Assembly: GCA_026004795.1 (NCBI GenBank)
Contig: BPJV01000003.1
Location: 558,001 to 622,000 of the forward strand
Origin: Pirellulaceae bacterium
Lineage (GTDB): Bacteria > Planctomycetota > Planctomycetia > Pirellulales > Pirellulaceae
Length of the DNA stretch: 64,000 bases
Direction of reading: 5' to 3'
Shown: in pieces, positions 1-64,000 of the stretch
Position numbering within the stretch: the stretch's first letter is position 1
Layout of the letters: every line of letters starts with the position of its first letter
The notes under the pieces: model-generated
What the model was told of the DNA's origin: nothing
The model's database searches: none
What the model saw: the letters and a program-made list of their open reading frames with translations, nothing else
Made by a program: the position numbers and the translations under genes

Positions 1-1453
1 CAACCACTTCGAGGATGCCGGCGTACAACTATCATTCCTGGCGGTAGCGGCGATCGGAGCGCTGGTGACGACGCGCGCCGACGCTCCCGCTTGGCTATGG
101 CGACTGCCGGTGCCGAGCGAGCCAACACCCGATCGGTCCTTGCGACGCAGCCTCTGGCGAGGCGCACGTCGCTGGATGACCAGCATGCTGAGGCTGAGCT
201 TTTGGGTGTGGCTGGCCACCTGCCCTTTGGTATGGACGCATTTTCATGTAATTGCCCCTGTAGGGGTGCTGCTGAACATCCTCCTTGCCATCCCCTTGGC
301 CTTGGCCTTGTTAAGCGGACTGTTGACGGCAGCGGTTGGCTGGATCGGTCCGCTGGCGGCAGCGACCGGCATCTGTTGCCACTTCGCGTTGGAAGCAATC
401 ACCTACTTGGTCGCCTGGGGATCCTCTTTGCCAGGAGGTCACTTCTGGTTGCCCAGCCCGCCTGTCGGGTGGACGGTCGCATTTTACGGCTATCTCGTGC
501 TGCACCTCCTCTGGCTGCGCAACCGCTATCGCATGCTGTTGAGCACACTCTTGTTATCCTGGATCGCCATCGGGATGGGATGGACACTTTGGAAGCCTCA
601 CCGCGTGGCGCCGGCACTCGATACCTGGGGCGATGCCGAACAACCGCGTTTGGCTGCCACCTTTCTGGATGTAGGACACGGGCTGTCGGTGATCATCGAA
701 CACCCCCATGGCGAGGTGTGGTTGTATGACGCCGGTCGACTCGGCCCATCGCAGCAGCACTTCCGTACGATTGCTGACGCTTTGTGGGCATTGGGAATCA
801 CACGGATCGATCGCCTGATCCTATCCCACGCCGATTCCGATCACTACAACGCAGTACCGGGATTGATTCCACGCTTTCGCATCGGCGAAGCCGTCAGTAC
901 GCCTCAGTTTTGGAACAGTAACGAAGGAGAAGCACAGAAGTTGAAACAACTTCTCCGGCAATCGACTATCCCTGTGGTAAGCTGGTCGACGGATACGACC
1001 GCCTCGCTCTCATCTGGTGCTACCCAATGGGCGGTTCTCCATCCCCCTGCCGAGTGGCAGGGCGAGAGCGACAATGCGGCCAGCCTCACGCTGTTGATCG
1101 AACATGCCGATCGAAGGCTCCTGTTACCCGGCGATCTCGAAGGTCGTGGCCTGCTCGACCTCGCTCAACTACCGCCGCGGCCCTGCGATATCCTACTCGT
1201 TCCTCACCATGGAAGTTTGAACACCGATCCTCGTCCCTTGATCCAGTGGTGCCGCCCGGAATGGATGATCATCAGTGGTGGGATTCGCGCTGGTCGTCCC
1301 GAAGTAATCGAACACTACCACGGTGCCCGATCCGGGTTGGCCATAACCTTTCTTCACGGAGCCGTCCGCTGCGAAATCGATCATGTGGGAAACCTTTACG
1401 TCGCCCACTGGGTCGATGACGGCTGGATCGATCTCAGTCCCCCAACTCCCTAA
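1..1453 (+). CDS. comEC: ComEC/Rec2-type DNA uptake channel, C-terminal part (5' truncated by window edge)
   Basis: The reading frame is open to the left edge; the track's GTG at 65 is internal, since codons from base 2 encode an in-frame DAGVQLSFLAVAA segment, a typical ComEC membrane-core motif. It is followed by several membrane helices and a metallo-beta-lactamase-like domain: FLDVGHG, the metal-binding HADSDH, then LLPGDLE and PHHGS. In the family, ComEC is the inner-membrane channel that passes single-stranded DNA into the cytoplasm during natural transformation, and the lactamase-like domain is a proposed nuclease. The TAA stop overlaps the TAG stop of the convergent sigma factor gene. 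Family assignment is firm; competence of this organism is not shown. Confidence 0.9.
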   Translation, partial: NHFEDAGVQLSFLAVAAIGALVTTRADAPAWLWRLPVPSEPTPDRSLRRSLWRGARRWMTSMLRLSFWVWLATCPLVWTHFHVIAPVGVLLNILLAIPLALALLSGLLTAAVGWIGPLAAATGICCHFALEAITYLVAWGSSLPGGHFWLPSPPVGWTVAFYGYLVLHLLWLRNRYRMLLSTLLLSWIAIGMGWTLWKPHRVAPALDTWGDAEQPRLAATFLDVGHGLSVIIEHPHGEVWLYDAGRLGPSQQHFRTIADALWALGITRIDRLILSHADSDHYNAVPGLIPRFRIGEAVSTPQFWNSNEGEAQKLKQLLRQSTIPVVSWSTDTTASLSSGATQWAVLHPPAEWQGESDNAASLTLLIEHADRRLLLPGDLEGRGLLDLAQLPPRPCDILLVPHHGSLNTDPRPLIQWCRPEWMIISGGIRAGRPEVIEHYHGARSGLAITFLHGAVRCEIDHVGNLYVAHWVDDGWIDLSPPTP

Positions 1454-2010
1454 GCCCCCTCGGACAGCAATTGTTCGAGCTGCAACTTGAGCTGTTCTCG
1501 GGCCCGGGATAGTCGACTACGGACCGTGCCGATATTGAGCGAGAGAATTTGCGCAATCTCTTCATAGGAAAGCTCCTCCATCTCCCTCAACACGAGAATC
1601 TCACGATGCTCCGGCGTCAACCGCTCCAGAGCATACCGCACCATGGCCACTCGCTCGTCGCGCAGCAGCGGTTCTTCAGGCGATTCGCCATCATCATGAG
1701 GATCGCTTCCGGTCAATTCGCGGTTTCGATCGATGGAAATTTCCGCCCGGTAGCGGCGACGCTTGCTCAGCGCATTGTTAAACGCGATTCGATACAACCA
1801 GGTATAGAACTGGCTATTCCCCCGAAACGTATGCAGCTTTACATACGCTTGGACAAACGTTTCTTGCACGACATCCTCGGCTTCTTCATGATGGTTCACC
1901 ACGTGCAGCATGGCGGCGAACAAACGGCTATGAAAACGTTCGACCAACTGGCCATAGGAAGCCGTATCGCCGTTGAGCGCCTCGTCGATTAGCTCAGTCT
2001 CGGACTTCAC
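1450..2010 (-). CDS. ECF (RpoE-like) RNA polymerase sigma factor
   Basis: A 186-aa protein with the two-domain layout of extracytoplasmic-function sigma factors. Region 2 (about residues 20-90) holds EEAEDVVQETFVQAY and the TWLYRIAFNNAL stretch that contacts the -10 element. Region 4 (about 125-180) ends in a helix-turn-helix, SYEEIAQILSLNIGTVRSRL. Such factors direct RNA polymerase to stress or envelope promoters. No anti-sigma gene lies beside it: the downstream neighbour is convergent comEC and upstream is a roughly 640-bp gap. It may be regulated by an unlinked anti-sigma or by another mechanism. Its target promoters cannot be told from this window. Confidence 0.93.
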   Translation of the reverse strand: MKSETELIDEALNGDTASYGQLVERFHSRLFAAMLHVVNHHEEAEDVVQETFVQAYVKLHTFRGNSQFYTWLYRIAFNNALSKRRRYRAEISIDRNRELTGSDPHDDGESPEEPLLRDERVAMVRYALERLTPEHREILVLREMEELSYEEIAQILSLNIGTVRSRLSRAREQLKLQLEQLLSEGA

Positions 2011-2653
2011 GCGGGCACGCTTACTGCACGATGGAAAAAACGTCGAGGAGTTCCACGAGGCGGCTTCAGGTGAGAAGCGTCTCGGATTCGCGAACCATGA
2101 GGTAACGGAGTGTGCAAACTATTATCCACTCAATCTCGTCGCGCGCACAGAGCTCGACCGCCTCCCCCGCCGAATCGGAGGATCGATGACCAAAGGATCC
2201 GCCTTCGGTGTTGGCCCCCCTGTTCCGCAGAGAAGCCATGGACTGGCCTCGACCAGCCTCCGGTGGCAAATGCGTGGGGAAACCAACCACCTCATGCCTC
2301 GCCCAGGTAGCACTGGAGGGCATGGTGACAGCGATCGGATCGCTACGGCTCCCGAGGGGATAGTGCTTGCATCTTCGGAGTGACCGTGGCAGTTGTCCAA
2401 CCAGCGCGATGCCGTCGCCGCCATCGCTCTACCTTCCGCGAGGTCCTTGAGGAGGATCGAGTTGGTAGGCGAAAGAGGGGTACGCCTGCAGCGGCTAGGC
2501 CAGCGCAAGATTCCGCCTCCATCTGGCGAGCCAAATGGAGGCGGAACGATGGTATCACACAGTCTGCGGAACGGCCGCTGCGGAAGGGCAATCCGTACCG
2601 GGCACAATCTTTCACGATTACCCCAGTGTAGCCCCACGCCTGGCAACGGAAGC
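2011..2653. other. Intergenic region, no convincing gene
   Basis: Several ORFs appear on both strands here, but they overlap in conflicting frames, are rich in Arg, Pro and Ser, and resemble no family I know. I read this as non-coding. It holds the presumed promoter of the sigma factor gene at its left end and a strong inverted repeat near 2511-2546. Confidence 0.6.
2511..2546 (-). terminator. Perfect 12-bp inverted repeat, terminator-like hairpin after the first DUF1559 cassette
   Basis: TTCCGCCTCCAT at 2511-2522 is the exact reverse complement of ATGGAGGCGGAA at 2535-2546, and the spacer itself contains TGGC/GCCA. It lies about 110 bases past the stop of the small lipoprotein gene on the minus strand. 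No long U-run follows on that strand (TCTTGCG), so it could be a processing or stabilising hairpin rather than a classical terminator. Confidence 0.5.
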
Positions 2654-2809
2654 TCAGTTCAAGGCTTCTTCCTCCTCGCTGCTTTCAAACTGCTCCGCAT
2701 CCGAACCGTCAATCGCCGGATCATTGGCATCCCCCTGGGAACCTCCGGGAGAACCACATCCGGCCATGGACAGTGCCAAGACCAAAAGGAGTGACAACAA
2801 CTGCTTCAT
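2654..2809 (-). CDS. Small lipoprotein of the DUF1559 cassette, copy 1
   Basis: A 51-aa predicted lipoprotein. The track's ORF begins at 2845, but the inner ATG at 2809 is preceded by GGGAG at a spacing of 9 and gives a compact signal peptide ending in the lipobox LSMAGC. The mature part starts CGSPGGSQGD and ends in an acidic tail rich in Ser and Glu. It lies 66 bp downstream of the DUF1559 gene on the same strand, so the two are probably cotranscribed. The second cassette has a close homologue in the same position. Function unknown; a small membrane-anchored partner of the pseudopilin-like protein is an inference from position only. Confidence 0.75.
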   Translation of the reverse strand: MKQLLSLLLVLALSMAGCGSPGGSQGDANDPAIDGSDAEQFESSEEEEALN

Positions 2810-2875
2810 TAGATCAAACTCCCAACAAGATGCGTGGTGGTACAAGCGTAGTATTCAACTTAGCGATGCGTTCTT

Positions 2876-3976
2876 TCACCATTCGCCTAATGTTTCCGCT
2901 CCGTTGATCGAGCCAGCACCCATCCATACCAACTGATCAATGTTTTCCGATACGAACTTAACCGAGCCATCACACAAGACTGCCTGCACACCACCGGTGT
3001 GGTAACTGCTGGGCTCCTTGATACTGAGATCCGTCACGGAATTGTCGTTATCACAAGCTGGTCCGGCATTGGGACCGACTAACGTGGTGTGGTAGGGTCC
3101 CCAAAAAACACGACCGGCAGCCCAAAACCGTCCTTGCTCATCGCTGGCACCATTCCAGCCTTGCCCCTGATCATACATATTGAGGCAATTCTGATAGTAC
3201 GTCTTGATTTGGTCGGCATGCCCTTGAATGGCTCGCCAAATCCTCCCCTGACTGTTGCCTGAACGCTGCAACCGTTGACCGGTTACCACTCGATAGCTGG
3301 GATCCCGAGGAAGCTGACCAGCGATCCACTGGCCTTTGTTCAGTCCAATCCGCAATTCGGACATGGCAATCGAATTGCTTGTTCCATCGGTGATGTCCCT
3401 AATGGCTGTCCACACACTCAACGTAGCCAAACCCGGCTTAATCGCTCCCACCGACCAATGCGAAGCGGGCCCCGCACTAAATCCATAGGAGGTAGGTGAC
3501 ATGTTTGTCGTGTACCGCGCACCAGCACCAGGGTCACTGGGACAGACATAGCTCGAAATCCGCGCTCGGGCTACCACCGAATTGTTTACGGTTCCGGCGA
3601 CATCTCGGTCCCATCGGTAATCGAAGTTCGCTTGATTGTAGAGGTTTGCCTGTTCCATGTAGGGCAGGAGCATCGCCAAGCCGCTCCAAGCCAACCATGC
3701 CTGGTTGTATCGACCGCCCACATCCTCCGTAACCCGCGCCCCAGGATTGGCCGGAAACTTCTTGTGAGCCGACTCGTAGTTATGCAGAGCCAAGCCCAAC
3801 TGTTTCAAATTGTTCGAACACTGCATCCTCCTGGCCGCCTCGCGGGCCGCCTGCACTGCCGGCAACAGCAACCCCACCAGGATGCCAATAATGGCGATCA
3901 CCACCAACAGTTCGACGAGCGTAAAACCGCTTCGCGCTGTGGCCACACGATTGCAACAAGAGTTCTTCGAAGTCAT
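2876..3976 (-). CDS. DUF1559 protein with prepilin-type N-terminus, copy 1
   Basis: A 366-aa protein opening with a short basic leader and the prepilin cleavage/methylation motif GFTLVELLVVIAIIG, then a single hydrophobic helix and the conserved AAREAARRMQCSNNLKQLGLA segment. The C-terminal part has the DUF1559 (SBP_bac_10) hallmark CDGSVKF, after HTGG. Members are greatly expanded in Planctomycetota and are thought to be pseudopilin-like surface or secretion proteins; individual roles are unknown. The ATG at 3976 has AAGGAG nine bases upstream. It is closely similar to the gene at 5297-6391 along its whole length, which suggests a tandem duplication. Confidence 0.93.
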   Translation of the reverse strand: MTSKNSCCNRVATARSGFTLVELLVVIAIIGILVGLLLPAVQAAREAARRMQCSNNLKQLGLALHNYESAHKKFPANPGARVTEDVGGRYNQAWLAWSGLAMLLPYMEQANLYNQANFDYRWDRDVAGTVNNSVVARARISSYVCPSDPGAGARYTTNMSPTSYGFSAGPASHWSVGAIKPGLATLSVWTAIRDITDGTSNSIAMSELRIGLNKGQWIAGQLPRDPSYRVVTGQRLQRSGNSQGRIWRAIQGHADQIKTYYQNCLNMYDQGQGWNGASDEQGRFWAAGRVFWGPYHTTLVGPNAGPACDNDNSVTDLSIKEPSSYHTGGVQAVLCDGSVKFVSENIDQLVWMGAGSINGAETLGEW

Positions 3977-5075
3977 CGCAAACTACTCCTTAACGAAAAA
4001 GATGATGGCTTGAGGTGCCCACCAGACGAGAAAGCAAAAAAGCAGGCACCCGAACAGTGTCACCTTAACAGATATTCAGCCACGCCGCAACCAAATTGTC
4101 GCCTTCACCCCCCTTCTGTTGGAACTAAGGTTGCCCGCGATCACTTTACAGCTCCAAGATGCACAACTGTCGCGGCCTGACCGTTGGCGATCAGAACACA
4201 ACAGGCAACACGTTCCTTCGACCGACAGGGGGGAGTCCACCTGCTATCAGCATGGGCTGAAACAAGTCTGTCGGGCCAAACGAAGGCCATTACTCTGCAG
4301 GGCAACTGGACGTGCCGAGTGTTTCCAGCCGAGGCCGCCGGCACGGTGAAGAAGAGAGAGAACGAAGAAGACTTTCTGCAGAATCTGCGCTGGGAGGAGG
4401 GGGCGCTCGCTCCAACGTCTATCATTCGCTGAGTTAGAGGCGACGCAACGCTGTTCCCACCGCACATGCCGGTGAGAACAGATGACTGCATGGTAAACGC
4501 GTCGACTTGGATTGCGTCCACCGAGTGTTGACTGCTCGCTCCATTCCCGCGAAAGCTCGACGGTGCAGGCGGCAGGACGTTAGGCGATCGTGCGCCCCGC
4601 CTTCAACTCATCCACCCTATAAAACCGTGTCCGCAAAGGGAGCTCCTAAGCCTTCACCCTTGCCTGATGCGAGGTCGCACGGACACCACACGCGTGAACA
4701 CGGCCAGGATGTTGCATGCCGGTCCTCTCCGAGATGGTAGCCCGCTGCGAAATTCAGGAGAACGTGGCCAAGTAGGGGCTGCCACGATGTGAATCGGGAG
4801 ACGGGTGAGCTCTGTCAACGCCTCCACCCATCCGTGCCAAGCCAATCCTCCGCTGCGCGCTAACCGCAAAACACTCGCCAACAACCTTACCGCAGGGAAG
4901 TGGGATGAAAATAGTACGGCAAAGCCGCCCGCAACTTAAACAACAACTCCGACGCAGGTAACCCCGCGTCGGAGTGTGCGAATTGAAGGGGTGTTGGTCG
5001 GCGACGGTCGCGTCAAGCGGGCGAGATCCGCCATCCCAGCGTGAGAACAAGACAGCATCAGCGACCGAACGCTAC
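3977..5075. other. Long intergenic region between the two DUF1559 cassettes
   Basis: About 1.1 kb without a convincing gene. The short ORFs in it conflict between strands and have no recognisable domain. The right end contains the terminator of the second cassette (4933-4975), and the left end should contain the promoter of the first DUF1559 gene. I see no transposon ends that would explain the duplication. Confidence 0.6.
4933..4975 (-). terminator. Intrinsic terminator after the second DUF1559 cassette
   Basis: ACTCCGACGC (4946-4955) and GCGTCGGAGT (4966-4975) form a perfect 10-bp stem with a 10-base loop. On the minus strand the stem is followed by TTGTTGTTTAAGTT, a T-rich tract as expected for factor-independent termination. 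It lies about 100 bases downstream of the 43-aa lipoprotein stop. Confidence 0.75.
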
Positions 5076-5207
5076 CTACTCCTGCTGGGCAGCATCCGAA
5101 CCGCTGACTGCAGGATCATTGCTATCCCCCTGCTGCCCCCCAGGAGATCCACAGCCAACCAGGAACAGGGCCATCAGGCACATCATCGTGACAACTAGCT
5201 TCTGCAC
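5076..5207 (-). CDS. Small lipoprotein of the DUF1559 cassette, copy 2 (missing from the ORF track)
   Basis: A 43-aa ORF too short for the track. It starts with GTG at 5207, preceded by a strong AGGAGG five bases upstream, and ends with TAG at 5076-5078. The translation begins MQKLVVTMMC, continues through a hydrophobic core to the lipobox LVGC, and the mature part reads CGSPGGQQGDSNDPAVSGSD. This matches copy 1 (CGSPGGSQGDANDPAIDGSD) closely, which strongly supports both being real genes. It lies 89 bp downstream of the second DUF1559 gene and is followed by an intrinsic terminator. Function unknown. Confidence 0.8.
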   Translation of the reverse strand: MQKLVVTMMCLMALFLVGCGSPGGQQGDSNDPAVSGSDAAQQE

Positions 5208-5296
5208 TTAATCCTCCTCTGCTGTTTAGGTAATGCACCTTCTACGGATGTCGATGCTCTCGACGGCCAGCAATTCGATCGCTAGCGGTCGATCGA

Positions 5297-6391
5297 CTAC
5301 CATTCGTCGCTTACCGTTTCACCGCCGTTGATCGACCCGACCGACATCCAGACAAGTTGATCGATGTTTTCGGATATGAACTTGACCGAACCATCGCACA
5401 GAACCGATTGCACACCACCGGTGTGATAACTGCTCGGCTCCTTGATATCGATGTCCGTTACCGATGCGTCACGGTCGCACGACGGTCCGGCATTGGGACC
5501 GATCAACGTCGTATGGTAGGGCCCCCAATAGACGCGTCCGGCTGCCCAGAATCGCCCTTGCTCATCGCTGGCGCCATCCCAGCCACTCCCCGCGTCGTAC
5601 ATCGACAAGCAGTTGTCATAATAAGCGCGGATCTGTGTTGCCTGGGCTGCTACCGCCTGCCAGATGCGTCCCTGAGCATTGGCGGCTTTCTCCAAGGGCG
5701 TACCGGTGACAACACGGTACGAGGGATCGCGGGGAAGCTGACCAGGCACCCACTGCCCTTGGTTCAATCCAATGCGCAATTCGGACATGGCGATCGAATT
5801 GCTGGTACCGTCGGTGATGTCGCGGATGGCAGTCCACACACTTAGTGTCGACAGGCCGGGCTTGATCGCCCCCACACTCCAACTGGAACTTGGTCCCGCA
5901 CTCATGGCGTACGAAACCGGTGCCATATCGGCCGTGTAATTCGCATTTGCCCCTCGGTCACTTGGACAAACGTAACTGGGTATCCGCGTGCGAGCCACCA
6001 CGGAGTTATTCACCGTTCCACCGTTGTTGTTCGCCCAACTGTAGCTGAAGTTCGCCTGATTGTAGAGGTTTCCCTGCTCCATGTAGGGCAACAGCATCGC
6101 TAGACCGCTCCACGCCAACCACGACTGGTTGTACCGGCCACCAACATTCTCCGTGACACCAGGACCAGGGTTAGCAGGAAACTTCTTGTGCGCCGATTCG
6201 TAATTGTGCAGCGCCAACCCCAGCTGCTTCAGATTGTTCGAACACTGCATCCGTCGTGCAGCTTCCCGCGCCGCTTGTACGGCGGGCAACAACAATCCCA
6301 CCAAAATCCCGATGATGGCGATCACCACCAACAGCTCAACTAACGTGAACCCACCCGATTTGCGGTTCACTCGATTCGCCCCGATGCGCAT
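5297..6391 (-). CDS. DUF1559 protein with prepilin-type N-terminus, copy 2
   Basis: The track ORF starts at 6496, but the ATG at 6391 (MRIGANRVNRKS) has AGGGAG just upstream and gives the short basic leader expected before GFTLVELLVVIAIIG. The product is 364 aa and aligns nearly end to end with copy 1: the same AAREAARRMQCSNNLKQLGLA segment, the same central blocks and the same CDGSVKF C-terminal signature. The prepilin peptidase motif implies membrane insertion and leader cleavage. It is the first gene of a two-gene unit with the 43-aa lipoprotein. Its role at the cell surface is not known. Confidence 0.93.
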   Translation of the reverse strand: MRIGANRVNRKSGGFTLVELLVVIAIIGILVGLLLPAVQAAREAARRMQCSNNLKQLGLALHNYESAHKKFPANPGPGVTENVGGRYNQSWLAWSGLAMLLPYMEQGNLYNQANFSYSWANNNGGTVNNSVVARTRIPSYVCPSDRGANANYTADMAPVSYAMSAGPSSSWSVGAIKPGLSTLSVWTAIRDITDGTSNSIAMSELRIGLNQGQWVPGQLPRDPSYRVVTGTPLEKAANAQGRIWQAVAAQATQIRAYYDNCLSMYDAGSGWDGASDEQGRFWAAGRVYWGPYHTTLIGPNAGPSCDRDASVTDIDIKEPSSYHTGGVQSVLCDGSVKFISENIDQLVWMSVGSINGGETVSDEW

Positions 6392-7127
6392 GGAACTCTC
6401 CCTAAAGTGAATGCGACCCGAACAGACACAGCTCAAGCTAAGAATGCCCACCGGCATTAGCTCATGACGAAAAGACTCAAGAGCATGCTGCCACACTCTT
6501 ACCTACCAACTCGCCCCAAGACCGCAGGCGCTTCTCACGGCCACAGCACGAGTTGATGGATCGAAAGAGTTAACACCTCACGTGGCAAAAAGTTTCTGGA
6601 GGGCAGTTCATTTAATATTAACTTCTGAACGTAGATTAACAAGATCCAGAAAACTGCATTTATTGCGGGATCTACCTACACCAGTCGTAATAAAACACTC
6701 GACAACCCATCTCAGAAAAAACTCTCCCCGCGGGCACTCCATCCTCCCCAAAAGGAGCCCTTCCGTTCTATGGACCACGAGCTCAGCGAGACGATCTCCA
6801 GTCGTTCGCGGAGCGTCACCGCACACCGGCTCAGCGCACCAACTCCTCCCCAGGACGCCACCGGCGTGAGCGAGCATTCCTAGACGCCCTTTGGAAAGGC
6901 TGGTCGAGGACGAGACGGTCAGGAAGTCGTTCGACATTCGGCGTCGATCAACGGCCGTACCACGCGAACGGCCCCTCGCCGCACGGGCAGCTATGGGACG
7001 ATGCCTATTGCGGTTGAAGCAAAAACGCTGGCCTTCCAACAGTCTGCACCAAGCCCCCTGACGCTAACGCAATGTGCCAGCCTCTTTGACCTTTTTGCCC
7101 CGCCGCCTGAAGAAAAACGCCGCGACA
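6392..7127. other. Intergenic region upstream of the second DUF1559 gene
   Basis: About 740 bp. Two overlapping ORFs on opposite strands (95 and 143 aa) show no domain, signal peptide or plausible ribosome-binding site, so I treat both as spurious. The region includes the presumed promoter and 5' leader of the DUF1559 gene and the 3' flank of the membrane protein gene at 7128. Confidence 0.55.
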
Positions 7128-9473
7128 TTACATTTGAGACAGGTAGAAATCGGCCAGGTCACGAAAAGGAGTAAACGGATCCCGGGCTAGACATTCCCGA
7201 AAAAAATTTCGGGATTCAGCAAGATCCCCAGATTCAATCGCCAGTTGCCCACAATAAAAAAGGAATTCGGCAACTAGGGCCGCAGGCATATCCCCATCCG
7301 CGGTCAGCTCCGCCGCAATTTTCCGACTCAGGTTGGCCGCATCATTCGGATTGGCTCCCATCAAAACACGAAAAAACCGCCAGCTTGGGGTGGGTTCTTG
7401 CTGATCGATAGCCTGCTGAGCACCCGTGAGGTCTCCGTTGATGATCAGGCGAACGGTATCCTGTTCGCCGCGTGAGGTTTCAGCAGCCGACTGAAGCTCT
7501 AACACCTGACCGGCAGCCTGAGCAAGCGCCATCTGCGCGCGGTCAAGACGATCCTTGGTTGAGGGAAGCAACGGTTCTTGCATTAACTCTTGGGTCAACC
7601 GCCCGGCACGGATCGAGTCCAGAATAGAAACGTGTCCCGAATAGCGCAACGTTCGGTGTGCCAATTCGAAGTAGGCGAGCGTTCGGGCTACTTGAACCTC
7701 ACGTGAAGAAGTATCGGGCAGTAGACGCAGCGCCGCCAGTGGCATCCGCATCGCTGTCAACACGTTGGCCACACGAACGGTATCCTGCGGTGCCCCCAAG
7801 GCCAAACTTCCCTCGAAATCGAGTTCTGCGGCGGATCGAGGAATCTCCAGAAAACTGAACAAAGACATGCAACGCAAGGCTTGGGCTACCGCCCGTGGAT
7901 CCGACGCAGTACCAAACAGAACCTCTTCGGCGTCGACCCCTACGATCTTCCAGTTGGAATCCAAGGTAACTTGCCGTATGGCCTGCTCGTCTTGGGCATC
8001 AAGCGCAATGAGAGACGGTTGCCAACGTTCGAAAACTGCCCCGTAGCCTCCCCAAGAGCCGTCGTGACGCAGATAGGCTTCGCGTTTCCACTCCTTCCAG
8101 TCCTGACTGACCGCCGCAAGTTGATCATACCACGGCGCATATGCCTCCCATCGGTCATTGACCAGTAAAGGAAAATGAGCAAGGAGTTCAGGAACCTGCC
8201 ACCGCGGCGTGTGGTCGAGATTTAAAAGCATCACCGGGCCGGGAGTGGCACTGAGCACTGGAGTAACGCGACGTTGGATCAGGTCAGCGGAAAGAACGGT
8301 CGTGCTATTCGTCACCACTTGATACAGCAGGCCCCCCAGGCCAATGCCTGCCCAAAGACTGCCTTGGTTTAGCCGGGGAAGAAGCGTCCTACCTGCCTCT
8401 CGATTACCATTCGCACCGTAGCGTCTGCCGTGGGCACCAGCAGCTAGAATCGCCCCCAGCCAACTGTAGTAACAACAGCCTACCACCAAGAGCGTGGCCA
8501 TCGACAGGACACCTGCATCCCATAGACGAGGAGGGTTATCCCGAAACAACCGCATCCACTGCCCCATGATGAACAGGAGCAAGATGCCATGCCACGCAGT
8601 GATCTGCCGCGTCTCCAGGTCCCACAATGCTGCAAGCGAAGGGAATAGTGAAGGAGGCGGTGACACCCACATCCAGCTCCACGGGCGCAGCAGCGTGGCC
8701 CCCATCCCCGGCACCAACAGCATCACCACGGCGATCGTGGCTACCCATGCCAACGCCCCAAAGGTCCGCTGGCCACGCAACGGGGAAGGCCCCGGTTTAT
8801 CGATCCGCCAAGTCAACAGCGCCAGCCCTAAGACGGCTAGAACCAACCCGTATTCAATGGTCACTGCGGCAGCCAATACCGATACTGCGACACACGCGGG
8901 CAGCATGAATCTGTGCAAGCCTGTCACCACAGGCTCTCCCTTCCCTTCCGATTGGCGAGGCAACTCCCCCCCTTTTTCCATAGCGTTCCCAATCTCGATG
9001 GCCAACCATAGCACTGCACCACCGAGTAACGCGCCCCGAGTGTTGAAATGGCTGAGCGTCCAAATGTAGGCGAAAACCACGGCTGGATGCATCCGCGTGG
9101 AAAGCCGACAAGCAATCCAGCCGTAAAGGAGGGCGGCCACGATAGCGAATTGCCAATAATGCCAATGGGTGGAATCAGCAACGAAGGGAAGCCATGCCAG
9201 TGGAGGGCTGTAGATATGGCCAGCCTCCAACACACTGCTATCGCGCACCGGCCAAACGGCGATCCGATCAGCAATCCAGAAGAGATTGGCGGATAACAAG
9301 CCACACAGCGACGCTACCCACCACCAGACAAATTCTCCCCACCGTGACTGCGGGGCGATCATCGAACTCCACCAACCGTGCCCATCGCCACTGGAGTGCT
9401 TGCTCGGTTGCTCCAGCGGGGATCGCTGCTTGGCGGAGCACTTTCGCGAAAGCCTTGACGACGATTTTCTCAT
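7128..9473 (-). CDS. Polytopic membrane protein with large soluble C-terminal region (GT-C-like / repeat-containing)
   Basis: A 781-aa protein. After a basic N-terminus, residues about 45-370 contain roughly nine or more hydrophobic segments rich in Trp and Leu. A soluble region follows, including a stretch (about 470-530) whose pattern, ending in NWKIVGVDAEEVLF, resembles the luminal tail of GT-C glycosyltransferases. The last 200 residues look helical and repeat-like, as in TPR proteins (LAESRNFFRECLARDP). Its ATG overlaps the TGA of the upstream cytochrome gene (ATGA), so the two are translationally coupled. I infer an envelope protein working with the cytochrome; no catalytic motif is certain, and a non-enzymatic role is equally possible. 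Confidence 0.65.
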   Translation of the reverse strand: MRKSSSRLSRKCSAKQRSPLEQPSKHSSGDGHGWWSSMIAPQSRWGEFVWWWVASLCGLLSANLFWIADRIAVWPVRDSSVLEAGHIYSPPLAWLPFVADSTHWHYWQFAIVAALLYGWIACRLSTRMHPAVVFAYIWTLSHFNTRGALLGGAVLWLAIEIGNAMEKGGELPRQSEGKGEPVVTGLHRFMLPACVAVSVLAAAVTIEYGLVLAVLGLALLTWRIDKPGPSPLRGQRTFGALAWVATIAVVMLLVPGMGATLLRPWSWMWVSPPPSLFPSLAALWDLETRQITAWHGILLLFIMGQWMRLFRDNPPRLWDAGVLSMATLLVVGCCYYSWLGAILAAGAHGRRYGANGNREAGRTLLPRLNQGSLWAGIGLGGLLYQVVTNSTTVLSADLIQRRVTPVLSATPGPVMLLNLDHTPRWQVPELLAHFPLLVNDRWEAYAPWYDQLAAVSQDWKEWKREAYLRHDGSWGGYGAVFERWQPSLIALDAQDEQAIRQVTLDSNWKIVGVDAEEVLFGTASDPRAVAQALRCMSLFSFLEIPRSAAELDFEGSLALGAPQDTVRVANVLTAMRMPLAALRLLPDTSSREVQVARTLAYFELAHRTLRYSGHVSILDSIRAGRLTQELMQEPLLPSTKDRLDRAQMALAQAAGQVLELQSAAETSRGEQDTVRLIINGDLTGAQQAIDQQEPTPSWRFFRVLMGANPNDAANLSRKIAAELTADGDMPAALVAEFLFYCGQLAIESGDLAESRNFFRECLARDPFTPFRDLADFYLSQM

Positions 9474-10612
9474 GGTTTGCGCTCAGTCGCTCCGACGACC
9501 CGAATCCAATGATCCGTAAACTCGATAGGCGCTTCCATTCTCACCGACGGCATGTGGCAGTCGATGCAGCCATCCATCTCGCCCGCCGCACAGGTAACGT
9601 GATGGTCCGCATCAGGATCATGGCATTGGATACATTGCCAACGACCTCGCGAATTCTGATCGGCCAAAGGGCGATGGGGATCGTGGCAAGTAGTGCAGGT
9701 CATGGCAGAGTTCTGGAAACAGGCCGACTGCACGAGCCCCACCGGTTGAAAACGCACGATGTCCGGATTGCCAGGCCAGATCGATTCCGGTGGCTGCTCT
9801 TCGGCGCGGCGATGGCATTGGGCACAACGATGGATGGCGTCCATTTGGTCCTGTACTTTCCACCGCGGGTCGCGGAACTCGCCTTCCGAAGCAACATGCC
9901 TGGCCCTCGGACCATGACATCGCTGGCAGGTCACTCCCCCGCGCACATGTGCTTCTTCGATGACGCCATCGCGAATGGGCAAGTAGGTGGTATGGCAAGA
10001 GAAACAGCGCCGGGCTTTCGGGCCATCGAACAGCACTCCAAGCGGCCCAAAGTAGCCTGCGGAATCCTGCTGCGGCTGGCCGGGAGAAATATCAAAAACC
10101 CCCTCTCCGTGAAACCACGTGTACCTGAACTCGAGCAGATCGATAGCTCCCAAACTGTCGGGCAACGTTGACGTCCAGGTACAGGCGTGCTCGCCCGAGC
10201 CGAAACACCATTTCAATTCGACTTTTCGCTCCCTATCGCCGGCGCGATGGACGGCAAGAACCTTGTCGTCGCGGAATTCGATATCGAGTCCGGCTTGACG
10301 CGGCTTATCCGCTGCGGCCATTTGGCGCAGCAAGTCCAAAGAGAGAGGATCATTCGCCGGCCGAAGTGTACGAGCATGCCCGGTCTGCGCAAACGAATCG
10401 GCTTCACTGTGGCACTCGGCGCACGTCGATTCGTCGACCATCCCCACCGTGGACTGGACGGCGTCGGGCGGCACGCGAGTGGGGATTGGCCGTAAGGCGG
10501 CATAACTGCCCAACGTCAAAAGGGTGACGAGTAGACCGAGCGGAGCCATCAAGGGACGCCCATTCCGCTTTGGCACCTCAACCCTGCGGCTAACTGATGG
10601 AGGATTCTGCAT
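9470..10612 (-). CDS. Membrane-anchored multihaem (seven CxxCH) cytochrome c
   Basis: A 380-aa protein with one N-terminal hydrophobic segment (about residues 21-40) followed by a periplasmic domain carrying seven CxxCH haem c sites: CAECH, CFSCH, CQRCH, CAQCH, CTTCH, CIQCH and CIDCH. The first is isolated near residue 64 and the other six lie in the C-terminal half. The arrangement resembles the cytochrome c554 / multihaem families that carry electrons or act in nitrogen or sulfur redox chemistry, but the substrate cannot be inferred. It is the upstream gene of a coupled pair with the polytopic membrane protein. Haem attachment would need a cytochrome c maturation system elsewhere in the genome. 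Confidence 0.87.
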   Translation of the reverse strand: MQNPPSVSRRVEVPKRNGRPLMAPLGLLVTLLTLGSYAALRPIPTRVPPDAVQSTVGMVDESTCAECHSEADSFAQTGHARTLRPANDPLSLDLLRQMAAADKPRQAGLDIEFRDDKVLAVHRAGDRERKVELKWCFGSGEHACTWTSTLPDSLGAIDLLEFRYTWFHGEGVFDISPGQPQQDSAGYFGPLGVLFDGPKARRCFSCHTTYLPIRDGVIEEAHVRGGVTCQRCHGPRARHVASEGEFRDPRWKVQDQMDAIHRCAQCHRRAEEQPPESIWPGNPDIVRFQPVGLVQSACFQNSAMTCTTCHDPHRPLADQNSRGRWQCIQCHDPDADHHVTCAAGEMDGCIDCHMPSVRMEAPIEFTDHWIRVVGATERKP

Positions 10613-10687
10613 TCTTAAAAGCTAGCTCCCCCGAGATGCACCGTCAACGAATCGCCAACCGAGGCCGAGGGGCACCCTGGATCCCGG

Positions 10688-10894
10688 ATGCCCCCCACGA
10701 AAAAACCATCCTCACCGTCTCCGACTCAGGTGACATCGACGTCGGTCGAATCGAGGAACCTGAAGGCGGGCCGCCGCTTCGTGCTGGCAGCGACCTATGC
10801 CCCGGTGGTGCTATTGGTTTTGGTCGCCACGTCGGGGAACGGGCCCGGTGGGCTTCGTCAACCTACCTATCGGTTAGACGCTGATTCAGTTTGA
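10688..10894 (+). CDS. Possible small single-pass membrane protein
   Basis: A 68-aa ORF with a Ser/Thr/Pro-rich N-terminus, a basic patch (KAGRRF) and one clear hydrophobic helix, LAATYAPVVLLVLVATSG, followed by a Gly-rich tail. It lies between the divergent cytochrome gene and the convergent gene at 10867, overlapping the latter's 3' end by 28 bp. I recognise no family and there is no strong ribosome-binding site, so it may be chance. It is kept because of its topology and because nothing else explains this gap. Confidence 0.3.
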   Translation: MPPTKKPSSPSPTQVTSTSVESRNLKAGRRFVLAATYAPVVLLVLVATSGNGPGGLRQPTYRLDADSV

Positions 10895-12843
10895 CTCGTC
10901 CGCGCGGTGTCGGTGGAAGTCCCCTGATCGGCGACGTCATAGGCGGGACTCAACAAGACGCTCCCAAAGGTCCATCCATCGGCAGTGGTGCGCACGATTG
11001 TAGCCCCAGGTTGCAGAAACTTCTTGATGTAATCGAACTCTGGCAGCCCCTCCCCTTTGATGACCTGGTCCTTTTTTCGCAGGTCTTCGTCTTTGAGCAA
11101 CCGATCGAGAATCGTCGCCAACATGCTTTGCGACCGCCGTAATTCCCCTTTACGGAAAAGCTCATACTGCACTCGATAGGCGCGGTCCGAGCGGACGACC
11201 TGCCAGGCACAAGCGTGGTCGTTACCGAAAACTTCTTCCAACGCCGCTCGGGCACGTTGATAATCGCGCTGCTCCACCAATGGGGATACATCGGTCTCCT
11301 CCATCTGCCGAATCGCCTGCTCAATCATCTCCACGTGGGAGGCAAAGAACAAATAGTCGCCGTAAACGGTAATCGCCCAGTTGCTCAGCAGCGGTTCGGG
11401 TTCTTCCGACGCCGCATTCTCGTCGGTGCCGAAATCCTCAAAATCACCGAATTCGGAGAAGTCATCCAAACCTTCGACCGATTGATCTTCCCGATGCACT
11501 ACCTTCCAAATGGAATGCCCCGCGACCTCTAGACGCTCGGCATCTGGCTCGCCTTTCATCGCCTTATCGACGACTTGCTGCATTTTCTGCGAGTCCTTAA
11601 CTCGAATCGCGATCATATTGCGACGCGAATCGACTTGGACCTCCCCTTCTTTGTTATCCGTGACGGCGTAGATGTCGTTGGTAAGATTGGGCAAAACATC
11701 TGCTGCCACATCGACTTGTGGACCAGTTGGATCATGTTTCAACCCCTCAATCACTTCGTCGAAAACGCCTTGTGTGCCGGCAAAGTCATCGACTAGGCCC
11801 TCGAGCCTCCAGAATGCCTCCTCAACATTCCAACTTGTCGCCACCAGGGTGGCGACGCGGCCGGTGACAAAGCTAGGGACTTCGCGCGGGACTTCGTTGG
11901 GGAAATCCAGCGCTGCCGCCGACTTGGGCAAGGGCTGACGCACCAACACAAACCCCCGATGCTCGATATCCAACTTCTCTTGCCCCAGCACCAATTGCCC
12001 AGCGACCCCTAGAATCGCGTCGAACCCTTGGTTCTCGAGAATGGCCAGAATATCGGCGCTATTCTTCGAGCGGTTTCCCGACATGGCCCGGACGAGACGG
12101 GCAAAGCCCAGGGGGCGAACGAAGTACTCGACTTGGGCACGACCGTCGACGCTGGCCAATTGACGAGACTGCTGAAACACTTCGTCGGTCGACAAGGTAG
12201 CAGAGGAGCCTCTCTCACCCAGCGCCATGTCGATCAAATGCTCCTCCATAGCCTGGTCATCGGTGACGATAAGCAACCCCCGCGCAATGGCCACAAACGT
12301 GTCCTGGTGGAGCAACTCACCGGGGCGCGGTGGCAGGCGGTAGTGCGTGATCGTGATCCCACGATGATCCATCGTCTTCTTGGTCGTACTGTCCGACTGG
12401 AGCTGCTTGTCGAAATCCGCCAACATCCGCGCGTTGATCGTCGGATTGTCATCCACATCGGCCAATAACATGGTGATGTAGGGCTTCAATGGCGAATCCT
12501 GCTTGACACTCCACGCCAACGCCAGTTGACCGGTGGAATAGTCCGCCAGGTCCTCGGGCTGGATCTTCAAACGCCAACCGGCTTCCATCAACCGATCACG
12601 GATCTCATTGCGACGCGCCTCAAAGAAGGGCGCCACGGCGTCATCCTCGGCCAATCGTGCTAATTGCGTCTGCTCCCAACGATCAACCAACTCCTCTCCA
12701 TCGCGCACCCATACCACCGCTTGCGTGTCGCTCGGCAACAAGTCGTAAGCCGAAGGTGGTGCCCCCCGCAGCGCGGCCGACAAGAATAGAAGGATGGCAA
12801 GCATTACAGCTGCTTGGAGGCGGTGTTGATAGCGGCGGACCAT
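10867..12843 (-). CDS. Large secreted protein of unknown function (planctomycete-type)
   Basis: I place the start at the ATG at 12843 (MVRRYQHRLQ), which has GGGGAG upstream and gives a signal peptide (AAVMLAILLFLSAALRGA); the track ORF is 23 codons longer. The 658-aa product begins its mature part with YDLLPSDTQAVVWVRDGEEL, a theme seen in planctomycete proteins that resemble DUF3352. It has an acidic stretch (FSEFGDFEDFGTDEN) near the middle of the C-terminal half. There are no catalytic motifs I recognise and no Cys. It is a single-gene unit. Export to the periplasm is supported; function is unknown. Confidence 0.72.
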   Translation of the reverse strand: MVRRYQHRLQAAVMLAILLFLSAALRGAPPSAYDLLPSDTQAVVWVRDGEELVDRWEQTQLARLAEDDAVAPFFEARRNEIRDRLMEAGWRLKIQPEDLADYSTGQLALAWSVKQDSPLKPYITMLLADVDDNPTINARMLADFDKQLQSDSTTKKTMDHRGITITHYRLPPRPGELLHQDTFVAIARGLLIVTDDQAMEEHLIDMALGERGSSATLSTDEVFQQSRQLASVDGRAQVEYFVRPLGFARLVRAMSGNRSKNSADILAILENQGFDAILGVAGQLVLGQEKLDIEHRGFVLVRQPLPKSAAALDFPNEVPREVPSFVTGRVATLVATSWNVEEAFWRLEGLVDDFAGTQGVFDEVIEGLKHDPTGPQVDVAADVLPNLTNDIYAVTDNKEGEVQVDSRRNMIAIRVKDSQKMQQVVDKAMKGEPDAERLEVAGHSIWKVVHREDQSVEGLDDFSEFGDFEDFGTDENAASEEPEPLLSNWAITVYGDYLFFASHVEMIEQAIRQMEETDVSPLVEQRDYQRARAALEEVFGNDHACAWQVVRSDRAYRVQYELFRKGELRRSQSMLATILDRLLKDEDLRKKDQVIKGEGLPEFDYIKKFLQPGATIVRTTADGWTFGSVLLSPAYDVADQGTSTDTARTSQTESASNR

Positions 12844-14862
<2,019 letters not shown>

Positions 14863-15014
14863 TCGTTTCACCTTCGGCCCAGTCGCTGCCGTGTTGGCCA
14901 TGCTGGCTCGTCGGACGCTGGCGGCGGCAAAAGGCCCCTCGCCGCGCCTGGTCGTGCTCTCGGTACAATGGTGGCGAATACCCTGGCGCACTGGAAACCA
15001 TTGGGAGCAGCATT

Positions 15015-16484
15015 ATGGGGGCGGCAAAGACTTCTACCCACCGTTGCGCATTGTCCCTGTCGATGGCCATTGCGCTGATGGCCGCGCTCAGCGATGGACT
15101 TTCCACCCCCATCGTTGCCCAAGTCTCCCCGTCCTCGCACTCCTTCACTCAACGGCTCCGCGGTGACGGCCAGGCCGACGATGGCGCGGTCCTTCAAGCG
15201 GCGATCGACGCAGGGGTTTCGCCACTTGTGCTACCTCCAGGGCGCTATCGCCTGACGCGTCCGCTGGTCATCGACCTCGATTCCGCTGGCTATTTCGCTC
15301 TAGATGGTCAAGGCGTAGCCGTGCTGGTCATGGACGGCCCCGGCCCAGCTATTCGCCTTCGTGGAACCCATTTTCGATCTGCCGACCCCAAACAATTCGA
15401 TGAGCGAGTTTGGCAGCGCCAGCGCATGCCGTTGATCGACCGCCTGGCGATCGAAGGAACTCACCCGCAGGCCATCGGCATCCAGGCGAGCGGGACCATG
15501 CAGTTGACCATATCGAGAGTTCACCTGCGCAATTTGTTGCACGGAATCCACTTAGTGGAAAACAATCGTAATCTCACTATCTCCGATTGCCACATCTACG
15601 ATAATCGCGGCGTGGGTATTTTTTACGACGCCGTCAATTTGCATCAATCGAACCTAGTCGGCTGCCACATCAGCTACAACGCCCAAGGCGGTATCGTCTC
15701 CCGAGGCGGCAACGTGCGCAACATCCACATCAACGGATGCGATCTGGAAAGCAACATGTCGCCCGATTCTCCCCCTACAGCGAACATCCTGATCGATTGC
15801 CGCAACAGTCGCTACGGAACGGCGGAAGTGGCCATCACCGGTTGCACGATCCAGCACAATAACCCCTCGCCGGATTCAGCGAACATTCGTATCGTTGGCC
15901 GGAGCTTGGACTCGACTGCCGGTCGAACCGTTCGGGAAGGAAACATCACCATCACGGGCAATGTGCTCAGTGACGTACAAGTGAACCTGCATCTCCAGCA
16001 ATGCCGTGGCGTGGCCATCACCGGCAATACGTTTTGGCAAGGATACCGCCACAACCTCTTGGTAGAAGGTTGCCACAGTGTGGTGATGGCAGCCAACAAC
16101 ATGGACCGCAACCCTCGCTACGACTACGGCAACACGCAGGAGGCGAATAACAGCGTGGTGTTTCGCAACTGCGAAGATTGCAACATCAGTGGCTTGCACC
16201 TGACCCACGCCTGGCGTGACCAGGCGGCCGTCACCATAGAAGACTGTCACCGCATGCTCGTCGCTCAAGCCACCATTCTGGACTGCGATAACATCGGATT
16301 GCTCTTGAGAAACGTAACCGACAGCATGGTGTGCAACTGCCTTATTCGCCACGATCACCCCGAAACGACCTTCACGCCGATCCTCCTCGACGCGTGCGAG
16401 AACGTCGTGCTCAGCGGGAACATGTGGAGGGATTCGCCCTCGCCAGACACCCCTAATCTCTCTACCGGAGCAACTGCTCGTTAG
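15015..16484 (+). CDS. Secreted right-handed parallel beta-helix protein
   Basis: The track starts this ORF at 14859 inside purB, but the ATG at 15015 has GGGAG upstream and begins a signal peptide (LSLSMAIALMAALSDGLS) in a 489-aa product. The mature part opens with GDGQADDGAVLQAAIDAG and PPGRYRLTRPLVID, the entry segment of pectate-lyase-like helices. Many coils of the form ITGNxF / ISDCHIYDN / LVGCHIS follow. Such folds occur in polysaccharide lyases, hydrolases and phage spikes. I see no defined catalytic residues, so substrate and activity are open; a role on extracellular polysaccharide is an inference. Confidence 0.82.
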   Translation: MGAAKTSTHRCALSLSMAIALMAALSDGLSTPIVAQVSPSSHSFTQRLRGDGQADDGAVLQAAIDAGVSPLVLPPGRYRLTRPLVIDLDSAGYFALDGQGVAVLVMDGPGPAIRLRGTHFRSADPKQFDERVWQRQRMPLIDRLAIEGTHPQAIGIQASGTMQLTISRVHLRNLLHGIHLVENNRNLTISDCHIYDNRGVGIFYDAVNLHQSNLVGCHISYNAQGGIVSRGGNVRNIHINGCDLESNMSPDSPPTANILIDCRNSRYGTAEVAITGCTIQHNNPSPDSANIRIVGRSLDSTAGRTVREGNITITGNVLSDVQVNLHLQQCRGVAITGNTFWQGYRHNLLVEGCHSVVMAANNMDRNPRYDYGNTQEANNSVVFRNCEDCNISGLHLTHAWRDQAAVTIEDCHRMLVAQATILDCDNIGLLLRNVTDSMVCNCLIRHDHPETTFTPILLDACENVVLSGNMWRDSPSPDTPNLSTGATAR

Positions 16485-16588
16485 CGGCCGTTGGTCGTAG
16501 GCAGCCGAGCGCCGATCACCCTGCTGCATATCGCCAAGCAAGCGGACGCTCCGACTGTAGCGCCAAGCCGCGGCAAGCTCCCAAGAGC

Positions 16589-17245
16589 TCAATCGATGGT
16601 CGACGACGGCGCGGGAGGACGAGCGCCGTAGAGGGAGTGGGATTCCAGGTATGCTTCCACGGCTGGATGCACGAGATAGCGAATGGAGCGACCTTCTCGC
16701 AGACGGCGGCGAATGTCGGTACTACTGATTTCGATCTGCGGTACGTCCACCACGGATGCCTCGGCGGACTGACCGGCTTGCTGCAGGAAAGGGGCGAGGT
16801 CGGAAAGGTCCGGCGGCGGATGCCCTCCTCGCCGAGCCACATGAATGCGAGCCAGCTGGCAGATCGCCTCCGGTTCCTTCCACCGATCGAATCCGATCGC
16901 CGCATCGGCTCCCAAGAGGAGATGCAGACACCAGTCGGGGTGCTCGGCCACCAGCTCTCGCAAGGTATCGACCGTGTAGGAGCTCCCCTCGCGACGCAGC
17001 TCGCGTAACTCGAGCTGGAACCGCGGATTACCACTGATCGACAATCGAATCATCTCGACCCGATCCTTCGCGTCGGCGGGAATCCGCTCCTCTTTGAACG
17101 GAGATTGTCGGGCGGGAACAAACAACACGCGATCCAGCCCGAGGACGTCCAGGAAATGCTCGGCCAGCACCAGGTGTCCCCAATGAATGGGATCGAAACT
17201 CCCGCCGAAAAAGCCAACATTTTCTCGCACTGGAGAACGTTTCAT
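16589..17245 (-). CDS. nadD: Nicotinate-nucleotide adenylyltransferase
   Basis: A 218-aa nucleotidyltransferase. GGSFDPIHWGHL near the N-terminus supplies the HxGH-type ATP-binding motif, and SSTDIRRRL near residue 180 is the matching C-terminal ISSTxIR motif. LLGADAAIGFDRWKE matches the NadD core. The enzyme joins nicotinate mononucleotide with ATP to make deamido-NAD. The length is close to the family norm. It diverges from priA with about 190 bp between the starts. Downstream is a roughly 100-bp gap facing the beta-helix gene. Confidence 0.95.
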   Translation of the reverse strand: MKRSPVRENVGFFGGSFDPIHWGHLVLAEHFLDVLGLDRVLFVPARQSPFKEERIPADAKDRVEMIRLSISGNPRFQLELRELRREGSSYTVDTLRELVAEHPDWCLHLLLGADAAIGFDRWKEPEAICQLARIHVARRGGHPPPDLSDLAPFLQQAGQSAEASVVDVPQIEISSTDIRRRLREGRSIRYLVHPAVEAYLESHSLYGARPPAPSSTID

Positions 17246-17432
17246 CGGATCTCGCTGCCATGAACCAAACTTGCTAACGGAAAGACTCCTGACCCGCGGC
17301 CACCTGCGGCGCGAAACTGCAGTGGGGGCCGAGGAACTGCTCGACGGCCAGACACAATCTTGCTACCCTGCCCTACTCCCATCTGGTCCAAGTTCGCCTC
17401 GGATGTTTGAGAGGTCGTTTTAGTATTTTTCG

Positions 17433-19715
17433 ATGGCACATCAACCCACATTATTCGATACCGACCTCCCGCCATGGGAGTTGGATGCGCAAAGCGAATG
17501 CCGCGCGGCCAAGGTCGTCTTCGCCGAACCCCCATTCGGCCCGTTCGATTACCGGGTACCCGACCAGCTGGTCGATCAGGTGCAGCCCGGCGTACGCGTG
17601 CTGGTTCCGCTTGGCAAAGGCAATCGTCAGATCGTCGGTTATTGCGTGGCGGTAGCCACGGTAGCTCAATCGCCTGATGCCTTGAAACCGGTCCTCGAAG
17701 TGGTCGATGACGAGCCGCTGATAACCGCTGGGCTGTTGAAACTGTTGCAGTGGATGAGCCGCTACTACTTGGCACCGTTGGGGCAGGTTATCGAGGCGGC
17801 CGTTCCCACGGGAGTGCGCAGCCAAGCAGGAAGTCGCCTGGTAACGGTCGTGTCGATCAACGAAGAAAAATGCGCCGACGCGGCTTTAGTGGCCTCCCTG
17901 CCCCCCAAGCAGCAACATGTCTTGGCGGTGCTGCGCCAGATCCAACGTCCACTCTCCATCGACCAGTTGCGAGAAGCCGCCAACTGCTCGGCCGGTCCCA
18001 TTCAAGCGCTTCGTAAAAACGGCTTCCTGACCACCGCGCAGCAGCGCATCTTCCGCCACGACCACGCACCGCTGCATCCCCCGCGGCCAACGTCCGTTGC
18101 CCTCAGCGCCGACCAACGCATCGCCCTGAATCACATCCTGACCGCCCTGGACACCAAAGAACACCACACGATTCTCCTGCATGGAGTGACCGGCAGCGGC
18201 AAAACGGAAGTCTACATGCAGGCCATCGAAGAGGTCCTTCGTCATGGCCGACAAGCCATCGTCCTGGTGCCGGAAATCAGCTTAACGCCACAAACGCGGC
18301 AGCGATTCGTCGCCCGCTTTGGCAACGTCGCTGTACTTCACAGCCACTTAAGCGACGTGGACCGCCACACCCAATGGCGAAGGATTCAAGCCGGCGAGGC
18401 CTCGGTCGTCATCGGCCCGCGCAGTGCGATCTTCGCCCCCACGCCCCACCTGGGGTTGATCATTCTCGACGAAGAGCACGAGAATTCGTTCAAACAAGAC
18501 ACGGTTCCTCGGTACCATGCCCGCGACGTGGCATTGCACCGGGCGTACTTGGAGGGCATTCCCCTGGTACTCGGCTCGGCCACCCCCAGCCTGGAATCCT
18601 GGAAGCGAGCCCAGGATGGCGCCTACCGCCTGGCCTCTCTTCCTCGGCGAATTCTCAATCGACCGCTCCCGACAGTGGAGATCGTCGACATGCGACTTCC
18701 GCAAGTCCGATTCCGCAAAGGGGTCATCTCGCGACCGCTGTACGAAGCGGTCGCGGAGGCCCTAAATGGTGACGGGCAGGTAATCCTGCTGCTCAATCGC
18801 CGGGGGTTCGCCACCGCCATCCAATGCCCGGCCTGCGGCCACGTCGTCGCCTGTCCCCACTGCGACCTACCCCTAACCCATCATCGTGACGGCGGAAAAG
18901 CCTGCTGTCATTACTGCGACTTTCAAATGCCCACCCCACCGGTTTGCCCTCAATGCCATCATGCGGAAATTCATTTTGGAGGGGTGGGAACCCAGCGGCT
19001 GGAACAAGAGGCACTTTATCGCTTCCCCGGCATCCAGGTCGCGCGTATGGACAGCGATACCATGCGGCGGCCGGGTAGTCACGAACGCGTACTGCAGGGT
19101 TTTCGTGAGGGAACGACGCGCATTCTGCTCGGCACGCAGATGATCGCCAAAGGACTCGACTTCCCCAATGTCCTGTTGGTGGGAGTGGTCAATGCAGACA
19201 CCGGCTTGCATTTTCCCGATTTTCGCGCGGCCGAGAAAACGTTTCAAATGGTGACGCAAGTAGCGGGGAGAACGGGCCGTGGAGACAAACCTGGCCGCGT
19301 CATTGTACAAACCTGCTCACCGGAGCATTCGGCAATCTCGGCTGCCGTCCACCACGACTACTTGAGCTTCGCTCGGCAGGAGCTGGCCCATCGTCAGCGA
19401 TTTCAGTTTCCACCGTTCGGCTCACTGGCCCGGATCATTTTCCGGGGACCAGAGCAGCGCGTCGTCGAACAGTTCGCCGAGGCCACGGCCAGCAAACTGG
19501 AATCGCTCACCGGCCTCCTTGCCATCGAGGTGCGGATCATCGGCCCGGCGATTTGCCCTCTGGCCAAACTGCGCGGCAACTTCCGCTTCCACCTTCTCGT
19601 CCAGTCCGAGCAGCCGGCCTCGATCAATCGATTGCTGCAGCGAGCCATTGCAGAATTGAAACCACCGGCAGACGTGCAGTTCGTGTGGGACATCGACCCG
19701 GTGGATACGCTTTGA
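17433..19715 (+). CDS. priA: Primosomal protein N' (replication restart helicase PriA)
   Basis: A 760-aa protein matching PriA throughout. The N-terminal 3'-DNA-binding domain includes VVFAEPPFGPFDYRVPDQL. Walker A is GVTGSGKTEV at about 250-260 and Walker B is ILDEEHE at about 343. A zinc-binding insert (about 466-515) has four CxxC pairs, beginning CPACG and ending CPQCH. TRILLGTQMIAKGLDFPNV and QVAGRTGRGDKPGRV are helicase motifs V and VI. PriA reloads the replisome at stalled forks and D-loops. It is slightly longer than the E. coli protein because of an N-terminal extension. It converges on pdxH. Confidence 0.97.
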   Translation: MAHQPTLFDTDLPPWELDAQSECRAAKVVFAEPPFGPFDYRVPDQLVDQVQPGVRVLVPLGKGNRQIVGYCVAVATVAQSPDALKPVLEVVDDEPLITAGLLKLLQWMSRYYLAPLGQVIEAAVPTGVRSQAGSRLVTVVSINEEKCADAALVASLPPKQQHVLAVLRQIQRPLSIDQLREAANCSAGPIQALRKNGFLTTAQQRIFRHDHAPLHPPRPTSVALSADQRIALNHILTALDTKEHHTILLHGVTGSGKTEVYMQAIEEVLRHGRQAIVLVPEISLTPQTRQRFVARFGNVAVLHSHLSDVDRHTQWRRIQAGEASVVIGPRSAIFAPTPHLGLIILDEEHENSFKQDTVPRYHARDVALHRAYLEGIPLVLGSATPSLESWKRAQDGAYRLASLPRRILNRPLPTVEIVDMRLPQVRFRKGVISRPLYEAVAEALNGDGQVILLLNRRGFATAIQCPACGHVVACPHCDLPLTHHRDGGKACCHYCDFQMPTPPVCPQCHHAEIHFGGVGTQRLEQEALYRFPGIQVARMDSDTMRRPGSHERVLQGFREGTTRILLGTQMIAKGLDFPNVLLVGVVNADTGLHFPDFRAAEKTFQMVTQVAGRTGRGDKPGRVIVQTCSPEHSAISAAVHHDYLSFARQELAHRQRFQFPPFGSLARIIFRGPEQRVVEQFAEATASKLESLTGLLAIEVRIIGPAICPLAKLRGNFRFHLLVQSEQPASINRLLQRAIAELKPPADVQFVWDIDPVDTL

Positions 19716-19738
19716 GCTTCGCCCACAACAATCGTGTC

Positions 19739-19766
19739 CGCTGAGGGAAAAACGCTGAGGGAAAAA
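19739..19766. repeat. 14-bp tandem duplication between priA and pdxH
   Basis: CGCTGAGGGAAAAA occurs twice head to tail at 19739-19752 and 19753-19766, just beyond the priA stop. A GGCGGCCGCC palindrome follows at 19777-19786. It probably arose by replication slippage in the convergent intergenic region; I see no function. Confidence 0.7.
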
Positions 19767-19804
19767 CACTGCCTCCGGCGGCCGCCCGCCCCAGCCGCAC
19801 GGTT

Positions 19805-20449
19805 TTACGGAGCCAACCGCCGACGCTCCCACCGGTCCCCGTCGAGATAGTAGAGGACGCGGTCATGGAGTCGGCTGGGGCGTCCTTGCCAGAACTCGAC
19901 CCTCTTCGGGCAAAGAACATATCCTCCCCAATACGGCGGGCGAGGTATTTCGCGATCCGCGTATTCCATCTTCAATTGCTCAGCCCGCTGCACGAGCTCC
20001 TCCACCGACTCGATCTCTCGTGATTGCGGGCTGACGATCGCCCCCAATTGGCTTTCTCGCGGACGAGCATGAAAATAGGTGTCACTGATGGTGTCCTCCG
20101 TCTTCTTGATCACCCCCTCGACGCGCACCTGCCGCGCATCGTATGGCCAATAAAAGACGAGGGCGCCGTAGGGATTGACGGAAATCTGCTGCGCCTTGGC
20201 CGATTCGTAGTTGGTGAAGAACGCAAAACCGTCCTCGGACACCTGCTTCAATAACACGACCCTCGCCGACACCCGGCCTTCGCGGTCCGCCGTGGCGAGC
20301 GTCATGGCGTTGGGCTCGAACCAGTCGGCGGGATTCGCCTGCAACGCCTCTCGAAACCACAATAAAAATTGCGAGATTGGTTCGTCAAGCATCTGACGAA
20401 TGTCAAGGGCTGAACCTTGATAGTCCCTGCGCAAATCGTGAAACTCCAT
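19805..20449 (-). CDS. pdxH: Pyridoxamine/pyridoxine 5'-phosphate oxidase
   Basis: The start is placed at the ATG at 20449 (MEFHDLRRDYQG), which fits the family N-terminus; the track ORF is 24 codons longer. The 214-aa product contains RVSARVVLLKQ (substrate and FMN-binding region) and FFTNYESAKAQQI. Its C-terminal signature VEFWQGRPSRLHDR matches the PdxH pattern exactly, and the protein ends RRLAP as usual. The enzyme uses FMN and oxygen to oxidise pyridoxamine or pyridoxine phosphate to pyridoxal phosphate. It appears to be a single gene, convergent with priA and divergent from the YqgE-type gene. Confidence 0.95.
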   Translation of the reverse strand: MEFHDLRRDYQGSALDIRQMLDEPISQFLLWFREALQANPADWFEPNAMTLATADREGRVSARVVLLKQVSEDGFAFFTNYESAKAQQISVNPYGALVFYWPYDARQVRVEGVIKKTEDTISDTYFHARPRESQLGAIVSPQSREIESVEELVQRAEQLKMEYADREIPRPPYWGGYVLCPKRVEFWQGRPSRLHDRVLYYLDGDRWERRRLAP

Positions 20450-20616
20450 CAAATGGCCCCTCCGCAACTGGCATTTGACTAACGTTGTCGGCTCCGAGAT
20501 TGGCACGCATATTGCACTCAAGGTGTTCCCCTAGGCGGCCGAGTCGCGCCGCATGCCAACCTGGCAGGAATTGGTGTTAACGATACCGCGATATCGCGTA
20601 CCGGACAGGGGGCACG

Positions 20617-21222
20617 ATGAATCCGACGAAGACCCATCGCTTCACCGTGACCGACGGATTTAGTCTTGAGGGGCAACTGCTGGTGGCTACCCCCAAGTGG
20701 GAACACGCCACGTTCGGCCGGACGGTTTGTTACGTGATTCACCACGGCAGTCAGGGAAGCCTCGGAGTGATCCTGAATCGCACGGCCGGCCACCACATGG
20801 CTGCCGCGTTATCCGGCATGCTCGAGGGCACTTCGCGTCAAAACCTGGTCGGTAACCTCTACCTTGGCGGTCCCAATCCGGGGCCGGTGGTTGCCATCCA
20901 TCGGGTCGAAGAACACGCGGAATTCGCGAGCCATGAAGGAATTTGTTTTACTGCCAGCCTCGGCAAACTCCGCCAACTTCTCGGACACCACTCGCCAGCA
21001 TCCGGCCAGTTGAAGGTGGTAGTTGGCCAAGCCCAATGGGGCCCTGGACAACTCGACGCGCAGTTGGCCGGAGGATGCTGGTTGGTCTTGCCCGCGATCC
21101 CCCAATTGGTCTTCGCCGATAGCGAGCGGATGTGGAGCATCGGTGTGCGGGAGGCAGGAAATCGATTTCTCGCCAACCTGGTAGGAAGCCGTATCCTGCC
21201 GCCGCATTGCGAGTACAATTGA
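20617..21222 (+). CDS. YqgE/AlgH family (UPF0301) protein
   Basis: A 201-aa protein with the family's N-terminal LEGQLLVATPKW and FGRTVCYVIHH. The GSLGVILNRT motif follows, then NLYLGGPNPGPV and a C-terminal half with VGQAQWGPGQLDAQL. The ATG at 20617 follows a GGGGG tract. Members are widespread single-domain cytosolic proteins; AlgH was linked to alginate regulation in Pseudomonas, but the biochemical role is unresolved. It precedes a cold-shock-domain-like gene in the same direction by about 80 bp, so the two may be cotranscribed. Confidence 0.92.
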   Translation: MNPTKTHRFTVTDGFSLEGQLLVATPKWEHATFGRTVCYVIHHGSQGSLGVILNRTAGHHMAAALSGMLEGTSRQNLVGNLYLGGPNPGPVVAIHRVEEHAEFASHEGICFTASLGKLRQLLGHHSPASGQLKVVVGQAQWGPGQLDAQLAGGCWLVLPAIPQLVFADSERMWSIGVREAGNRFLANLVGSRILPPHCEYN

Positions 21223-21305
21223 GGTTCCCGAAAAACGTCGATCGCTAAATTGCTGCCCCCGCTTTATTACACCCAGAAAACCCCAACAACGGAATCGCTC
21301 GCGAA

Positions 21306-21680
21306 ATGCGCGTCGGCACGATCGTAAAACTATTGCCAGATCGAAAAATCGGCTTCATCCGTTCGGAGGGGTTGCGCGAGGACGTTTTTTTTCATCTTTC
21401 TCAGGTCGAAAACCTGCGTGTGCGGACCTTGCGTGAAGGGGATGAGCTTCAATTCGAGATCGACGAGCTTGCTCGATTGGAGAAACGACCTCTACGGGCG
21501 ACGCGCGTCGTGTGGCCCGACCGCCCCCTTACGCGACGGCTGAAGGTGACCGAAGCCCCCCATTTGCATGCCCAACACCACCCTCGCGCTCGGCAACGCC
21601 GTCCCGTTTGGCGTCGCCGCCAAGATCCATCCGTAGGCGAGCAATCCCAAGGCCACCCGCTCGATCCGGACAACGAATGA
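21306..21680 (+). CDS. Cold-shock-domain-like nucleic-acid-binding protein with basic tail
   Basis: A 124-aa protein. Residues 1-70 follow the cold-shock (OB-fold) pattern: VGTIVKLLPDRKIGFIRSEG, then EDVFFHLSQVENLRV and GDELQFEIDE. The usual KGFGFI is here KIGFIR, a divergent RNP1, and DVFFHLS is the RNP2-like element. The remaining 55 residues are rich in Arg, His and Pro, are disordered, and may add electrostatic RNA binding. Family members bind single-stranded RNA or DNA. It follows the YqgE-type gene in the same direction. The tail differs in composition from the domain, so the exact 3' end deserves checking. Confidence 0.75.
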   Translation: MRVGTIVKLLPDRKIGFIRSEGLREDVFFHLSQVENLRVRTLREGDELQFEIDELARLEKRPLRATRVVWPDRPLTRRLKVTEAPHLHAQHHPRARQRRPVWRRRQDPSVGEQSQGHPLDPDNE

Positions 21681-21892
21681 GCGCAAGCCGACGGCCGGAC
21701 CTCTCAGGATCTCCTCCCGTCGCCGGTCAGCACCTCTCTCCTCGCCGCTCAGACGCCGTCCAGAGCGACTGCCCCCAAGCGCGCCGACGGCCGCGGCAAC
21801 GCGCAAACAGCCGCGGCAACTCAGCTCACGCCGGACGCCGACGCGCGGTCCATGCCGGGCTTCAGAACTCGAGCGCCAAGCGGTGGCATGAT

Positions 21893-22126
21893 TTAGCTTG
21901 AGCCTTCATTTCCGTGCTTGCCCTTGGTGACCGCCGACTTAAATTCCTGTGCGGTAAGTTGGCACAGTTGGTACCCCAGCTCTTCGATCTCTCGAAAGGT
22001 CAGCTCTTTGCCCGGGCCATCGGCGCCTAGTTGCTGCTGGGCAAACAATTCGGCCAACTCTTCCATCTTGTGCTGAATCTGTTGTTCGATCGACGACCGT
22101 TGATTGTTTTGATCGAAACCCTCCAT
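21893..22126 (-). CDS. Small hypothetical protein with coiled-coil character
   Basis: A 77-aa protein with a good ribosome-binding site (GAGGAG) upstream of the ATG at 22126. It has acidic, Gln-rich, strongly helical composition: SSIEQQIQHKMEELAELFAQQQL, then FREIEELGYQLCQLTAQEF. There is no signal peptide or membrane segment, so it is likely cytosolic and possibly an oligomer. I do not recognise the family. It stands alone between the cold-shock-like gene, which converges on it, and nusA, which diverges from it. Coding character is good and the alternative frames are poor, so it is probably a real gene. Confidence 0.65.
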   Translation of the reverse strand: MEGFDQNNQRSSIEQQIQHKMEELAELFAQQQLGADGPGKELTFREIEELGYQLCQLTAQEFKSAVTKGKHGNEGSS

Positions 22127-22553
22127 GCCTCATTTCTCCTCAGTCGCATCTAGATTAACTTGTGCCCAAGCTTCATGGTGCCGGCTTCAACCGCGCACCG
22201 CTTCGCATTCATCGTGCCCATCAACACCAGACCAACCCGTCCTGCGTATTGAGCTTCATGCACTCGTCGTTGCAGATAAGCTTGAGTTTGCGTTGACAGG
22301 CGAGAAAGCCGGTTATACGATGTTGTCAGAAAACTGACTGAATTCAACCTGGGGAGGGTTGTTTTGTCGGCCGAATTCCAATTTTGGTGCTGAATCGCGG
22401 CGCAGTAATCGCGATAGATAGGGTGGTTATCGGCATCAAGCCTCGCTGGCGCTCTTGACTAAGCGGCGCCCCGTCGGTCTGGAAGTTACCGGCCGTGGGC
22501 TGCCCTCTGACAAGTCACGCAATGTAAACTCTCTCACGGCCAGTGAGCGAAGC
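22127..22553. other. Divergent intergenic region upstream of nusA
   Basis: About 430 bp with no convincing gene. A 65-aa minus-strand ORF (22150-22347) has no domain or ribosome-binding site. A short inverted repeat, ATCGCG (22394-22399) with CGCGAT (22410-22415), precedes nusA and could be part of its promoter or leader. The rimP gene that often precedes nusA is not present here. Confidence 0.5.
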
Positions 22554-24212
22554 ATGAATCCAAACGAAATCCTGCGTTTAGTAGACGGTCTCCACCGCGA
22601 AAAACACATCGACACCGAAGTTGTCTTCTCGGCGATCGAGTCGGCGTTGGTGACTGCGCTGCGGAAATTCCGAGGCGAGGACGCTGATATCCACGTCTCC
22701 ATCGACCGCAAATCGGGTGAGATCACGGCGCGCGTCGATGACGACGTGCTTGATCAAACGGTCATCGGTCGCATCGGAGCCCAGACGGCGAAACAAGTCA
22801 TAATCCAAAAGATCAAGGAAGCGGAGCGCGACGCCCTACTGGCCGAGTTCCAGGATCAGGTGGGAGAACTGGTTACCGGCACGGTCCAGCGCAATGACCG
22901 TGGTGTAACCATCGTGCAAGTTGGCAACGTCGAAGCGATCTTGCCGCGTAGTGAGCAGATCTCCGGCGAGTCCTACCACCATGGCGATCGCGTCAAGGCG
23001 ATCATTTACGAGGTGAAAGCTGCTGGGAACCGCGTTAAGGTGATCCTCAGTCGCACCAAGCCGCAGCTGGTGCAACGGCTCTTCGAACAGGAGATCCCGG
23101 AGATCGCTGAAGGGGTGATCGAGATCAAGGCGATCAGTCGCGAGCCTGGGCAGCGGAGTAAAGTGGCCGTGACCAGCTCCGACCAGCGGGTCGATTGTGT
23201 GGGCGCGTGTGTGGGGGTACGCGGCAATCGCATCAAGAACATCACCAGCGAACTGGCCGGTGAACGGATCGACATCGTTCGCTGGAGCCCTGATCCGATG
23301 GAATTAATCCCTGCGGCATTGCAACCGGCCGAGGTGGACCAGGTCCTGCTGTGCGACATGATCGGTCGCGCCATCGTCCTGGTCAAAGACGACCAGCTTT
23401 CGCAAGCCATCGGCAAATACGGACAGAATGTGCGGTTGGCCAGCAAACTGGTCGGCTGGGACATTGAAATCATGACGGCCGAAGAGCTGGAGGATCAGAT
23501 CGACCGTGCGATCAACGCATTCATGGCCTTGGAGGGAATGACCGACGAACTGGCTCAGCGTTTGGTGGAGCAAGGCTACCTGTCCTACGACGACTTGTCG
23601 GTGATCGAACCGGAAGCATTAATGGAAATGGGCGGGTTGACTGAAGAGCAGGTCGATTTGATTGTCGAACAGGCCGACGAGCGTGCCGAGGAAGCCGAAC
23701 GGATCGCGGCTGAAGAAAAACGACTGAAGAAGGAGCGGGCGGCGATCGAGCGCATGGCGGCAGAGAATCCGGCCATGGCTTCGGCGCTGGAAGCGGCTCA
23801 GCAAGCCCAAGCCGGCGATTCGACCTCCCCTGACGCTGCGAGCACTCCTGACCAGGCCGCCAGTGTGGACCAGTCGCCCGAAGAAGATGGCACGCCGGCT
23901 GCGGAGCTGCCGGCAGAGGAGCAGGCCGAAGCGTCACCGACGGCGTCCAACCAGACGCAGGTAGCGCCGGCTGCCCAACCAGCGACGGTTCAACCACCCG
24001 GGGAGAATGCTCCGCCCCCGCCTGCTGCGGACGGAAATATCCCCGAGCAGGATGATGCGCAAGAGGGAACGAGTTCCCCGACGATAGCAGAATCACCAGA
24101 AAACGATTCCGCCGTATCGGAATCGGAACAAGTGCCGGCGGAGGCGACTTCGACGGCCAACAGTACCCAAGAGGAAGCCATGGATAAGACGAATGCAACC
24201 GATCAGAACTGA
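22554..24212 (+). CDS. nusA: Transcription termination/antitermination factor NusA with long acidic tail
   Basis: The start is placed at the ATG at 22554 (MNPNEILRLVDGLHREKHID), the normal NusA N-terminus; the track adds 33 codons. The product is 552 aa: an RNA-polymerase-binding N-domain (1-125), an S1 domain (about 135-200) with GTVQRNDRGVTIVQVG, and two KH domains (about 225-350) with CVGVRGNRIKNI and QAIGKYGQNVRLASKL. A helix-hairpin-helix region (about 370-420) follows, then some 130 residues of Ala/Pro/Glu/Gln-rich disordered tail. NusA modulates pausing, termination and antitermination. The tail is an unusual extension relative to E. coli. It lies upstream of infB, as in most bacteria. 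Confidence 0.96.
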   Translation: MNPNEILRLVDGLHREKHIDTEVVFSAIESALVTALRKFRGEDADIHVSIDRKSGEITARVDDDVLDQTVIGRIGAQTAKQVIIQKIKEAERDALLAEFQDQVGELVTGTVQRNDRGVTIVQVGNVEAILPRSEQISGESYHHGDRVKAIIYEVKAAGNRVKVILSRTKPQLVQRLFEQEIPEIAEGVIEIKAISREPGQRSKVAVTSSDQRVDCVGACVGVRGNRIKNITSELAGERIDIVRWSPDPMELIPAALQPAEVDQVLLCDMIGRAIVLVKDDQLSQAIGKYGQNVRLASKLVGWDIEIMTAEELEDQIDRAINAFMALEGMTDELAQRLVEQGYLSYDDLSVIEPEALMEMGGLTEEQVDLIVEQADERAEEAERIAAEEKRLKKERAAIERMAAENPAMASALEAAQQAQAGDSTSPDAASTPDQAASVDQSPEEDGTPAAELPAEEQAEASPTASNQTQVAPAAQPATVQPPGENAPPPPAADGNIPEQDDAQEGTSSPTIAESPENDSAVSESEQVPAEATSTANSTQEEAMDKTNATDQN

Positions 24213-24510
24213 GGCGACGTCCTCGATCAGTGCGAACTCGTCACGTGAAAACCAATGCGTGAGGGGGTCGAACTGGGCGACGAGGGAAGCGAAGAAGACT
24301 CTGATCGGAATCAGCGAAACTGCCGGCGTTTTCTCCTTTGAGGGAGAATGCGGGATAGTGAACCTGGTTTCCCACATGGGCCTCCCGGCCTCGCGGGGGC
24401 GGCCCATGTAACGCGACGCTGCGTATGCACGAGCAATGGCAGTGTCGCGGGGTACTGAGAATGACCGAAACCGCGACATGGCCATTTTTACTTGTTAGGA
24501 ATTGTTGCAC
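24213..24510. other. nusA-infB spacer with three inverted repeats
   Basis: About 300 bp with no gene. It holds CTGAT/ATCAG (24301-24314), TTCTCC/GGAGAA (24331-24348) and a longer hairpin, ACATGGGCC (24374-24382) with GGCCCATGT (24401-24409), ahead of the infB ribosome-binding site. It could act as a processing site, an attenuator or an infB leader. Confidence 0.5.
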
Positions 24511-27351
24511 GTGCCAAAACGTATTTACGCGTTCGCGAAAGAACTGGGGATGGATAGCAAAGAGCTTGTTGCTCTTTGCGAGAAGGTAGGTATCAAGAAC
24601 AAAGGGTCGGCGCTAGCTAGCCTCGACGACGAGGAGATACAGCGCATCGAGAAACACTTGGCCCAAGCCAAGCAGCCGGCCGAACAGTCGGCGTCCACCG
24701 CGCCCAAGCCTCGCGTGGAAGCTCCCGTCCGTACTGCCCCATTGACCGGTAGGGGGGGACTGGGGAGCAAGCCGCCTGTCATTCCCACCCGCCGCTCCTC
24801 GAAAGCAGCCCAATCGTCTCCCCCAGCGGCCGAGCAAACCGCCCCTTCGCCCGCGGCCAGCGAACCGCCAGCTCCTCCGGCAACTCCTACGGAGCCGGCG
24901 GAGGAAGCCATCACGGCGAAAGCCGATGCGGCCCCGGCGGCTGCGACCAGCGAAAGCAGCGCCGGTTCCGAACCGGTACGAAAACCCATCTCCCGTGATG
25001 ATTATGTTCCTCCGCCCTCGGCCGTCGCCAAAGGTCGGGTGCGCAGCCTCGACATGCGGCGTCCCAAGAGCGATAGCGATGCCAAACCGGCCGAACGCAA
25101 ACGGCCTGCCAAACGGGAACCTATCATCAAGGTAGCGCGCGTCCCCACCGCCGATCTGCCCCCTGTCCCCCCAACCAAGAAGGACGAACCGGCTCCCCAA
25201 CGGCCGGAAATTCGCTTCACCAAAGAGGACATTAGCGGCCAGAAGAAGGGCATGAAAGCCTCGCTGGAGCGACTCGAGGAGCAAAACGAGCGGGAGAAGG
25301 AGCGCCGCCGTGGCATGCCGTCTGCTACCGCCCCCGGTGGCTTGAAGGGTTTCAAGGACGCCGCCGACAAGAAACGGGGACGCCACCGGGAGGAGGACGA
25401 AGACGAGCGGGAAGGCAAGAAGCGTGCTGCCAGCTTGGCGGCCACTCGTGCGGAGCGGCGCAAGCGAGGCAAAGACCTGCTCGAGGAAGAGGAACGCCAA
25501 CCAGCACGTTCCTACAAACGGATCGTCCGCAAAGGCACCAACACGGCTGCTCCGAGGAAGGAGAAAGCCGTTCTGGAGTTGCCTTGTACGGTGCGCAGCT
25601 TTTCGGAAGCGGCCGGTGTTCCCGCCGGCAAGGTGCTCGCCACGCTGATGCAAATGGGCCAGATGCTCAACATCAACGCCAACCTGGACGTGGAATTGGC
25701 GGAACTGCTCGCCCTGGAGTTGGGAGTGGAACTCGAGTTCAAACAACCCAAGTCGCTCGAAGAAGCTGTCATCGAGGAGCTCGAGAACATGCAGGATCCG
25801 CCCGATAAACTCGTCCCCCGGCCACCGGTGATCACCTTCTTGGGACACGTCGACCACGGTAAGACGTCCCTTCTAGACGCCATCATCGGCACGCGCGTCG
25901 TCGATAAGGAGGCCGGAGGCATTACGCAACACATCCGGGCTTACCAAGTGGAAAAAGACGGCAAAGCCATTTCCTTCGTCGACACGCCGGGACACGAAGC
26001 ATTTACGGAGATGAGAGCCCGCGGAGCCAATGTGACGGACATCGCCGTGTTGGTCATCGCTGCCGATGACGGCATCATGCCTCAGACGGAAGAAGCGATC
26101 AGCCACGCCAAGGCGGCCGGCGTACCGATCGTGGTGGCACTGAACAAGATCGATCTGCCGGGCGTCGATACGACGCGCGTGTTGACCCAATTGACCGAAC
26201 ACGAATTGACGCCCAGCGAATGGGGAGGTGATGTCGAGGTCGTCCGCACCAGCGCCCTCACTGGCGAAGGATTGGACGATCTGCTGGACACGGTGCTGAC
26301 GGTCGCTGAATTGCACGAGTACCGCGCCAACCCCGACCGCCCGGCCATCGGCGTGTGCCTCGAAGCGCAGCAGGAGGCCGAACGAGGTGTGGTCGCCAAA
26401 CTGATCGTCAAGAATGGCACGCTTCATGTCGGCGATGTGGTCGTCTGTGGAACCAGCTATGGACGGGTCAAGGCGATGTACGACGCGCTCGATCCAAGCA
26501 AACAGCTGGAGAAAGCCGGCCCGTCCTGTCCGGCCAATGTTATCGGCTTGGAATCTCCCCCTGAGGCGGGTGAGAAGTTCTACGTGCTCGAGGACATCGC
26601 CCAGGCGCGGGAAATCGCCGAGGCGCGTTTCGAACATTCGCGTGCCCAATCGTTGGCCGGTAGCTCTCCCAAGGTCTCCTTCGAGCGATTTCAGGACTTG
26701 CTCGTGTCCGGCCGCTTGGGCCAACAGGAGGAAAAGGTCGAACTCAATCTCATCCTACGTGCCGATACGCGTGGCAGCTTGGAGGCCATTGAGAAGGAAC
26801 TGAGCAAGATCGACCATCCGGAGGTGGAAATCCGTATCCTGCAAAAGAGCGTCGGAGGGATTACGGTTGGCGACGTCACCCTGGCCCATGCCTCCGAAGC
26901 GGTGATCGTCGGTTTCAATGTCATCCCCGATGAACAGGCTAGAGCGTTGGCCGAGGAGAGACATGTCGAGATTCGCCGCTACGACATCATCTATCAGTTG
27001 GCCGAAGACATCAAAGCTTTGATCGAAGGGCGTCTGAAGCCCGAAGAGCGTATTGTCGAATTGGGGCGTGCGTTGGTCAAACAGGTCTTCAATATCTCGC
27101 GCGTGGGAACCGTTGCCGGTTGCTTGGTTGCTCAGGGGTCCATCCAGCGCGGATGCCGCATCCGTGTTCACCGCGATGGCCGCACCATCGGCGATTACCC
27201 GCTCGAGTCGCTCAAACGGCACAAAGAGGACGTCAAGGAGGTGCCACGAGGCATGGAGTGTGGCATCCGGCTGGCCGGATTCAACGACTTGAAACCCGAT
27301 GATGTCCTGGAGGCCTACAAGGTCGAAGAAGTCGCTCGAAAACTCGATTGA
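24511..27351 (+). CDS. infB: Translation initiation factor IF-2
   Basis: I choose the GTG at 24511 (AGGA ten bases upstream, product beginning [12 protein letters not shown]) over the track's TTG at 24502. The 946-aa product has an N-terminal IF2_N domain, then about 300 residues of Ala/Pro- and Lys/Arg/Glu-rich disordered linker. A second IF2_N-like domain (about 350-410) precedes the GTPase domain from about 440: [21 protein letters not shown] and the SALTGEG loop. EF-Tu-like and C-terminal domains follow. IF-2 positions initiator fMet-tRNA on the 30S subunit and promotes subunit joining. It is followed by rbfA, the usual partner in ribosome biogenesis operons. Confidence 0.97.
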
Positions 27352-27436
27352 TTTACTTTTCCCGGGGTAACGATGAGCTACGTATCTATGCACCGCTGGC
27401 TAGATACTTGACGACACCATGGCGAGGTAAGGCGGA

Positions 27437-27889
27437 ATGACGAGCCGTAGATTGTTGAAAGCAGCAGAAGCGATCCGGGAAGTGGTCAGCATGGCGATCC
27501 TCACCGAGATCCGAGACCCCCGGGTGCGCAACGTCACGGTAACCAGTGTCGAGGTGGCGCCGGACATGCGTTCGGCAAAAGTGTTCGTCAGCGTGATGGG
27601 TGACTTGGGGCGGCAACAGCTTTGCCTGCGCGGTCTGAACAATGCGGCGGGCTTTCTACAAGCAAAGATCGCCAGCCGTATCGATACGCGTTATACGCCT
27701 CGCCTGACCTTCTCCTTGGACGACGGAGTCAAGAAGAGTCTGGAAGTGGCGCGGATTCTCAAACAGATCGCCGACGAGCGCTCTGCACGAGAACAGCAGG
27801 AAGGTAGCGTCCCGGAAAACGCCTGCGAGTCCCCTGCCGAGTCGCCCCACACCTCGGCGCCCTTCACCGAGGAGGTGGACGAGGAATAA
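27437..27889 (+). CDS. rbfA: Ribosome-binding factor A
   Basis: A 150-aa protein with the single KH-like RbfA fold: [18 protein letters not shown], the conserved [16 protein letters not shown], and [12 protein letters not shown] near the C-terminal end of the domain. A short acidic tail follows. RbfA binds the 30S precursor near 16S rRNA helix 1 and helps late maturation, especially in the cold. The ATG is preceded by AAGGCGGA. It lies 85 bp downstream of infB, consistent with the nusA-infB-rbfA operon. truB, which often follows, is absent here. Confidence 0.94.
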
Positions 27890-28013
27890 GGTCCCATCCC
27901 CGACTTGATGCAGCCGACAGCCTGCCTATGCTTGGTGACATTCCATGGATCAAGGCCTGTGGTTTGCTTGAGCATCCCTACGTTATTCCCAGCTAACACG
28001 AAGAAAACCATCC

Positions 28014-28862
28014 ATGAGCAAGACGAGCCGCGCGGATCGCATCCAGTTGCTGCAGAAGGTAACTGCAAAAAACTTTACTCCCATCCTCCCCCCTGAGGAT
28101 CGCTCCGTTCTAGAGACGCTGTTGTACGCTTGCTGCTTGGAAGATGCGCCCTACGATGCCGCCGATGAAGCATTCGGGCGGCTGCAGGAATCGTACTTCG
28201 ACTGGAACGAAGTCCGCGTGACGACCATCACCGAGCTTTCCGAAACGCTGCACAACCTGCCGAATCCTCGAGCGGCCGCGATTCGCATCAAGAAGAATCT
28301 ACAGTCGATTTTCGAAACGCGCTATTCTTTTGATCTCGAGGATCTGCGGAAACTCAATCAAGGCAAGGCGGTACAAGAACTGGAAAAGCTGGCCGGCATG
28401 ACCCGCTTCGTCCTCGGCTATGTTGTCCAACATGCCCTCGGTGGTCACGCGGTGCCGGTGAGCGAATCGATCATGAATTTGCTACGGATGCTGGAAATCG
28501 TCTCCGAGGCGGAAGCCGCCAAGGGACAGACGCCAGGTCTGGAACGCACCATCCCCAAGACCAAAGGCATTGACTTCGCCTCCCAATTGCATCAGTTCGC
28601 GGTAGCGGTTGCCCAGTCTCCCAACAGCAGCAAGCTCAAGACGATTCTGAAAGATGCCGGTTACGTTCCTCCGGCAACAAACGAGAACGTGACGACCGGC
28701 GAGGAGGAGACAAAGCCCGGCCCAGCAAAACCCAAACCGCCGAAGAAGAAGAGCTCCGCAAAATCAAAGGCGGTAACGAAGAATAGTTCGGCAACAAAAA
28801 AGAAAACCGCCCCGAGCGCGAAGAAGAAAACCGGAAAGACGGCAAAGAAAAAACCACGTTAA
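28014..28862 (+). CDS. Degenerate HhH-GPD (endonuclease III-like) protein with lysine-rich H1-like tail
   Basis: A 282-aa protein. Residues about 10-220 resemble the HhH-GPD fold of endonuclease III (LETLLYACCLEDAPYDAADEAF, then LPNPRAAAIRIKKNLQSIF). The hairpin and catalytic stretch that normally reads LPGVGRKTA...VDTH is here LAGMTRFVLGYV...VPVSES, so both the catalytic Lys and the Asp appear to be lost. No four-Cys iron-sulfur cluster is seen. The last 60 residues are a Lys/Ala/Pro repeat tail (KKKSSAKSKAVTKN) like histone H1. I infer a DNA-binding rather than glycosylase role. It follows rbfA by about 125 bp and may share its transcript. Confidence 0.72.
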   Translation: MSKTSRADRIQLLQKVTAKNFTPILPPEDRSVLETLLYACCLEDAPYDAADEAFGRLQESYFDWNEVRVTTITELSETLHNLPNPRAAAIRIKKNLQSIFETRYSFDLEDLRKLNQGKAVQELEKLAGMTRFVLGYVVQHALGGHAVPVSESIMNLLRMLEIVSEAEAAKGQTPGLERTIPKTKGIDFASQLHQFAVAVAQSPNSSKLKTILKDAGYVPPATNENVTTGEEETKPGPAKPKPPKKKSSAKSKAVTKNSSATKKKTAPSAKKKTGKTAKKKPR

Positions 28863-28949
28863 GATTCCGTAAAAGATCTTGTACGACGTACGGACATACT
28901 TCATCACGAACCCATTTGAGTGAATCGGTGACGCGAGGTTGCTTTAGTC

Positions 28950-29705
28950 ATGGCAGGACATTCCCATTGGGCCGGCATCAAGCACAAGAAAGCTCTGGTT
29001 GACGCCAAGCGTAGCAAGCTGTGGTCGAAATTGTCGAAGGCCATCATCGTAGCTGCCAAACTGGGTGGAGGCGATCCCGACGCCAATCCCCGCTTGCGCG
29101 CGGCCATTCAGGAAGCTAAGTCGCTGAGCATGCCCAAGGACAACATCGAACGGGCGATCAAGCGGGGCACGGGTGAAATCGAAGGTGGCAATGTCGAAGA
29201 AGTGCTCTACGAGGGGTATGGCCCCGGGGGCGTGGCCATCATGTGTGATATCATGACGGACAATCGCAATCGAACGGCACCGGAATTGCGCAAGCTATTC
29301 GATACCTACGGAGGTAACCTGGGAGCGACCGGCTGTGTCAGCTATCTATTTGACCGCAAAGGCGTGATCGTCATCCGTGAGGGGATGGAGAATGTCGAGC
29401 GGATTATGGAAATCGCTATGGAAAACGCAGCGGAAGACATCGAAACCTACGACGACCGCATCGAGATCTTCACTGCACCGGAAAACCTCAGTCAGGTCCG
29501 CACGGCATTGGAAGAGGCTGATGTTGCCATCGACGTGGCTCAGGTGGCTCGCATCCCCCAAACGACCGTAGACGTCGATGAGGAGACAGCAAGAAAAGTC
29601 TTGAAGTTGCTGGAAGCGCTCGAAGATCATGACGACGTTCAAAACGTCGCTTCCAACCTGAATTTCGACAATGCTGCGGTCGCCCAAATGATGGAGGCGT
29701 CTTGA
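28950..29705 (+). CDS. YebC/PmpR-family regulatory protein
   Basis: A 251-aa protein that matches the family over its full length: it begins MAGHSHWAGIKHKKALVDAK and continues with LRAAIQEAKSLSMPKDNIERAIKRGTGE. The YEGYGPGGVAIM and DNRNRTAPELRKLF segments are typical. Members have been described as transcriptional regulators (PmpR), mitochondrial TACO1-like translation factors and, more recently, ribosome-associated relievers of polyproline stalling, so the exact role is uncertain. It often lies beside ruvC in other bacteria, but not here. It converges on the ACT-domain gene. Confidence 0.95.
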   Translation: MAGHSHWAGIKHKKALVDAKRSKLWSKLSKAIIVAAKLGGGDPDANPRLRAAIQEAKSLSMPKDNIERAIKRGTGEIEGGNVEEVLYEGYGPGGVAIMCDIMTDNRNRTAPELRKLFDTYGGNLGATGCVSYLFDRKGVIVIREGMENVERIMEIAMENAAEDIETYDDRIEIFTAPENLSQVRTALEEADVAIDVAQVARIPQTTVDVDEETARKVLKLLEALEDHDDVQNVASNLNFDNAAVAQMMEAS

Positions 29706-29796
29706 TCGATCGAGCGCGGCAGTGGGCCCTGTACGGTGATGGCCCGCCGATCAAAACGCGGCCTGCTCGCACGGACGTCCGTGACCACTGCAGCCC

Positions 29797-30285
29797 TTAG
29801 CGGTTCAACAGGTCATCCTCGTTGAGCAATCGGAACCCGCGCTGCGACAGCACCTCAGCCGCCAAGTCGGTATTATCGACCATGATCGCCACCGCAGGCG
29901 CCCGGCCACTTTCGGTCAACAACGGGTAGGCTTGGACAATGTTGATTTCGGCCTGCAATAGGGCAGAACAAACCTGAAGTAACGGCTGGCCATCCTCGGG
30001 CAGCTCCAGAGCGATCAAATCGCTTTCGATCAGCGCCAGGCCGGCTCGTTCGAGTATCTCCCGACCACGTTCGGGGTGACTAACCAGAAATCGCACAAAC
30101 GCGCACTCGGCCGAATCGCTTATCGACAGAGCAACGATGCGAATTCCCGTTCCTTCGAACCGCCGTACTACTTCCAAAAGTTGGCCCACGCGATTTTCCA
30201 GAAACACGGTGAACTGGCGAATCGAAGGATAATCACGACCACGAGCCGTTTGGTAATTGGTTGAACTGCTTTCTCCGGTACTCAT
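29797..30285 (-). CDS. ACT-domain (tandem) protein, probable amino-acid-sensing regulator
   Basis: The start is placed at the ATG at 30285 (MSTGESSSTNYQ); the track ORF starts 19 codons earlier. The 162-aa product carries two ACT-like halves: IRQFTVFLENRVGQLLEVVRRFEGTGIRIVALSISD, and later PLLQVCSALLQAEINIVQAYPLL. ACT domains bind small ligands, usually amino acids, and control enzymes or act as stand-alone sensors. No catalytic domain is attached. It is divergent from the thioesterase gene with about 140 bp between. Ligand and partner are unknown. Confidence 0.82.
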   Translation of the reverse strand: MSTGESSSTNYQTARGRDYPSIRQFTVFLENRVGQLLEVVRRFEGTGIRIVALSISDSAECAFVRFLVSHPERGREILERAGLALIESDLIALELPEDGQPLLQVCSALLQAEINIVQAYPLLTESGRAPAVAIMVDNTDLAAEVLSQRGFRLLNEDDLLNR

Positions 30286-30428
30286 CGTCTTGGTGGCCTT
30301 GGGAATGATCAGGGGCGGCAACGCACGAACCGGAGAAGGCATTGCCCTCCCCGGCGCTTGGTTGTCATTATTTCATGATCGCATTGACACGGCTAGCCAT
30401 AGCAGCACGCTTCCGCGAAAGGGCATCC

Positions 30429-30857
30429 ATGAATACGCTTGAGCATACGATTGAAATCCGGGTACGGTACAGCGAGACCGACGCACAAGGCCGCGTCCAC
30501 CACGCACAGTACTTGAATTACTTCGAACGTGGCCGCGTGGAACTCCTGCGAGCGATGGGGCATAGCTACCGCGACCTGGAGGCAACAGGATTGATGCTCG
30601 TAGTCTCTGAGATGCATGTCAAGTACCTGGGGGCGGCCCAATTCGATGACCTCCTGCGATTGACCACTACAGTAACTCGCACTCGCGGTACGCGCATCGA
30701 CCATGCCTATCGGATTGCATTAGCGGACCAGCCCGAACAACCGATCGTGGAGGCTACCAGCGTAATTGCTTGTATTGATCGCAGTGGCAAGGTACGACCG
30801 CTGCCAGCTTATCTGCGTCTCGACTCTCCACCAATCAGTCACTCCGAGAACCAGTAA
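30429..30857 (+). CDS. Acyl-CoA thioester hydrolase, 4HBT (YbgC-like) family
   Basis: The ATG at 30429 (MNTLEHTIEIRVRYSETD) matches the family start; the track's start is 29 codons upstream. The 142-aa hot-dog-fold protein has the signature SETDAQGRVHHAQYLNYFE, with the conserved catalytic Asp and the H..Y pair. RGRVELLRAMG and the central VKYLGAAQFDDLLRL are typical. Such enzymes hydrolyse acyl-CoA or aromatic acyl-CoA thioesters. The Tol-Pal neighbours of E. coli ybgC are absent, so physiological substrates are not implied by context. It converges tightly on the dipeptidase gene, with 2 bp between them. Confidence 0.9.
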   Translation: MNTLEHTIEIRVRYSETDAQGRVHHAQYLNYFERGRVELLRAMGHSYRDLEATGLMLVVSEMHVKYLGAAQFDDLLRLTTTVTRTRGTRIDHAYRIALADQPEQPIVEATSVIACIDRSGKVRPLPAYLRLDSPPISHSENQ

Positions 30858-30859
30858 CA

Positions 30860-32176
30860 TCAGTTCTGCGCTGCTTGTATCCGTCGAGCCGCTGCTTCTG
30901 CCTGGCGCATCACTCGCATGATGTTACCCGATAGTATTTTTTGAATATCTTCCTCGCGATAACCGCGATCGAGCAGAACTTGAGTTAATACCGGATACTT
31001 GGAGACATCCTCCAACTGTTCAGGAACCGTACCAATACCATCATAGTCGCTCCCCAACCCAACGTGATCGACTCCTGCCACTTTTACAATGTGGTCGATA
31101 TGATCGGCAACATGGTGCACCGAACCTCGGAGAATAGGATACCGGGCACGATAGGCGGCGCGCGCCCGCCGGATGGCCTCTTCATCATCCCCGAATTCCG
31201 CCGCCCATTGCCGCTCCAATTCAAACATGGTCCTCGTGTTGTTCGCCGATTCCGGCACAACGAATCCGGAATAGAAGTTCACCATCACCACGCCTCCATT
31301 GGCCGGCAATTGACGAAGAATCTCGTCCGGCACGTTGCGTGGATGGTCCGCTACCGCCCTGGCCGACGAATGAGAAAAGATCACCGGAGCAACACTGGTA
31401 TCCAGAGCAGATTGCATCGTCGCAGGCGACACGTGGGAAAGATCCACCAGCATGCCGAGGCGGTTCATCTCCCGCACCACTTCTTTCCCGAACTCGCTTA
31501 ACCCACCACAGCGAGGCTCGTCACTACAGGAGTCGGCCCAGTCGAGCGACTGGCTATGGGTAAGGGTCATGTACCTGGCCCCCAACTGGTAAAGCCGTCT
31601 GAGCTTTTCCAACGAATTCTCAATCGCGTGCCCTCCTTCGACACCGATCAACGATGCAATCTTCCCTGCTTGTCGCGCTTGCTCCACGTCGCTGACCGTC
31701 GATGCCAGAGCGAAGGTTTGCGGATAGCGACGAACCATGGCGTGAACGATCTCGATCTGCTCCAAGGTCATTTGGTGGGCAACCCCGGTCTGATCGGTAC
31801 TTGCCGGAACGTACACCGACCAGAACACCGCGCCCACACCGCCGGCCCGCAGCCGTGGGATATCGGTATGCAGATCAGGTTGTTCCTGAGCGATGTCCAG
31901 ACGATCGAAACTTTGGGAGGCGCGAGTGCGAATCTGCCATGGCAAGTCGTTATGACCATCGAACACGAATCCCCGGCGATGAATCGCTTCAGCGCGCGAC
32001 GACACCGTGATCAGGCGAGCTGGTGCATCGGCCTGTTGGGCCTCCAGCCGGTCGGCAGCCAACAGGCCACCGCATAGAATCGGCAGCAGGGCCATCCCAA
32101 CCGCTCCCCCTCCCCTGCACTTCCTTAATTCTTCAGCAGCGAACTTAGCCCTTGAGCCACCCGTAGCTGGTATCAT
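30860..32176 (-). CDS. Exported membrane dipeptidase (peptidase M19, renal dipeptidase family)
   Basis: M19 hallmarks are present: FVFDGHNDLPW (zinc-binding HxD), a bridging Glu in IGVEGGHAIENS, LVDLSHVSPATM, IFSHSSARAV and DHVGLGSDYDGIG near the C-terminus. The family hydrolyses dipeptides, including some D-amino-acid dipeptides, with a binuclear zinc centre. The track ORF reaches 32662 but runs into the divergent gene at 32289. Starts at 32257, 32176 or 32095 are possible; I favour the ATG at 32176, which leaves a basic n-region and a hydrophobic stretch (MALLPILCGGLLAADRL) as signal sequence. A periplasmic role in peptide recycling is inferred. Confidence 0.9.
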   Translation of the reverse strand: MIPATGGSRAKFAAEELRKCRGGGAVGMALLPILCGGLLAADRLEAQQADAPARLITVSSRAEAIHRRGFVFDGHNDLPWQIRTRASQSFDRLDIAQEQPDLHTDIPRLRAGGVGAVFWSVYVPASTDQTGVAHQMTLEQIEIVHAMVRRYPQTFALASTVSDVEQARQAGKIASLIGVEGGHAIENSLEKLRRLYQLGARYMTLTHSQSLDWADSCSDEPRCGGLSEFGKEVVREMNRLGMLVDLSHVSPATMQSALDTSVAPVIFSHSSARAVADHPRNVPDEILRQLPANGGVVMVNFYSGFVVPESANNTRTMFELERQWAAEFGDDEEAIRRARAAYRARYPILRGSVHHVADHIDHIVKVAGVDHVGLGSDYDGIGTVPEQLEDVSKYPVLTQVLLDRGYREEDIQKILSGNIMRVMRQAEAAARRIQAAQN

Positions 32177-32288
32177 TGGGTTTGCCCTTTGTTCATGCGA
32201 CGACCGACTTAGCGAAGGCGAATCGCAGGTATTATAATCGTTTGGTGGGCTAGCCATTGCGACTTTATCTTCTCGATCGACGGAACTC

Positions 32289-32630
32289 ATGTCGCACGAC
32301 CCTGACGCTGCTGAGATCCAGGCACAGCCGCTCTTGCCCCAAGTGCGGATGATCTGGTTCTTTGTCGTAACGCTCCTCATCGCCGCCGGACTGACGCTGA
32401 TCCAGGTTTCCGATCGCGGCTCCGCGCTGGTCAATGCTCTCATGTTCACCTGTTTGTTTTTGGTGGCCTTCGGCACCCTGTCGGCACTTACTTTCGTCAT
32501 CGCCTTTTCGTTAGGAGCATTGGAACGAGCCGTCGTTCCACCGGAAGAGCGCGTCGAAAGCCCCTTTGCCCATGACCGACTACCACCACAAGTATTGCCC
32601 CCTAGCTCACCGCCAACTGAGAGCAACTGA
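32289..32630 (+). CDS. Small two-helix membrane protein at the head of the ABC operon
   Basis: A 113-aa protein with two clear membrane segments, IWFFVVTLLIAAGLTLIQV and ALMFTCLFLVAFGTLSALTFVIAF, and a Pro-rich C-terminal tail. I recognise no family. Its TGA shares a base with the ATG of the next gene (TGATG), so translation of the two is coupled. The four genes to 37403 overlap throughout and form one operon. A membrane component or accessory of the ABC-2 exporter is inferred from position. It diverges from the dipeptidase gene, and the promoter should lie in that spacer. Confidence 0.7.
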   Translation: MSHDPDAAEIQAQPLLPQVRMIWFFVVTLLIAAGLTLIQVSDRGSALVNALMFTCLFLVAFGTLSALTFVIAFSLGALERAVVPPEERVESPFAHDRLPPQVLPPSSPPTESN

Positions 32631-34810
32631 TGAACGCACTGAGGCAACGCAGGTCGACGCATTGCTGGCTCGCGGGGCTAGCCATCTGGGCGATGCTCTC
32701 CACCCGCCCAGCGTTTCTCACCATTCTTCCGGCTCAGGAGCGCATCGCCACCAACACGATTGCCGGTCGAGCGTCACTTACCGTCACGGCAGACATGCTT
32801 CCTAAGAGCACCCATGGTTCTTATCGCTGCGCTCATATTCGTGTGTTCAACCCTTTGGGCCCCAGTGTTCAAGACCGCCATCTGGAGGTCCGCTTGCGCG
32901 TTCGCCCCTCGGTTACCGACGACGTATTGGTTTTCCAGAAGTCGCTGATCCTGCCCACCGGCGCCCGCCTGGTCGACGACTACATTGCGTTCATTGACCT
33001 GGGAACCGATTTTACGTGGGCGTTGGATGTCTATGAGGACGGTCGCGACATCCGCGCATCGCAGCAGCTCAACAGATCATCGTTACCTTTTCAATACGGC
33101 AGGAACGAACTGCGGTTCGCCGCCGCCTTCGGAATCCTGATCCGATCAGGGGAAGAGGGGGAGATCGACGAGACGGCAATTGGTCTACAACGTTTGGCCG
33201 AAAAGCGGCCCGCCGAGGAGGCGAGCACGCGTGGCTGGGGAGTCGCCCGGAACGGTTCGGTGGCCCCACACCTGGTCCGCACGTATCCGGGGCTCTCTGC
33301 CGACTGGTCTCACTACTCGATAGCCGATTGCTGGGCGTTGCAGCGGAGTTTACTGGAAGAGATTATCGACGATGCTCCCGACATCCATCGCGCGCTTCGC
33401 CAATACGTCGCCTCGGGAGGCAACTTGCTGGTGATCGACGATGCTCTCCCCCAAGAGGTGGTGGGACGATTCTTGCTGGGAGAAACGCATCCGCCAAGTG
33501 AAGAACCGTCACGCCGCCCCGATCACCAACGCCCCTCCAACGTGCCGACGGACACTATATCCTCCAGCAGTCCCGCCTCACCTCCCCACCCATCCGCCGC
33601 ATCGACAAGCGGAATCGCCAGCGATACGGTTCGCGGCGATGCCCAATCCTGGCCAGCACTCGTCACCTCCGCCAGCTTCGTCGGTTTCCCGCTCGGCGCC
33701 GGTAGGGTGTTCGCCGCCCAACCCATCGACACATGGAAGAACGATGAAGGGGCTAAGTTCCTGGAAGCGCTGTGGAGTCACCTCCATCAAGTACGCATCT
33801 CCCCGCAGATCGACGGAGAATGGTTCGTCCGACACTTGATCGAGGATATCGGCCAACCGCCGGTCTGGATGTTTTGTGCGATCGTAGGAATGTTCACCCT
33901 ATTGATTGGACCTGGATTACTGCTGTGGGCCAGACGACTTCAGCGTCCAAGCACCTTGGTATTCTTGATCCCAGTTGTTTCTTGCCTCACCACAGCATTC
34001 ATCCTCGGGTACAGCGTGATGTATGAGGGATTCTCATCCCACCTTCGGGTCACCAGCTTGACGCGATTTCGCAGTGAGACGGGGGAGGGATTCAGTTGGT
34101 CGCGGCAGTCCCTGTTCAGCGGTTGGTTGCCGGACGAGGGGGTGAAGCTCCCCGGCTCGGTGCTCGCCAGACCGGTGACTGAGCCGAGTGCCGCCAGTTA
34201 CCGGTATGGAAGTCCGCGTCAGGGGCCTCAAGCAATCATTCGATTTGCCGAGGGATATCAGTTCTGGCACGGTTGGCTGAAGCCACGAACACAACAGCAA
34301 CTTTTCGTGGTGGCCCCAGTAGATAATCTCGTATCTCCCCTGCGAATTACCCGACGGGGCCCTGGTCAACTGCGAGTGACGAACACCTGCGCACATGAGC
34401 TACCATTTGTTGTGGTGCGCGATCATAACGGGGAGTGGTACCATACCACCGCGCTCGCCCGCGGGCAAGCGGTTGACTTGAACGCTCAACCGCCTGGTAG
34501 CAGCACGGAGGGGCTTGCTTCGATCGTGCGCGAACTGATGCCGCTGCCACCTCCCGAGCTGTTCAACACGACACCGCTTTGGTCGTTCACCTTCGGCTAC
34601 AACCGTGTGCACCGTGTTGTACAAGAGCCGATGTACTCTCCGGGCAAAGGCCCCATCGGCAGCGTCCTCAGCGAGTTGGCATCCGGTCGCGCTCCGTTAG
34701 CTCCCGGAGAATTCCTGACCGCAATCCCTGAACACCCGAGGCTGCCCCTCGCACTTGCAGACGAACCCTCCCAGGGACTTCACCTCGTGATCGGAGGTGG
34801 TCCGTGGTAG
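32630..34810 (+). CDS. Large membrane-anchored extracytoplasmic protein of the ABC operon
   Basis: A 726-aa protein with an N-terminal signal segment. A beta-rich extracytoplasmic domain follows, then a glutamine-amidotransferase-like portion (LRQYVASGGNLLVIDDALP; later VGFPLGAGRVFAAQPIDTW). A pair of membrane helices lies near residues 405-465 (FCAIVGMFTLLIGPGLLLW), with another soluble domain after them. The pattern of a GATase-like fold followed by helices recalls GldG/DUF4350-type partners of ABC-2 transporters. It overlaps the ATPase gene by 7 bp. Substrate unknown. I see no catalytic Cys triad, so a structural or binding role is more likely than amidotransfer. Confidence 0.7.
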   Translation: MNALRQRRSTHCWLAGLAIWAMLSTRPAFLTILPAQERIATNTIAGRASLTVTADMLPKSTHGSYRCAHIRVFNPLGPSVQDRHLEVRLRVRPSVTDDVLVFQKSLILPTGARLVDDYIAFIDLGTDFTWALDVYEDGRDIRASQQLNRSSLPFQYGRNELRFAAAFGILIRSGEEGEIDETAIGLQRLAEKRPAEEASTRGWGVARNGSVAPHLVRTYPGLSADWSHYSIADCWALQRSLLEEIIDDAPDIHRALRQYVASGGNLLVIDDALPQEVVGRFLLGETHPPSEEPSRRPDHQRPSNVPTDTISSSSPASPPHPSAASTSGIASDTVRGDAQSWPALVTSASFVGFPLGAGRVFAAQPIDTWKNDEGAKFLEALWSHLHQVRISPQIDGEWFVRHLIEDIGQPPVWMFCAIVGMFTLLIGPGLLLWARRLQRPSTLVFLIPVVSCLTTAFILGYSVMYEGFSSHLRVTSLTRFRSETGEGFSWSRQSLFSGWLPDEGVKLPGSVLARPVTEPSAASYRYGSPRQGPQAIIRFAEGYQFWHGWLKPRTQQQLFVVAPVDNLVSPLRITRRGPGQLRVTNTCAHELPFVVVRDHNGEWYHTTALARGQAVDLNAQPPGSSTEGLASIVRELMPLPPPELFNTTPLWSFTFGYNRVHRVVQEPMYSPGKGPIGSVLSELASGRAPLAPGEFLTAIPEHPRLPLALADEPSQGLHLVIGGGPW

Positions 34811-35775
34811 TCCCTGCGGTTCATAGTTCATCGCCAGACATCAAGATCGACGCCCGGCGGCTCTATCGCATCTTCGGCTCGACACGCGCCGTGAATGACG
34901 TGTCCTTTGAAGTTGGCGCAGGACAGGTCTATGGCTTCATCGGGCCCAACGGCGCCGGCAAGACGACCACCATGCGAATCCTGTCGACGCTCGATCTGCC
35001 CGACTACGGGGATGCGTTGGTCGACGGCTTCTCCGTAATCAACGACCCGGATCGAGTACGTCGCCGGCTCGGTTTCATGCCCGACGGCTTCGGTACCTAC
35101 CCCAACATGACGTGTATCGAGTATCTCGACTTTTTTGCTCGAGCCTACGGTATCATCGGACGTGAGCGAATGCGCACCCTCCGCTTTACCCTCGCCTACA
35201 CGGGTTTGGACAAAATCGCGGAGAAACCGGTCCGCAGTCTTTCCAAAGGCATGCGTCAGCGGCTGTGCTTGGGACGAGCCATGATTCACAACCCCACGGT
35301 ACTGATTCTGGATGAACCGGCCAACGGCTTGGATCCGCGGGCGCGCATTGAACTTCGCAACATGCTCCGTGGGTTGGCGCAGCAAGGCAAAGCCTTGTTG
35401 GTTTCCTCCCACATTCTCACCGAGTTAGGAGAGATGTGCGACGCCATCGGCATCATCGAACAAGGCAAGCTGATCGTTACCGGTACGGTGACTGAGATCC
35501 GGCGCCAGTTGCAACCGCAGGTGACCGTGCGGGTTCATCTGCTGGGGCGCGGTGAGGAATTGGCCGCATGGCTACAACGCAGAGGGGAACCGATCCACGC
35601 GGTGTCCGCATCGGCAGAGAATGTCGAATTCAAGCTCTCGGGCGATGACCCTCAGGCTCGACACCAATTGTTGCAACAGATGATCGAGGAACGTTTTCCA
35701 GTCGTCGACTTCTCAGCGCAGCGCTCGACCTTGGAGGACGTATTCATGCATCTGACTACAGGAGCCGTGCAATGA
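34804..35775 (+). CDS. ABC transporter ATP-binding subunit (ABC-2 exporter type)
   Basis: A 323-aa ATPase starting with GTG inside the end of the previous gene. Walker A is GPNGAGKTTTM, the signature motif is LSKGMRQRLCLG, Walker B plus D-loop is VLILDEPANGLDP, and the H-loop His lies in VSSHILTELGE. A C-terminal extension of about 100 residues resembles those of NodI/CcmA/YhaQ-type exporter ATPases. It powers the permease encoded immediately downstream, whose ATG overlaps its TGA (ATGA). The direction is likely export, as for ABC-2 systems; the substrate is not predictable. Confidence 0.94.
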   Translation: MVVPAVHSSSPDIKIDARRLYRIFGSTRAVNDVSFEVGAGQVYGFIGPNGAGKTTTMRILSTLDLPDYGDALVDGFSVINDPDRVRRRLGFMPDGFGTYPNMTCIEYLDFFARAYGIIGRERMRTLRFTLAYTGLDKIAEKPVRSLSKGMRQRLCLGRAMIHNPTVLILDEPANGLDPRARIELRNMLRGLAQQGKALLVSSHILTELGEMCDAIGIIEQGKLIVTGTVTEIRRQLQPQVTVRVHLLGRGEELAAWLQRRGEPIHAVSASAENVEFKLSGDDPQARHQLLQQMIEERFPVVDFSAQRSTLEDVFMHLTTGAVQ

Positions 35776-37403
35776 ATGCTTCGCTGAGTCAGCCGAACGA
35801 CGCGCCCGCGTCGAGGCAATGGCGGCATTACCTGCTCGACCCGCCGCAGCGGGGCTGGCAGCGGTGGTGGGATTGGGCCGCTGACCATGTCAATCCGATC
35901 GTGATCAAGGAAGTTCGGCAGGCGTTGAAAAGCCGACAGTTTTCGATCAGTTTCTGTTCCACTTTGATCGTCGCCTTCGTTTGGACAATCGCCTACATCG
36001 CGGTGAACGTTCCCCGCATCTACTTCCTGCCTTCCGGCCATTCCCTGCTCGTCGGCTACTTGATCATTCTTACCTTTCCCTTGGTCGTGGTGATCCCTTA
36101 CGGTGCGTTCCGCTCCCTGTGTGCTGAGACCGAGGACAGCACGTTTGAATTGCTGAGCATATCGGGACTTTCCGCAGTACAAATCGTTCAAGGCAAACTG
36201 GCCTCGAGCTGTCTTCAGGTAATGCTATACCTCTCGGCAATGACCCCGTGCATCGTATTGACCTACCTGTTGCGGGGCCTCGACCTGCTAACCACCATTC
36301 TCTTTCTTGTCCTCACCATGCTACTATCGCTCACCGCCACCGTCGTCGGTTTGACGGTCGGGGCGATCGCCAAAGGGAAACTGATGCAACTGGGTGTATC
36401 CGTGATGCTCCTGACGGTGCTGCTGATCGTTTTCGCTTATTGGATGGGATTCACCGCCGCCGCGATCGGCTATGCAGCATTCCGCGGTGGCGAAAGTATT
36501 GCCTGGTTGGTCGCCTTGGGGATCGGAAGTATCCTCCTGGCCGGCAACGCCACGCTCGTTCGTGCCGCCGCTGCCGCCATCGACTTTCCCACCGAAAACC
36601 ACACCACGGCAATCCGGCACCGATTACTCGTCTTGACCATCCTGATCACCTTTTGGCAATTTCTGCTTTACGGGAGCGTTAGCGACCAAGGTCCCGTCAT
36701 CAACGCCTTCCTAACCATGCACACCGCAATTATTGCCATCATCGGTGCCATCATGATGGGAGAGAAAGGGATCCTTTCGCCCCGCGCGCAACGAACGCTC
36801 CCCCAAACCTTTCTCGGCCGCATGTTTCGTAGCTGGTTTTACCCCGGCGCTGGCCTTGGGTACCTCTTTCTGATCAGTCTGCATAGCGCGCAAGTGATCG
36901 CTACCGGTGCGTTTGACGTTTATTGCCGCAATACGACAACCAATTTGTGGGGAACCGAATCCGTCCTCCTCGTGGGTATCGCCTGTATGGCTTACTTGGC
37001 GCTGTACCTAGGATTGACCCGCCTGCTAATGCTGTTGATCCCCCTGTCGGTTCCCTTGCGAAAACTGTGGTCTCTATTCATCTTCATGCTATTGTTGGCG
37101 ATACTCCATCTGGGCCCTTTGACCGCTGCCTTCTATTGGCACGATTACCGATCATTCGACTATGGCATGCACCAGGTGTTCAATGTCCCCTGGACGATCA
37201 CGGAGATTATGTCCAGCGGATGGGTCACTACCGCCCCCGCCCTCACCTTGCTGGCGGTGCTGGCCGGCGTGGTTTTTCTGATCAACCTTAGCTTTACGAC
37301 GCGAGATGTGATGCTGATTCGCATAGCGGCCCCACCACCAGCAGACGATCCAAGGCAAGCATCACTCGGGTCGGCCAAGGTGGTTGATCCCTTCGCGGAT
37401 TGA
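35772..37403 (+). CDS. ABC-2 type exporter permease
   Basis: A 543-aa protein with about a dozen hydrophobic segments. Near residue 35 it carries NPIVIKEVRQALKSRQF, a pattern common just before the first helix of ABC-2 permeases (P...KE.r...r). Helices are grouped with a loop near the middle (IGAIMMGEKGILSPRAQRTLP), and a Pro-rich cytoplasmic tail ends the protein. It forms the membrane pore with the ATPase encoded just upstream and overlapping it by four bases. It is the last gene of the operon; about 150 bp separates it from the DUF3467 gene. Confidence 0.88.
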   Translation: MNASLSQPNDAPASRQWRHYLLDPPQRGWQRWWDWAADHVNPIVIKEVRQALKSRQFSISFCSTLIVAFVWTIAYIAVNVPRIYFLPSGHSLLVGYLIILTFPLVVVIPYGAFRSLCAETEDSTFELLSISGLSAVQIVQGKLASSCLQVMLYLSAMTPCIVLTYLLRGLDLLTTILFLVLTMLLSLTATVVGLTVGAIAKGKLMQLGVSVMLLTVLLIVFAYWMGFTAAAIGYAAFRGGESIAWLVALGIGSILLAGNATLVRAAAAAIDFPTENHTTAIRHRLLVLTILITFWQFLLYGSVSDQGPVINAFLTMHTAIIAIIGAIMMGEKGILSPRAQRTLPQTFLGRMFRSWFYPGAGLGYLFLISLHSAQVIATGAFDVYCRNTTTNLWGTESVLLVGIACMAYLALYLGLTRLLMLLIPLSVPLRKLWSLFIFMLLLAILHLGPLTAAFYWHDYRSFDYGMHQVFNVPWTITEIMSSGWVTTAPALTLLAVLAGVVFLINLSFTTRDVMLIRIAAPPPADDPRQASLGSAKVVDPFAD

Positions 37404-37553
37404 GCATAAAAACGCACCTCGTCGTCGTCGACGAAATGGCCTATGCAGCTATCCTGCAACATCCCTCCCGCATGGCCAAAGAGCCGCGGTCATGCCAGAA
37501 TGGTTTGTACCCTGAACGAAGTGCTCCCGTAGTCTCCCTGAGGGATAGTCTCC

Positions 37554-38393
37554 ATGACCACCGATGAGCCCAGATCACCGCAGCCCTCCGAGCAGCCCAT
37601 TCGGGCACGCGTACCCGACCACGTGGGACGTGGAGCGTTCAGCACGGGCGTGATCATTGTCACTGGACAAACGGAGGTGATTCTGGATTTTGTGCAGAAT
37701 TTGGGCCGACCGCACCAGATCGTGGCGAGAGTCGTCCTGCCTCATCCCGTCCTCCCTCAATTGTTGGATGCCCTGCGACGTAACATCGAGTTGTATCGTG
37801 GACGCTGGGGAGAACTGCCTCAAGTCGGCCCCACGACGGCCTCGCAACTCCCTTGGTCGGCCGAGGCGGCGCCCGCGGAGCCGCCGATCGGAACGAGCCA
37901 GTTCGTCGCAGGAGCCAACCAGCCACCGGCCACCAATGCACCCCCCTCCTCCACGGACACACCAACACCCGGTGGAACGGGGCAAGCGTCTCCTACCGCA
38001 AGTGATGCCGGGGAGGTACGATCGATGGAAACTCCTCCCCGACCACCCAGCACCGATCCCCATCCGGCATCGCCAGCCGCTGGTGGCTCCAGTAGCAATC
38101 ACATGCACCGGCCCTTGTCCGCGCAAGAGATATATGATGATCTAAAGATCCGTGATGAACTGTTAAGTGGCGCTTACGCCAACGCAGTGATGATTGGACA
38201 CGGTCCGCACGAATTCAGCTTCGACTTCATCACCAATTTCTATCCTCACTCGGCCGTCAGCGCGCGGGTTTTCTTGGCTGCAGGTCAGATCCCTCGTCTT
38301 TACGACAGCTTGCGAGGAACGTGGGAGCAACTCCGCAAGCGGTTGCACGGTCCCGGAGATTCGGGAGGCATGCCACCGACTTCACCAACTTGA
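37554..38393 (+). CDS. Double DUF3467 protein with Pro-rich linker
   Basis: A 279-aa protein containing two copies of a DUF3467-like module. One is at about 20-85 (FSTGVIIVTGQTEVILDFVQ, VARVVLPHPVLPQLLDAL), and one is near the C-terminus (YANAVMIGHGPHEFSFDFIT, VSARVFLAAGQIPRLYDSL). About 90 residues rich in Pro, Ala, Ser and Thr separate them. DUF3467 proteins are usually short single-domain proteins of unknown function in bacteria. The duplication suggests an intramolecular dimer of what is normally an oligomer. The Maf gene follows in the same direction with 136 bp between. Confidence 0.75.
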   Translation: MTTDEPRSPQPSEQPIRARVPDHVGRGAFSTGVIIVTGQTEVILDFVQNLGRPHQIVARVVLPHPVLPQLLDALRRNIELYRGRWGELPQVGPTTASQLPWSAEAAPAEPPIGTSQFVAGANQPPATNAPPSSTDTPTPGGTGQASPTASDAGEVRSMETPPRPPSTDPHPASPAAGGSSSNHMHRPLSAQEIYDDLKIRDELLSGAYANAVMIGHGPHEFSFDFITNFYPHSAVSARVFLAAGQIPRLYDSLRGTWEQLRKRLHGPGDSGGMPPTSPT

Positions 38394-38529
38394 GCGGATT
38401 GGACCTTGCCCGGGTCGGTCTTCGATAACCGTCGACTCGGCAGCCCATCGGCCTTCGCCCGATTCGATTACCATGGAACGATCGCCATGGATTGGCCCAT
38501 CCATCCTCACCCTTTCCCCCAGTTCGACG

Positions 38530-39120
38530 ATGTCCATCGACCTTCCTTTTCCGTTGGTGTTGGCCAGCCAATCTCCTCGCCGTCAACAGTTGCTGCGCGA
38601 GGCCGGCTACCGCTTCGAAGTGGTACCTCCGTCCACTTCTGCCGAAACCGGAGAGATGCCGAACGAGACAGTACCGGACTTGGTCGCCCGTATGGCTCGG
38701 CAAAAAGCCGAGGATGTCGCCAGCCGCATCCGGCATCCTGCCATCATCGTTGCCTGCGATACAGTCGCCGAACTTGATGGCGAAGCGATTGGCAAACCGC
38801 ACCATCGACGCCATGCCCAACAAATCCTCCGCCGCCTCAGTGGCCGAGAACACCGTGTCTACTCCGGTTTGCACCTCATTCGCACCACCGACCACCGTCG
38901 TGCACAGCGAGTCGAGCGCAGCGATCTACGGATGAAGCGGCTGAGCGAAGAGGATATTGACGCCTATCTTGATTCTGGCCAGTGGGAGGGGAAGGCAGGA
39001 GCGTTCGGCTACCAAGACGGCCATCCGTGGCTGGAGTTGATATCGGGAACTGCCGACAATGTAGTTGGACTGCCCCTACAATCGCTGCACCAACTCCTGG
39101 CCGAATTAACCACAACATGA
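38530..39120 (+). CDS. Maf-family nucleoside triphosphate pyrophosphatase
   Basis: The ATG at 38530 (MSIDLPFPLVLASQSPRR) gives the canonical Maf start; the track ORF begins far upstream, inside the DUF3467 gene. The 196-aa product has LASQSPRRQQLL, the RMARQKAEDV segment, ACDTVAELDGEAIGKP and GKAGAFGYQD, all conserved in the family. Maf proteins hydrolyse noncanonical or canonical NTPs (dTTP, UTP or m7GTP, depending on subgroup) and affect septum formation in Bacillus. The subgroup is not determined here. Confidence 0.93.
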   Translation: MSIDLPFPLVLASQSPRRQQLLREAGYRFEVVPPSTSAETGEMPNETVPDLVARMARQKAEDVASRIRHPAIIVACDTVAELDGEAIGKPHHRRHAQQILRRLSGREHRVYSGLHLIRTTDHRRAQRVERSDLRMKRLSEEDIDAYLDSGQWEGKAGAFGYQDGHPWLELISGTADNVVGLPLQSLHQLLAELTTT

Positions 39121-39843
39121 AGGATCCAAACTTGTTACCGTTCACGCCCCGAGGTAGTGTTTTTGGGCGAGGGTAATCCCGTTATTCAATACCAGCACGA
39201 AGCGCCAACGAGTGTGTATCCTGCAACCACCTCGACTCACTCGCTGCCGCGTCGTGCTGGTAACCCAGCGCATCGTCGTTCACGGCTTACACAACGGGTT
39301 GCGATTGTGGGAGGGCGAGGCTGCGGCTGAGCCGCACAGGACAAGTGGGCTGCGGAACCGGCTCGGGAGCAGCCTCGCCCTTTCGACCGAGCCGTGAACG
39401 GTTACCCAAACTTTGCCAGACGGCTTGCCGCGTGTCCGTACCTGATGGATGGGGCACTGCAAGCGAACCGTCGATCCCAACTGCGTGCTGCGGATAAGGA
39501 GATTGGCTTGTCGCCCCTCGGCTACCCACCCTACGACTGGGAAGATCCCTGACACCAGAAGCCGTGATGATGGCCTCGGGCGATCGGGAAACAAGCCGGT
39601 CAAATCCTCGTATGGTCTGCAGGCCGCGTGAAAGGGATTATAATCATCGTTCGTCAACTTCCCTCCTAGAACCACATCACTCGCCTTGTTGACCGCCACT
39701 GGCGTGGCGCACGCCTTAATGAGGAGGTGAAGACTCGCGGTGCGCCTGTCGGTACCATCCCGACGGTGGGCTTCGACATCACGGGCTTGTGAACCATCAT
39801 TCGGCTAACCTTCCTTGAACTTGCTTTTTGAAAGGATCTGTTT
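39121..39843. other. Intergenic region with a palindromic element
   Basis: About 720 bp between the Maf gene and the oxidoreductase gene. Short ORFs here conflict and have no domain. The left half contains a nested inverted-repeat element (39259-39406, listed separately). The right end holds the promoter and leader of the oxidoreductase, with AAAGGA before its ATG. Confidence 0.6.
39259..39406. repeat. Nested palindromic intergenic element (about 148 bp)
   Basis: Three pairs of arms are nested. GGTAAC (39259) pairs with GTTACC (39401), GTTCACGGCT (39278-39287) with AGCCGTGAAC (39390-39399), and GGGCGAGGCTGC (39313-39324) with GCAGCCTCGCCC (39369-39380). A small hairpin, TGCGGC-TGA-GCCGCA (39322-39336), sits inside and overlaps the left inner arm by three bases. 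The architecture suggests a REP- or MITE-like unit; no transposase is nearby. Confidence 0.7.
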
Positions 39844-41253
39844 ATGACTCGACAAAAGACACGTCGTCAGTTCTTGGGCACTGCCGCCGGCTTGAGTGCA
39901 GGCGTCTGGCTGGGTTCTTCGCTACAGCGAAGTACGCATGCTTCACCCCTGCAATCCCTGACCGCCGCCTGTATCGGTGTGGGTGGAAAAGGCGGTAGCG
40001 ATACCAGCCATATCGCCGAACAGGGCGTCAAGATCGTCGGCCTGTGCGATGTCGACGGCTTGCGCCTGCAAAAGAAGGGAGTCGAATTCCCCGATGCCGA
40101 GCAATTCCAGGATTACCGAGAGATGCTCGACAAACTCGGCGACAAGGTCGATATCGTTACCATCAGCACTCCGGACCATCACCACGCCTGCGCCGCGATG
40201 ATGGCCATGAAAATGAAGAAACACGTCTACTGCCAAAAACCATTGACGTGGTCCATCAAGGAGGCCCGCCTGTTGCGCGAGACAGCCGAAAAAATGGGAG
40301 TCGTCACTCAGATGGGAAATCAAGGGACCAGTGAAAACGGCCTGCGCGAAGCGGTGGAAGTAATCCGCTCCGGTGCCATCGGTCAGGTTCGTGAAGTCCA
40401 CGTGTGGTCCAACCGTCCGATCTGGCCCCAAGGTGGCGGGCGCCCCGAAGGAAGCGATCCGGTTCCTCCCGAACTTAATTGGGACGCTTGGATTGGTCCC
40501 GCACCGATGCGGCCCTACAAGAAGGACGTCTACCATCCGTTCAACTGGCGCGGTTGGATCGATTTCGGTACCGGCGCCTTGGGCGATATGGCATGCCATA
40601 CCACCAACATGCCGGTCATGGCGTTGAAATTGTGGGACCCAGTAGCCGTCACTGCGGTCGTCAACTCGGGAATCGTCGACAACGAACAGTATCCGTCGTA
40701 CTCGGTGCTGAAGTTCGAGTTTCCGGAACGTGAGGGCTTGGCCGCCACGGACTTCTATTGGTACGACGGTGGCCAACTTCCGCCCGACGAGATCATTGAG
40801 CAGTTGCCGGAGAGCTTCCGCAAACGGATCGCTGATCAAAAAGCAGGCAGACTCCGTCGGGGTACCAGCGGTGCCGTGGTCGTCGGCTCCGAGGGCATGA
40901 TCTTCTCGCCGGACGACTACGGTGCAACGTACGATCTGATCCGCAACGGCAAGGTGGTAGAGGACTATCAACCACCCGAGCCCAGCCTGCCGCGCATCCC
41001 GTTCCAGGGTGGCACCGACGAGCGGCAGAAGTGGGAATTCGTCAAGTCGATTACCGGCGAGTACGAACATGGCACGATGAGCAACTTCGGCTACGCTGGA
41101 CGCCTGACCGAAACCATGCTCGTCGGCATCATCGCCCTCCGCGGGGAAACTGGCAAACGATACGAATGGGATGCCAAGAACCTGCGGTGCACCAACGATG
41201 AATCGGTGAACCAGTTCACCGCTCGCGAGTATCGCGAAGGCTGGACGCTGTAG
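39844..41253 (+). CDS. Tat-exported Gfo/Idh/MocA-family oxidoreductase
   Basis: A 469-aa protein with a twin-arginine signal (RRQFLGTAAGLSAGVWLG) and then a Rossmann fold beginning AACIGVGGKGGSDTSH. The family EKP motif appears as YCQKPLTW, a Gln-for-Glu change that I recall from exported planctomycete members. The C-terminal dehydrogenase domain includes GTGALGDMACH and a final EGMIFSPDDYGATYDL segment. The family uses NAD(P) for sugar or polyol redox or related chemistry. Export of an already folded, cofactor-loaded enzyme through Tat is consistent. It is a single-gene unit flanked by repeat-rich DNA; its substrate is unknown. Confidence 0.92.
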   Translation: MTRQKTRRQFLGTAAGLSAGVWLGSSLQRSTHASPLQSLTAACIGVGGKGGSDTSHIAEQGVKIVGLCDVDGLRLQKKGVEFPDAEQFQDYREMLDKLGDKVDIVTISTPDHHHACAAMMAMKMKKHVYCQKPLTWSIKEARLLRETAEKMGVVTQMGNQGTSENGLREAVEVIRSGAIGQVREVHVWSNRPIWPQGGGRPEGSDPVPPELNWDAWIGPAPMRPYKKDVYHPFNWRGWIDFGTGALGDMACHTTNMPVMALKLWDPVAVTAVVNSGIVDNEQYPSYSVLKFEFPEREGLAATDFYWYDGGQLPPDEIIEQLPESFRKRIADQKAGRLRRGTSGAVVVGSEGMIFSPDDYGATYDLIRNGKVVEDYQPPEPSLPRIPFQGGTDERQKWEFVKSITGEYEHGTMSNFGYAGRLTETMLVGIIALRGETGKRYEWDAKNLRCTNDESVNQFTAREYREGWTL

Positions 41254-41579
41254 TCCTTTGTCGACTTGGCCACGGCGTTTTCCGCTAAATCGCCTCCGCT
41301 TTCGAGGGGCCATGGCAAGACCCGGCTGCGAACATGCGGCCCTATTTTGCCAGGCCCCTCGTTTCATTCCCCCAGGTGGTTGCCCGGATGGACGATTGAC
41401 ACAGGGATTATCGAGAAAAACGCCTCACGAAATCGAACGAATCGAGCGTGTTGGCGTAGCGGCAACCACGAGGAGAGAAAGAGCCCGTTAGCCGCGCCGG
41501 ACCGTACTTCTGCCCACGCCCCCCCTCTCTCCTGTCGAAGACCACGATGCAGCTCGATGCAAAGGACGCATCCGCTGCC

Positions 41580-41870
41580 TCCTGCCCCCCTACCCTTCCC
41601 CTCGGGAGGGTCGCGAGTAACGCACGGACTGGCTCACCCACATTCCCCCACCCTCCCGCCGCGAGGCTCACGAAACCGGGAATGACCATCCCCAAAAACC
41701 ACGAAACCATACCGCCACCCCACCCTCCCCCGGGAGGGTCGCGAGTAATGCAGAAGGTAGCCCACACGAACCTTTCCCCCACCCTCCCGATTCCGAGCGG
41801 GGCGCGAGCAATGCAAGGATTGGTTCTCCCAAATCCCCCTACCCTCCCCCTGGGAGGGTCGCGAGTAATG
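41580..41870. repeat. Cluster of dispersed CCCTCCC/GGGAGGG hairpin units
   Basis: Related units recur at irregular spacing: ACCCTTCCCCTCGGGAGGGT near 41592, CACCCTCCCGCC near 41649, CACCCTCCCCCGGGAGGGTC near 41730, ACCCTCCCGATTCC near 41781 and ACCCTCCCCCTGGGAGGGTC near 41841. Each complete one folds to a hairpin and is followed by GCGAGTAA(T/C)GC. They resemble dispersed planctomycete intergenic repeats and generate the Arg/Pro/Gly-rich spurious ORFs on both strands. Confidence 0.7.
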
Positions 41871-41940
41871 CGAGCGGGGAGGGCCCGAGCGGGGAGGGCG
41901 CGAGCGGGGAGGGCCCGAGCAGAGAGGCCACGAGCGATCC
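41871..41940. repeat. 15-bp tandem repeat, about 4.5 copies
   Basis: CGAGCGGGGAGGGCC begins at 41871, 41886 (ending GGGCG) and 41901. A diverged copy (CGAGCAGAGAGGCCA) is at 41916 and a partial unit at 41931. The 15-bp period keeps one reading frame open, giving the RALPARALPA pattern in the minus-strand ORF, which I take to be spurious. Confidence 0.85.
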
Positions 41941-42181
41941 ATGCGCGGAGGAGGTGGGTACAAAGTCGCACAGCGGTAAGGGACACGTTGGCGAGTCGCT
42001 GGAGTGTAGGCCCCCTCCCGGCTGCGGGGTTGAACGACGTTTGGACTGGTAAGGAGGAAATGATCGCCATGCCACGAGTCCAGTCGACTTGACCTGCCGC
42101 CGACCTCCCCCGCGAAATAGGGTGTTTAGTAACACGAGCGGTCGATGCGCGGGGGAGGTAGGCACAAAGACGCGCCGCGGT
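41929..42181. repeat. Diverged 49-bp direct repeat pair
   Basis: The stretch 41929-41977 (from CACGAGCGATCCATGCGCGG) reappears at 42133-42181 (from CACGAGCGGTCGATGCGCGG), with about 41 of 49 positions identical. The copies flank roughly 155 bp of unique sequence. They belong to the same repeat-rich stretch downstream of the oxidoreductase gene. Confidence 0.7.
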
Positions 42182-42489
42182 GGGGTGCGAATTGTGCCGG
42201 AGAAGCTGCGGGTGTTGATCAGCCACGGCAGCGCGAGCCCTCGCCGCCTGGCCATGGGGTACCGGATGGCAGGTGGTAGAGTTCGGACGGCGGCGGATAG
42301 GGTTGAGGGATGCCGTCCTATGGAATTGGCAAACGGTCCGCCGCGCCGGCGAGCCAACATCTTCCGCACAACAGGTTGATGGGTGACACGAGCGGCACAG
42401 GGTGCGGCAAGCCACCAATTACTTGGATCCAGCAACTATCGCCGCGGCCGGCCAATCACTCGATGGGCTGTTCAAAATATAACGCCACA

Positions 42490-44049
42490 CTAGTATCGCA
42501 GCTGGAGGCCTAGTCCAAGGGAATTAAGCCAGTACTTGCGTTCCTCGAAGTCCAATTGCGGATCGAGCGAACCGACCAGCGGATCGGATAGATTGACTGC
42601 TAGGTCCTTATCAAGCTGCCGTGACGCCTGGGCCACTTTGGGAATCAGCATGTAATGGTAGCCGACCGTGAAATCGAGCCCCGGTCGCAAAGCCCAGCCC
42701 AGATTGATTCCCACTTCCGGTACGATGATGAACGTATCGTCGGTGAACGGTTGGGAGTTGGTATCACGGACCAACAGTCCTTGCGGTTCGACGTTGGTAG
42801 CCCCCCCCGATGCGGTCGTCGTCGTGCCGCGAAGACGCACACGACGGGTGAGATTGCCCAGTCCCATGCGGAACATCGTCTCAATGTGCAGTCGTCCTAT
42901 ACGACGCGTGCTCATGATGCCGTACGTTCCACCATGGAAGCGATTCTCCGTGTCAAACTGATCGCGAACGTCGATCGTCGCACCTTGCAAATTGTTGTTA
43001 TTGCCGGTAACCAAAGTATGGGATTCGATGATCAACCCCTCATCGATCCCGACATACTTATACCCTGACAACCAGTCCACGCGTGTGTAACGATCTCGGT
43101 ACAGCAAGCGGCGCATGCCCAGATCGACCCCGTCGACGCGGCTGGTCAACAACACATCGATGGCACCTTCGCTGTCTCCCGGATAAGCAACCAATTGCGC
43201 ATCCGGTGTAGGCGTGTTCAAGACGGTGGTATTCAAGAACGGGCGCGCAAGAATTGGAAAATCGGAGGAGTCAAAGGCGAACAAATCATCACGATCCCCT
43301 GCATTCCAGTAGCGAACATCCACTCCAAAACACTCGCTTTCATCAAGCCAGGTGCTGAACGTCAACCGCATCCCTAGTGACACGTCATCGCCGATCGGCT
43401 GCTCGCCGAACAGGACCTGAGTAGTGGGCTGGCCGAGTTCTCCGGCCACGCCGGGAGCTGTTCCTGCGGGGCTGGTGGTCACTAGGGCCGGCGGTCCATG
43501 AGCGCGGCGCCAATACAGAGGCAGCTCGGCCCGCACCCGCAATCGATACCACAGCGCCATTAGAGGGCCACAGCCAGGCGGACAGGGAGTCGTGCACGTA
43601 GGAGCAATCGCGGAGTACCCCCCGCCACAGCAATCACATCCGAAGCCATCGCAGCCGAACGCCCCACACGCTTCAACGGCCGCGCCGCGCGTTTCATAGC
43701 TCGCCCCTTCGTCCCACACTTCCTCGAAAACGGGAGTAGATTCGCGAACTCGATACCTCGCTTGCAGGCCAGCAGACGGCCCTTCCGGCGCTTTCACCGA
43801 TTCGACGACCGAGGAAGTCTCCGCGCCCGAATCTTGAGATCGATACGCGGCCGATTGGACGTTGCGTGAGGAGCCTCTTCTGTGGCCCGCAGCCCGGATG
43901 CGACGCTCTTCTCCCCGTTCATGCTCTGTACCGGAGGAAACGGCAGGGTAACGTTGCCGTACGGTCGTGCCGCTGCGGTACTGCCCTGAAGCGGGACGTG
44001 GTATCACCAGAAGCATCCCTAGGGCGACCATCACCAAGACCGGTTTCAT
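42490..44049 (-). CDS. BBP7-family planctomycete outer-membrane beta-barrel protein
   Basis: The ATG at 44049 (MKPVLVMVALGMLLVIPRPASG) gives a clean signal peptide; the track ORF starts 126 codons upstream and overlaps the phosphatase gene. The 519-aa product has an Arg/Ser-rich segment and then a Cys/Gly-rich patch (CGAFGCDGFGCDCCGGG). A long series of amphipathic beta-strands follows (LGMRRLLYRDRYTRVDWLSGYKYV), closing with LGLGLQLRY, whose terminal aromatic residue is typical of outer-membrane barrels. BBP7 is a Planctomycetota-specific family. It probably sits in the outer membrane; pore function is not established. Confidence 0.8.
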   Translation of the reverse strand: MKPVLVMVALGMLLVIPRPASGQYRSGTTVRQRYPAVSSGTEHERGEERRIRAAGHRRGSSRNVQSAAYRSQDSGAETSSVVESVKAPEGPSAGLQARYRVRESTPVFEEVWDEGASYETRGAAVEACGAFGCDGFGCDCCGGGYSAIAPTCTTPCPPGCGPLMALWYRLRVRAELPLYWRRAHGPPALVTTSPAGTAPGVAGELGQPTTQVLFGEQPIGDDVSLGMRLTFSTWLDESECFGVDVRYWNAGDRDDLFAFDSSDFPILARPFLNTTVLNTPTPDAQLVAYPGDSEGAIDVLLTSRVDGVDLGMRRLLYRDRYTRVDWLSGYKYVGIDEGLIIESHTLVTGNNNNLQGATIDVRDQFDTENRFHGGTYGIMSTRRIGRLHIETMFRMGLGNLTRRVRLRGTTTTASGGATNVEPQGLLVRDTNSQPFTDDTFIIVPEVGINLGWALRPGLDFTVGYHYMLIPKVAQASRQLDKDLAVNLSDPLVGSLDPQLDFEERKYWLNSLGLGLQLRY

Positions 44050-44433
44050 CGGCACACCCGACCGAATCGCTGTGGCGACTGCTATCGGTCGACCTCCCGC
44101 TCTGCTTACGATCGTCACGCACGCCGAATAGATCGATTCGTCGCTCCCTGAAGATCTACGCTTGGCCGATGCCCACCGCGAGAACCGCCGAGTCCTGCCA
44201 GAATCATGCGCATCAATCATGGAACACCTGAGCTTCGAATGTACCGACAAAATGGCTACGACTATGCCTCTTAAGTCGGCTATTCGGGTCGCGGCGATTG
44301 AGCAAACCTGGCAAGATTTGTCGGCCAGGCGCCCTTTGCGGGCCAGATTTCTGTCTCGTGGCAAGCTGATCAAGAGGTTGGATGCGCCAGTCGCGAGGTG
44401 GGAATGACTGGGAATGACGTGGGACAAGGCAGC

Positions 44434-45117
44434 CTACCGATCTCCGGATTGCCCCGCACGTTCCCGGAGTCGCCCTTGCTGGCTGGCCTGCCATACTTGC
44501 CCAGTCTTGACATCCATGGCAGTAAGCCATTGACCGCCGTAACAGTAGGTATCAAGACACACCAGGTGCCCCACGTCAAAGATTTCGCCCCCCCGGTCGT
44601 GCGTATGCCCCACCACCGCCCGCTTTCCCGAAAAATGGGGGGCAGGGACAAACTGACTCAGCTTCAACCACCGCAACGTATAGGTGTCCGTCTCTTCTAG
44701 CGGTAGGACTGGATCGTAATTGGCATGGACGAAGAAGTGCGTATCGGTTTCGTAATAGTCGACCATCGATTCGAAAAACGCGAAGTGACTGGGAGGAATG
44801 ACGCTTAGATCCCCAACGAATCCGTAGGAATCCAGCGTATCCACGCCGCCGTAGCGGAGCCACGATTCGTAGGGCTGATGATCTCGCACGACGTCCAGCA
44901 TCATTTCCTCGTGATTACCCTGCAACGCCACTAAGCGGCATTGCTGCTGCAGATCGATCAACCGATCGATCACGCCTTTGGAATCAGGACCACGGTCGAC
45001 GTAGTCGCCCAGCGTTACGAGCGTATCCTCAGCCCGTGGCGCGATCGCTTCGATCAACCGCTCCAGAGCGGTCGCGCATCCATGGATGTCACCAATAGCT
45101 ATCAGTCGCCCTGCCAT
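44434..45117 (-). CDS. Ser/Thr (PPP-type) protein phosphatase / metallophosphoesterase
   Basis: The ATG at 45117 (MAGRLIAIGDIHGC) gives a 227-aa protein; the track ORF adds 42 codons. The calcineurin-like metallophosphoesterase motifs occur in order: GDIHG, GDYVDRGPDS, GNHE and GHTH, with a late metal His region (LVCLDTYCYGGQW). The GDxVDRG form with short spacing matches bacterial PPP phosphatases such as PrpA or ApaH-like enzymes. It diverges from the Ser/Thr kinase gene, with about 150 bp between starts, so a kinase-phosphatase pair is plausible. Dinucleoside polyphosphates are an alternative substrate. Confidence 0.9.
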   Translation of the reverse strand: MAGRLIAIGDIHGCATALERLIEAIAPRAEDTLVTLGDYVDRGPDSKGVIDRLIDLQQQCRLVALQGNHEEMMLDVVRDHQPYESWLRYGGVDTLDSYGFVGDLSVIPPSHFAFFESMVDYYETDTHFFVHANYDPVLPLEETDTYTLRWLKLSQFVPAPHFSGKRAVVGHTHDRGGEIFDVGHLVCLDTYCYGGQWLTAMDVKTGQVWQASQQGRLRERAGQSGDR

Positions 45118-45263
45118 CCCATCGTTGTACAATGAAGAGTTGAATCTATCGCTAGGCAATTTACCGTTGCTGGGCGTTCGAATTGTCGAGCATTGTCCGT
45201 CAGTCATCAACCACCTACTCTGAGGATTCTCCCTCTGCACCACACCGCGCGAGTCATCGATCT

Positions 45264-46667
45264 ATGGAGGAATCTCTATTTCGCACCTCAGCCCTTGTCA
45301 GCGGGTTGATTACGCCAGAACAACTCGACTATGCCATGCGCATATGCCGTCATCGACTCCGCCAGCAGGGCAAGGAGGCAGACGGCCGGGTCGATGATCG
45401 CCTGTTGGCCGACGTGCTCATCGAACAGGGGATTTTGACGGCATATCAGGCCGACCAGCTAATGGCTGGACGCACCAAATTCCACCTCGGCCCCTACTTG
45501 ATCACCGAGTGGATCGGCCAGGGTGGCATGGGCCGCGTCTTCAAGGGGGTTCATACCGTGATGGGGAGGGAATGTGCGGTCAAGGTGTTACCACTAGATC
45601 GCGCGACGCAGGAGGCGCGTGAAGCCTTCATCCGTGAAATTCGCATGCAAGCGAAACTCGACTGTCCCTATCTGGTGCGGGCCTTCGATGCGGGCCAGGA
45701 GGGAAGCGTCCACTACTTGGTCACCGAATATGTTCCCGGCATGGACCTCCGCCGCCTGGTCAAATCGCGCGGACCGCTACCCATTCAACAGGCGGCCAAG
45801 ATCATCATGCAAGCCGCGTTGGGGCTTGACTACGCCCACCGCAAAGGGCTAGTGCATCGTGATGTCAAGCCAGGAAACATCTTGGTCACCCCGCAAGGCG
45901 ATGCCAAGGTGTCGGACGTCGGGCTCGCCGGCTTTACCCATGATCTGATGAATGACCCGCGTGCCGGAAGGATTGTGGGGACCACGGACTACCTTTCCCC
46001 AGAACAAATCCGTACACCGTTGGAAGTCCAGCCAGCGTCGGACATCTATTCCCTCGGCTGCACGCTTTACTACGCGGTATGTGGCAAAGTCCCTTTTCCG
46101 GGCGGCGACACCGAGTCCAAGCTCCGACGCCACTTGGAGGAGTACCCCTTGCATCCACGGACGTTCGTCCCGGACATCACCGAGGAGTTTGTCGACGTTA
46201 TTGTCGATATGATGGAAAAAGATGTGCGTAAACGCATCGCCAGTGCCGCCGAGGTGGCGGCACGGCTCGAACCATGGGCCAACCCCTCGCTGCCAGTGGG
46301 TGCTATCCCGCTTGCTCGTTCTCCATGGTCCGCGCCGCCACCGCCATCCTACGATCCTCTGGCCTGGCCCGGTCCGGCTGGTGACGACCCGGCGGAGTGG
46401 ACCAACGGCACCGACTCGACGAATCATCGCCAGACGACGACCCGATCCGGTGTCTGCGAACCTACCGCACTCGACCTGGCTGCCGACGGGGAGCCTGGAG
46501 AGTGGTCGTCGGTGAACAACCAAGCGGCGTCCCCCTTTCCCGAGCCCCCTTCCGCTCGGCCGACACGCTCAACCGCTTGGATCGTTGCCCTGACCATCGC
46601 CATCGTCCTCCCCCCTGCCCTGCTCGCCGGTGCTATCATCGGCTATCTTGTCTCGCGATCTTTCTAG
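45264..46667 (+). CDS. Transmembrane Ser/Thr protein kinase (Hanks type)
   Basis: I prefer the ATG at 45264 (MEESLFRTSALVSGLITPEQ) over the track's TTG at 45183. The 467-aa product starts with a planctomycete-type preamble (LADVLIEQGILTAYQADQLMAG). The kinase domain follows: GQGGMGRVF (P-loop), AVKVL (Lys), HRDVKPGNI (catalytic loop), and DVG replacing the canonical DFG, then GTTDYLSPEQ. A Pro-rich juxtamembrane region and one C-terminal helix (TAWIVALTIAIVLPPALLAGAII) place the kinase domain in the cytosol; there is no extracytoplasmic sensor domain. It is divergent from the phosphatase gene. Confidence 0.93.
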   Translation: MEESLFRTSALVSGLITPEQLDYAMRICRHRLRQQGKEADGRVDDRLLADVLIEQGILTAYQADQLMAGRTKFHLGPYLITEWIGQGGMGRVFKGVHTVMGRECAVKVLPLDRATQEAREAFIREIRMQAKLDCPYLVRAFDAGQEGSVHYLVTEYVPGMDLRRLVKSRGPLPIQQAAKIIMQAALGLDYAHRKGLVHRDVKPGNILVTPQGDAKVSDVGLAGFTHDLMNDPRAGRIVGTTDYLSPEQIRTPLEVQPASDIYSLGCTLYYAVCGKVPFPGGDTESKLRRHLEEYPLHPRTFVPDITEEFVDVIVDMMEKDVRKRIASAAEVAARLEPWANPSLPVGAIPLARSPWSAPPPPSYDPLAWPGPAGDDPAEWTNGTDSTNHRQTTTRSGVCEPTALDLAADGEPGEWSSVNNQAASPFPEPPSARPTRSTAWIVALTIAIVLPPALLAGAIIGYLVSRSF

Positions 46668-46674
46668 CTCCTGC

Positions 46675-47115
46675 ATGGATTTGCCCATGATCGCCATCCC
46701 CATCAACCTTCAGATACTCAACGCGTTGCATGCCCAACCGACCGGTAAACTGATTCCCTTGCACGGGATGGCTACGGCAACCTTCACGTGCCCCTCTCCA
46801 CACCAGCCTCTACCGGTCCGCTTCGACCAATGGCTCACCGCTGCCGAACGACTCCCCTGGTTTCATTGGGAACCGGATGGCGCTTGGTCGGCATGCAGTC
46901 CGCACGGGGCTGATCATTGGCAACTGGGGGGAACCGCCATCGAACGCGAGAATCGGCTCTGGTGGCTGGACGCCGTCGGCACAAGCCCGCGAGAGATTTT
47001 AGAGGTGTTACTCTCCACATGCGGTTGGCCCACGGATCCTCTGTTGCTCCATCTCAATACGCTGGGGGTGACCATCCACGCGCGTGATATGGACCACTTA
47101 TGGCCGGAGGAGTAG
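46675..47115 (+). CDS. Hypothetical protein following the kinase gene
   Basis: A 146-aa protein if it starts at the ATG at 46675, eight bases after the kinase stop; the track start lies inside the kinase gene. It is Trp-rich and mixed alpha/beta (WLTAAERLPWFHWEPDGAWSACS, ENRLWWLDAVGTSPREILEVLL), with no signal peptide or membrane helix. I do not recognise the family. The tight spacing suggests cotranscription with the kinase, so it could be a substrate or partner, but that is only inference from position. Confidence 0.6.
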   Translation: MDLPMIAIPINLQILNALHAQPTGKLIPLHGMATATFTCPSPHQPLPVRFDQWLTAAERLPWFHWEPDGAWSACSPHGADHWQLGGTAIERENRLWWLDAVGTSPREILEVLLSTCGWPTDPLLLHLNTLGVTIHARDMDHLWPEE

Positions 47116-47368
47116 CATCGGTTCCTCGCCCACGTTCGCCTCCCCGTGCCGCGCGTTGGCCGCGATGCAAACGACTTACCCAGTTGGTCAACAATACCTT
47201 CAAACGCAGCTCTCGACGGCTATCATGTCCGTGGAGAGGCGAGAAGCCGAGTGGTCGCCAAATGGGTGTAGGATCTCAGCGTGCAGGAAATGGTTGAAAG
47301 TGCCGGAATCATGCCGCGGTGGACATCACCTCAAGACCTGACGACCAGGCGGGCAATCGAGGAGGATA

Positions 47369-48253
47369 GTGGGTCATGACATTGGCGACCGTGGACAGCG
47401 CGAGGAGATGATGGACAGCAGGACCAGTGAAAGCAGTCGCGAACAAGATAGTCTCGAACACAATCGCCGCGCTTGGGACTCGATGGCACACAGCTTTCAC
47501 ATCTTGACCCAACCGGTGCGGCCTCAGGAACTGCAGAATCCCTTGAGGACAGTCGATCCCGTCCGCTGGCTAGGCGACAGCATCCGCGGCTGGAACGTAC
47601 TATGCCTGGCTGCCGGTGGCGGGCGCCACGGTCCGTTGTACGCTGCGGCTGGAGCCCGAGTCACGGTGGTCGATCTGAGCCCGGCGATGCTCGAGCGGGA
47701 TCGACAAGTGGCCGCCGAACTGCGATTGTCGCTGCAGACCATCGAAACGTCGATGGACGATCTACGCATGCTGGGCGATGCCACCTTCGACTTGGTCATT
47801 CATCCGGTTAGCACTTGTTATCTCCCGAGCTTGGAGCGTCTTTTTCCTGAAGTCGCCCGGGTGACCCGCCCCGGCGGTTTGTACATCAGCCAACACAAAC
47901 AACCAACCAACCTTCAAGCCTCCCTGGAAAGCCATTTAGGTCAGTACGTCATCGAACACTCGTACTACGATCCTCGCCCCGTACCGCCGGCGAAGCAACC
48001 AAGCAAACTCCGTGAGCCGGGAACCAGAGAATATGTACATCGCTGGGAAACCCTTCTAGGTGGCATATGCCGCGCCGGGTTCACCATCGAAGACGTGACC
48101 GAACCATTTCATGCACGTGCAGACGCTCCCATCGGCAGCTTTCATCACCGTTGCCATTACATACCGCCCTACATCCGCATCAAAGCCCGTCGGCAGCCGA
48201 CCGGAGCATCCGACATGCGAGATCATTGCAGAAAGGGAATATTGGAGCCCTGA
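47369..48253 (+). CDS. Class I SAM-dependent methyltransferase
   Basis: A 294-aa protein. The Rossmann core shows motif I as VLCLAAGGGRHGPLYAAAGARVTVVDLSPAML, the acidic post-I position in VVDLS, and a motif IV-like FDLVIHPVSTCYL. The mid-protein VTRPGGLYISQHKQP segment is typical of small-molecule methyltransferases. The GTG at 47369 follows AGGAGGA only two bases away; ATGs at 47408 and 47411 after GAGGAG are alternatives. Substrate unknown. It stands alone between the kinase-linked gene and a repeat-containing gap. Confidence 0.82.
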   Translation: MGHDIGDRGQREEMMDSRTSESSREQDSLEHNRRAWDSMAHSFHILTQPVRPQELQNPLRTVDPVRWLGDSIRGWNVLCLAAGGGRHGPLYAAAGARVTVVDLSPAMLERDRQVAAELRLSLQTIETSMDDLRMLGDATFDLVIHPVSTCYLPSLERLFPEVARVTRPGGLYISQHKQPTNLQASLESHLGQYVIEHSYYDPRPVPPAKQPSKLREPGTREYVHRWETLLGGICRAGFTIEDVTEPFHARADAPIGSFHHRCHYIPPYIRIKARRQPTGASDMRDHCRKGILEP

Positions 48254-48592
48254 TTCTGCATTGGCTACCACGATCCTGTTGGCTCAACATAAAAGGCCGA
48301 CAAGTCGCACGCATCTCAAACGTGAGCGATACAAATGGGCCGTCTGTTCCTGAAACTGTGCCGAGAAAAGACGCGAATCAACATCAAAAGCCAGTCCCCA
48401 ATCCGCATTGGGTTTCAACCGCCGCGCGCAGATGTTTTTCCGCCGTAAACCGCGCCTGACCCCAGCCGTAAACCGCCGCGCACTCCCAGCCGCGAAGCGG
48501 CGAGATGCTGTAGCTCCGGGCGTGAGCCAGGAGATCGTAGGCGCGTTGCCCCGCTGCAGTCCTGCAGGGACGGCAGGCGGAGCGTGGGATGG
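48254..48592. other. Intergenic region with planctomycete-type repeat
   Basis: About 340 bp without a gene. GCCGTAAACCGC occurs at 48442-48453 and 48465-48476, 23 bp apart, followed by the hairpin GCCGC-GAA-GCGGC (48489-48501). The short ORF over it is repeat-derived. Confidence 0.6.
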
Positions 48593-48943
48593 CTAGGAGC
48601 GGCGACGGTAGTACTGGCCCCAGAGGCCGGCGAGAACGAACAGCAGGCCGCTGCCGATCACGGCGCCGAGCGAACCGGCGACGAGGGGATCGCTACTAAG
48701 CAAGCGGGCGATCAGAATCGCGCCGATCAAGTATCCCAGTATTCCGCCAGCGGGAAGGGCGGCCAATTGGAGCAAATTGGTGACTGGATCGACGTTCAAC
48801 CAAGCGGGCGGCGGAAGCGGTGAGGGTGGCGGCGCGAGATGCTCGGCGTGCGTCGGCACATACGGGTTTTTCAACTGCGTCGCCCCGAGCGATGCATCGT
48901 CGTCGGGCCGGTCTTGATACGATTCAGCCTTGACTGGTCCCAT
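48593..48943 (-). CDS. Small two-helix membrane protein
   Basis: The ATG at 48943 (MGPVKAESYQDRPDDDAS) overlaps the 3' end of the exonuclease gene by 20 bp, giving a 116-aa product; the track ORF starts farther upstream. It has a hydrophilic, Pro-rich first half and then two membrane helices (LLQLAALPAGGILGYLIGAILIA and LGAVIGSGLLFVLAGLW) with a basic tail. No family is recognised. The overlap implies coupling to the exonuclease gene, though a functional link is not obvious. Confidence 0.6.
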   Translation of the reverse strand: MGPVKAESYQDRPDDDASLGATQLKNPYVPTHAEHLAPPPSPLPPPAWLNVDPVTNLLQLAALPAGGILGYLIGAILIARLLSSDPLVAGSLGAVIGSGLLFVLAGLWGQYYRRRS

Positions 48944-49784
48944 GGCTAGCGGTCGCGGGTGCGTCGGCCGGTTCGGTCCACGGGTTGTCCCAATCGCCCC
49001 AACGCTGGAGATACAACCGGTAACCGGCATGCTGATCAGCCTGCGCGGTCAACATGTTCTTCGCCTCGGCCACCAAATGCTGCTCGCGTTCCAGAGTCAA
49101 CTCGCCCGTTAACACCATGGTGCGCAGGAATACGAAATAGGAATCGAGGACGTCGCAGCGGCAGTACTCGCTGATCTCTTCCAGCCTGCCCTGTTGGTAC
49201 AGGTCGTAAACCATATCGCCCTGAATGTCCATCTTGCCGGGCTTGCCCAGGATCGAAGCGGCCAAGTTCAAACCGCCGCGAAACCAGGTGGCACCAAAGT
49301 TCGTCAGAATCTCTTGCAGGTCGATATGTGCCGACAGGTTGTAGCGGTTGCGGCATTGTTCGAACGAGCGGCCCTGCAGGTTGAACCACTTGGGAACGGC
49401 GATACCGTAGCGATACGCGGCGTGTTCCATCAGTGGCAAGTCGAAGGTGCGGCCGTTGAACGTCACCCAGGTCGGCTCCTGGTACTTTTCCCACCCCAAC
49501 CAGAAATGCCGCGTCATCACGTGTGGTCGATGCAAGGGGGCGTCGAGCGAGACGATGTCTTCTAGCGTCAGATCGTGGCGGACCTTGGCGATCAGGATGG
49601 CCACCGGAATGTGGAAGGTATAGGGAATGAAATCACGCCCTGAGGTGGTCAGCAACTCCTGGCGAAAACGTCGGATGGCCTGCTCGGGTGACAGCGATTG
49701 CCCCGGATACTTTGTACGGGCGATCAAATCCCCATCCGCCACGCTCTCCACGTCGAAGATAAAGTACTTGATGTCTTGATTCAC
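48924..49784 (-). CDS. Predicted 3'-5' exonuclease (DNA_pol_B_exo2-like, DEDDy)
   Basis: The GTG at 49784 (product beginning NQDIKYFIFDVESVADG) with GGAGAGG upstream is preferred over the track's 49814. The 286-aa product shows the DnaQ-like exonuclease motifs: FIFDVES (Exo I, D-x-E), WVTFNGRTFDLPLM (Exo II) and YCRCDVLDSYFVF (Exo III, DEDDy with Tyr). This matches PF10108, predicted PolB-like 3'-5' exonucleases without a polymerase domain. A role in DNA or RNA end trimming or repair is expected from the fold. It precedes the small membrane protein gene. Confidence 0.85.
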   Translation of the reverse strand: MNQDIKYFIFDVESVADGDLIARTKYPGQSLSPEQAIRRFRQELLTTSGRDFIPYTFHIPVAILIAKVRHDLTLEDIVSLDAPLHRPHVMTRHFWLGWEKYQEPTWVTFNGRTFDLPLMEHAAYRYGIAVPKWFNLQGRSFEQCRNRYNLSAHIDLQEILTNFGATWFRGGLNLAASILGKPGKMDIQGDMVYDLYQQGRLEEISEYCRCDVLDSYFVFLRTMVLTGELTLEREQHLVAEAKNMLTAQADQHAGYRLYLQRWGDWDNPWTEPADAPATASHGTSQG

Positions 49785-50050
49785 GACCCTCTCCGCTCTG
49801 GCTCGAACCCCCAATTCCGCCTAGATTGTAATGCGTTCCGCCAGAGCATGCGCTACGGGCCCCAACAGGACCCCGCGACCGGGCGATTGAACGGTCTACG
49901 CAGGGTTCGCCCACCAATCGCATCAACGTCGATGAGCTGGTCGAAACGACTTGCTGTCTGTAGGTGGGGGTTGCCTGATTGGTGAAGTTGGCCGGGTGAC
50001 GCTGGCATAGAGGGGACATCTACCCAAGGGGCTCTTCTCGGCACACAGGA

Positions 50051-53000
50051 TTATGGCTTGTAAGAAGAGTCTGCGTCGCTTGTCAGCAAGTCGAGAATGG
50101 ATTCCAAGTCATCCTCCTCACGCGAGTCCGCGAGTACCGTATCTAATGCGACGACATCCACCGCGACAATGCGGTTGGCGTCGACGTGGCGCGCATGGTG
50201 CGACGGCAAACGGGAGAAAAGTACGTCGCGCCCATCCTGAGTGTTGGTGGGTGTGCGTTGGACATTCTGATGCTGCCGCGGCGCGGCGAGCGGCAGAATC
50301 CGTTCACGCCAACGAGGAATCGCACTATCGTGCGATTCCCAAGGGCCAAGACCAGCACCACTCCAGGCCTGCGCCTGATCCGCGGACGATGGACCAGCAA
50401 ACTCGGCAGTGAATTCCGCTTCACCGCCAACTCTTCGGTTCAAGTGATTGATGATCAGCAACGCGTCGAGTGGTTGCAGGTAGTCGTCACCCGTCGTGTC
50501 ATAGAACGGCGCTGGCAATGAACCTAATAACGAGGGACGCGGCAATGGGCGAGAACCATTACGGTTAATTGCGTTAATCACCAACAACACGTCCAATGGG
50601 GTTACGTAACTATCCTGGTTGACGTCCAAGCGGTTGACCGGATTCTGCCAACTCGCTGGAATCACCACAGCTCGCGTCCCCCAATTTCCGGGAATCTGCT
50701 CCAAACGATACCCTCCAGCCATGATGGTATTGACGTCGCCTGGCCATTCGAGCACGTTGCCGTCGTCGAGGATCGTCCCCATGGGCACTCCGTCCGGCAG
50801 ACTGATCATCCCGTTCGTCCAAGTGCTGTCGATCAATTCGATCAGCTCGATACCCGGAGACTTGCCCATCCGCCATCGCTCGTCTTTCGCTGTTAGCTGC
50901 ACGTCCACCGTTGCGCCGGTAACCTGGATCGAACCAAATCTCCCGGCATCGAATTGACCACGCAATCCGCTGCGGCGACCGTCGGTATAAGGCACCACGA
51001 CGATCGACTCGACGGGCCCCTCCACATGCAACCCCATAAAAACATCGTTCGCGACAATCGATTTCACACCGCCCGCTACGTGAATCGATCCCGGTGAATT
51101 GATGCGGCCGCCTTTGCACTGACCGGCATAACAGTACTCGCTGACGGCGATATCCACATCGCGGAATTGCGCGTCGGTCAATTCAATGCCGGCGTTCAAA
51201 TCGCCACCGGTAATCTGGATAGCATCAATGCTGCCGGCTTGAAGGTTGCCGTTCACGTCGCCGCCAAGAAGCAGCGTTGCGTGAGTCGTGGCCGTCACCG
51301 TGTTGATATGTGTGGCCGTCAGGTCGGCGTTCATCGTACCGGCCGAGACGGTGATCACATCGACCGTGCCAAGGACGTTGAGCGTTCCTGTCAGGTCTCC
51401 ATTGGTCACGGACAATTGCCCGCTGTCACCCGAACCGGGCCGATTCGCGGTTCCGACTTGGAAATGCGTCGGGGCAAAATCACCGTTGGCGAATGTCAAA
51501 TTGTCGAATCCGTTGCGCAGCGAGACGCCTCCCCGGAACTCACCCTGAATCAACCCGCTCCCCAGACTTTTCGCCCGGAGTTCGCCCGACAACCACGAGC
51601 CGGCGATTTGGAGGTTGCCGATTCGCTGGTCTGCCGAGATCGACACCCCGTCGGCACCGGGAGCCGTACCGAAGTTTCCGAAGGCCAGAATGGTAACCGG
51701 CGAGGACGCCGAATTCTGGATGTCGATGCGCCCGCGATCGATTCCCGTCGTGAGCACCGAACCGGTCACATCACCGTCCACATCCAACACACCTTCGAAA
51801 TGCGTGACCGTAGATAGATCGATCGACTCGATTCCGCCGTGCGACCGAACGACGACCGGCAGCGATTGGCCGGTGCCGTATCCGTTGCCGGACAACAGCG
51901 TGATATAAGTGTCATCAGGCATGGTATCGAACAACTCGATCACCACGGCGGGCTCCGGAGTGCCGCCGGGCGACACCACTTCCGGACCGATGCCGACCTG
52001 GACTTTTCCCGCACCGGTGATGTCCAAGTCGTGCGGCAAACGCTGATCCATGCGCTCGAGGAACCGGTTCAAATCGAACAGGAACTCATCGAGGGCGCCG
52101 TTCTTCTTGCCCAGCACTGACACGCTGTCGATTTGCATGTTCGGGTCGGTGGTCGCAATGCGGAAGGTGATTGGTTGGGCGAGAACTGGAAGTGTCATGT
52201 CATTCGCTTCGAACTCGCCGGGCAACGCGATTTCATATCGATCCCAATCATGATACGAGAGAGCCGGCGTGCTTTGCCCGCTGGTGGTGATTTCGTGGAA
52301 CGTTGTGCCGTCCAAACTCCACTGGAGCCTCCAGTCCGGCTGCCGGGACGTGGTGCGAGTGTAAAACCGGAACTCGGTCGGATCGTAGTTCAAGATGAGC
52401 GAACTTGGCTGGACGGTGAAGTCCCACGACGCTTCGGCACGCGGCGGCACCGCGATCCCCAGCGCATTGGAACCGCCGAGCCAGAAAAGGCCGTCCTCTT
52501 CAACGAGTCCGGGAAGTCCTCGCTTGGAAACGACGAGCTTGCCGAAATGATCAACGGGCGCGGGATCCATACTGTTGCGCAAGTCCTGGCCAAGGGGCGT
52601 GTAGTCTAAAGAGCCGGGCTGCGGGTCGTCGAACGTCCAGTGAGCGAGGGCGCCATAGGGAGCGGTCCAAAGTCCGGCCGGGTAATCATTGGGATCGGGC
52701 GGGTCGTCGTTTTGCAACGTCACGCTCATGGCCGTGACGCCTTGGAAAAGACTCGTATCGCTGCCGGCCGGGGGCGAGAAACTGTCGACGGTGATCGCGA
52801 TATGAAACTGTTCGTTGAGTGCTTCGAACAGGTTCGCGTCGGCAACGATGTCGATCTCAATGTACTTCGTGTCGGTCATCTGCGACGAGTCGACGGAAAA
52901 GTCAATCGGGCCCGTGGTCACGACGTTGTAATCGGAGCCCGGTTGAGCCGTGTCGGCGGTCACGTCGAAGCTCACTCGCACTGTTGTCGGCTGATCGGCA

Positions 53001-56000
53001 GCCGCCAAAGCTTGCAGGGTTACCGGAATGCGGATTCGCGTCGTTCCGTTGTCGCCTTCATGAATCACCACCTCCGGTCCGGCCAGCGGTGTTCCGTCGA
53101 CCAGCTCCGCGCTGGGTCCCAGATCGAGTCGGACTTGCCCTTCGGCCACTCCGCAATTGCCGCCTGGCAAATTGAACGTGCCTTGCAGCGCTCCGAATTG
53201 AACTTGCAAGCATCCTCCCGCGTCCAGCGAACCGCTCATGGCCGGATTTGTGCTGTCGCCCGCCGGTACGCCTGCCAGAAATCCCCAACCGGTGAAACTG
53301 CCCGTCGCTTGCGTTCCGTCAAAGGCAAAGCTTAAATCCCCGTGCGCTTCCAAAACGGCGGGTACGTTCGGCACGGCGTCGATGTGCACCTCGGCCGAGA
53401 GTGTGACATTGGTGACCGTTGGCAAACCGCTTAGATCCGGTGGCACTACAGTGAAACCACCGTTGAATGAAACGCCGAAAGCTCCCAACAGATTGCTGTC
53501 GCCGCGGATATTCGAGAAATGCAAAGCACCATCCGCGTCGACGCGTATCGACGCACTGGCGTGCTCCAATGAAAAACCGGGAATGATCAGTGTGGCATCA
53601 GACAGCTCGATCGACATCCCGGCCGTGGCGGGCCGCGTATCGAACAACAGCGAAAGTGTTCCGCCGTCGATCTTCACGGGCCAACTGCCGTCGGCGAGCG
53701 GGTTGTTGTCGCTTGGGGCGATCAACTGCATGTTGCCGAAGCCCCCCGTGTCGTCAGCGCCGAATTGAAAGGATGCCTCTTCCGAGCCGGGATTGCCCAA
53801 GGTCGTTTCGCGATAGGGCATCTCAAAGGTCAATCCCAGGAGGTTGACCGAGGCCCCCAATCCCATGGTCACGGTCGAACCACCGCCTGGTGCGGTTTCG
53901 CGCCGCAAGGTCAGTTGCACACCTTCGGCACCGGTTCCCGGCAGGAAGAATGCGGCCCCGGAAATCGCATCGGCTGTTCCCGTAGCGCTGAAATCGGGAA
54001 TCAGACCTGATTCGGGCAAGGAAATATTGAACGTGAAACTGCCGTCGGTGATCAATCCGGGAATGTCGATGTCGGCCAACAACTCCGCTCCGCCGCGGCG
54101 CATGATAAGCGGATCGGTCTCGTCATAGGAGTAGCCCGGCGAGTACACACGCATGCAACCGCCGTTATCGGTTCCCGTGCGAAGTTGCAACCAACCTGGT
54201 GTAGCCTCCGGATTATTCGGGTCAATCCCCATCAATCCGCCCACGCCGATGGCGGTTAAGAACCGGTTGAACTGGGCGGTCGCATTGACGACGGTGTGGA
54301 CGTTGGGAAGACCAAAAGCGGCGCAGGCGGCCGGCGCATTGCCGAGGATCACTTCGGCAGCCACGCGCGGGAGGCCGCCATCGAGTTGCTCGTCGCCGTC
54401 GTCGCCGGCCGTAGGCAGCACGCGATCCCCCACAGCTTGCCGCACGCCGTCGTTGTTCAGGTCGATAAACACTTCGCCTTGAGGATCGAATCGGCCGTTC
54501 TTGTTCAGGTCGACCCATTCCTGCTCGGTGTAAACACCATCGCCGTTCAGATCCGTCCAGGGCTCGGGAAGGTCGATCTGCCCGTTGCGGGGATTCGTGT
54601 CTTCATACTCCCAGTACTCGGCGACACCGTTGCGATTCAAGTCGCTCCAAGGATCCCCCGAATCCCAGCGGCCGTTCTTGTTCAAATCTTCGAACGGCTC
54701 GGCGGCATCGACCACCCCGTTTCCGTTCTTGTCGTTCCACACTTCACCCGGATCCCATAAGCCGTCGCCGTCGAAATCACCGCCCAATGCGTCCCAAGTG
54801 CCGTTGCCGTTCCAGTCTTCCAGCGGTTCTCCCGGCTGCCACTGGCCATCACCGTTCGTGTCCTCAAACGGCTCGGGTGCGAACGGCTCGGCCAGATTGA
54901 ACCCAGGCGTGCCGTTGATCTCTTCATACTGTTCGGCGGCGCTGGAATTCAGGTCGACGAGAAAACGGGTTTCGAGTCCGAGGAAGTCGCCGATAATCTC
55001 CAACTGTTCGCCGCGGCCGATCACCAGCGCTTCGCCGAGGTCGACTCCCAAGAGTTTGCCGGTTGTGGCATCCGGATTGCCGGGCACACTTTCCACGCTG
55101 CCGTACTGGCCGAAGAGGTAGCCGTCGGTCGCCCACTTCTCGCTAAGTTGGTCTCCCAACTCGGCAGCTCGCCCCGTCAGCCGAGCGACCAGCTCAGCCG
55201 GCGGCAGACCGACCAGCTCGTCAAGCCCGCCGAGCTCTTCCACGACGGGTGTCAGTAGATCGGGGACGAACAACTGAAGCTGAGCGACCTGCTGCTGAGC
55301 CGTAATCGCACCGGGAACTTCAGTCAAGAATCGCAGGAAGGCAAACGTCTCGTCCGGATGGGCGATCACGCACGAAATCGTATCGTCGCACTGCTGGCCA
55401 AGGCCTTGCATGTGCGCCAAGAGATCGTTTTTTACTTCATTGAAAAGGTCGACCGGTTCGGTCAGGAACCGCGGCAGAGTCAGCCGGCCGTCCAGCAGGA
55501 TGCCGCCACCCTGGATCTTGTCCCAGTTGGTCCGACCGCTGTCGTCGGGCAACTGCGGATCAACGTAGATCTTGCCGCTGCCCAGCTGACCCGGATCGGT
55601 TACGAGCAGATGTTCGGTTTCCTTCAAGTATCGGGCGCCTGTCGTGGCCGTGTTGTCTTCCAACACCACGTCGCCGGGGAACATCAAGCCTTGCACTTGG
55701 GCCAATTCCAAGCCATAGAGGTCCACCGTGCCGCCCAGACCCGCGAACCAAGGTGAAGGACCGCTGAAATCGATTTCCGGAATCCGATTGAGAAACAGGT
55801 CCTTGAACAAGTTGGTGAACGGGACATGGACATTGACGTTCGTGATGTCGGACATGGGGGAGACCGGCAGCGTGCCTTGAGTGGCAATTCGCATGAGTTG
55901 CTCGATCAACCGCACTTGGGCATCGATGTCGATTCGCGTCTTGTCGATCCGCACGTGAACTCGCTCGCGCGGCGGTCCGATCGGGAAGCCCAGGATGACG

Positions 56001-58492
56001 GGCTGGACGTAGCCTTCGATCGAGAAACTGGGATTCATCACATCGAAAAAGGCGTTGGTTGCCTCTTCAGCCGCACTGCCAAGGGTCGAAAAGATGACCG
56101 ACGCGATCGCTCCAGCCATCCGGGCCGACTTCTCCATCCGCGTGCGTGATTCAATGAGGCTGTCGGCCAGAGACAAGCCGGAGCTGTCGGGCTCGATCGA
56201 ATCGACGAGGCTGACTAACTGAGTGAAATGCGTATCGGCCAAGGCGGTCGCCCGTTCGACCCCTGCCACGAACAAACGCTGAATCAGTTGATCGAGCTGC
56301 GGAATTCCGGTGGTGAACAGTTGCGGGTCCCAATCCACATCCAATTCCGGCGCCACTTGCATCAAGTCGGTCAGCAATTTGCCGGCAGCCATTACACCTA
56401 ATTGGAAAGTCTCTGAATCAATGCTCCCTGGTGTCAGCAAGTCGGCAATCGAAGGGATCGCTGCTGGAACCTGGCTGCCACCGAGCATTCGGTTTTTCAG
56501 GAATGCCGTGTCGATCAACGTCTCCGAAGCACTGCCAAGCTCATCGCCAGGGCCGCCCTCGTCGAGTTGTCGATTTTCGTTTAGATCGAGCAAGAACTTG
56601 AAGAAGGCCGGACGTTGGCGCTCGCGGTCGACGGCCTGTTGGGCCGCGGTGATCAAACTGTCGAACACCGAGGAGTTGCCGTTGAGTGCCTTGAGTCGTT
56701 CCAGTCGAGCGACTTCAGCCTCCAGGATCGCAAGTTTACCAATGTACGCGAGGCGCTCGTTTTCGTACCGCCTAGCAACCAGCCCGAGTGCTTGATCCAA
56801 ATAGGTGTTGCTTTCGTTGGCAATGGTCTCCAGAAACGCGCGCGCGGCAATCGCGGTGCCGGCCGCCAGTCCATCGGTGTCGAATTGAGCGCCGATGCGG
56901 GCTTGCATCGGAAGCAGTAGTGACAGTAAGCCACCGGTGCCCGGGATTCCCGCCGCTACATTGATACTTGGATTGATGGGGTCGCTGGAGTCGAACACGA
57001 TGTCCGCCTGCGCGAGCGACTGGCCCAGGATCTCGACATCTCCGCGAACGAATACTTGAGCCTTGGACTGGGAAAGTGCTTCGAGCGTTGCCGCATCGTA
57101 ACCAACGTTCATTCCCACCGTGACCCGCCCGCCGATGGCGTTGTACAGATTCGTATTGGTGAGCACGCCGCTAACGACTAAGCGGAATCCTTTGTTCCAT
57201 GTGAATGTTGGCTCGTATTGATTCTTATTAACGATCCGCGTGATGGCAGCTTCGATCTCCGACGGTGAGAGGTTTTTTGGGCGGGCGAATTCGGGACGCG
57301 CGAGGATGTCGATCGGATTGGCCACTTCCTCGATTGGTGGCGCGTCGAAGACCAGAGCTCCTTCTAAGCCCTCGATGACGAAACCGGTCTGATTGCCGAT
57401 CTGGTAGCCGGCCGCGGCACCGATTCCGAAAAACGCCGCACCAACCCCGGCGCCAACGATGCCTCCAATTGGAATCGGCACACCCGATTTCAACCGCACC
57501 AGGACAGGACCATATTGCGTGATGACCAGTTCCGCACCAATTCCCACGTTGCCTGCCGATAACTCGCCTTGCACTTGAGCGTAAAGAACTTGACGGTGCT
57601 CGGAGTTGTCGAGTTGGACGTCCTGGACACCAAGGGTCAAGCCGCCTCCGATAGAAACCGGCCCCAGTTCGAAGGGCTCCATGCCGATCGATACTCCGTT
57701 GACGCTCGAAACGTCGAAAGGCAGCGGACACGTCTCGCTGCCGATCAAGGCGGGATGGGTTGCGCACGAGTTCGAAACGTATCTTGCCAGTTCGGCCAGT
57801 TTGATTTCCAACTTCTTGATTTGAGCGCGGATCGGCCAACCCCCTTCGCTCGATTCAAGCCCGCCGCTGACGATCAGCCGATAGTTGCGCGGGTCGACCA
57901 GTTCCTGAAACGGCGTGAGGGAATCCGAGCCGAGTTGATCAAGCGTTAAATCAAAATCGTCGCCTGTCCCTTCCGCACCCTTGAAGCGAATGCCGACTTC
58001 CGTGACATGCAACGGGAACCAATCGGGTAGTCCAAAAACATTGCCCCCCGGAACTCCCGAATCTTCGTCGATGGCGACACGGAAGAACGCGCCGATCGTC
58101 TCGTCAAAATCCAGCGTCGCCGGATCATCGACTGGTTCGGCTGCCATGACGAACACACGTTGCAAATCGGCACTAATGCCGAATCCGCCAGCTTCAAAGG
58201 TAAGTCCTTTGATCGAATCGGGCGCGGCCTCTTCAACCCGTACCCCGGCTTGGCGCAGAATAAAGTAAGGTTCGTTCGCTGCGGCGTCCGTATTCACCTG
58301 GGCCCGTCCGAATATCGTGAAGTAATCGCCCAGGGGAATTTCCACCATGCCGGTGTCAAACGACTCCAATGAGGCCTGGAACGACAAATCGAACGGCTGC
58401 GCTGGCGTGGCACGATTAGCCAGGACGGTATTGAACCGGGCGTAGCCTTGGTCCACGCCGAACCAGCTTGTGTCGACCGACGCCTCGACCAC
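50051..58492 (-). CDS. Giant secreted calcium-binding dockerin-like protein, C-terminal part (after in-frame TGA)
   Basis: A 2813-aa ORF from a GTG with no signal peptide. The frame is open for 13 more codons upstream, up to the TGA at 58532, so I treat it as the distal part of the gene that continues to the right edge. At about 1200-1357 it has ten D-x-N-x-D/N-G loops (DTNGDGQW, DLNKNGRW) like thrombospondin type 3 or EF-hand calcium sites. A Calx-beta-like segment lies at about 1800-1915, and beta-strand repeats at about 2230-2530 (GRIDIQNSAS, IGNLQIAGSW). A dockerin type I-like pair (DVNQDSYVTPLDVLLVINAINR, DTTGDDYLQPLDALLIINHLNR) is near 2617-2690. Planctomycete dockerin-like repeats may act in surface attachment; the ligand is unknown. 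Confidence 0.82.
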   Translation of the reverse strand: MVEASVDTSWFGVDQGYARFNTVLANRATPAQPFDLSFQASLESFDTGMVEIPLGDYFTIFGRAQVNTDAAANEPYFILRQAGVRVEEAAPDSIKGLTFEAGGFGISADLQRVFVMAAEPVDDPATLDFDETIGAFFRVAIDEDSGVPGGNVFGLPDWFPLHVTEVGIRFKGAEGTGDDFDLTLDQLGSDSLTPFQELVDPRNYRLIVSGGLESSEGGWPIRAQIKKLEIKLAELARYVSNSCATHPALIGSETCPLPFDVSSVNGVSIGMEPFELGPVSIGGGLTLGVQDVQLDNSEHRQVLYAQVQGELSAGNVGIGAELVITQYGPVLVRLKSGVPIPIGGIVGAGVGAAFFGIGAAAGYQIGNQTGFVIEGLEGALVFDAPPIEEVANPIDILARPEFARPKNLSPSEIEAAITRIVNKNQYEPTFTWNKGFRLVVSGVLTNTNLYNAIGGRVTVGMNVGYDAATLEALSQSKAQVFVRGDVEILGQSLAQADIVFDSSDPINPSINVAAGIPGTGGLLSLLLPMQARIGAQFDTDGLAAGTAIAARAFLETIANESNTYLDQALGLVARRYENERLAYIGKLAILEAEVARLERLKALNGNSSVFDSLITAAQQAVDRERQRPAFFKFLLDLNENRQLDEGGPGDELGSASETLIDTAFLKNRMLGGSQVPAAIPSIADLLTPGSIDSETFQLGVMAAGKLLTDLMQVAPELDVDWDPQLFTTGIPQLDQLIQRLFVAGVERATALADTHFTQLVSLVDSIEPDSSGLSLADSLIESRTRMEKSARMAGAIASVIFSTLGSAAEEATNAFFDVMNPSFSIEGYVQPVILGFPIGPPRERVHVRIDKTRIDIDAQVRLIEQLMRIATQGTLPVSPMSDITNVNVHVPFTNLFKDLFLNRIPEIDFSGPSPWFAGLGGTVDLYGLELAQVQGLMFPGDVVLEDNTATTGARYLKETEHLLVTDPGQLGSGKIYVDPQLPDDSGRTNWDKIQGGGILLDGRLTLPRFLTEPVDLFNEVKNDLLAHMQGLGQQCDDTISCVIAHPDETFAFLRFLTEVPGAITAQQQVAQLQLFVPDLLTPVVEELGGLDELVGLPPAELVARLTGRAAELGDQLSEKWATDGYLFGQYGSVESVPGNPDATTGKLLGVDLGEALVIGRGEQLEIIGDFLGLETRFLVDLNSSAAEQYEEINGTPGFNLAEPFAPEPFEDTNGDGQWQPGEPLEDWNGNGTWDALGGDFDGDGLWDPGEVWNDKNGNGVVDAAEPFEDLNKNGRWDSGDPWSDLNRNGVAEYWEYEDTNPRNGQIDLPEPWTDLNGDGVYTEQEWVDLNKNGRFDPQGEVFIDLNNDGVRQAVGDRVLPTAGDDGDEQLDGGLPRVAAEVILGNAPAACAAFGLPNVHTVVNATAQFNRFLTAIGVGGLMGIDPNNPEATPGWLQLRTGTDNGGCMRVYSPGYSYDETDPLIMRRGGAELLADIDIPGLITDGSFTFNISLPESGLIPDFSATGTADAISGAAFFLPGTGAEGVQLTLRRETAPGGGSTVTMGLGASVNLLGLTFEMPYRETTLGNPGSEEASFQFGADDTGGFGNMQLIAPSDNNPLADGSWPVKIDGGTLSLLFDTRPATAGMSIELSDATLIIPGFSLEHASASIRVDADGALHFSNIRGDSNLLGAFGVSFNGGFTVVPPDLSGLPTVTNVTLSAEVHIDAVPNVPAVLEAHGDLSFAFDGTQATGSFTGWGFLAGVPAGDSTNPAMSGSLDAGGCLQVQFGALQGTFNLPGGNCGVAEGQVRLDLGPSAELVDGTPLAGPEVVIHEGDNGTTRIRIPVTLQALAAADQPTTVRVSFDVTADTAQPGSDYNVVTTGPIDFSVDSSQMTDTKYIEIDIVADANLFEALNEQFHIAITVDSFSPPAGSDTSLFQGVTAMSVTLQNDDPPDPNDYPAGLWTAPYGALAHWTFDDPQPGSLDYTPLGQDLRNSMDPAPVDHFGKLVVSKRGLPGLVEEDGLFWLGGSNALGIAVPPRAEASWDFTVQPSSLILNYDPTEFRFYTRTTSRQPDWRLQWSLDGTTFHEITTSGQSTPALSYHDWDRYEIALPGEFEANDMTLPVLAQPITFRIATTDPNMQIDSVSVLGKKNGALDEFLFDLNRFLERMDQRLPHDLDITGAGKVQVGIGPEVVSPGGTPEPAVVIELFDTMPDDTYITLLSGNGYGTGQSLPVVVRSHGGIESIDLSTVTHFEGVLDVDGDVTGSVLTTGIDRGRIDIQNSASSPVTILAFGNFGTAPGADGVSISADQRIGNLQIAGSWLSGELRAKSLGSGLIQGEFRGGVSLRNGFDNLTFANGDFAPTHFQVGTANRPGSGDSGQLSVTNGDLTGTLNVLGTVDVITVSAGTMNADLTATHINTVTATTHATLLLGGDVNGNLQAGSIDAIQITGGDLNAGIELTDAQFRDVDIAVSEYCYAGQCKGGRINSPGSIHVAGGVKSIVANDVFMGLHVEGPVESIVVVPYTDGRRSGLRGQFDAGRFGSIQVTGATVDVQLTAKDERWRMGKSPGIELIELIDSTWTNGMISLPDGVPMGTILDDGNVLEWPGDVNTIMAGGYRLEQIPGNWGTRAVVIPASWQNPVNRLDVNQDSYVTPLDVLLVINAINRNGSRPLPRPSLLGSLPAPFYDTTGDDYLQPLDALLIINHLNRRVGGEAEFTAEFAGPSSADQAQAWSGAGLGPWESHDSAIPRWRERILPLAAPRQHQNVQRTPTNTQDGRDVLFSRLPSHHARHVDANRIVAVDVVALDTVLADSREEDDLESILDLLTSDADSSYKP

Positions 58493-58531
58493 CCAATCCA
58501 GATCCAGCTTCGTATCGGTATAGCTGGTTCC

Positions 58532-58534
58532 TCA
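58532..58534 (-). other. Single in-frame TGA splitting the giant gene
   Basis: On the minus strand the frame reads SVSEGTTI-TGA-GTSYTDTKLDLDW and then straight into the GTG (Val in the continuous reading) at which the track's downstream ORF begins. The TGA is the only stop in 4,649 codons before the final stop at 50051. One base change from CGA, GGA, TGG or TGC would restore the frame. It could be a nonsense mutation, an assembly error or a read-through site. Confidence 0.85.
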
Positions 58535-61500
58535 GATCGTCGTGCCTTCCGAAACGGAGATCTGGCCTACGGCCGACGCCCGGACGCTGTTGTTTTCATT
58601 GGGACGCGTGTCGCGCAGCGTAAAGGTACCGGCGATATCGCCGTCCCAGCTCCCGTTGACAAACTTCCCCAAGTACAACGCACCGTCGGCAGCAACCGAT
58701 GTGGCGGGAATCGGTACGTTGCGGGCACCGATGAAGATGGGGCCGAGTTCGGTGAACATCAGTTGCCGGTCGGGATTGAGCAACGACGAAGCCTCGACTT
58801 CCACCTGAACAAAACCGTTTTCACAGAGGGTTAATCCTTGAACGTCAGGAAACTCGTTGGAATCGATTTCAGGCCAGTTGATGACCGTGCCGCTCGAGCA
58901 ACTTTGTTGATCGGGTCGGCCAATCGCCAGGATCGGATCAAAGGGCAACGCCGCAAAGAACCCTCGCTTCTTGGGCTTCCCATCTTGCATGACGACGTTG
59001 CCGTCCTCGTCTGTTTCATACAAGTTAAATTGTGCGTCGACGCTAAGTTTGAACGTGTCCAGTTGGTTCGTATCAGGAAACTCAAGGTGGACGTTTTCGA
59101 CCGTCAGTGGCAAGAGATCTCGCAGGTTGAATTCGTCCAGCCCCTGGCCGACTGGTAGATCGAAGCCTACCGCCTGGCCGAAGGCGAAGGCAGCGTCGCG
59201 CACGATTTGGCCTGCATCGATCTCAGGCCGCTTCAGTGCCAGCAGCGGAACGTCGTCATCGGGATTCGTATCTTGAATTTGGAACGGTTCGTCGCCGAAG
59301 AACGGTACGGTGATGCCGACGCCACCCGCCTGGAGAAGATTCGGACCACCGGCCAAATCGATCTTTCCGTCATAGATTTCAAGGAAGACGACGTCTTTGA
59401 TACCGGCAGAGAAGCGTTCAGCCCCAAGGGCCAGGCCATCTGTACTCAATGTTCCAAACCCACCCTCGATGGCCACCAGGCCTTCTGGTGAATTGGGGTC
59501 GTCCGGGTATAGCGGTGTGCCGCCGTCGCTGACTTCGTACAACAACGCATCGAGGTCGGAAACGCCGATTTCAGCCGCAACGCTAGTTGGAGGACCCAAG
59601 ATGTCCTGCTGATTGAAACGCACGTCCAATTCAGCCGCCAGGCGCGCTCGGGAAACCAGCAGCCAGTCGCCCAGTCGGACCTCGGTCGGCTTGCCCGTCA
59701 GGATACCATTTTCTACTCTCCACACGCCTCGCTCCACTTGCCAGGGATCAGCGGGCGTGCTGGTGAGCGGATCCTGAGCCAACTCGACATAGGTGCCGGA
59801 TGCTGCCTGTTTGGCAAAGACGCGGTAATTCTGGAACTGGGCCGAGCGGGTGGACGCGGCCAGCCCGGCAAGTCCTCCGGCGAAACTGCTCGAAAACTGA
59901 TAGTTTGCTTGTACGTTAAACCCGCCTGTGCTCAATTGGCGACCCACGCGCACCTGGCCGCCGTTCCACTCGACGCGCATCCGGATCATCCCGGAGACTC
60001 CCGCCAACTCTTCAGCGTTACCATTGGCCAGAACGGTCCAGCGCGGCTCGCTCGAGCCCACGTTGCCAGAGGAACCGCCCGCTTCCACCAATTCAAACTG
60101 ACCAATAACCCACCGTTTGCCGAACTCGGTCGTGTTTTCGAGCCCCGCGAACTTGAACCGATCCGGCGACTGGTAATCAAAGATCATCATTCCGCCGAGT
60201 TGCCCGTCGACGTCTACTTCGATCGCCCCGATGGTCGGTACCGCCTCTCTGCGAGTTAACACGGCATCCGCACCGATCTCGGTCACGACCTCGGCATGCA
60301 GTCCTTGGTTGTCCACCTGAGCTTGAAAGCCGATTTCGGTTGGAACGCCCTCTTGCAAGCTGTACGGGATCAACAATCGGCCTTGCAACTGAGCGTCGAA
60401 ATTGAATTCGGTGTCGACGGAAAAGGCCAGCCCCGTATCGCGCAGCTCAAATCCCTCGATCTCGGCCGTCACTCCCGTGTCCACGGGCTTGGGCGGTTGG
60501 ATGGTGATGCTGTAATAGGGATTGCGGCCGCCGGCGTCGTCCGACACACGCAGGTAATAGACGCCGGCCGGTTGCCCCAAGAGCGAAACACGAGCGCGAT
60601 CGCCGAACGCCAAAGCGTCTCCACGTACGAATACGACCGACCGCCCGCCGGTGGCCGAGTCAACGGTCTCGCGATACAGTTCCAGGTCCAAGTCGCCCCG
60701 CTGCCGCGCGAAGTCGACTTGCACGTAGCTGGTCGGTGTGCCGCGCGATGTGATTTCGAAACGGAACCAATCGGCGGCATCGCGCAAGGCCAAGGGAACT
60801 ACGGTCAATTTCTGGTTGGGGATTCCCAGGTCGCCTGGCCCGCCGACAAGCAACTGATGGTAGTCGCCCAAGAATTCGTGAACGTCGTCCTTTTCCTGTC
60901 CGTTTACCGTAATGGTTTGCGTCTTGAGCGCTTCAGCCAATTGCGGGTCGATGTTGAGATCCAGCGTTCCCGTTCGCAACTCGAACACGGTGGGCAGATC
61001 GGCGCCTTCCGGCGGGCGGTCGGCGGGCGCGATCGTATCAAGTGACGGTTTGAAAACGGCTCCCGCCAGCGGCAGAGACAAGCTCGGATCGGTAGCGCCG
61101 CTGCCCGCTTCGCTCACACCCGGTATTTTCGCATTGGCAGCGAGCATCAATTGGAACGAGTCGAGCGGGTTGCCGTCAAAACCGACTTGCAGATGCTGCA
61201 ACTGATCGAGATGGCTCAACCGAAGCTTTCCATCAGCGGGCGCCACGTGGCTCCAATCAGCTTGGACTTTGGTCGTGAGATACCCTTCGCCATGTTCCAA
61301 GGTCAGGATTCCGTCGAACAGTTCGAGCTGAGCGTCGATATGGGCGGCAATCCCAAAACGCGCTCCCATGTCGGTTACCGGCCGCTGTTGGGGTTCCGAT
61401 TTGGCGGTGCGATCCGGCCGCGTGCGGATGTAGAAGGAATCGTTGGATGAATCGAGTCCGAACACGATCTGGCCGGTCAGTTCCGGGCGATCCACGGAGG

Positions 61501-64000
61501 CCGTGCCGGAGAATCCTTCGGGCAACAGATCAGTGAAGTCGGCGGCCAGCAGGGTGGGCGAGAGGATGGCCGATATGGCGTTCAGATCAAAACTGAACTC
61601 GATCAAGTTCTTGGTTTCCGCCGGCGGACCGTTCTGCAGCCAGTCCAGAACCTCGGACAGGCTGATCGTGTCGACGACGTCGAAGGCGCCGATCGCGGCA
61701 TCCAGCAATCCGCCCGCGTATCCGGCAGCCCGATTGAAGCTGCCGCCGAGCGACGGGAACTGGATGTCTTCCATTCCGAAACTCGAACCCACGCCCGAAC
61801 CGGCCGCATCGCCGTCGCCCAGCGGCGTGGTCAACGAGTCGAATTGCCGAGTGATCCAGCCCCACAGCGAATCATCGCCGGTTTGCCCGACAGTGCCGGC
61901 CGGTGTGTTTTCGTAGGTGATCGTGATCTCGGTCGACTGTCTTTCGCCGGCAATGATGGTCGTCAGTTGGATGGTCTGGCTTCCGTCTTCTCCTGGCGGG
62001 GGCGTGTATAGGAATCGGTCCCCCTGCTGGCCGTCTCGCTGCAGCGTTCCTTTGGCGGGCGCCGCGAGTTCGGCGGTAACCTGTTGGCCTGTCAGCCGGC
62101 CCGTCCCCTGATACAACTCGCCGCGGATCACTGCCTGCTCGGGCGTATCGACATGACTGCTGACGCTCAGCTCCTTCGACCAGGCGTTATCGTTTTCAGA
62201 GGCTTTCTTGGCAGCCCCATCAAACCGATACTCGGCCGGCAACTTGATCTTCCGCCGCCAGTCGTAAATCGTCCCGTACTCCGAGTCGGAAGCCAGGACA
62301 TCGACGACCAATTCGGTGGCGTTCGGACCCAAGCGGATGCCGTTCACATAATGCCCATTGGGAGCCAGTCGCTTCAGTTCACCGTCCTGTTCGCTTAACA
62401 TGCCGTTGAACGGAACGACATCGACGACGACCGGGTGGCCGCTCATCGTGGCGGCCTGGACCTTGCCCGTGCCCGTCCCGCCGGCTCCGGGATCGGCGTC
62501 CCACAGATAGTAATTTGCGTTGACGGTGAGCAACGCGTTGGTGGCGGGACCGTCCAGCAGCACCTCGTCGATTTTCAGTTCGTAGCCAAGCCGGCTTAAG
62601 ATGGCGTTGAAACTATACGATTCGTCGTTGATGTCGCTGCGATCAAATCCCATATGCTCAGCCTGGGCCGCCCAACGCAGCAGGCGGCGTGCGCCATCGG
62701 CCGACGGCGCTTCGCCCACACGATTGGGGTCCGGGTCCCAAATCAACTGGATCAACGCTTCCACAACCTGACGGTATTTCGTCCGCAGCGTGTCTTCCAA
62801 TGGCCCCTGCGGGAACAACTCGTCCACCCCCAAGAACTCGTTGGCGGCACGCCATCGGGCGTATTCGGTGAGGGTGGTTTCCAGCGTGTCGATCGACAAC
62901 TCGTCCACGCGCTTCTGCAATCCCACCGGCTCGTCGGGACCTGCCAAGCCGGCATTGAGCCAATACTCTTGGGGGGCCTTGAGTAGTTGCGGATCGATAT
63001 TCAAATCGAAGTCAAACTCCGCCATGGGCCCTAGGTCGATCACGGCCTGGCCGACGATTTCGCCCACTCGCGCTTCCGCTTCCGTTTGCGCGGCGGAAAA
63101 CGCGGTAACGGTCGCGGCACCGTCGTCAGTCGACTGATGCGGAACGCGGATCGAGCGGCTGCGGACGCCGTCCTGGTCGCGATAAGCAAACGCAATGACG
63201 ATGTCGCCGGTCTGTTTCACATTTGGCGATACAACAAACCGTACGATGCCGCTCTCGTTGGTTACGTAGAACAGCTCCGTTTCGGCCGCCGGACCGTGAA
63301 TGGCGGTGAACACCGTTTGATGCGCAGCCGGTGCGGGGCCGCGCGTCAATCGCAGCTCCACCAAAAGTTCTTCGCCGTCCACGAGTGTGGGCGCAGTGGT
63401 CGAAAGCGCGCCCGGTCCGTCACTGACCTTCGCCACACGGATGTCCATCACCGGTGCGCCTTCCAACAGGACGCGCTGCTCGGCGAACGTGATGAAACTC
63501 CCTTGCTCGGCGATCGTGGACGCGTTCCAAGAAACGACGGCATCGACCTCGATGACCTCCTCACGCGTATCCATCGGTATCGTATGGCGAAAATAGCCAT
63601 CCGCGTCCGTTGCGCCGGTTATCAAGTCAGTGGAGCTTCCACCGACAGGAGTTACGGCCACGGTTAATCCCTCGACAAACAACAACTCTTCAACACCCTC
63701 GACGCGGATACCGGCGCGCATCTGGAATTTCGCCGATGTGGTGCTCGTTCCGTTGGGCTTCAAAAAGGTCTCGTCGCGGCTGGTAGAAATCTCGGGAATG
63801 TAGCAAAGGGCGTCGCGGATTTCTTCGAGTGTGGACGGCGCGCGCTTGAAGACTTCGAGGATGCGCCCGGCCGTGTAATATTCCAACGCCTCCTCGCCCT
63901 CTTGTACCAATCGCCTGAGCAACTCGACACGGTACTCTCGCTGCTGCTCCGTGCCGCTGGGGGCCGCCTTGTACTCGTCGGCTCGTGCCACGCATCGGTC
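58532..64000 (-). CDS. Giant secreted protein, N-terminal part (open at right edge, ends at in-frame TGA)
   Basis: The track's GTG at 63991 is internal; the frame is open to the window edge. It spans at least 1822 codons. Beta-sandwich segments precede a cadherin-like repeat near 614-697 (QVTAELAAPAKGTLQRDG, FLYTPPPGEDGSQTI). A PPC-like domain follows near 1067-1164 (DWFRFEITSRGTPTSYVQVDFARQRGDLDLELYRE, GVYYLRVSDDAGGRNPYYSI). Later come a region like LamG or a jelly roll and several Asp/Gly-rich beta segments. No catalytic motif is seen. It ends at a TGA, after which the same frame continues directly into the 2813-aa ORF. The N-terminal signal peptide must lie beyond the window. Confidence 0.8.
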   Translation of the reverse strand, partial: DRCVARADEYKAAPSGTEQQREYRVELLRRLVQEGEEALEYYTAGRILEVFKRAPSTLEEIRDALCYIPEISTSRDETFLKPNGTSTTSAKFQMRAGIRVEGVEELLFVEGLTVAVTPVGGSSTDLITGATDADGYFRHTIPMDTREEVIEVDAVVSWNASTIAEQGSFITFAEQRVLLEGAPVMDIRVAKVSDGPGALSTTAPTLVDGEELLVELRLTRGPAPAAHQTVFTAIHGPAAETELFYVTNESGIVRFVVSPNVKQTGDIVIAFAYRDQDGVRSRSIRVPHQSTDDGAATVTAFSAAQTEAEARVGEIVGQAVIDLGPMAEFDFDLNIDPQLLKAPQEYWLNAGLAGPDEPVGLQKRVDELSIDTLETTLTEYARWRAANEFLGVDELFPQGPLEDTLRTKYRQVVEALIQLIWDPDPNRVGEAPSADGARRLLRWAAQAEHMGFDRSDINDESYSFNAILSRLGYELKIDEVLLDGPATNALLTVNANYYLWDADPGAGGTGTGKVQAATMSGHPVVVDVVPFNGMLSEQDGELKRLAPNGHYVNGIRLGPNATELVVDVLASDSEYGTIYDWRRKIKLPAEYRFDGAAKKASENDNAWSKELSVSSHVDTPEQAVIRGELYQGTGRLTGQQVTAELAAPAKGTLQRDGQQGDRFLYTPPPGEDGSQTIQLTTIIAGERQSTEITITYENTPAGTVGQTGDDSLWGWITRQFDSLTTPLGDGDAAGSGVGSSFGMEDIQFPSLGGSFNRAAGYAGGLLDAAIGAFDVVDTISLSEVLDWLQNGPPAETKNLIEFSFDLNAISAILSPTLLAADFTDLLPEGFSGTASVDRPELTGQIVFGLDSSNDSFYIRTRPDRTAKSEPQQRPVTDMGARFGIAAHIDAQLELFDGILTLEHGEGYLTTKVQADWSHVAPADGKLRLSHLDQLQHLQVGFDGNPLDSFQLMLAANAKIPGVSEAGSGATDPSLSLPLAGAVFKPSLDTIAPADRPPEGADLPTVFELRTGTLDLNIDPQLAEALKTQTITVNGQEKDDVHEFLGDYHQLLVGGPGDLGIPNQKLTVVPLALRDAADWFRFEITSRGTPTSYVQVDFARQRGDLDLELYRETVDSATGGRSVVFVRGDALAFGDRARVSLLGQPAGVYYLRVSDDAGGRNPYYSITIQPPKPVDTGVTAEIEGFELRDTGLAFSVDTEFNFDAQLQGRLLIPYSLQEGVPTEIGFQAQVDNQGLHAEVVTEIGADAVLTRREAVPTIGAIEVDVDGQLGGMMIFDYQSPDRFKFAGLENTTEFGKRWVIGQFELVEAGGSSGNVGSSEPRWTVLANGNAEELAGVSGMIRMRVEWNGGQVRVGRQLSTGGFNVQANYQFSSSFAGGLAGLAASTRSAQFQNYRVFAKQAASGTYVELAQDPLTSTPADPWQVERGVWRVENGILTGKPTEVRLGDWLLVSRARLAAELDVRFNQQDILGPPTSVAAEIGVSDLDALLYEVSDGGTPLYPDDPNSPEGLVAIEGGFGTLSTDGLALGAERFSAGIKDVVFLEIYDGKIDLAGGPNLLQAGGVGITVPFFGDEPFQIQDTNPDDDVPLLALKRPEIDAGQIVRDAAFAFGQAVGFDLPVGQGLDEFNLRDLLPLTVENVHLEFPDTNQLDTFKLSVDAQFNLYETDEDGNVVMQDGKPKKRGFFAALPFDPILAIGRPDQQSCSSGTVINWPEIDSNEFPDVQGLTLCENGFVQVEVEASSLLNPDRQLMFTELGPIFIGARNVPIPATSVAADGALYLGKFVNGSWDGDIAGTFTLRDTRPNENNSVRASAVGQISVSEGTTI

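Follow-up and report, generated by a model that had tools for sequence, protein, structure and literature searches.

An endonuclease III-like protein beside rbfA in Planctomycetota that has very likely lost its chemistry

Introduction

Catalytically dead DNA glycosylases are rare. In the 64,000-nucleotide stretch of Pirellulaceae DNA analysed here (the window), an ORF had been read, from the letters alone, as an endonuclease III (EndoIII)-like protein without catalytic residues and iron-sulfur (Fe-S) cysteines, which had gained an H1-like tail and might have become a structural DNA-binding protein with a link to the nucleoid or to ribosome-gene expression. What, then, is such a protein doing beside rbfA? 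The analysis described below indicates that a repair fold of long standing now probably serves a new, non-enzymatic purpose.

Results

A conserved gene under purifying selection

The ORF at 28014-28862 on the forward strand begins with an ATG start codon and encodes 282 amino acids plus a stop. Homologs with the frame kept were found in 60/60 Pirellulales genomes, confirming the ORF as real, and all 40 of the listed genomes of the class, taken from an even draw over the phylum, carry the gene. Over the core, omega was 0.03-0.10 in close pairs of relatives, indicating strong purifying selection and, thus, that cells require the protein for some purpose. A pseudogene was ruled out by these values together with the intact frame across the order. 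Since an Nth-like protein and MutY, two other true HhH-GPD proteins, are encoded by genes of their own in the same genome, ordinary repair is covered. A promoter and terminator scan around the gene gave no excess over shuffled sequences. A phage or plasmid origin was also ruled out, as no relative of the window protein was found in the viral contigs or in the plasmid set; plasmid matches from other phyla, found with basal clade members, look like ordinary glycosylases, with the Asp and the hairpin intact where read. The literature searched on planctomycetes gave no report of a pseudo-EndoIII family, and the gene goes without mention in the main text of the essential-gene paper on Planctopirus limnophila, a genome-wide transposon study in the same phylum (PMC10632474).

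Descent from an EndoIII-type glycosylase

Residues 1-218 (28014-28667, forward strand) form an all alpha-helical, two-domain core with the HhH-GPD fold, as judged by AlphaFold, Foldseek and hmmsearch against the PDB. The AlphaFold2 model of the core (residues 1-224), built from seven sequences only, had a pLDDT of 90 and a pTM of 0.88. The 50 best PDB matches given by Foldseek were all HhH-type DNA glycosylases or their homologs, among them EndoIII-1 and EndoIII-3, ROS1, EndoIII, MutY and Mag2, with query-normalised TM-scores of 0.47-0.65. In hmmsearch, Deinococcus radiodurans EndoIII-1 was matched at an E-value of 5e-9 by a profile of 58 relatives (A3) and at 8e-27 by a wider clade profile (A4), the latter over nearly its full length including the Fe-S region. 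The descent proposed from sequence alone is borne out by these profile and structure matches, which together rule out a chance likeness to EndoIII. In a Pfam search the window protein matched no family, PF00730 included, and only 2/62 clade members matched PF00730. A weak match was obtained to NF053634, the NCBIfam family of DR2438-type monofunctional glycosylases, at 23.4 bits, under the curated cut-off of 400. By fold and ancestry the window protein belongs to the HhH-GPD superfamily, within which it is very likely a non-catalytic variant; the fold itself is not new.

Catalytic and DNA-contact residues

The helix-hairpin-helix and catalytic segment, LAGMTRFVLGYVVQHALGGHAVPVS (28389-28463, forward strand), is degenerate in profile alignments. 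The position of the EndoIII catalytic Lys is taken by Phe132 (28407-28409, forward strand), in agreement with the alignment of the sequence-only reading; the Lys is absent from 64/64 clade members, and Phe stands there in 58/58 class sequences. The claimed loss of the catalytic Asp is true of the window protein, which has Ser150 (28461-28463, forward strand), but is partial by lineage, given that the Asp is kept in 18/18 other class members and in 15 of 40 Pirellulales; the remainder of the latter have Ser (16), Asn (5), Gly (2) or Cys (2). Thr, Asn, Gly and His also occur at this position across the clade. Because the Lys is absent from all members and the Asp is variable, the Lys loss must be old and fixed and the Asp loss more recent and repeated. 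The His that follows the Asp is lost as well, as against 19/19 in ordinary relatives. From these alignments, the window protein has very likely lost its chemistry.

The residues that would contact DNA have changed too; equivalences for these were taken from sequence alignment, not from model coordinates. In EndoIII, DNA is gripped by loops that intercalate, by the hairpin and the Fe-S loop, and by a basic cleft (cf. PMC9268735). The hairpin of the window protein reads G-M-T, not G-x-G, with Thr130 replacing the second Gly, which is Thr, Ser or Asn in 25/25 class representatives. The wedge Gln is lost, and the class representatives have Glu43 (24/25) and mostly Asp or Asn44. The region equivalent to the Fe-S loop (28602-28658, forward strand) is without cysteines, so that C-X6-C-X2-C-X5-C is missing from the window protein as had been claimed; the loop is gone from all class representatives except L061, and its cysteines are kept there and in basal clade members. 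The mean net charge over residues 8-200 was -4.2 in the class representatives versus +7.3 in ordinary planctomycete EndoIII-like proteins. With the core now acidic and the hairpin GxG, wedge Gln and Fe-S loop degraded, it is doubtful that the core binds DNA as EndoIII does, and any DNA binding would rest mainly on the tail.

A disordered basic tail

Residues 219-282 (28668-28859, forward strand) form a Lys/Pro/Thr/Ala tail with a net charge of +16, disordered in the full-length model, where its pLDDT was about 42. The gained Lys/Ala/Pro tail of the earlier reading is, thus, real and about 64 residues long. Its description as H1-like is apt for a basic, low-complexity, disordered tail but is a likeness of composition only. 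A basic tail was present in every class member examined, with a class mean of about +26 and a range of +9 to +50 in Pirellulales, and basic charge has moved from the core to the tail. The tail ends in KKKPR (28845-28859, forward strand), and [KR][KR]KP[RK] was found in 39/40 Pirellulales. Two clade members outside the class, L143 and L151, have Lys-rich tails of more than 160 and more than 300 residues, respectively, far exceeding that of the window protein.

A clade with its own signature

A tree was built of 85 proteins, comprising matches from the class and from the other classes of planctomycetes, together with ordinary EndoIII-like proteins of planctomycetes. A single clade, spread across Planctomycetota, took in 64 of them with a support of 0.87, many of the deeper nodes being weakly supported; the class representatives, and likewise a second rbfA-linked clade, were each recovered at 1.0. 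In the ordinary proteins (n = 19) the Asp and the His next to it are present in every case, and the Lys and second hairpin Gly in 18/19 each. The clade's only invariant residues fall within D-W-N-E-x-R, which is D-W-N-E-V-R at residues 63-68 of the window protein (28200-28217, forward strand): Asn65 and Arg68 were present in 64/64 and Asp63 and Glu66 nearly always, and the signature is invariant or nearly so in A4. In the class alignment the invariant residues were Asn65, Arg68, Val69, Leu96, Phe100, Phe132, His145 and Lys182, for which no catalytic history is known.

The exact spacing of the Fe-S cysteines is kept in many clade members outside the class. Within the class the cysteines are kept in L061, which adjoins rbfA, and they are kept also in L138 and L139, from distant families, whose genes adjoin rbfA too; linkage to rbfA may therefore be older than the loss of the cluster. 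Compared across the clade, the proteins point to a graded series in which the Lys was lost first, followed by the Fe-S cluster, the hairpin and the Asp in various lines. Separately, a second HhH-GPD protein of the window's class (L077, genome G195), encoded in an open frame of 617 residues, has Tyr where the Lys would be but an intact Fe-S motif, and so falls close to the border between the ordinary proteins and the dead ones. The Nth-like protein of the window's own genome (L065, C1:921960-922367) keeps both Lys and Asp, and its C-terminal cysteines misfit the usual spacing.

Gene neighbourhood

In the window the gene order is nusA (22455-24212; Pfam NusA_N and KH_5), infB (24502-27351; Pfam IF-2), rbfA (27437-27889; Pfam RBFA and synteny), the pseudo-EndoIII gene and yebC (28950-29705; Pfam Transcrip_reg), all on the forward strand. 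RbfA and IF2 work on the 30S subunit. The place beside rbfA, pointed out previously, was the rule in the class: infB-rbfA lay upstream, rbfA directly so, in 58/58 loci, and yebC lay downstream within the flank in 21/58 and also in distant lineages. Outside the class, the 20 best matches had rbfA upstream in 10 cases, yebC downstream in 6, either in 12 and neither nearby in 8. Seen from rbfA, the linkage does not hold throughout the phylum, since only 1/30 loci (the 30 best-scoring rbfA of a 149-genome phylum draw) had the pseudo-EndoIII gene within 1.5 kb. L137-L144, chosen for having rbfA on the same contig, are not an unbiased sample; in three of these, L140, L141 and L143, all from distant planctomycete lineages, an XdhC/CoxI-family gene stands between rbfA and the pseudo-EndoIII gene, and yebC follows. 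The gene after yebC varies and was once ruvC, a DNA-recombination gene. YebC is a 23S rRNA-binding factor that aids translation (PMC12234827), and the rbfA and yebC neighbours suggest a role in translation at least as much as one in the nucleoid.

Comparison with known systems

The closest solved relative by sequence, and the top Foldseek match, was D. radiodurans EndoIII-1 (DR2438; PDB 4UNF, 8A5F; NF053634), an enzyme whose action is mostly that of a monofunctional glycosylase (PMC9268735). Unlike the window protein it has the Lys, the Asp, a GVG hairpin and four Fe-S cysteines, and lacks a Lys-rich tail and N-E-x-R. D. radiodurans EndoIII-3 (PDB 4UOB) shares the fold and has no detectable glycosylase activity; it differs in that neither the catalytic residues nor the Fe-S cluster have been lost and in its strong binding to damaged DNA (PMC9268735). 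The glycosylase domain of plant ROS1 (PDB 7YHO) has the same fold and is, unlike the window protein, an active 5-methylcytosine glycosylase/lyase. Given that ROS1 has D-W-x-x-x-R in common with the window protein but not N-E, the Trp and Arg of the motif may be partly structural. Mag2 of Schizosaccharomyces pombe is an AlkA-type eukaryotic protein and, unlike the window protein, has neither a comparable long basic tail nor a tie to translation genes; the title of its PDB entry (4B21) describes binding to AP sites by this homolog of HhH glycosylases. Bacterial H1-like or HU proteins such as AlgP also carry a low-complexity basic tail of Lys, Ala and Pro; the likeness is one of composition only, and they are without a glycosylase-fold core.

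Discussion

The explanation ranked first, to which we give a probability of about 0.4, is that the protein is a non-catalytic adaptor linked to translation or RNA, with the tail holding RNA or DNA. The D-W-N-E-x-R face of the folded core would dock on a protein or structured-RNA partner, and the complex would be tethered to a polyanion by the disordered, Lys-rich tail, which ends in KKKPR. Because the neighbours are infB, rbfA and yebC, the partner would most likely be part of the translation apparatus (ribosomal RNA, a subunit or the nascent transcript) and not a DNA lesion. This adaptor reading is favoured by the absence of the Lys and the variability of the Asp beside an unvarying Asn65 and Arg68, by the change of core charge with loss of the second hairpin Gly and wedge Gln, and by a tail that is basic in every examined class member and disordered in the window model. 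It is favoured further by rbfA directly upstream at all 58 class loci and half of the 20 best outside it, by yebC, a translation-factor gene, at 6 of those 20, by homology to EndoIII, by the Fe-S-bearing L138 and L139 also adjoining rbfA, by a low omega, and by the Nth-like and MutY genes, which cover ordinary repair. Against it, genes may keep their place in an operon without sharing a function, DNA would be bound by a Lys-rich tail no less readily than RNA, rbfA and yebC are not close by in many members of the clade from outside the class, and ruvC follows yebC in at least one lineage. That the dead EndoIII clade came to serve the ribosome, or the coupling of transcription and translation, as an accessory factor, with D-W-N-E-x-R as a new binding site and the Lys-rich tail as a nucleic-acid tether, is a tentative proposal; if true, a DNA-repair enzyme has become a translation factor.

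The HhH-GPD fold and the Lys/Ala/Pro tail would also suit a nucleoid architectural protein, ranked second, whose dead core would bind duplex DNA or bend it, with no chemistry, while the H1-like tail would neutralise the backbone and so help in compacting the dense chromosome of planctomycetes. Gemmata is among the planctomycetes with highly condensed nucleoids, for which few DNA-binding candidates are known (PMC3440768). Since the hairpin GxG, the wedge Gln and the Fe-S loop are gone from the core, which is no longer positively charged, and translation-factor neighbours are found in every class member, we regard this as rather unlikely. A sensor of lesions or AP sites, binding damaged DNA to recruit or shield in the manner of Mag2 and DrEndoIII3, would fit the Mag2 structures among the Foldseek matches, the Asp and Fe-S cluster kept in some lineages, and the finding that inactive DrEndoIII3, with its catalytic residues, binds damaged DNA best of the three D. 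radiodurans enzymes (PMC9268735). With the acidic wedge loop of the class, the degenerate hairpin and the acidic core, it is an improbable role here, ranked third. The Lys is dispensable in MutY, and a protein that is still a monofunctional glycosylase, with another acid substituting where Asp150 is missing, could account for the Asp kept in all non-Pirellulales class members and 15/40 Pirellulales and for the weak match to NF053634. Little weight is given to this last-ranked reading, given the Ser of the window lineage and the Thr, Asn, Gly and His elsewhere in the clade, the loss of the adjoining His, and a score of 23 bits against a cut-off of 400.

In the literature searched, no dead DNA glycosylase was found that is fixed throughout a class as a member of the core infB-rbfA cluster. 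With its stepwise losses and its gain of a tail and an acidic core, the graded series makes the evolution from enzyme to scaffold readable in living lineages, and planctomycete biology gains a conserved, orphan and testable gene.

Elsewhere in the window, two giant ORFs are adjacent on the reverse strand. That at 50051-58492 (2813 aa) had a dockerin type I match near its C-terminus as its only match, and that at 58532-63991 (at least 1819 aa), which extends almost to the window end, had no Pfam match. A tandem repeat of 15 bp in 4.4 copies at 41871-41936 overlaps ORFs on both strands.

Follow-up and report, generated by a model that had tools for sequence, protein, structure and literature searches.

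A planctomycete draft genome carries a broken giant surface-protein gene, two frames of which, separated by a single in-frame TGA, are strongly supported by uninterrupted homologues in three relatives as pieces of one huge secreted-protein gene, and the TGA that splits them most likely reflects ordinary damage or an error in the sequence, with no role in read-through. The window, meaning the whole 64,000-nucleotide stretch that we analyzed, covers positions 558,001 to 622,000 of contig BPJV01000003.1 (C3, 735 kb), and the gene extends beyond it into the adjoining segment L003 (C3:622001-640000). The sequence-only reading had described minus-strand ORFs at 58532-63991 and 50051-58492 in a common reading frame, with a TGA at 58532-58534 followed by 39 open bases (58493-58531) and a GTG. 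We found all of these elements in place, and the claim of a gene of at least 4,650 codons agrees with the ~4,650 codons that we measured when reading through the TGA from the window end as far as 50051. The locus is made up of the following features:

48924..49781, minus strand: exonuclease-like protein, the left neighbor, at the left edge of a ~23-kb insertion.
50051..58531, minus strand: C-terminal piece of the giant gene downstream of the TGA; its 2,826 sense codons end in a stop, and it is collinear with residues 5136-5788 and 8778-8939 of G023 and residues 4238-4844 and 7881-7971 of G035.
58532..58534, minus strand: the splitting in-frame TGA, at an alanine column in relatives G023 and G035, both open there.
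58535..64000, minus strand: window part of the middle piece, collinear with G023 residues 2557-5083, its frame continuing to C3 624,123.
L003:2123-6880, minus strand: upstream piece of the giant gene, joined to the middle piece by a frameshift.

Coding signal, as measured by codon-usage score and GC content by codon position, is unbroken on either side of the TGA. Scanning the whole of C3 for stop pairs in one frame returned the TGA at 58532 as the only case with frames of >700 codons on both sides; same-frame stops with coding sequence on either side number 12 in the 735-kb contig, and most of them resemble ordinary operon neighbors.

We searched 149 genomes of the family with a 1,200-residue query spanning the TGA and obtained matches in four other genomes, three of which hold the match in one very long open frame: 8,995 codons in G023 (SKKK01000662.1, Planctomycetaceae bacterium CSSed162cmA_153), 8,071 codons in G035 (BPJU01000003.1, Pirellulaceae bacterium KatS3mg110) and 9,596 codons in G116. 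Across the TGA, both G023 and G035 align collinearly with no internal stop, and the spacing around the TGA in G023 agrees to one residue. Comparison of orthologues at this position, a check put forward in the sequence-only reading, thus returns a sense codon, alanine in both. The upstream, middle and distal pieces align in order to G023 residues 743-2595, 2557-5083 and 5136-5692, and the G023 alignment also spans the frameshift. G023 and G035 share with the window gene collinearity over most of its length at ~25-30% identity overall and up to 34% locally, together with a C-terminal dockerin-region match. The relatives differ from it in having N-terminal beta-helix repeats, of the PMP type in G035 and of the NosD type in G116, as well as N-terminal choice-of-anchor Q domains, all of which are missing in the window copy. 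We infer that the products of the intact relatives are secreted and serve as adhesin-like or surface proteins. In G035, a long frame with a kinase-like N-terminus, recognized by eye, lies directly upstream of the giant gene and on its strand (L031:15131-20245).

The distal product carries three features of a secreted protein that the sequence-only reading had named:

50438..50626, minus strand: dockerin type I domain near the C-terminus, residues 2636-2698 of the distal product (PF00404, E 2.7e-6).
52769..53002, minus strand: weak Calx-beta-like segment (PF03160, E 4.9e-4).
54542..54859, minus strand: tandem Asp/Asn-rich loops of the D.NGNG.W.. type, read from the translation.

The C-terminal dockerin was borne out by the Pfam match, while the Calx-beta assignment holds only in part, with a match that is present but, at 20.5 bits, lies under the curated cut-off of 27. 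The Asp/Asn-rich loops are visible in the sequence as described and are probably calcium-binding, although the repeats gave no significant match to Pfam EF-hand models. In the upstream piece, a subtilase-like domain of the S8 type (L003:4300-5400) is probably inactive because glycine replaces the expected catalytic serine (GTG, compared with GTS in G035).

The sequence-only reading had offered, if the TGA is real, a young nonsense mutation with no decay visible; as stated this is not supported, because the gene is not complete apart from the TGA and decay does appear in the few kilobases beyond the window edge. The giant gene runs on past the window end, and at L003 ~2122 (C3 624,123) it has a frameshift, found independently by codon usage and by homology, where the upstream frame stays open for 486 nt past the site, the downstream frame is open for 243 nt before it, and homology to G023 passes through. 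Farther upstream the gene stops abruptly at L003 ~6870-6890 (C3 ~628,870-628,890), with no start and no signal peptide. Past this junction it is the antisense strand that codes: a Ser/Thr kinase domain finishes there, and a transmembrane-like segment and TPRs come after it; the kinase homology begins at the junction, and the fragment is without the first part, roughly two thirds, of the kinase domain. Where a start codon and N-terminal export signal would stand, the 5′ end of the giant gene is therefore fused antisense to a kinase fragment. The disabling lesions total three (the TGA, the frameshift at C3 624,123 and the 5′ deletion), and ~6,940 codons are left in the gene. No orphan N-terminal kinase half was found among the 36 kinase matches of the assembly, and a search of the rest of the assembly for the missing giant N-terminus, with G116 residues 897-2084 as query, returned no match, an empty result that is weak evidence. 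Candidate kinase loci on contigs C1 and C10 were rejected, the former being an unrelated locus with its own frameshifted kinase and the latter a PP2C-kinase gene without breaks, and a local inversion was rejected as the source of the head-to-head truncation, the partner junction that it predicts, with the giant N-terminus joined to the kinase N-half, being absent from the translated frames of the next few kilobases.

Comparison of gene order with other members of the genus places the broken gene within a discrete segment. In 11 same-genus genomes, the exonuclease-like gene lies 150-350 bp from an M20-type peptidase gene, often with a PIG-L-type deacetylase gene next, as here; in our contig the M20-type peptidase gene begins at C3 631,133, 23 kb away from the exonuclease-like gene. 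The intervening sequence, from window position 49782 to L003 9135 (C3:607,782-631,135), is occupied by the giant gene and the kinase fragment alone. Because the left and right flanks are neighbors in the 11 sister genomes, the contig is not grossly chimeric. Gene order marks the 23 kb as a lineage-specific insertion into a conserved junction. A search for direct or inverted repeats at its edges found one 9-bp match only, at chance level. For the 14 remaining genomes of this genus, the matches listed include no giant-gene homologue and consist of common dockerin-region matches only, an absence that is as expected of a mobile, dispensable island.

We favor, at somewhat better than even probability, the explanation that the locus holds a real 5′-deleted remnant of a giant surface-protein gene in which the TGA and the frameshift are ordinary lesions or errors. 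An inserted 23-kb segment, flanked by the exonuclease and M20-type peptidase genes, would have carried the giant gene and a Ser/Thr kinase gene back to back, and a deletion across what looks like the promoter region between these divergent genes would have cost the giant gene its start and signal peptide and the kinase the first part of its domain, leaving neither fragment a start of its own. Such a deletion would explain the head-to-head truncation simply, and we infer that it took place in the genome and is no product of a mis-join. The two point lesions, a frameshift at C3 624,123 and a TGA at 58532, would then be ordinary disabling lesions added to the 5′ deletion, one or both of which may be errors of the draft sequence, with no ribosome recoding in play. 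A counterpoint to the remnant is that codon usage and GC3 are normal throughout, with two point lesions only in ~20.8 kb, and any decay, if real, would therefore be very recent. A further counterpoint is that the draft error rate alone would lead one to expect about 0.4-0.6 frameshifts in the giant gene.

We prefer the 5′-deleted remnant over the possibility, to which we give distinctly less credence, that the living organism has an intact gene and that all three lesions (TGA, frameshift and 5′ fusion) arose as errors in the draft, which is probably long-read-based. The draft is indeed rich in frameshifts. A codon-usage frame model identified 11 solid frame switches in C3, or 19 per Mb coding, and a 400-kb part of contig C2 had 9, or 29 per Mb; when 400 kb was taken from each of two same-genus genomes, the model found 1 switch in G001 and 2 in G006, or 3 and 6 per Mb, respectively. 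Homology revealed 3 split genes in 128 kb aligned here versus 0 in 121 kb of relatives. The only AcnA aconitase is split mid-model at C3:509,019 (L081:7431-10155), with model positions 3-511 and 511-886 falling in successive frames, and the single other aconitase-family match is a 476-aa frame whose length fits LeuC. NqrB is frameshifted at C3:721,240 (L087:387-1731), HsdR at C3:645,943 (L075:4934-7013) through an indel in a short G run, and a Ser/Thr kinase at C1:769,330-769,935 (L072) by two opposite shifts close together. A second internal stop, an in-frame TAA in a DUF3800 gene (C3:644,099; L075:4099), lies ~20-30 kb from the giant gene and next to the frameshifted HsdR gene. Since joint loss of AcnA and NqrB is unlikely biology, a good part of the frameshifts in the draft are probably sequence errors, and fragmentation of genes through errors is known from long-read assemblies (Kastor, PMC12007338). 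The caveat of assembly error raised from the sequence alone was thus well placed. However, the change at the TGA is a clean one of the substitution type that preserves the frame on either side, whereas the errors seen are mostly indels; the loss of the 5′ end would need an extra mis-join or collapse, though the flanks are in their conserved place. A count of internal stops by homology against G001 and G006 was discarded as uninformative, the matches resembling antisense shadow frames. Elsewhere in the contig, two frame switches lie 260 bp apart at C3:366,127 and 366,390 (L070:5995-6411) in another giant gene, with FG-GAP-like repeats.

Programmed recoding, in which ribosomes would pass the TGA or insert selenocysteine there and so yield the full-length protein, is very improbable. 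Selenocysteine was tested because the genome encodes SelB (332 bits, cut-off 242; C1:407,498-409,357), SelD (239 bits, cut-off 125; C8:121,279-122,157) and tRNA-Sec (77.9 bits, cut-off 47; C6:102,282-102,373), all over cut-off, from which the organism probably makes selenoproteins; the continuation of coding signal past the TGA is likewise in line with recoding. Pairing of Sec with Cys is a search criterion for bacterial selenoproteins (PMC1088965), but neither residue occurs at the TGA column, which is alanine in both G023 and G035; nor is the TGA conserved. The hairpin that follows the TGA is no stronger than in shuffled sequences (z -0.3 to -1.5) and fits poorly, with a 12-nt loop that begins ~10 nt after the TGA and has no G in its first two positions. 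Rfam returned two chance-level matches only at the TGA, none at the gathering score. Ordinary stops in the contig are most often TGA (248 of 513), and the frameshift and lost start in the same gene would still block a full-length product. The earlier suggestion of programmed or tolerated read-through accordingly finds support in no test, be it the alanine column, the hairpin or Rfam, and we hold it equally improbable that the UGA is tolerated or read through at a low level so that truncated and full-length surface proteins are both made. Two separate genes sharing a frame by chance, for which the GTG 39 bases past the TGA could speak, are just as hard to credit, given that the distal frame begins inside homology that crosses the TGA in G023 and G035, that G023, G035 and G116 each have one open frame, and that no signal peptide is seen by eye after the GTG, as the sequence-only reading had also stated.

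For annotation, both frames should be merged into a single broken giant gene, and the assembly needs a frameshift-rich mark before its gene splits count as biology. With the 5′-deleted remnant as the preferred explanation, the locus appears to be a small example of a lineage-specific 23-kb giant-surface-gene insertion at a conserved junction, with little import beyond annotation. The draft, judged here from its assembled sequence, resembles the case of Kastor (PMC12007338) in that many genes of a single assembly, core genes included, show frameshifts and premature stops. The giant surface-protein gene is itself of a kind long known in Planctomycetes, which, as described in PMC5177795 (citing Reva and Tummler 2008), carry giant genes of >5 kb and in some cases >20 kb. 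In contrast to the genes described there, the window copy is 5′-deleted, frameshifted and interrupted by an internal stop, and it shares with them its size, its phylum, a long modular domain array, a probable surface role and a very patchy distribution among relatives.
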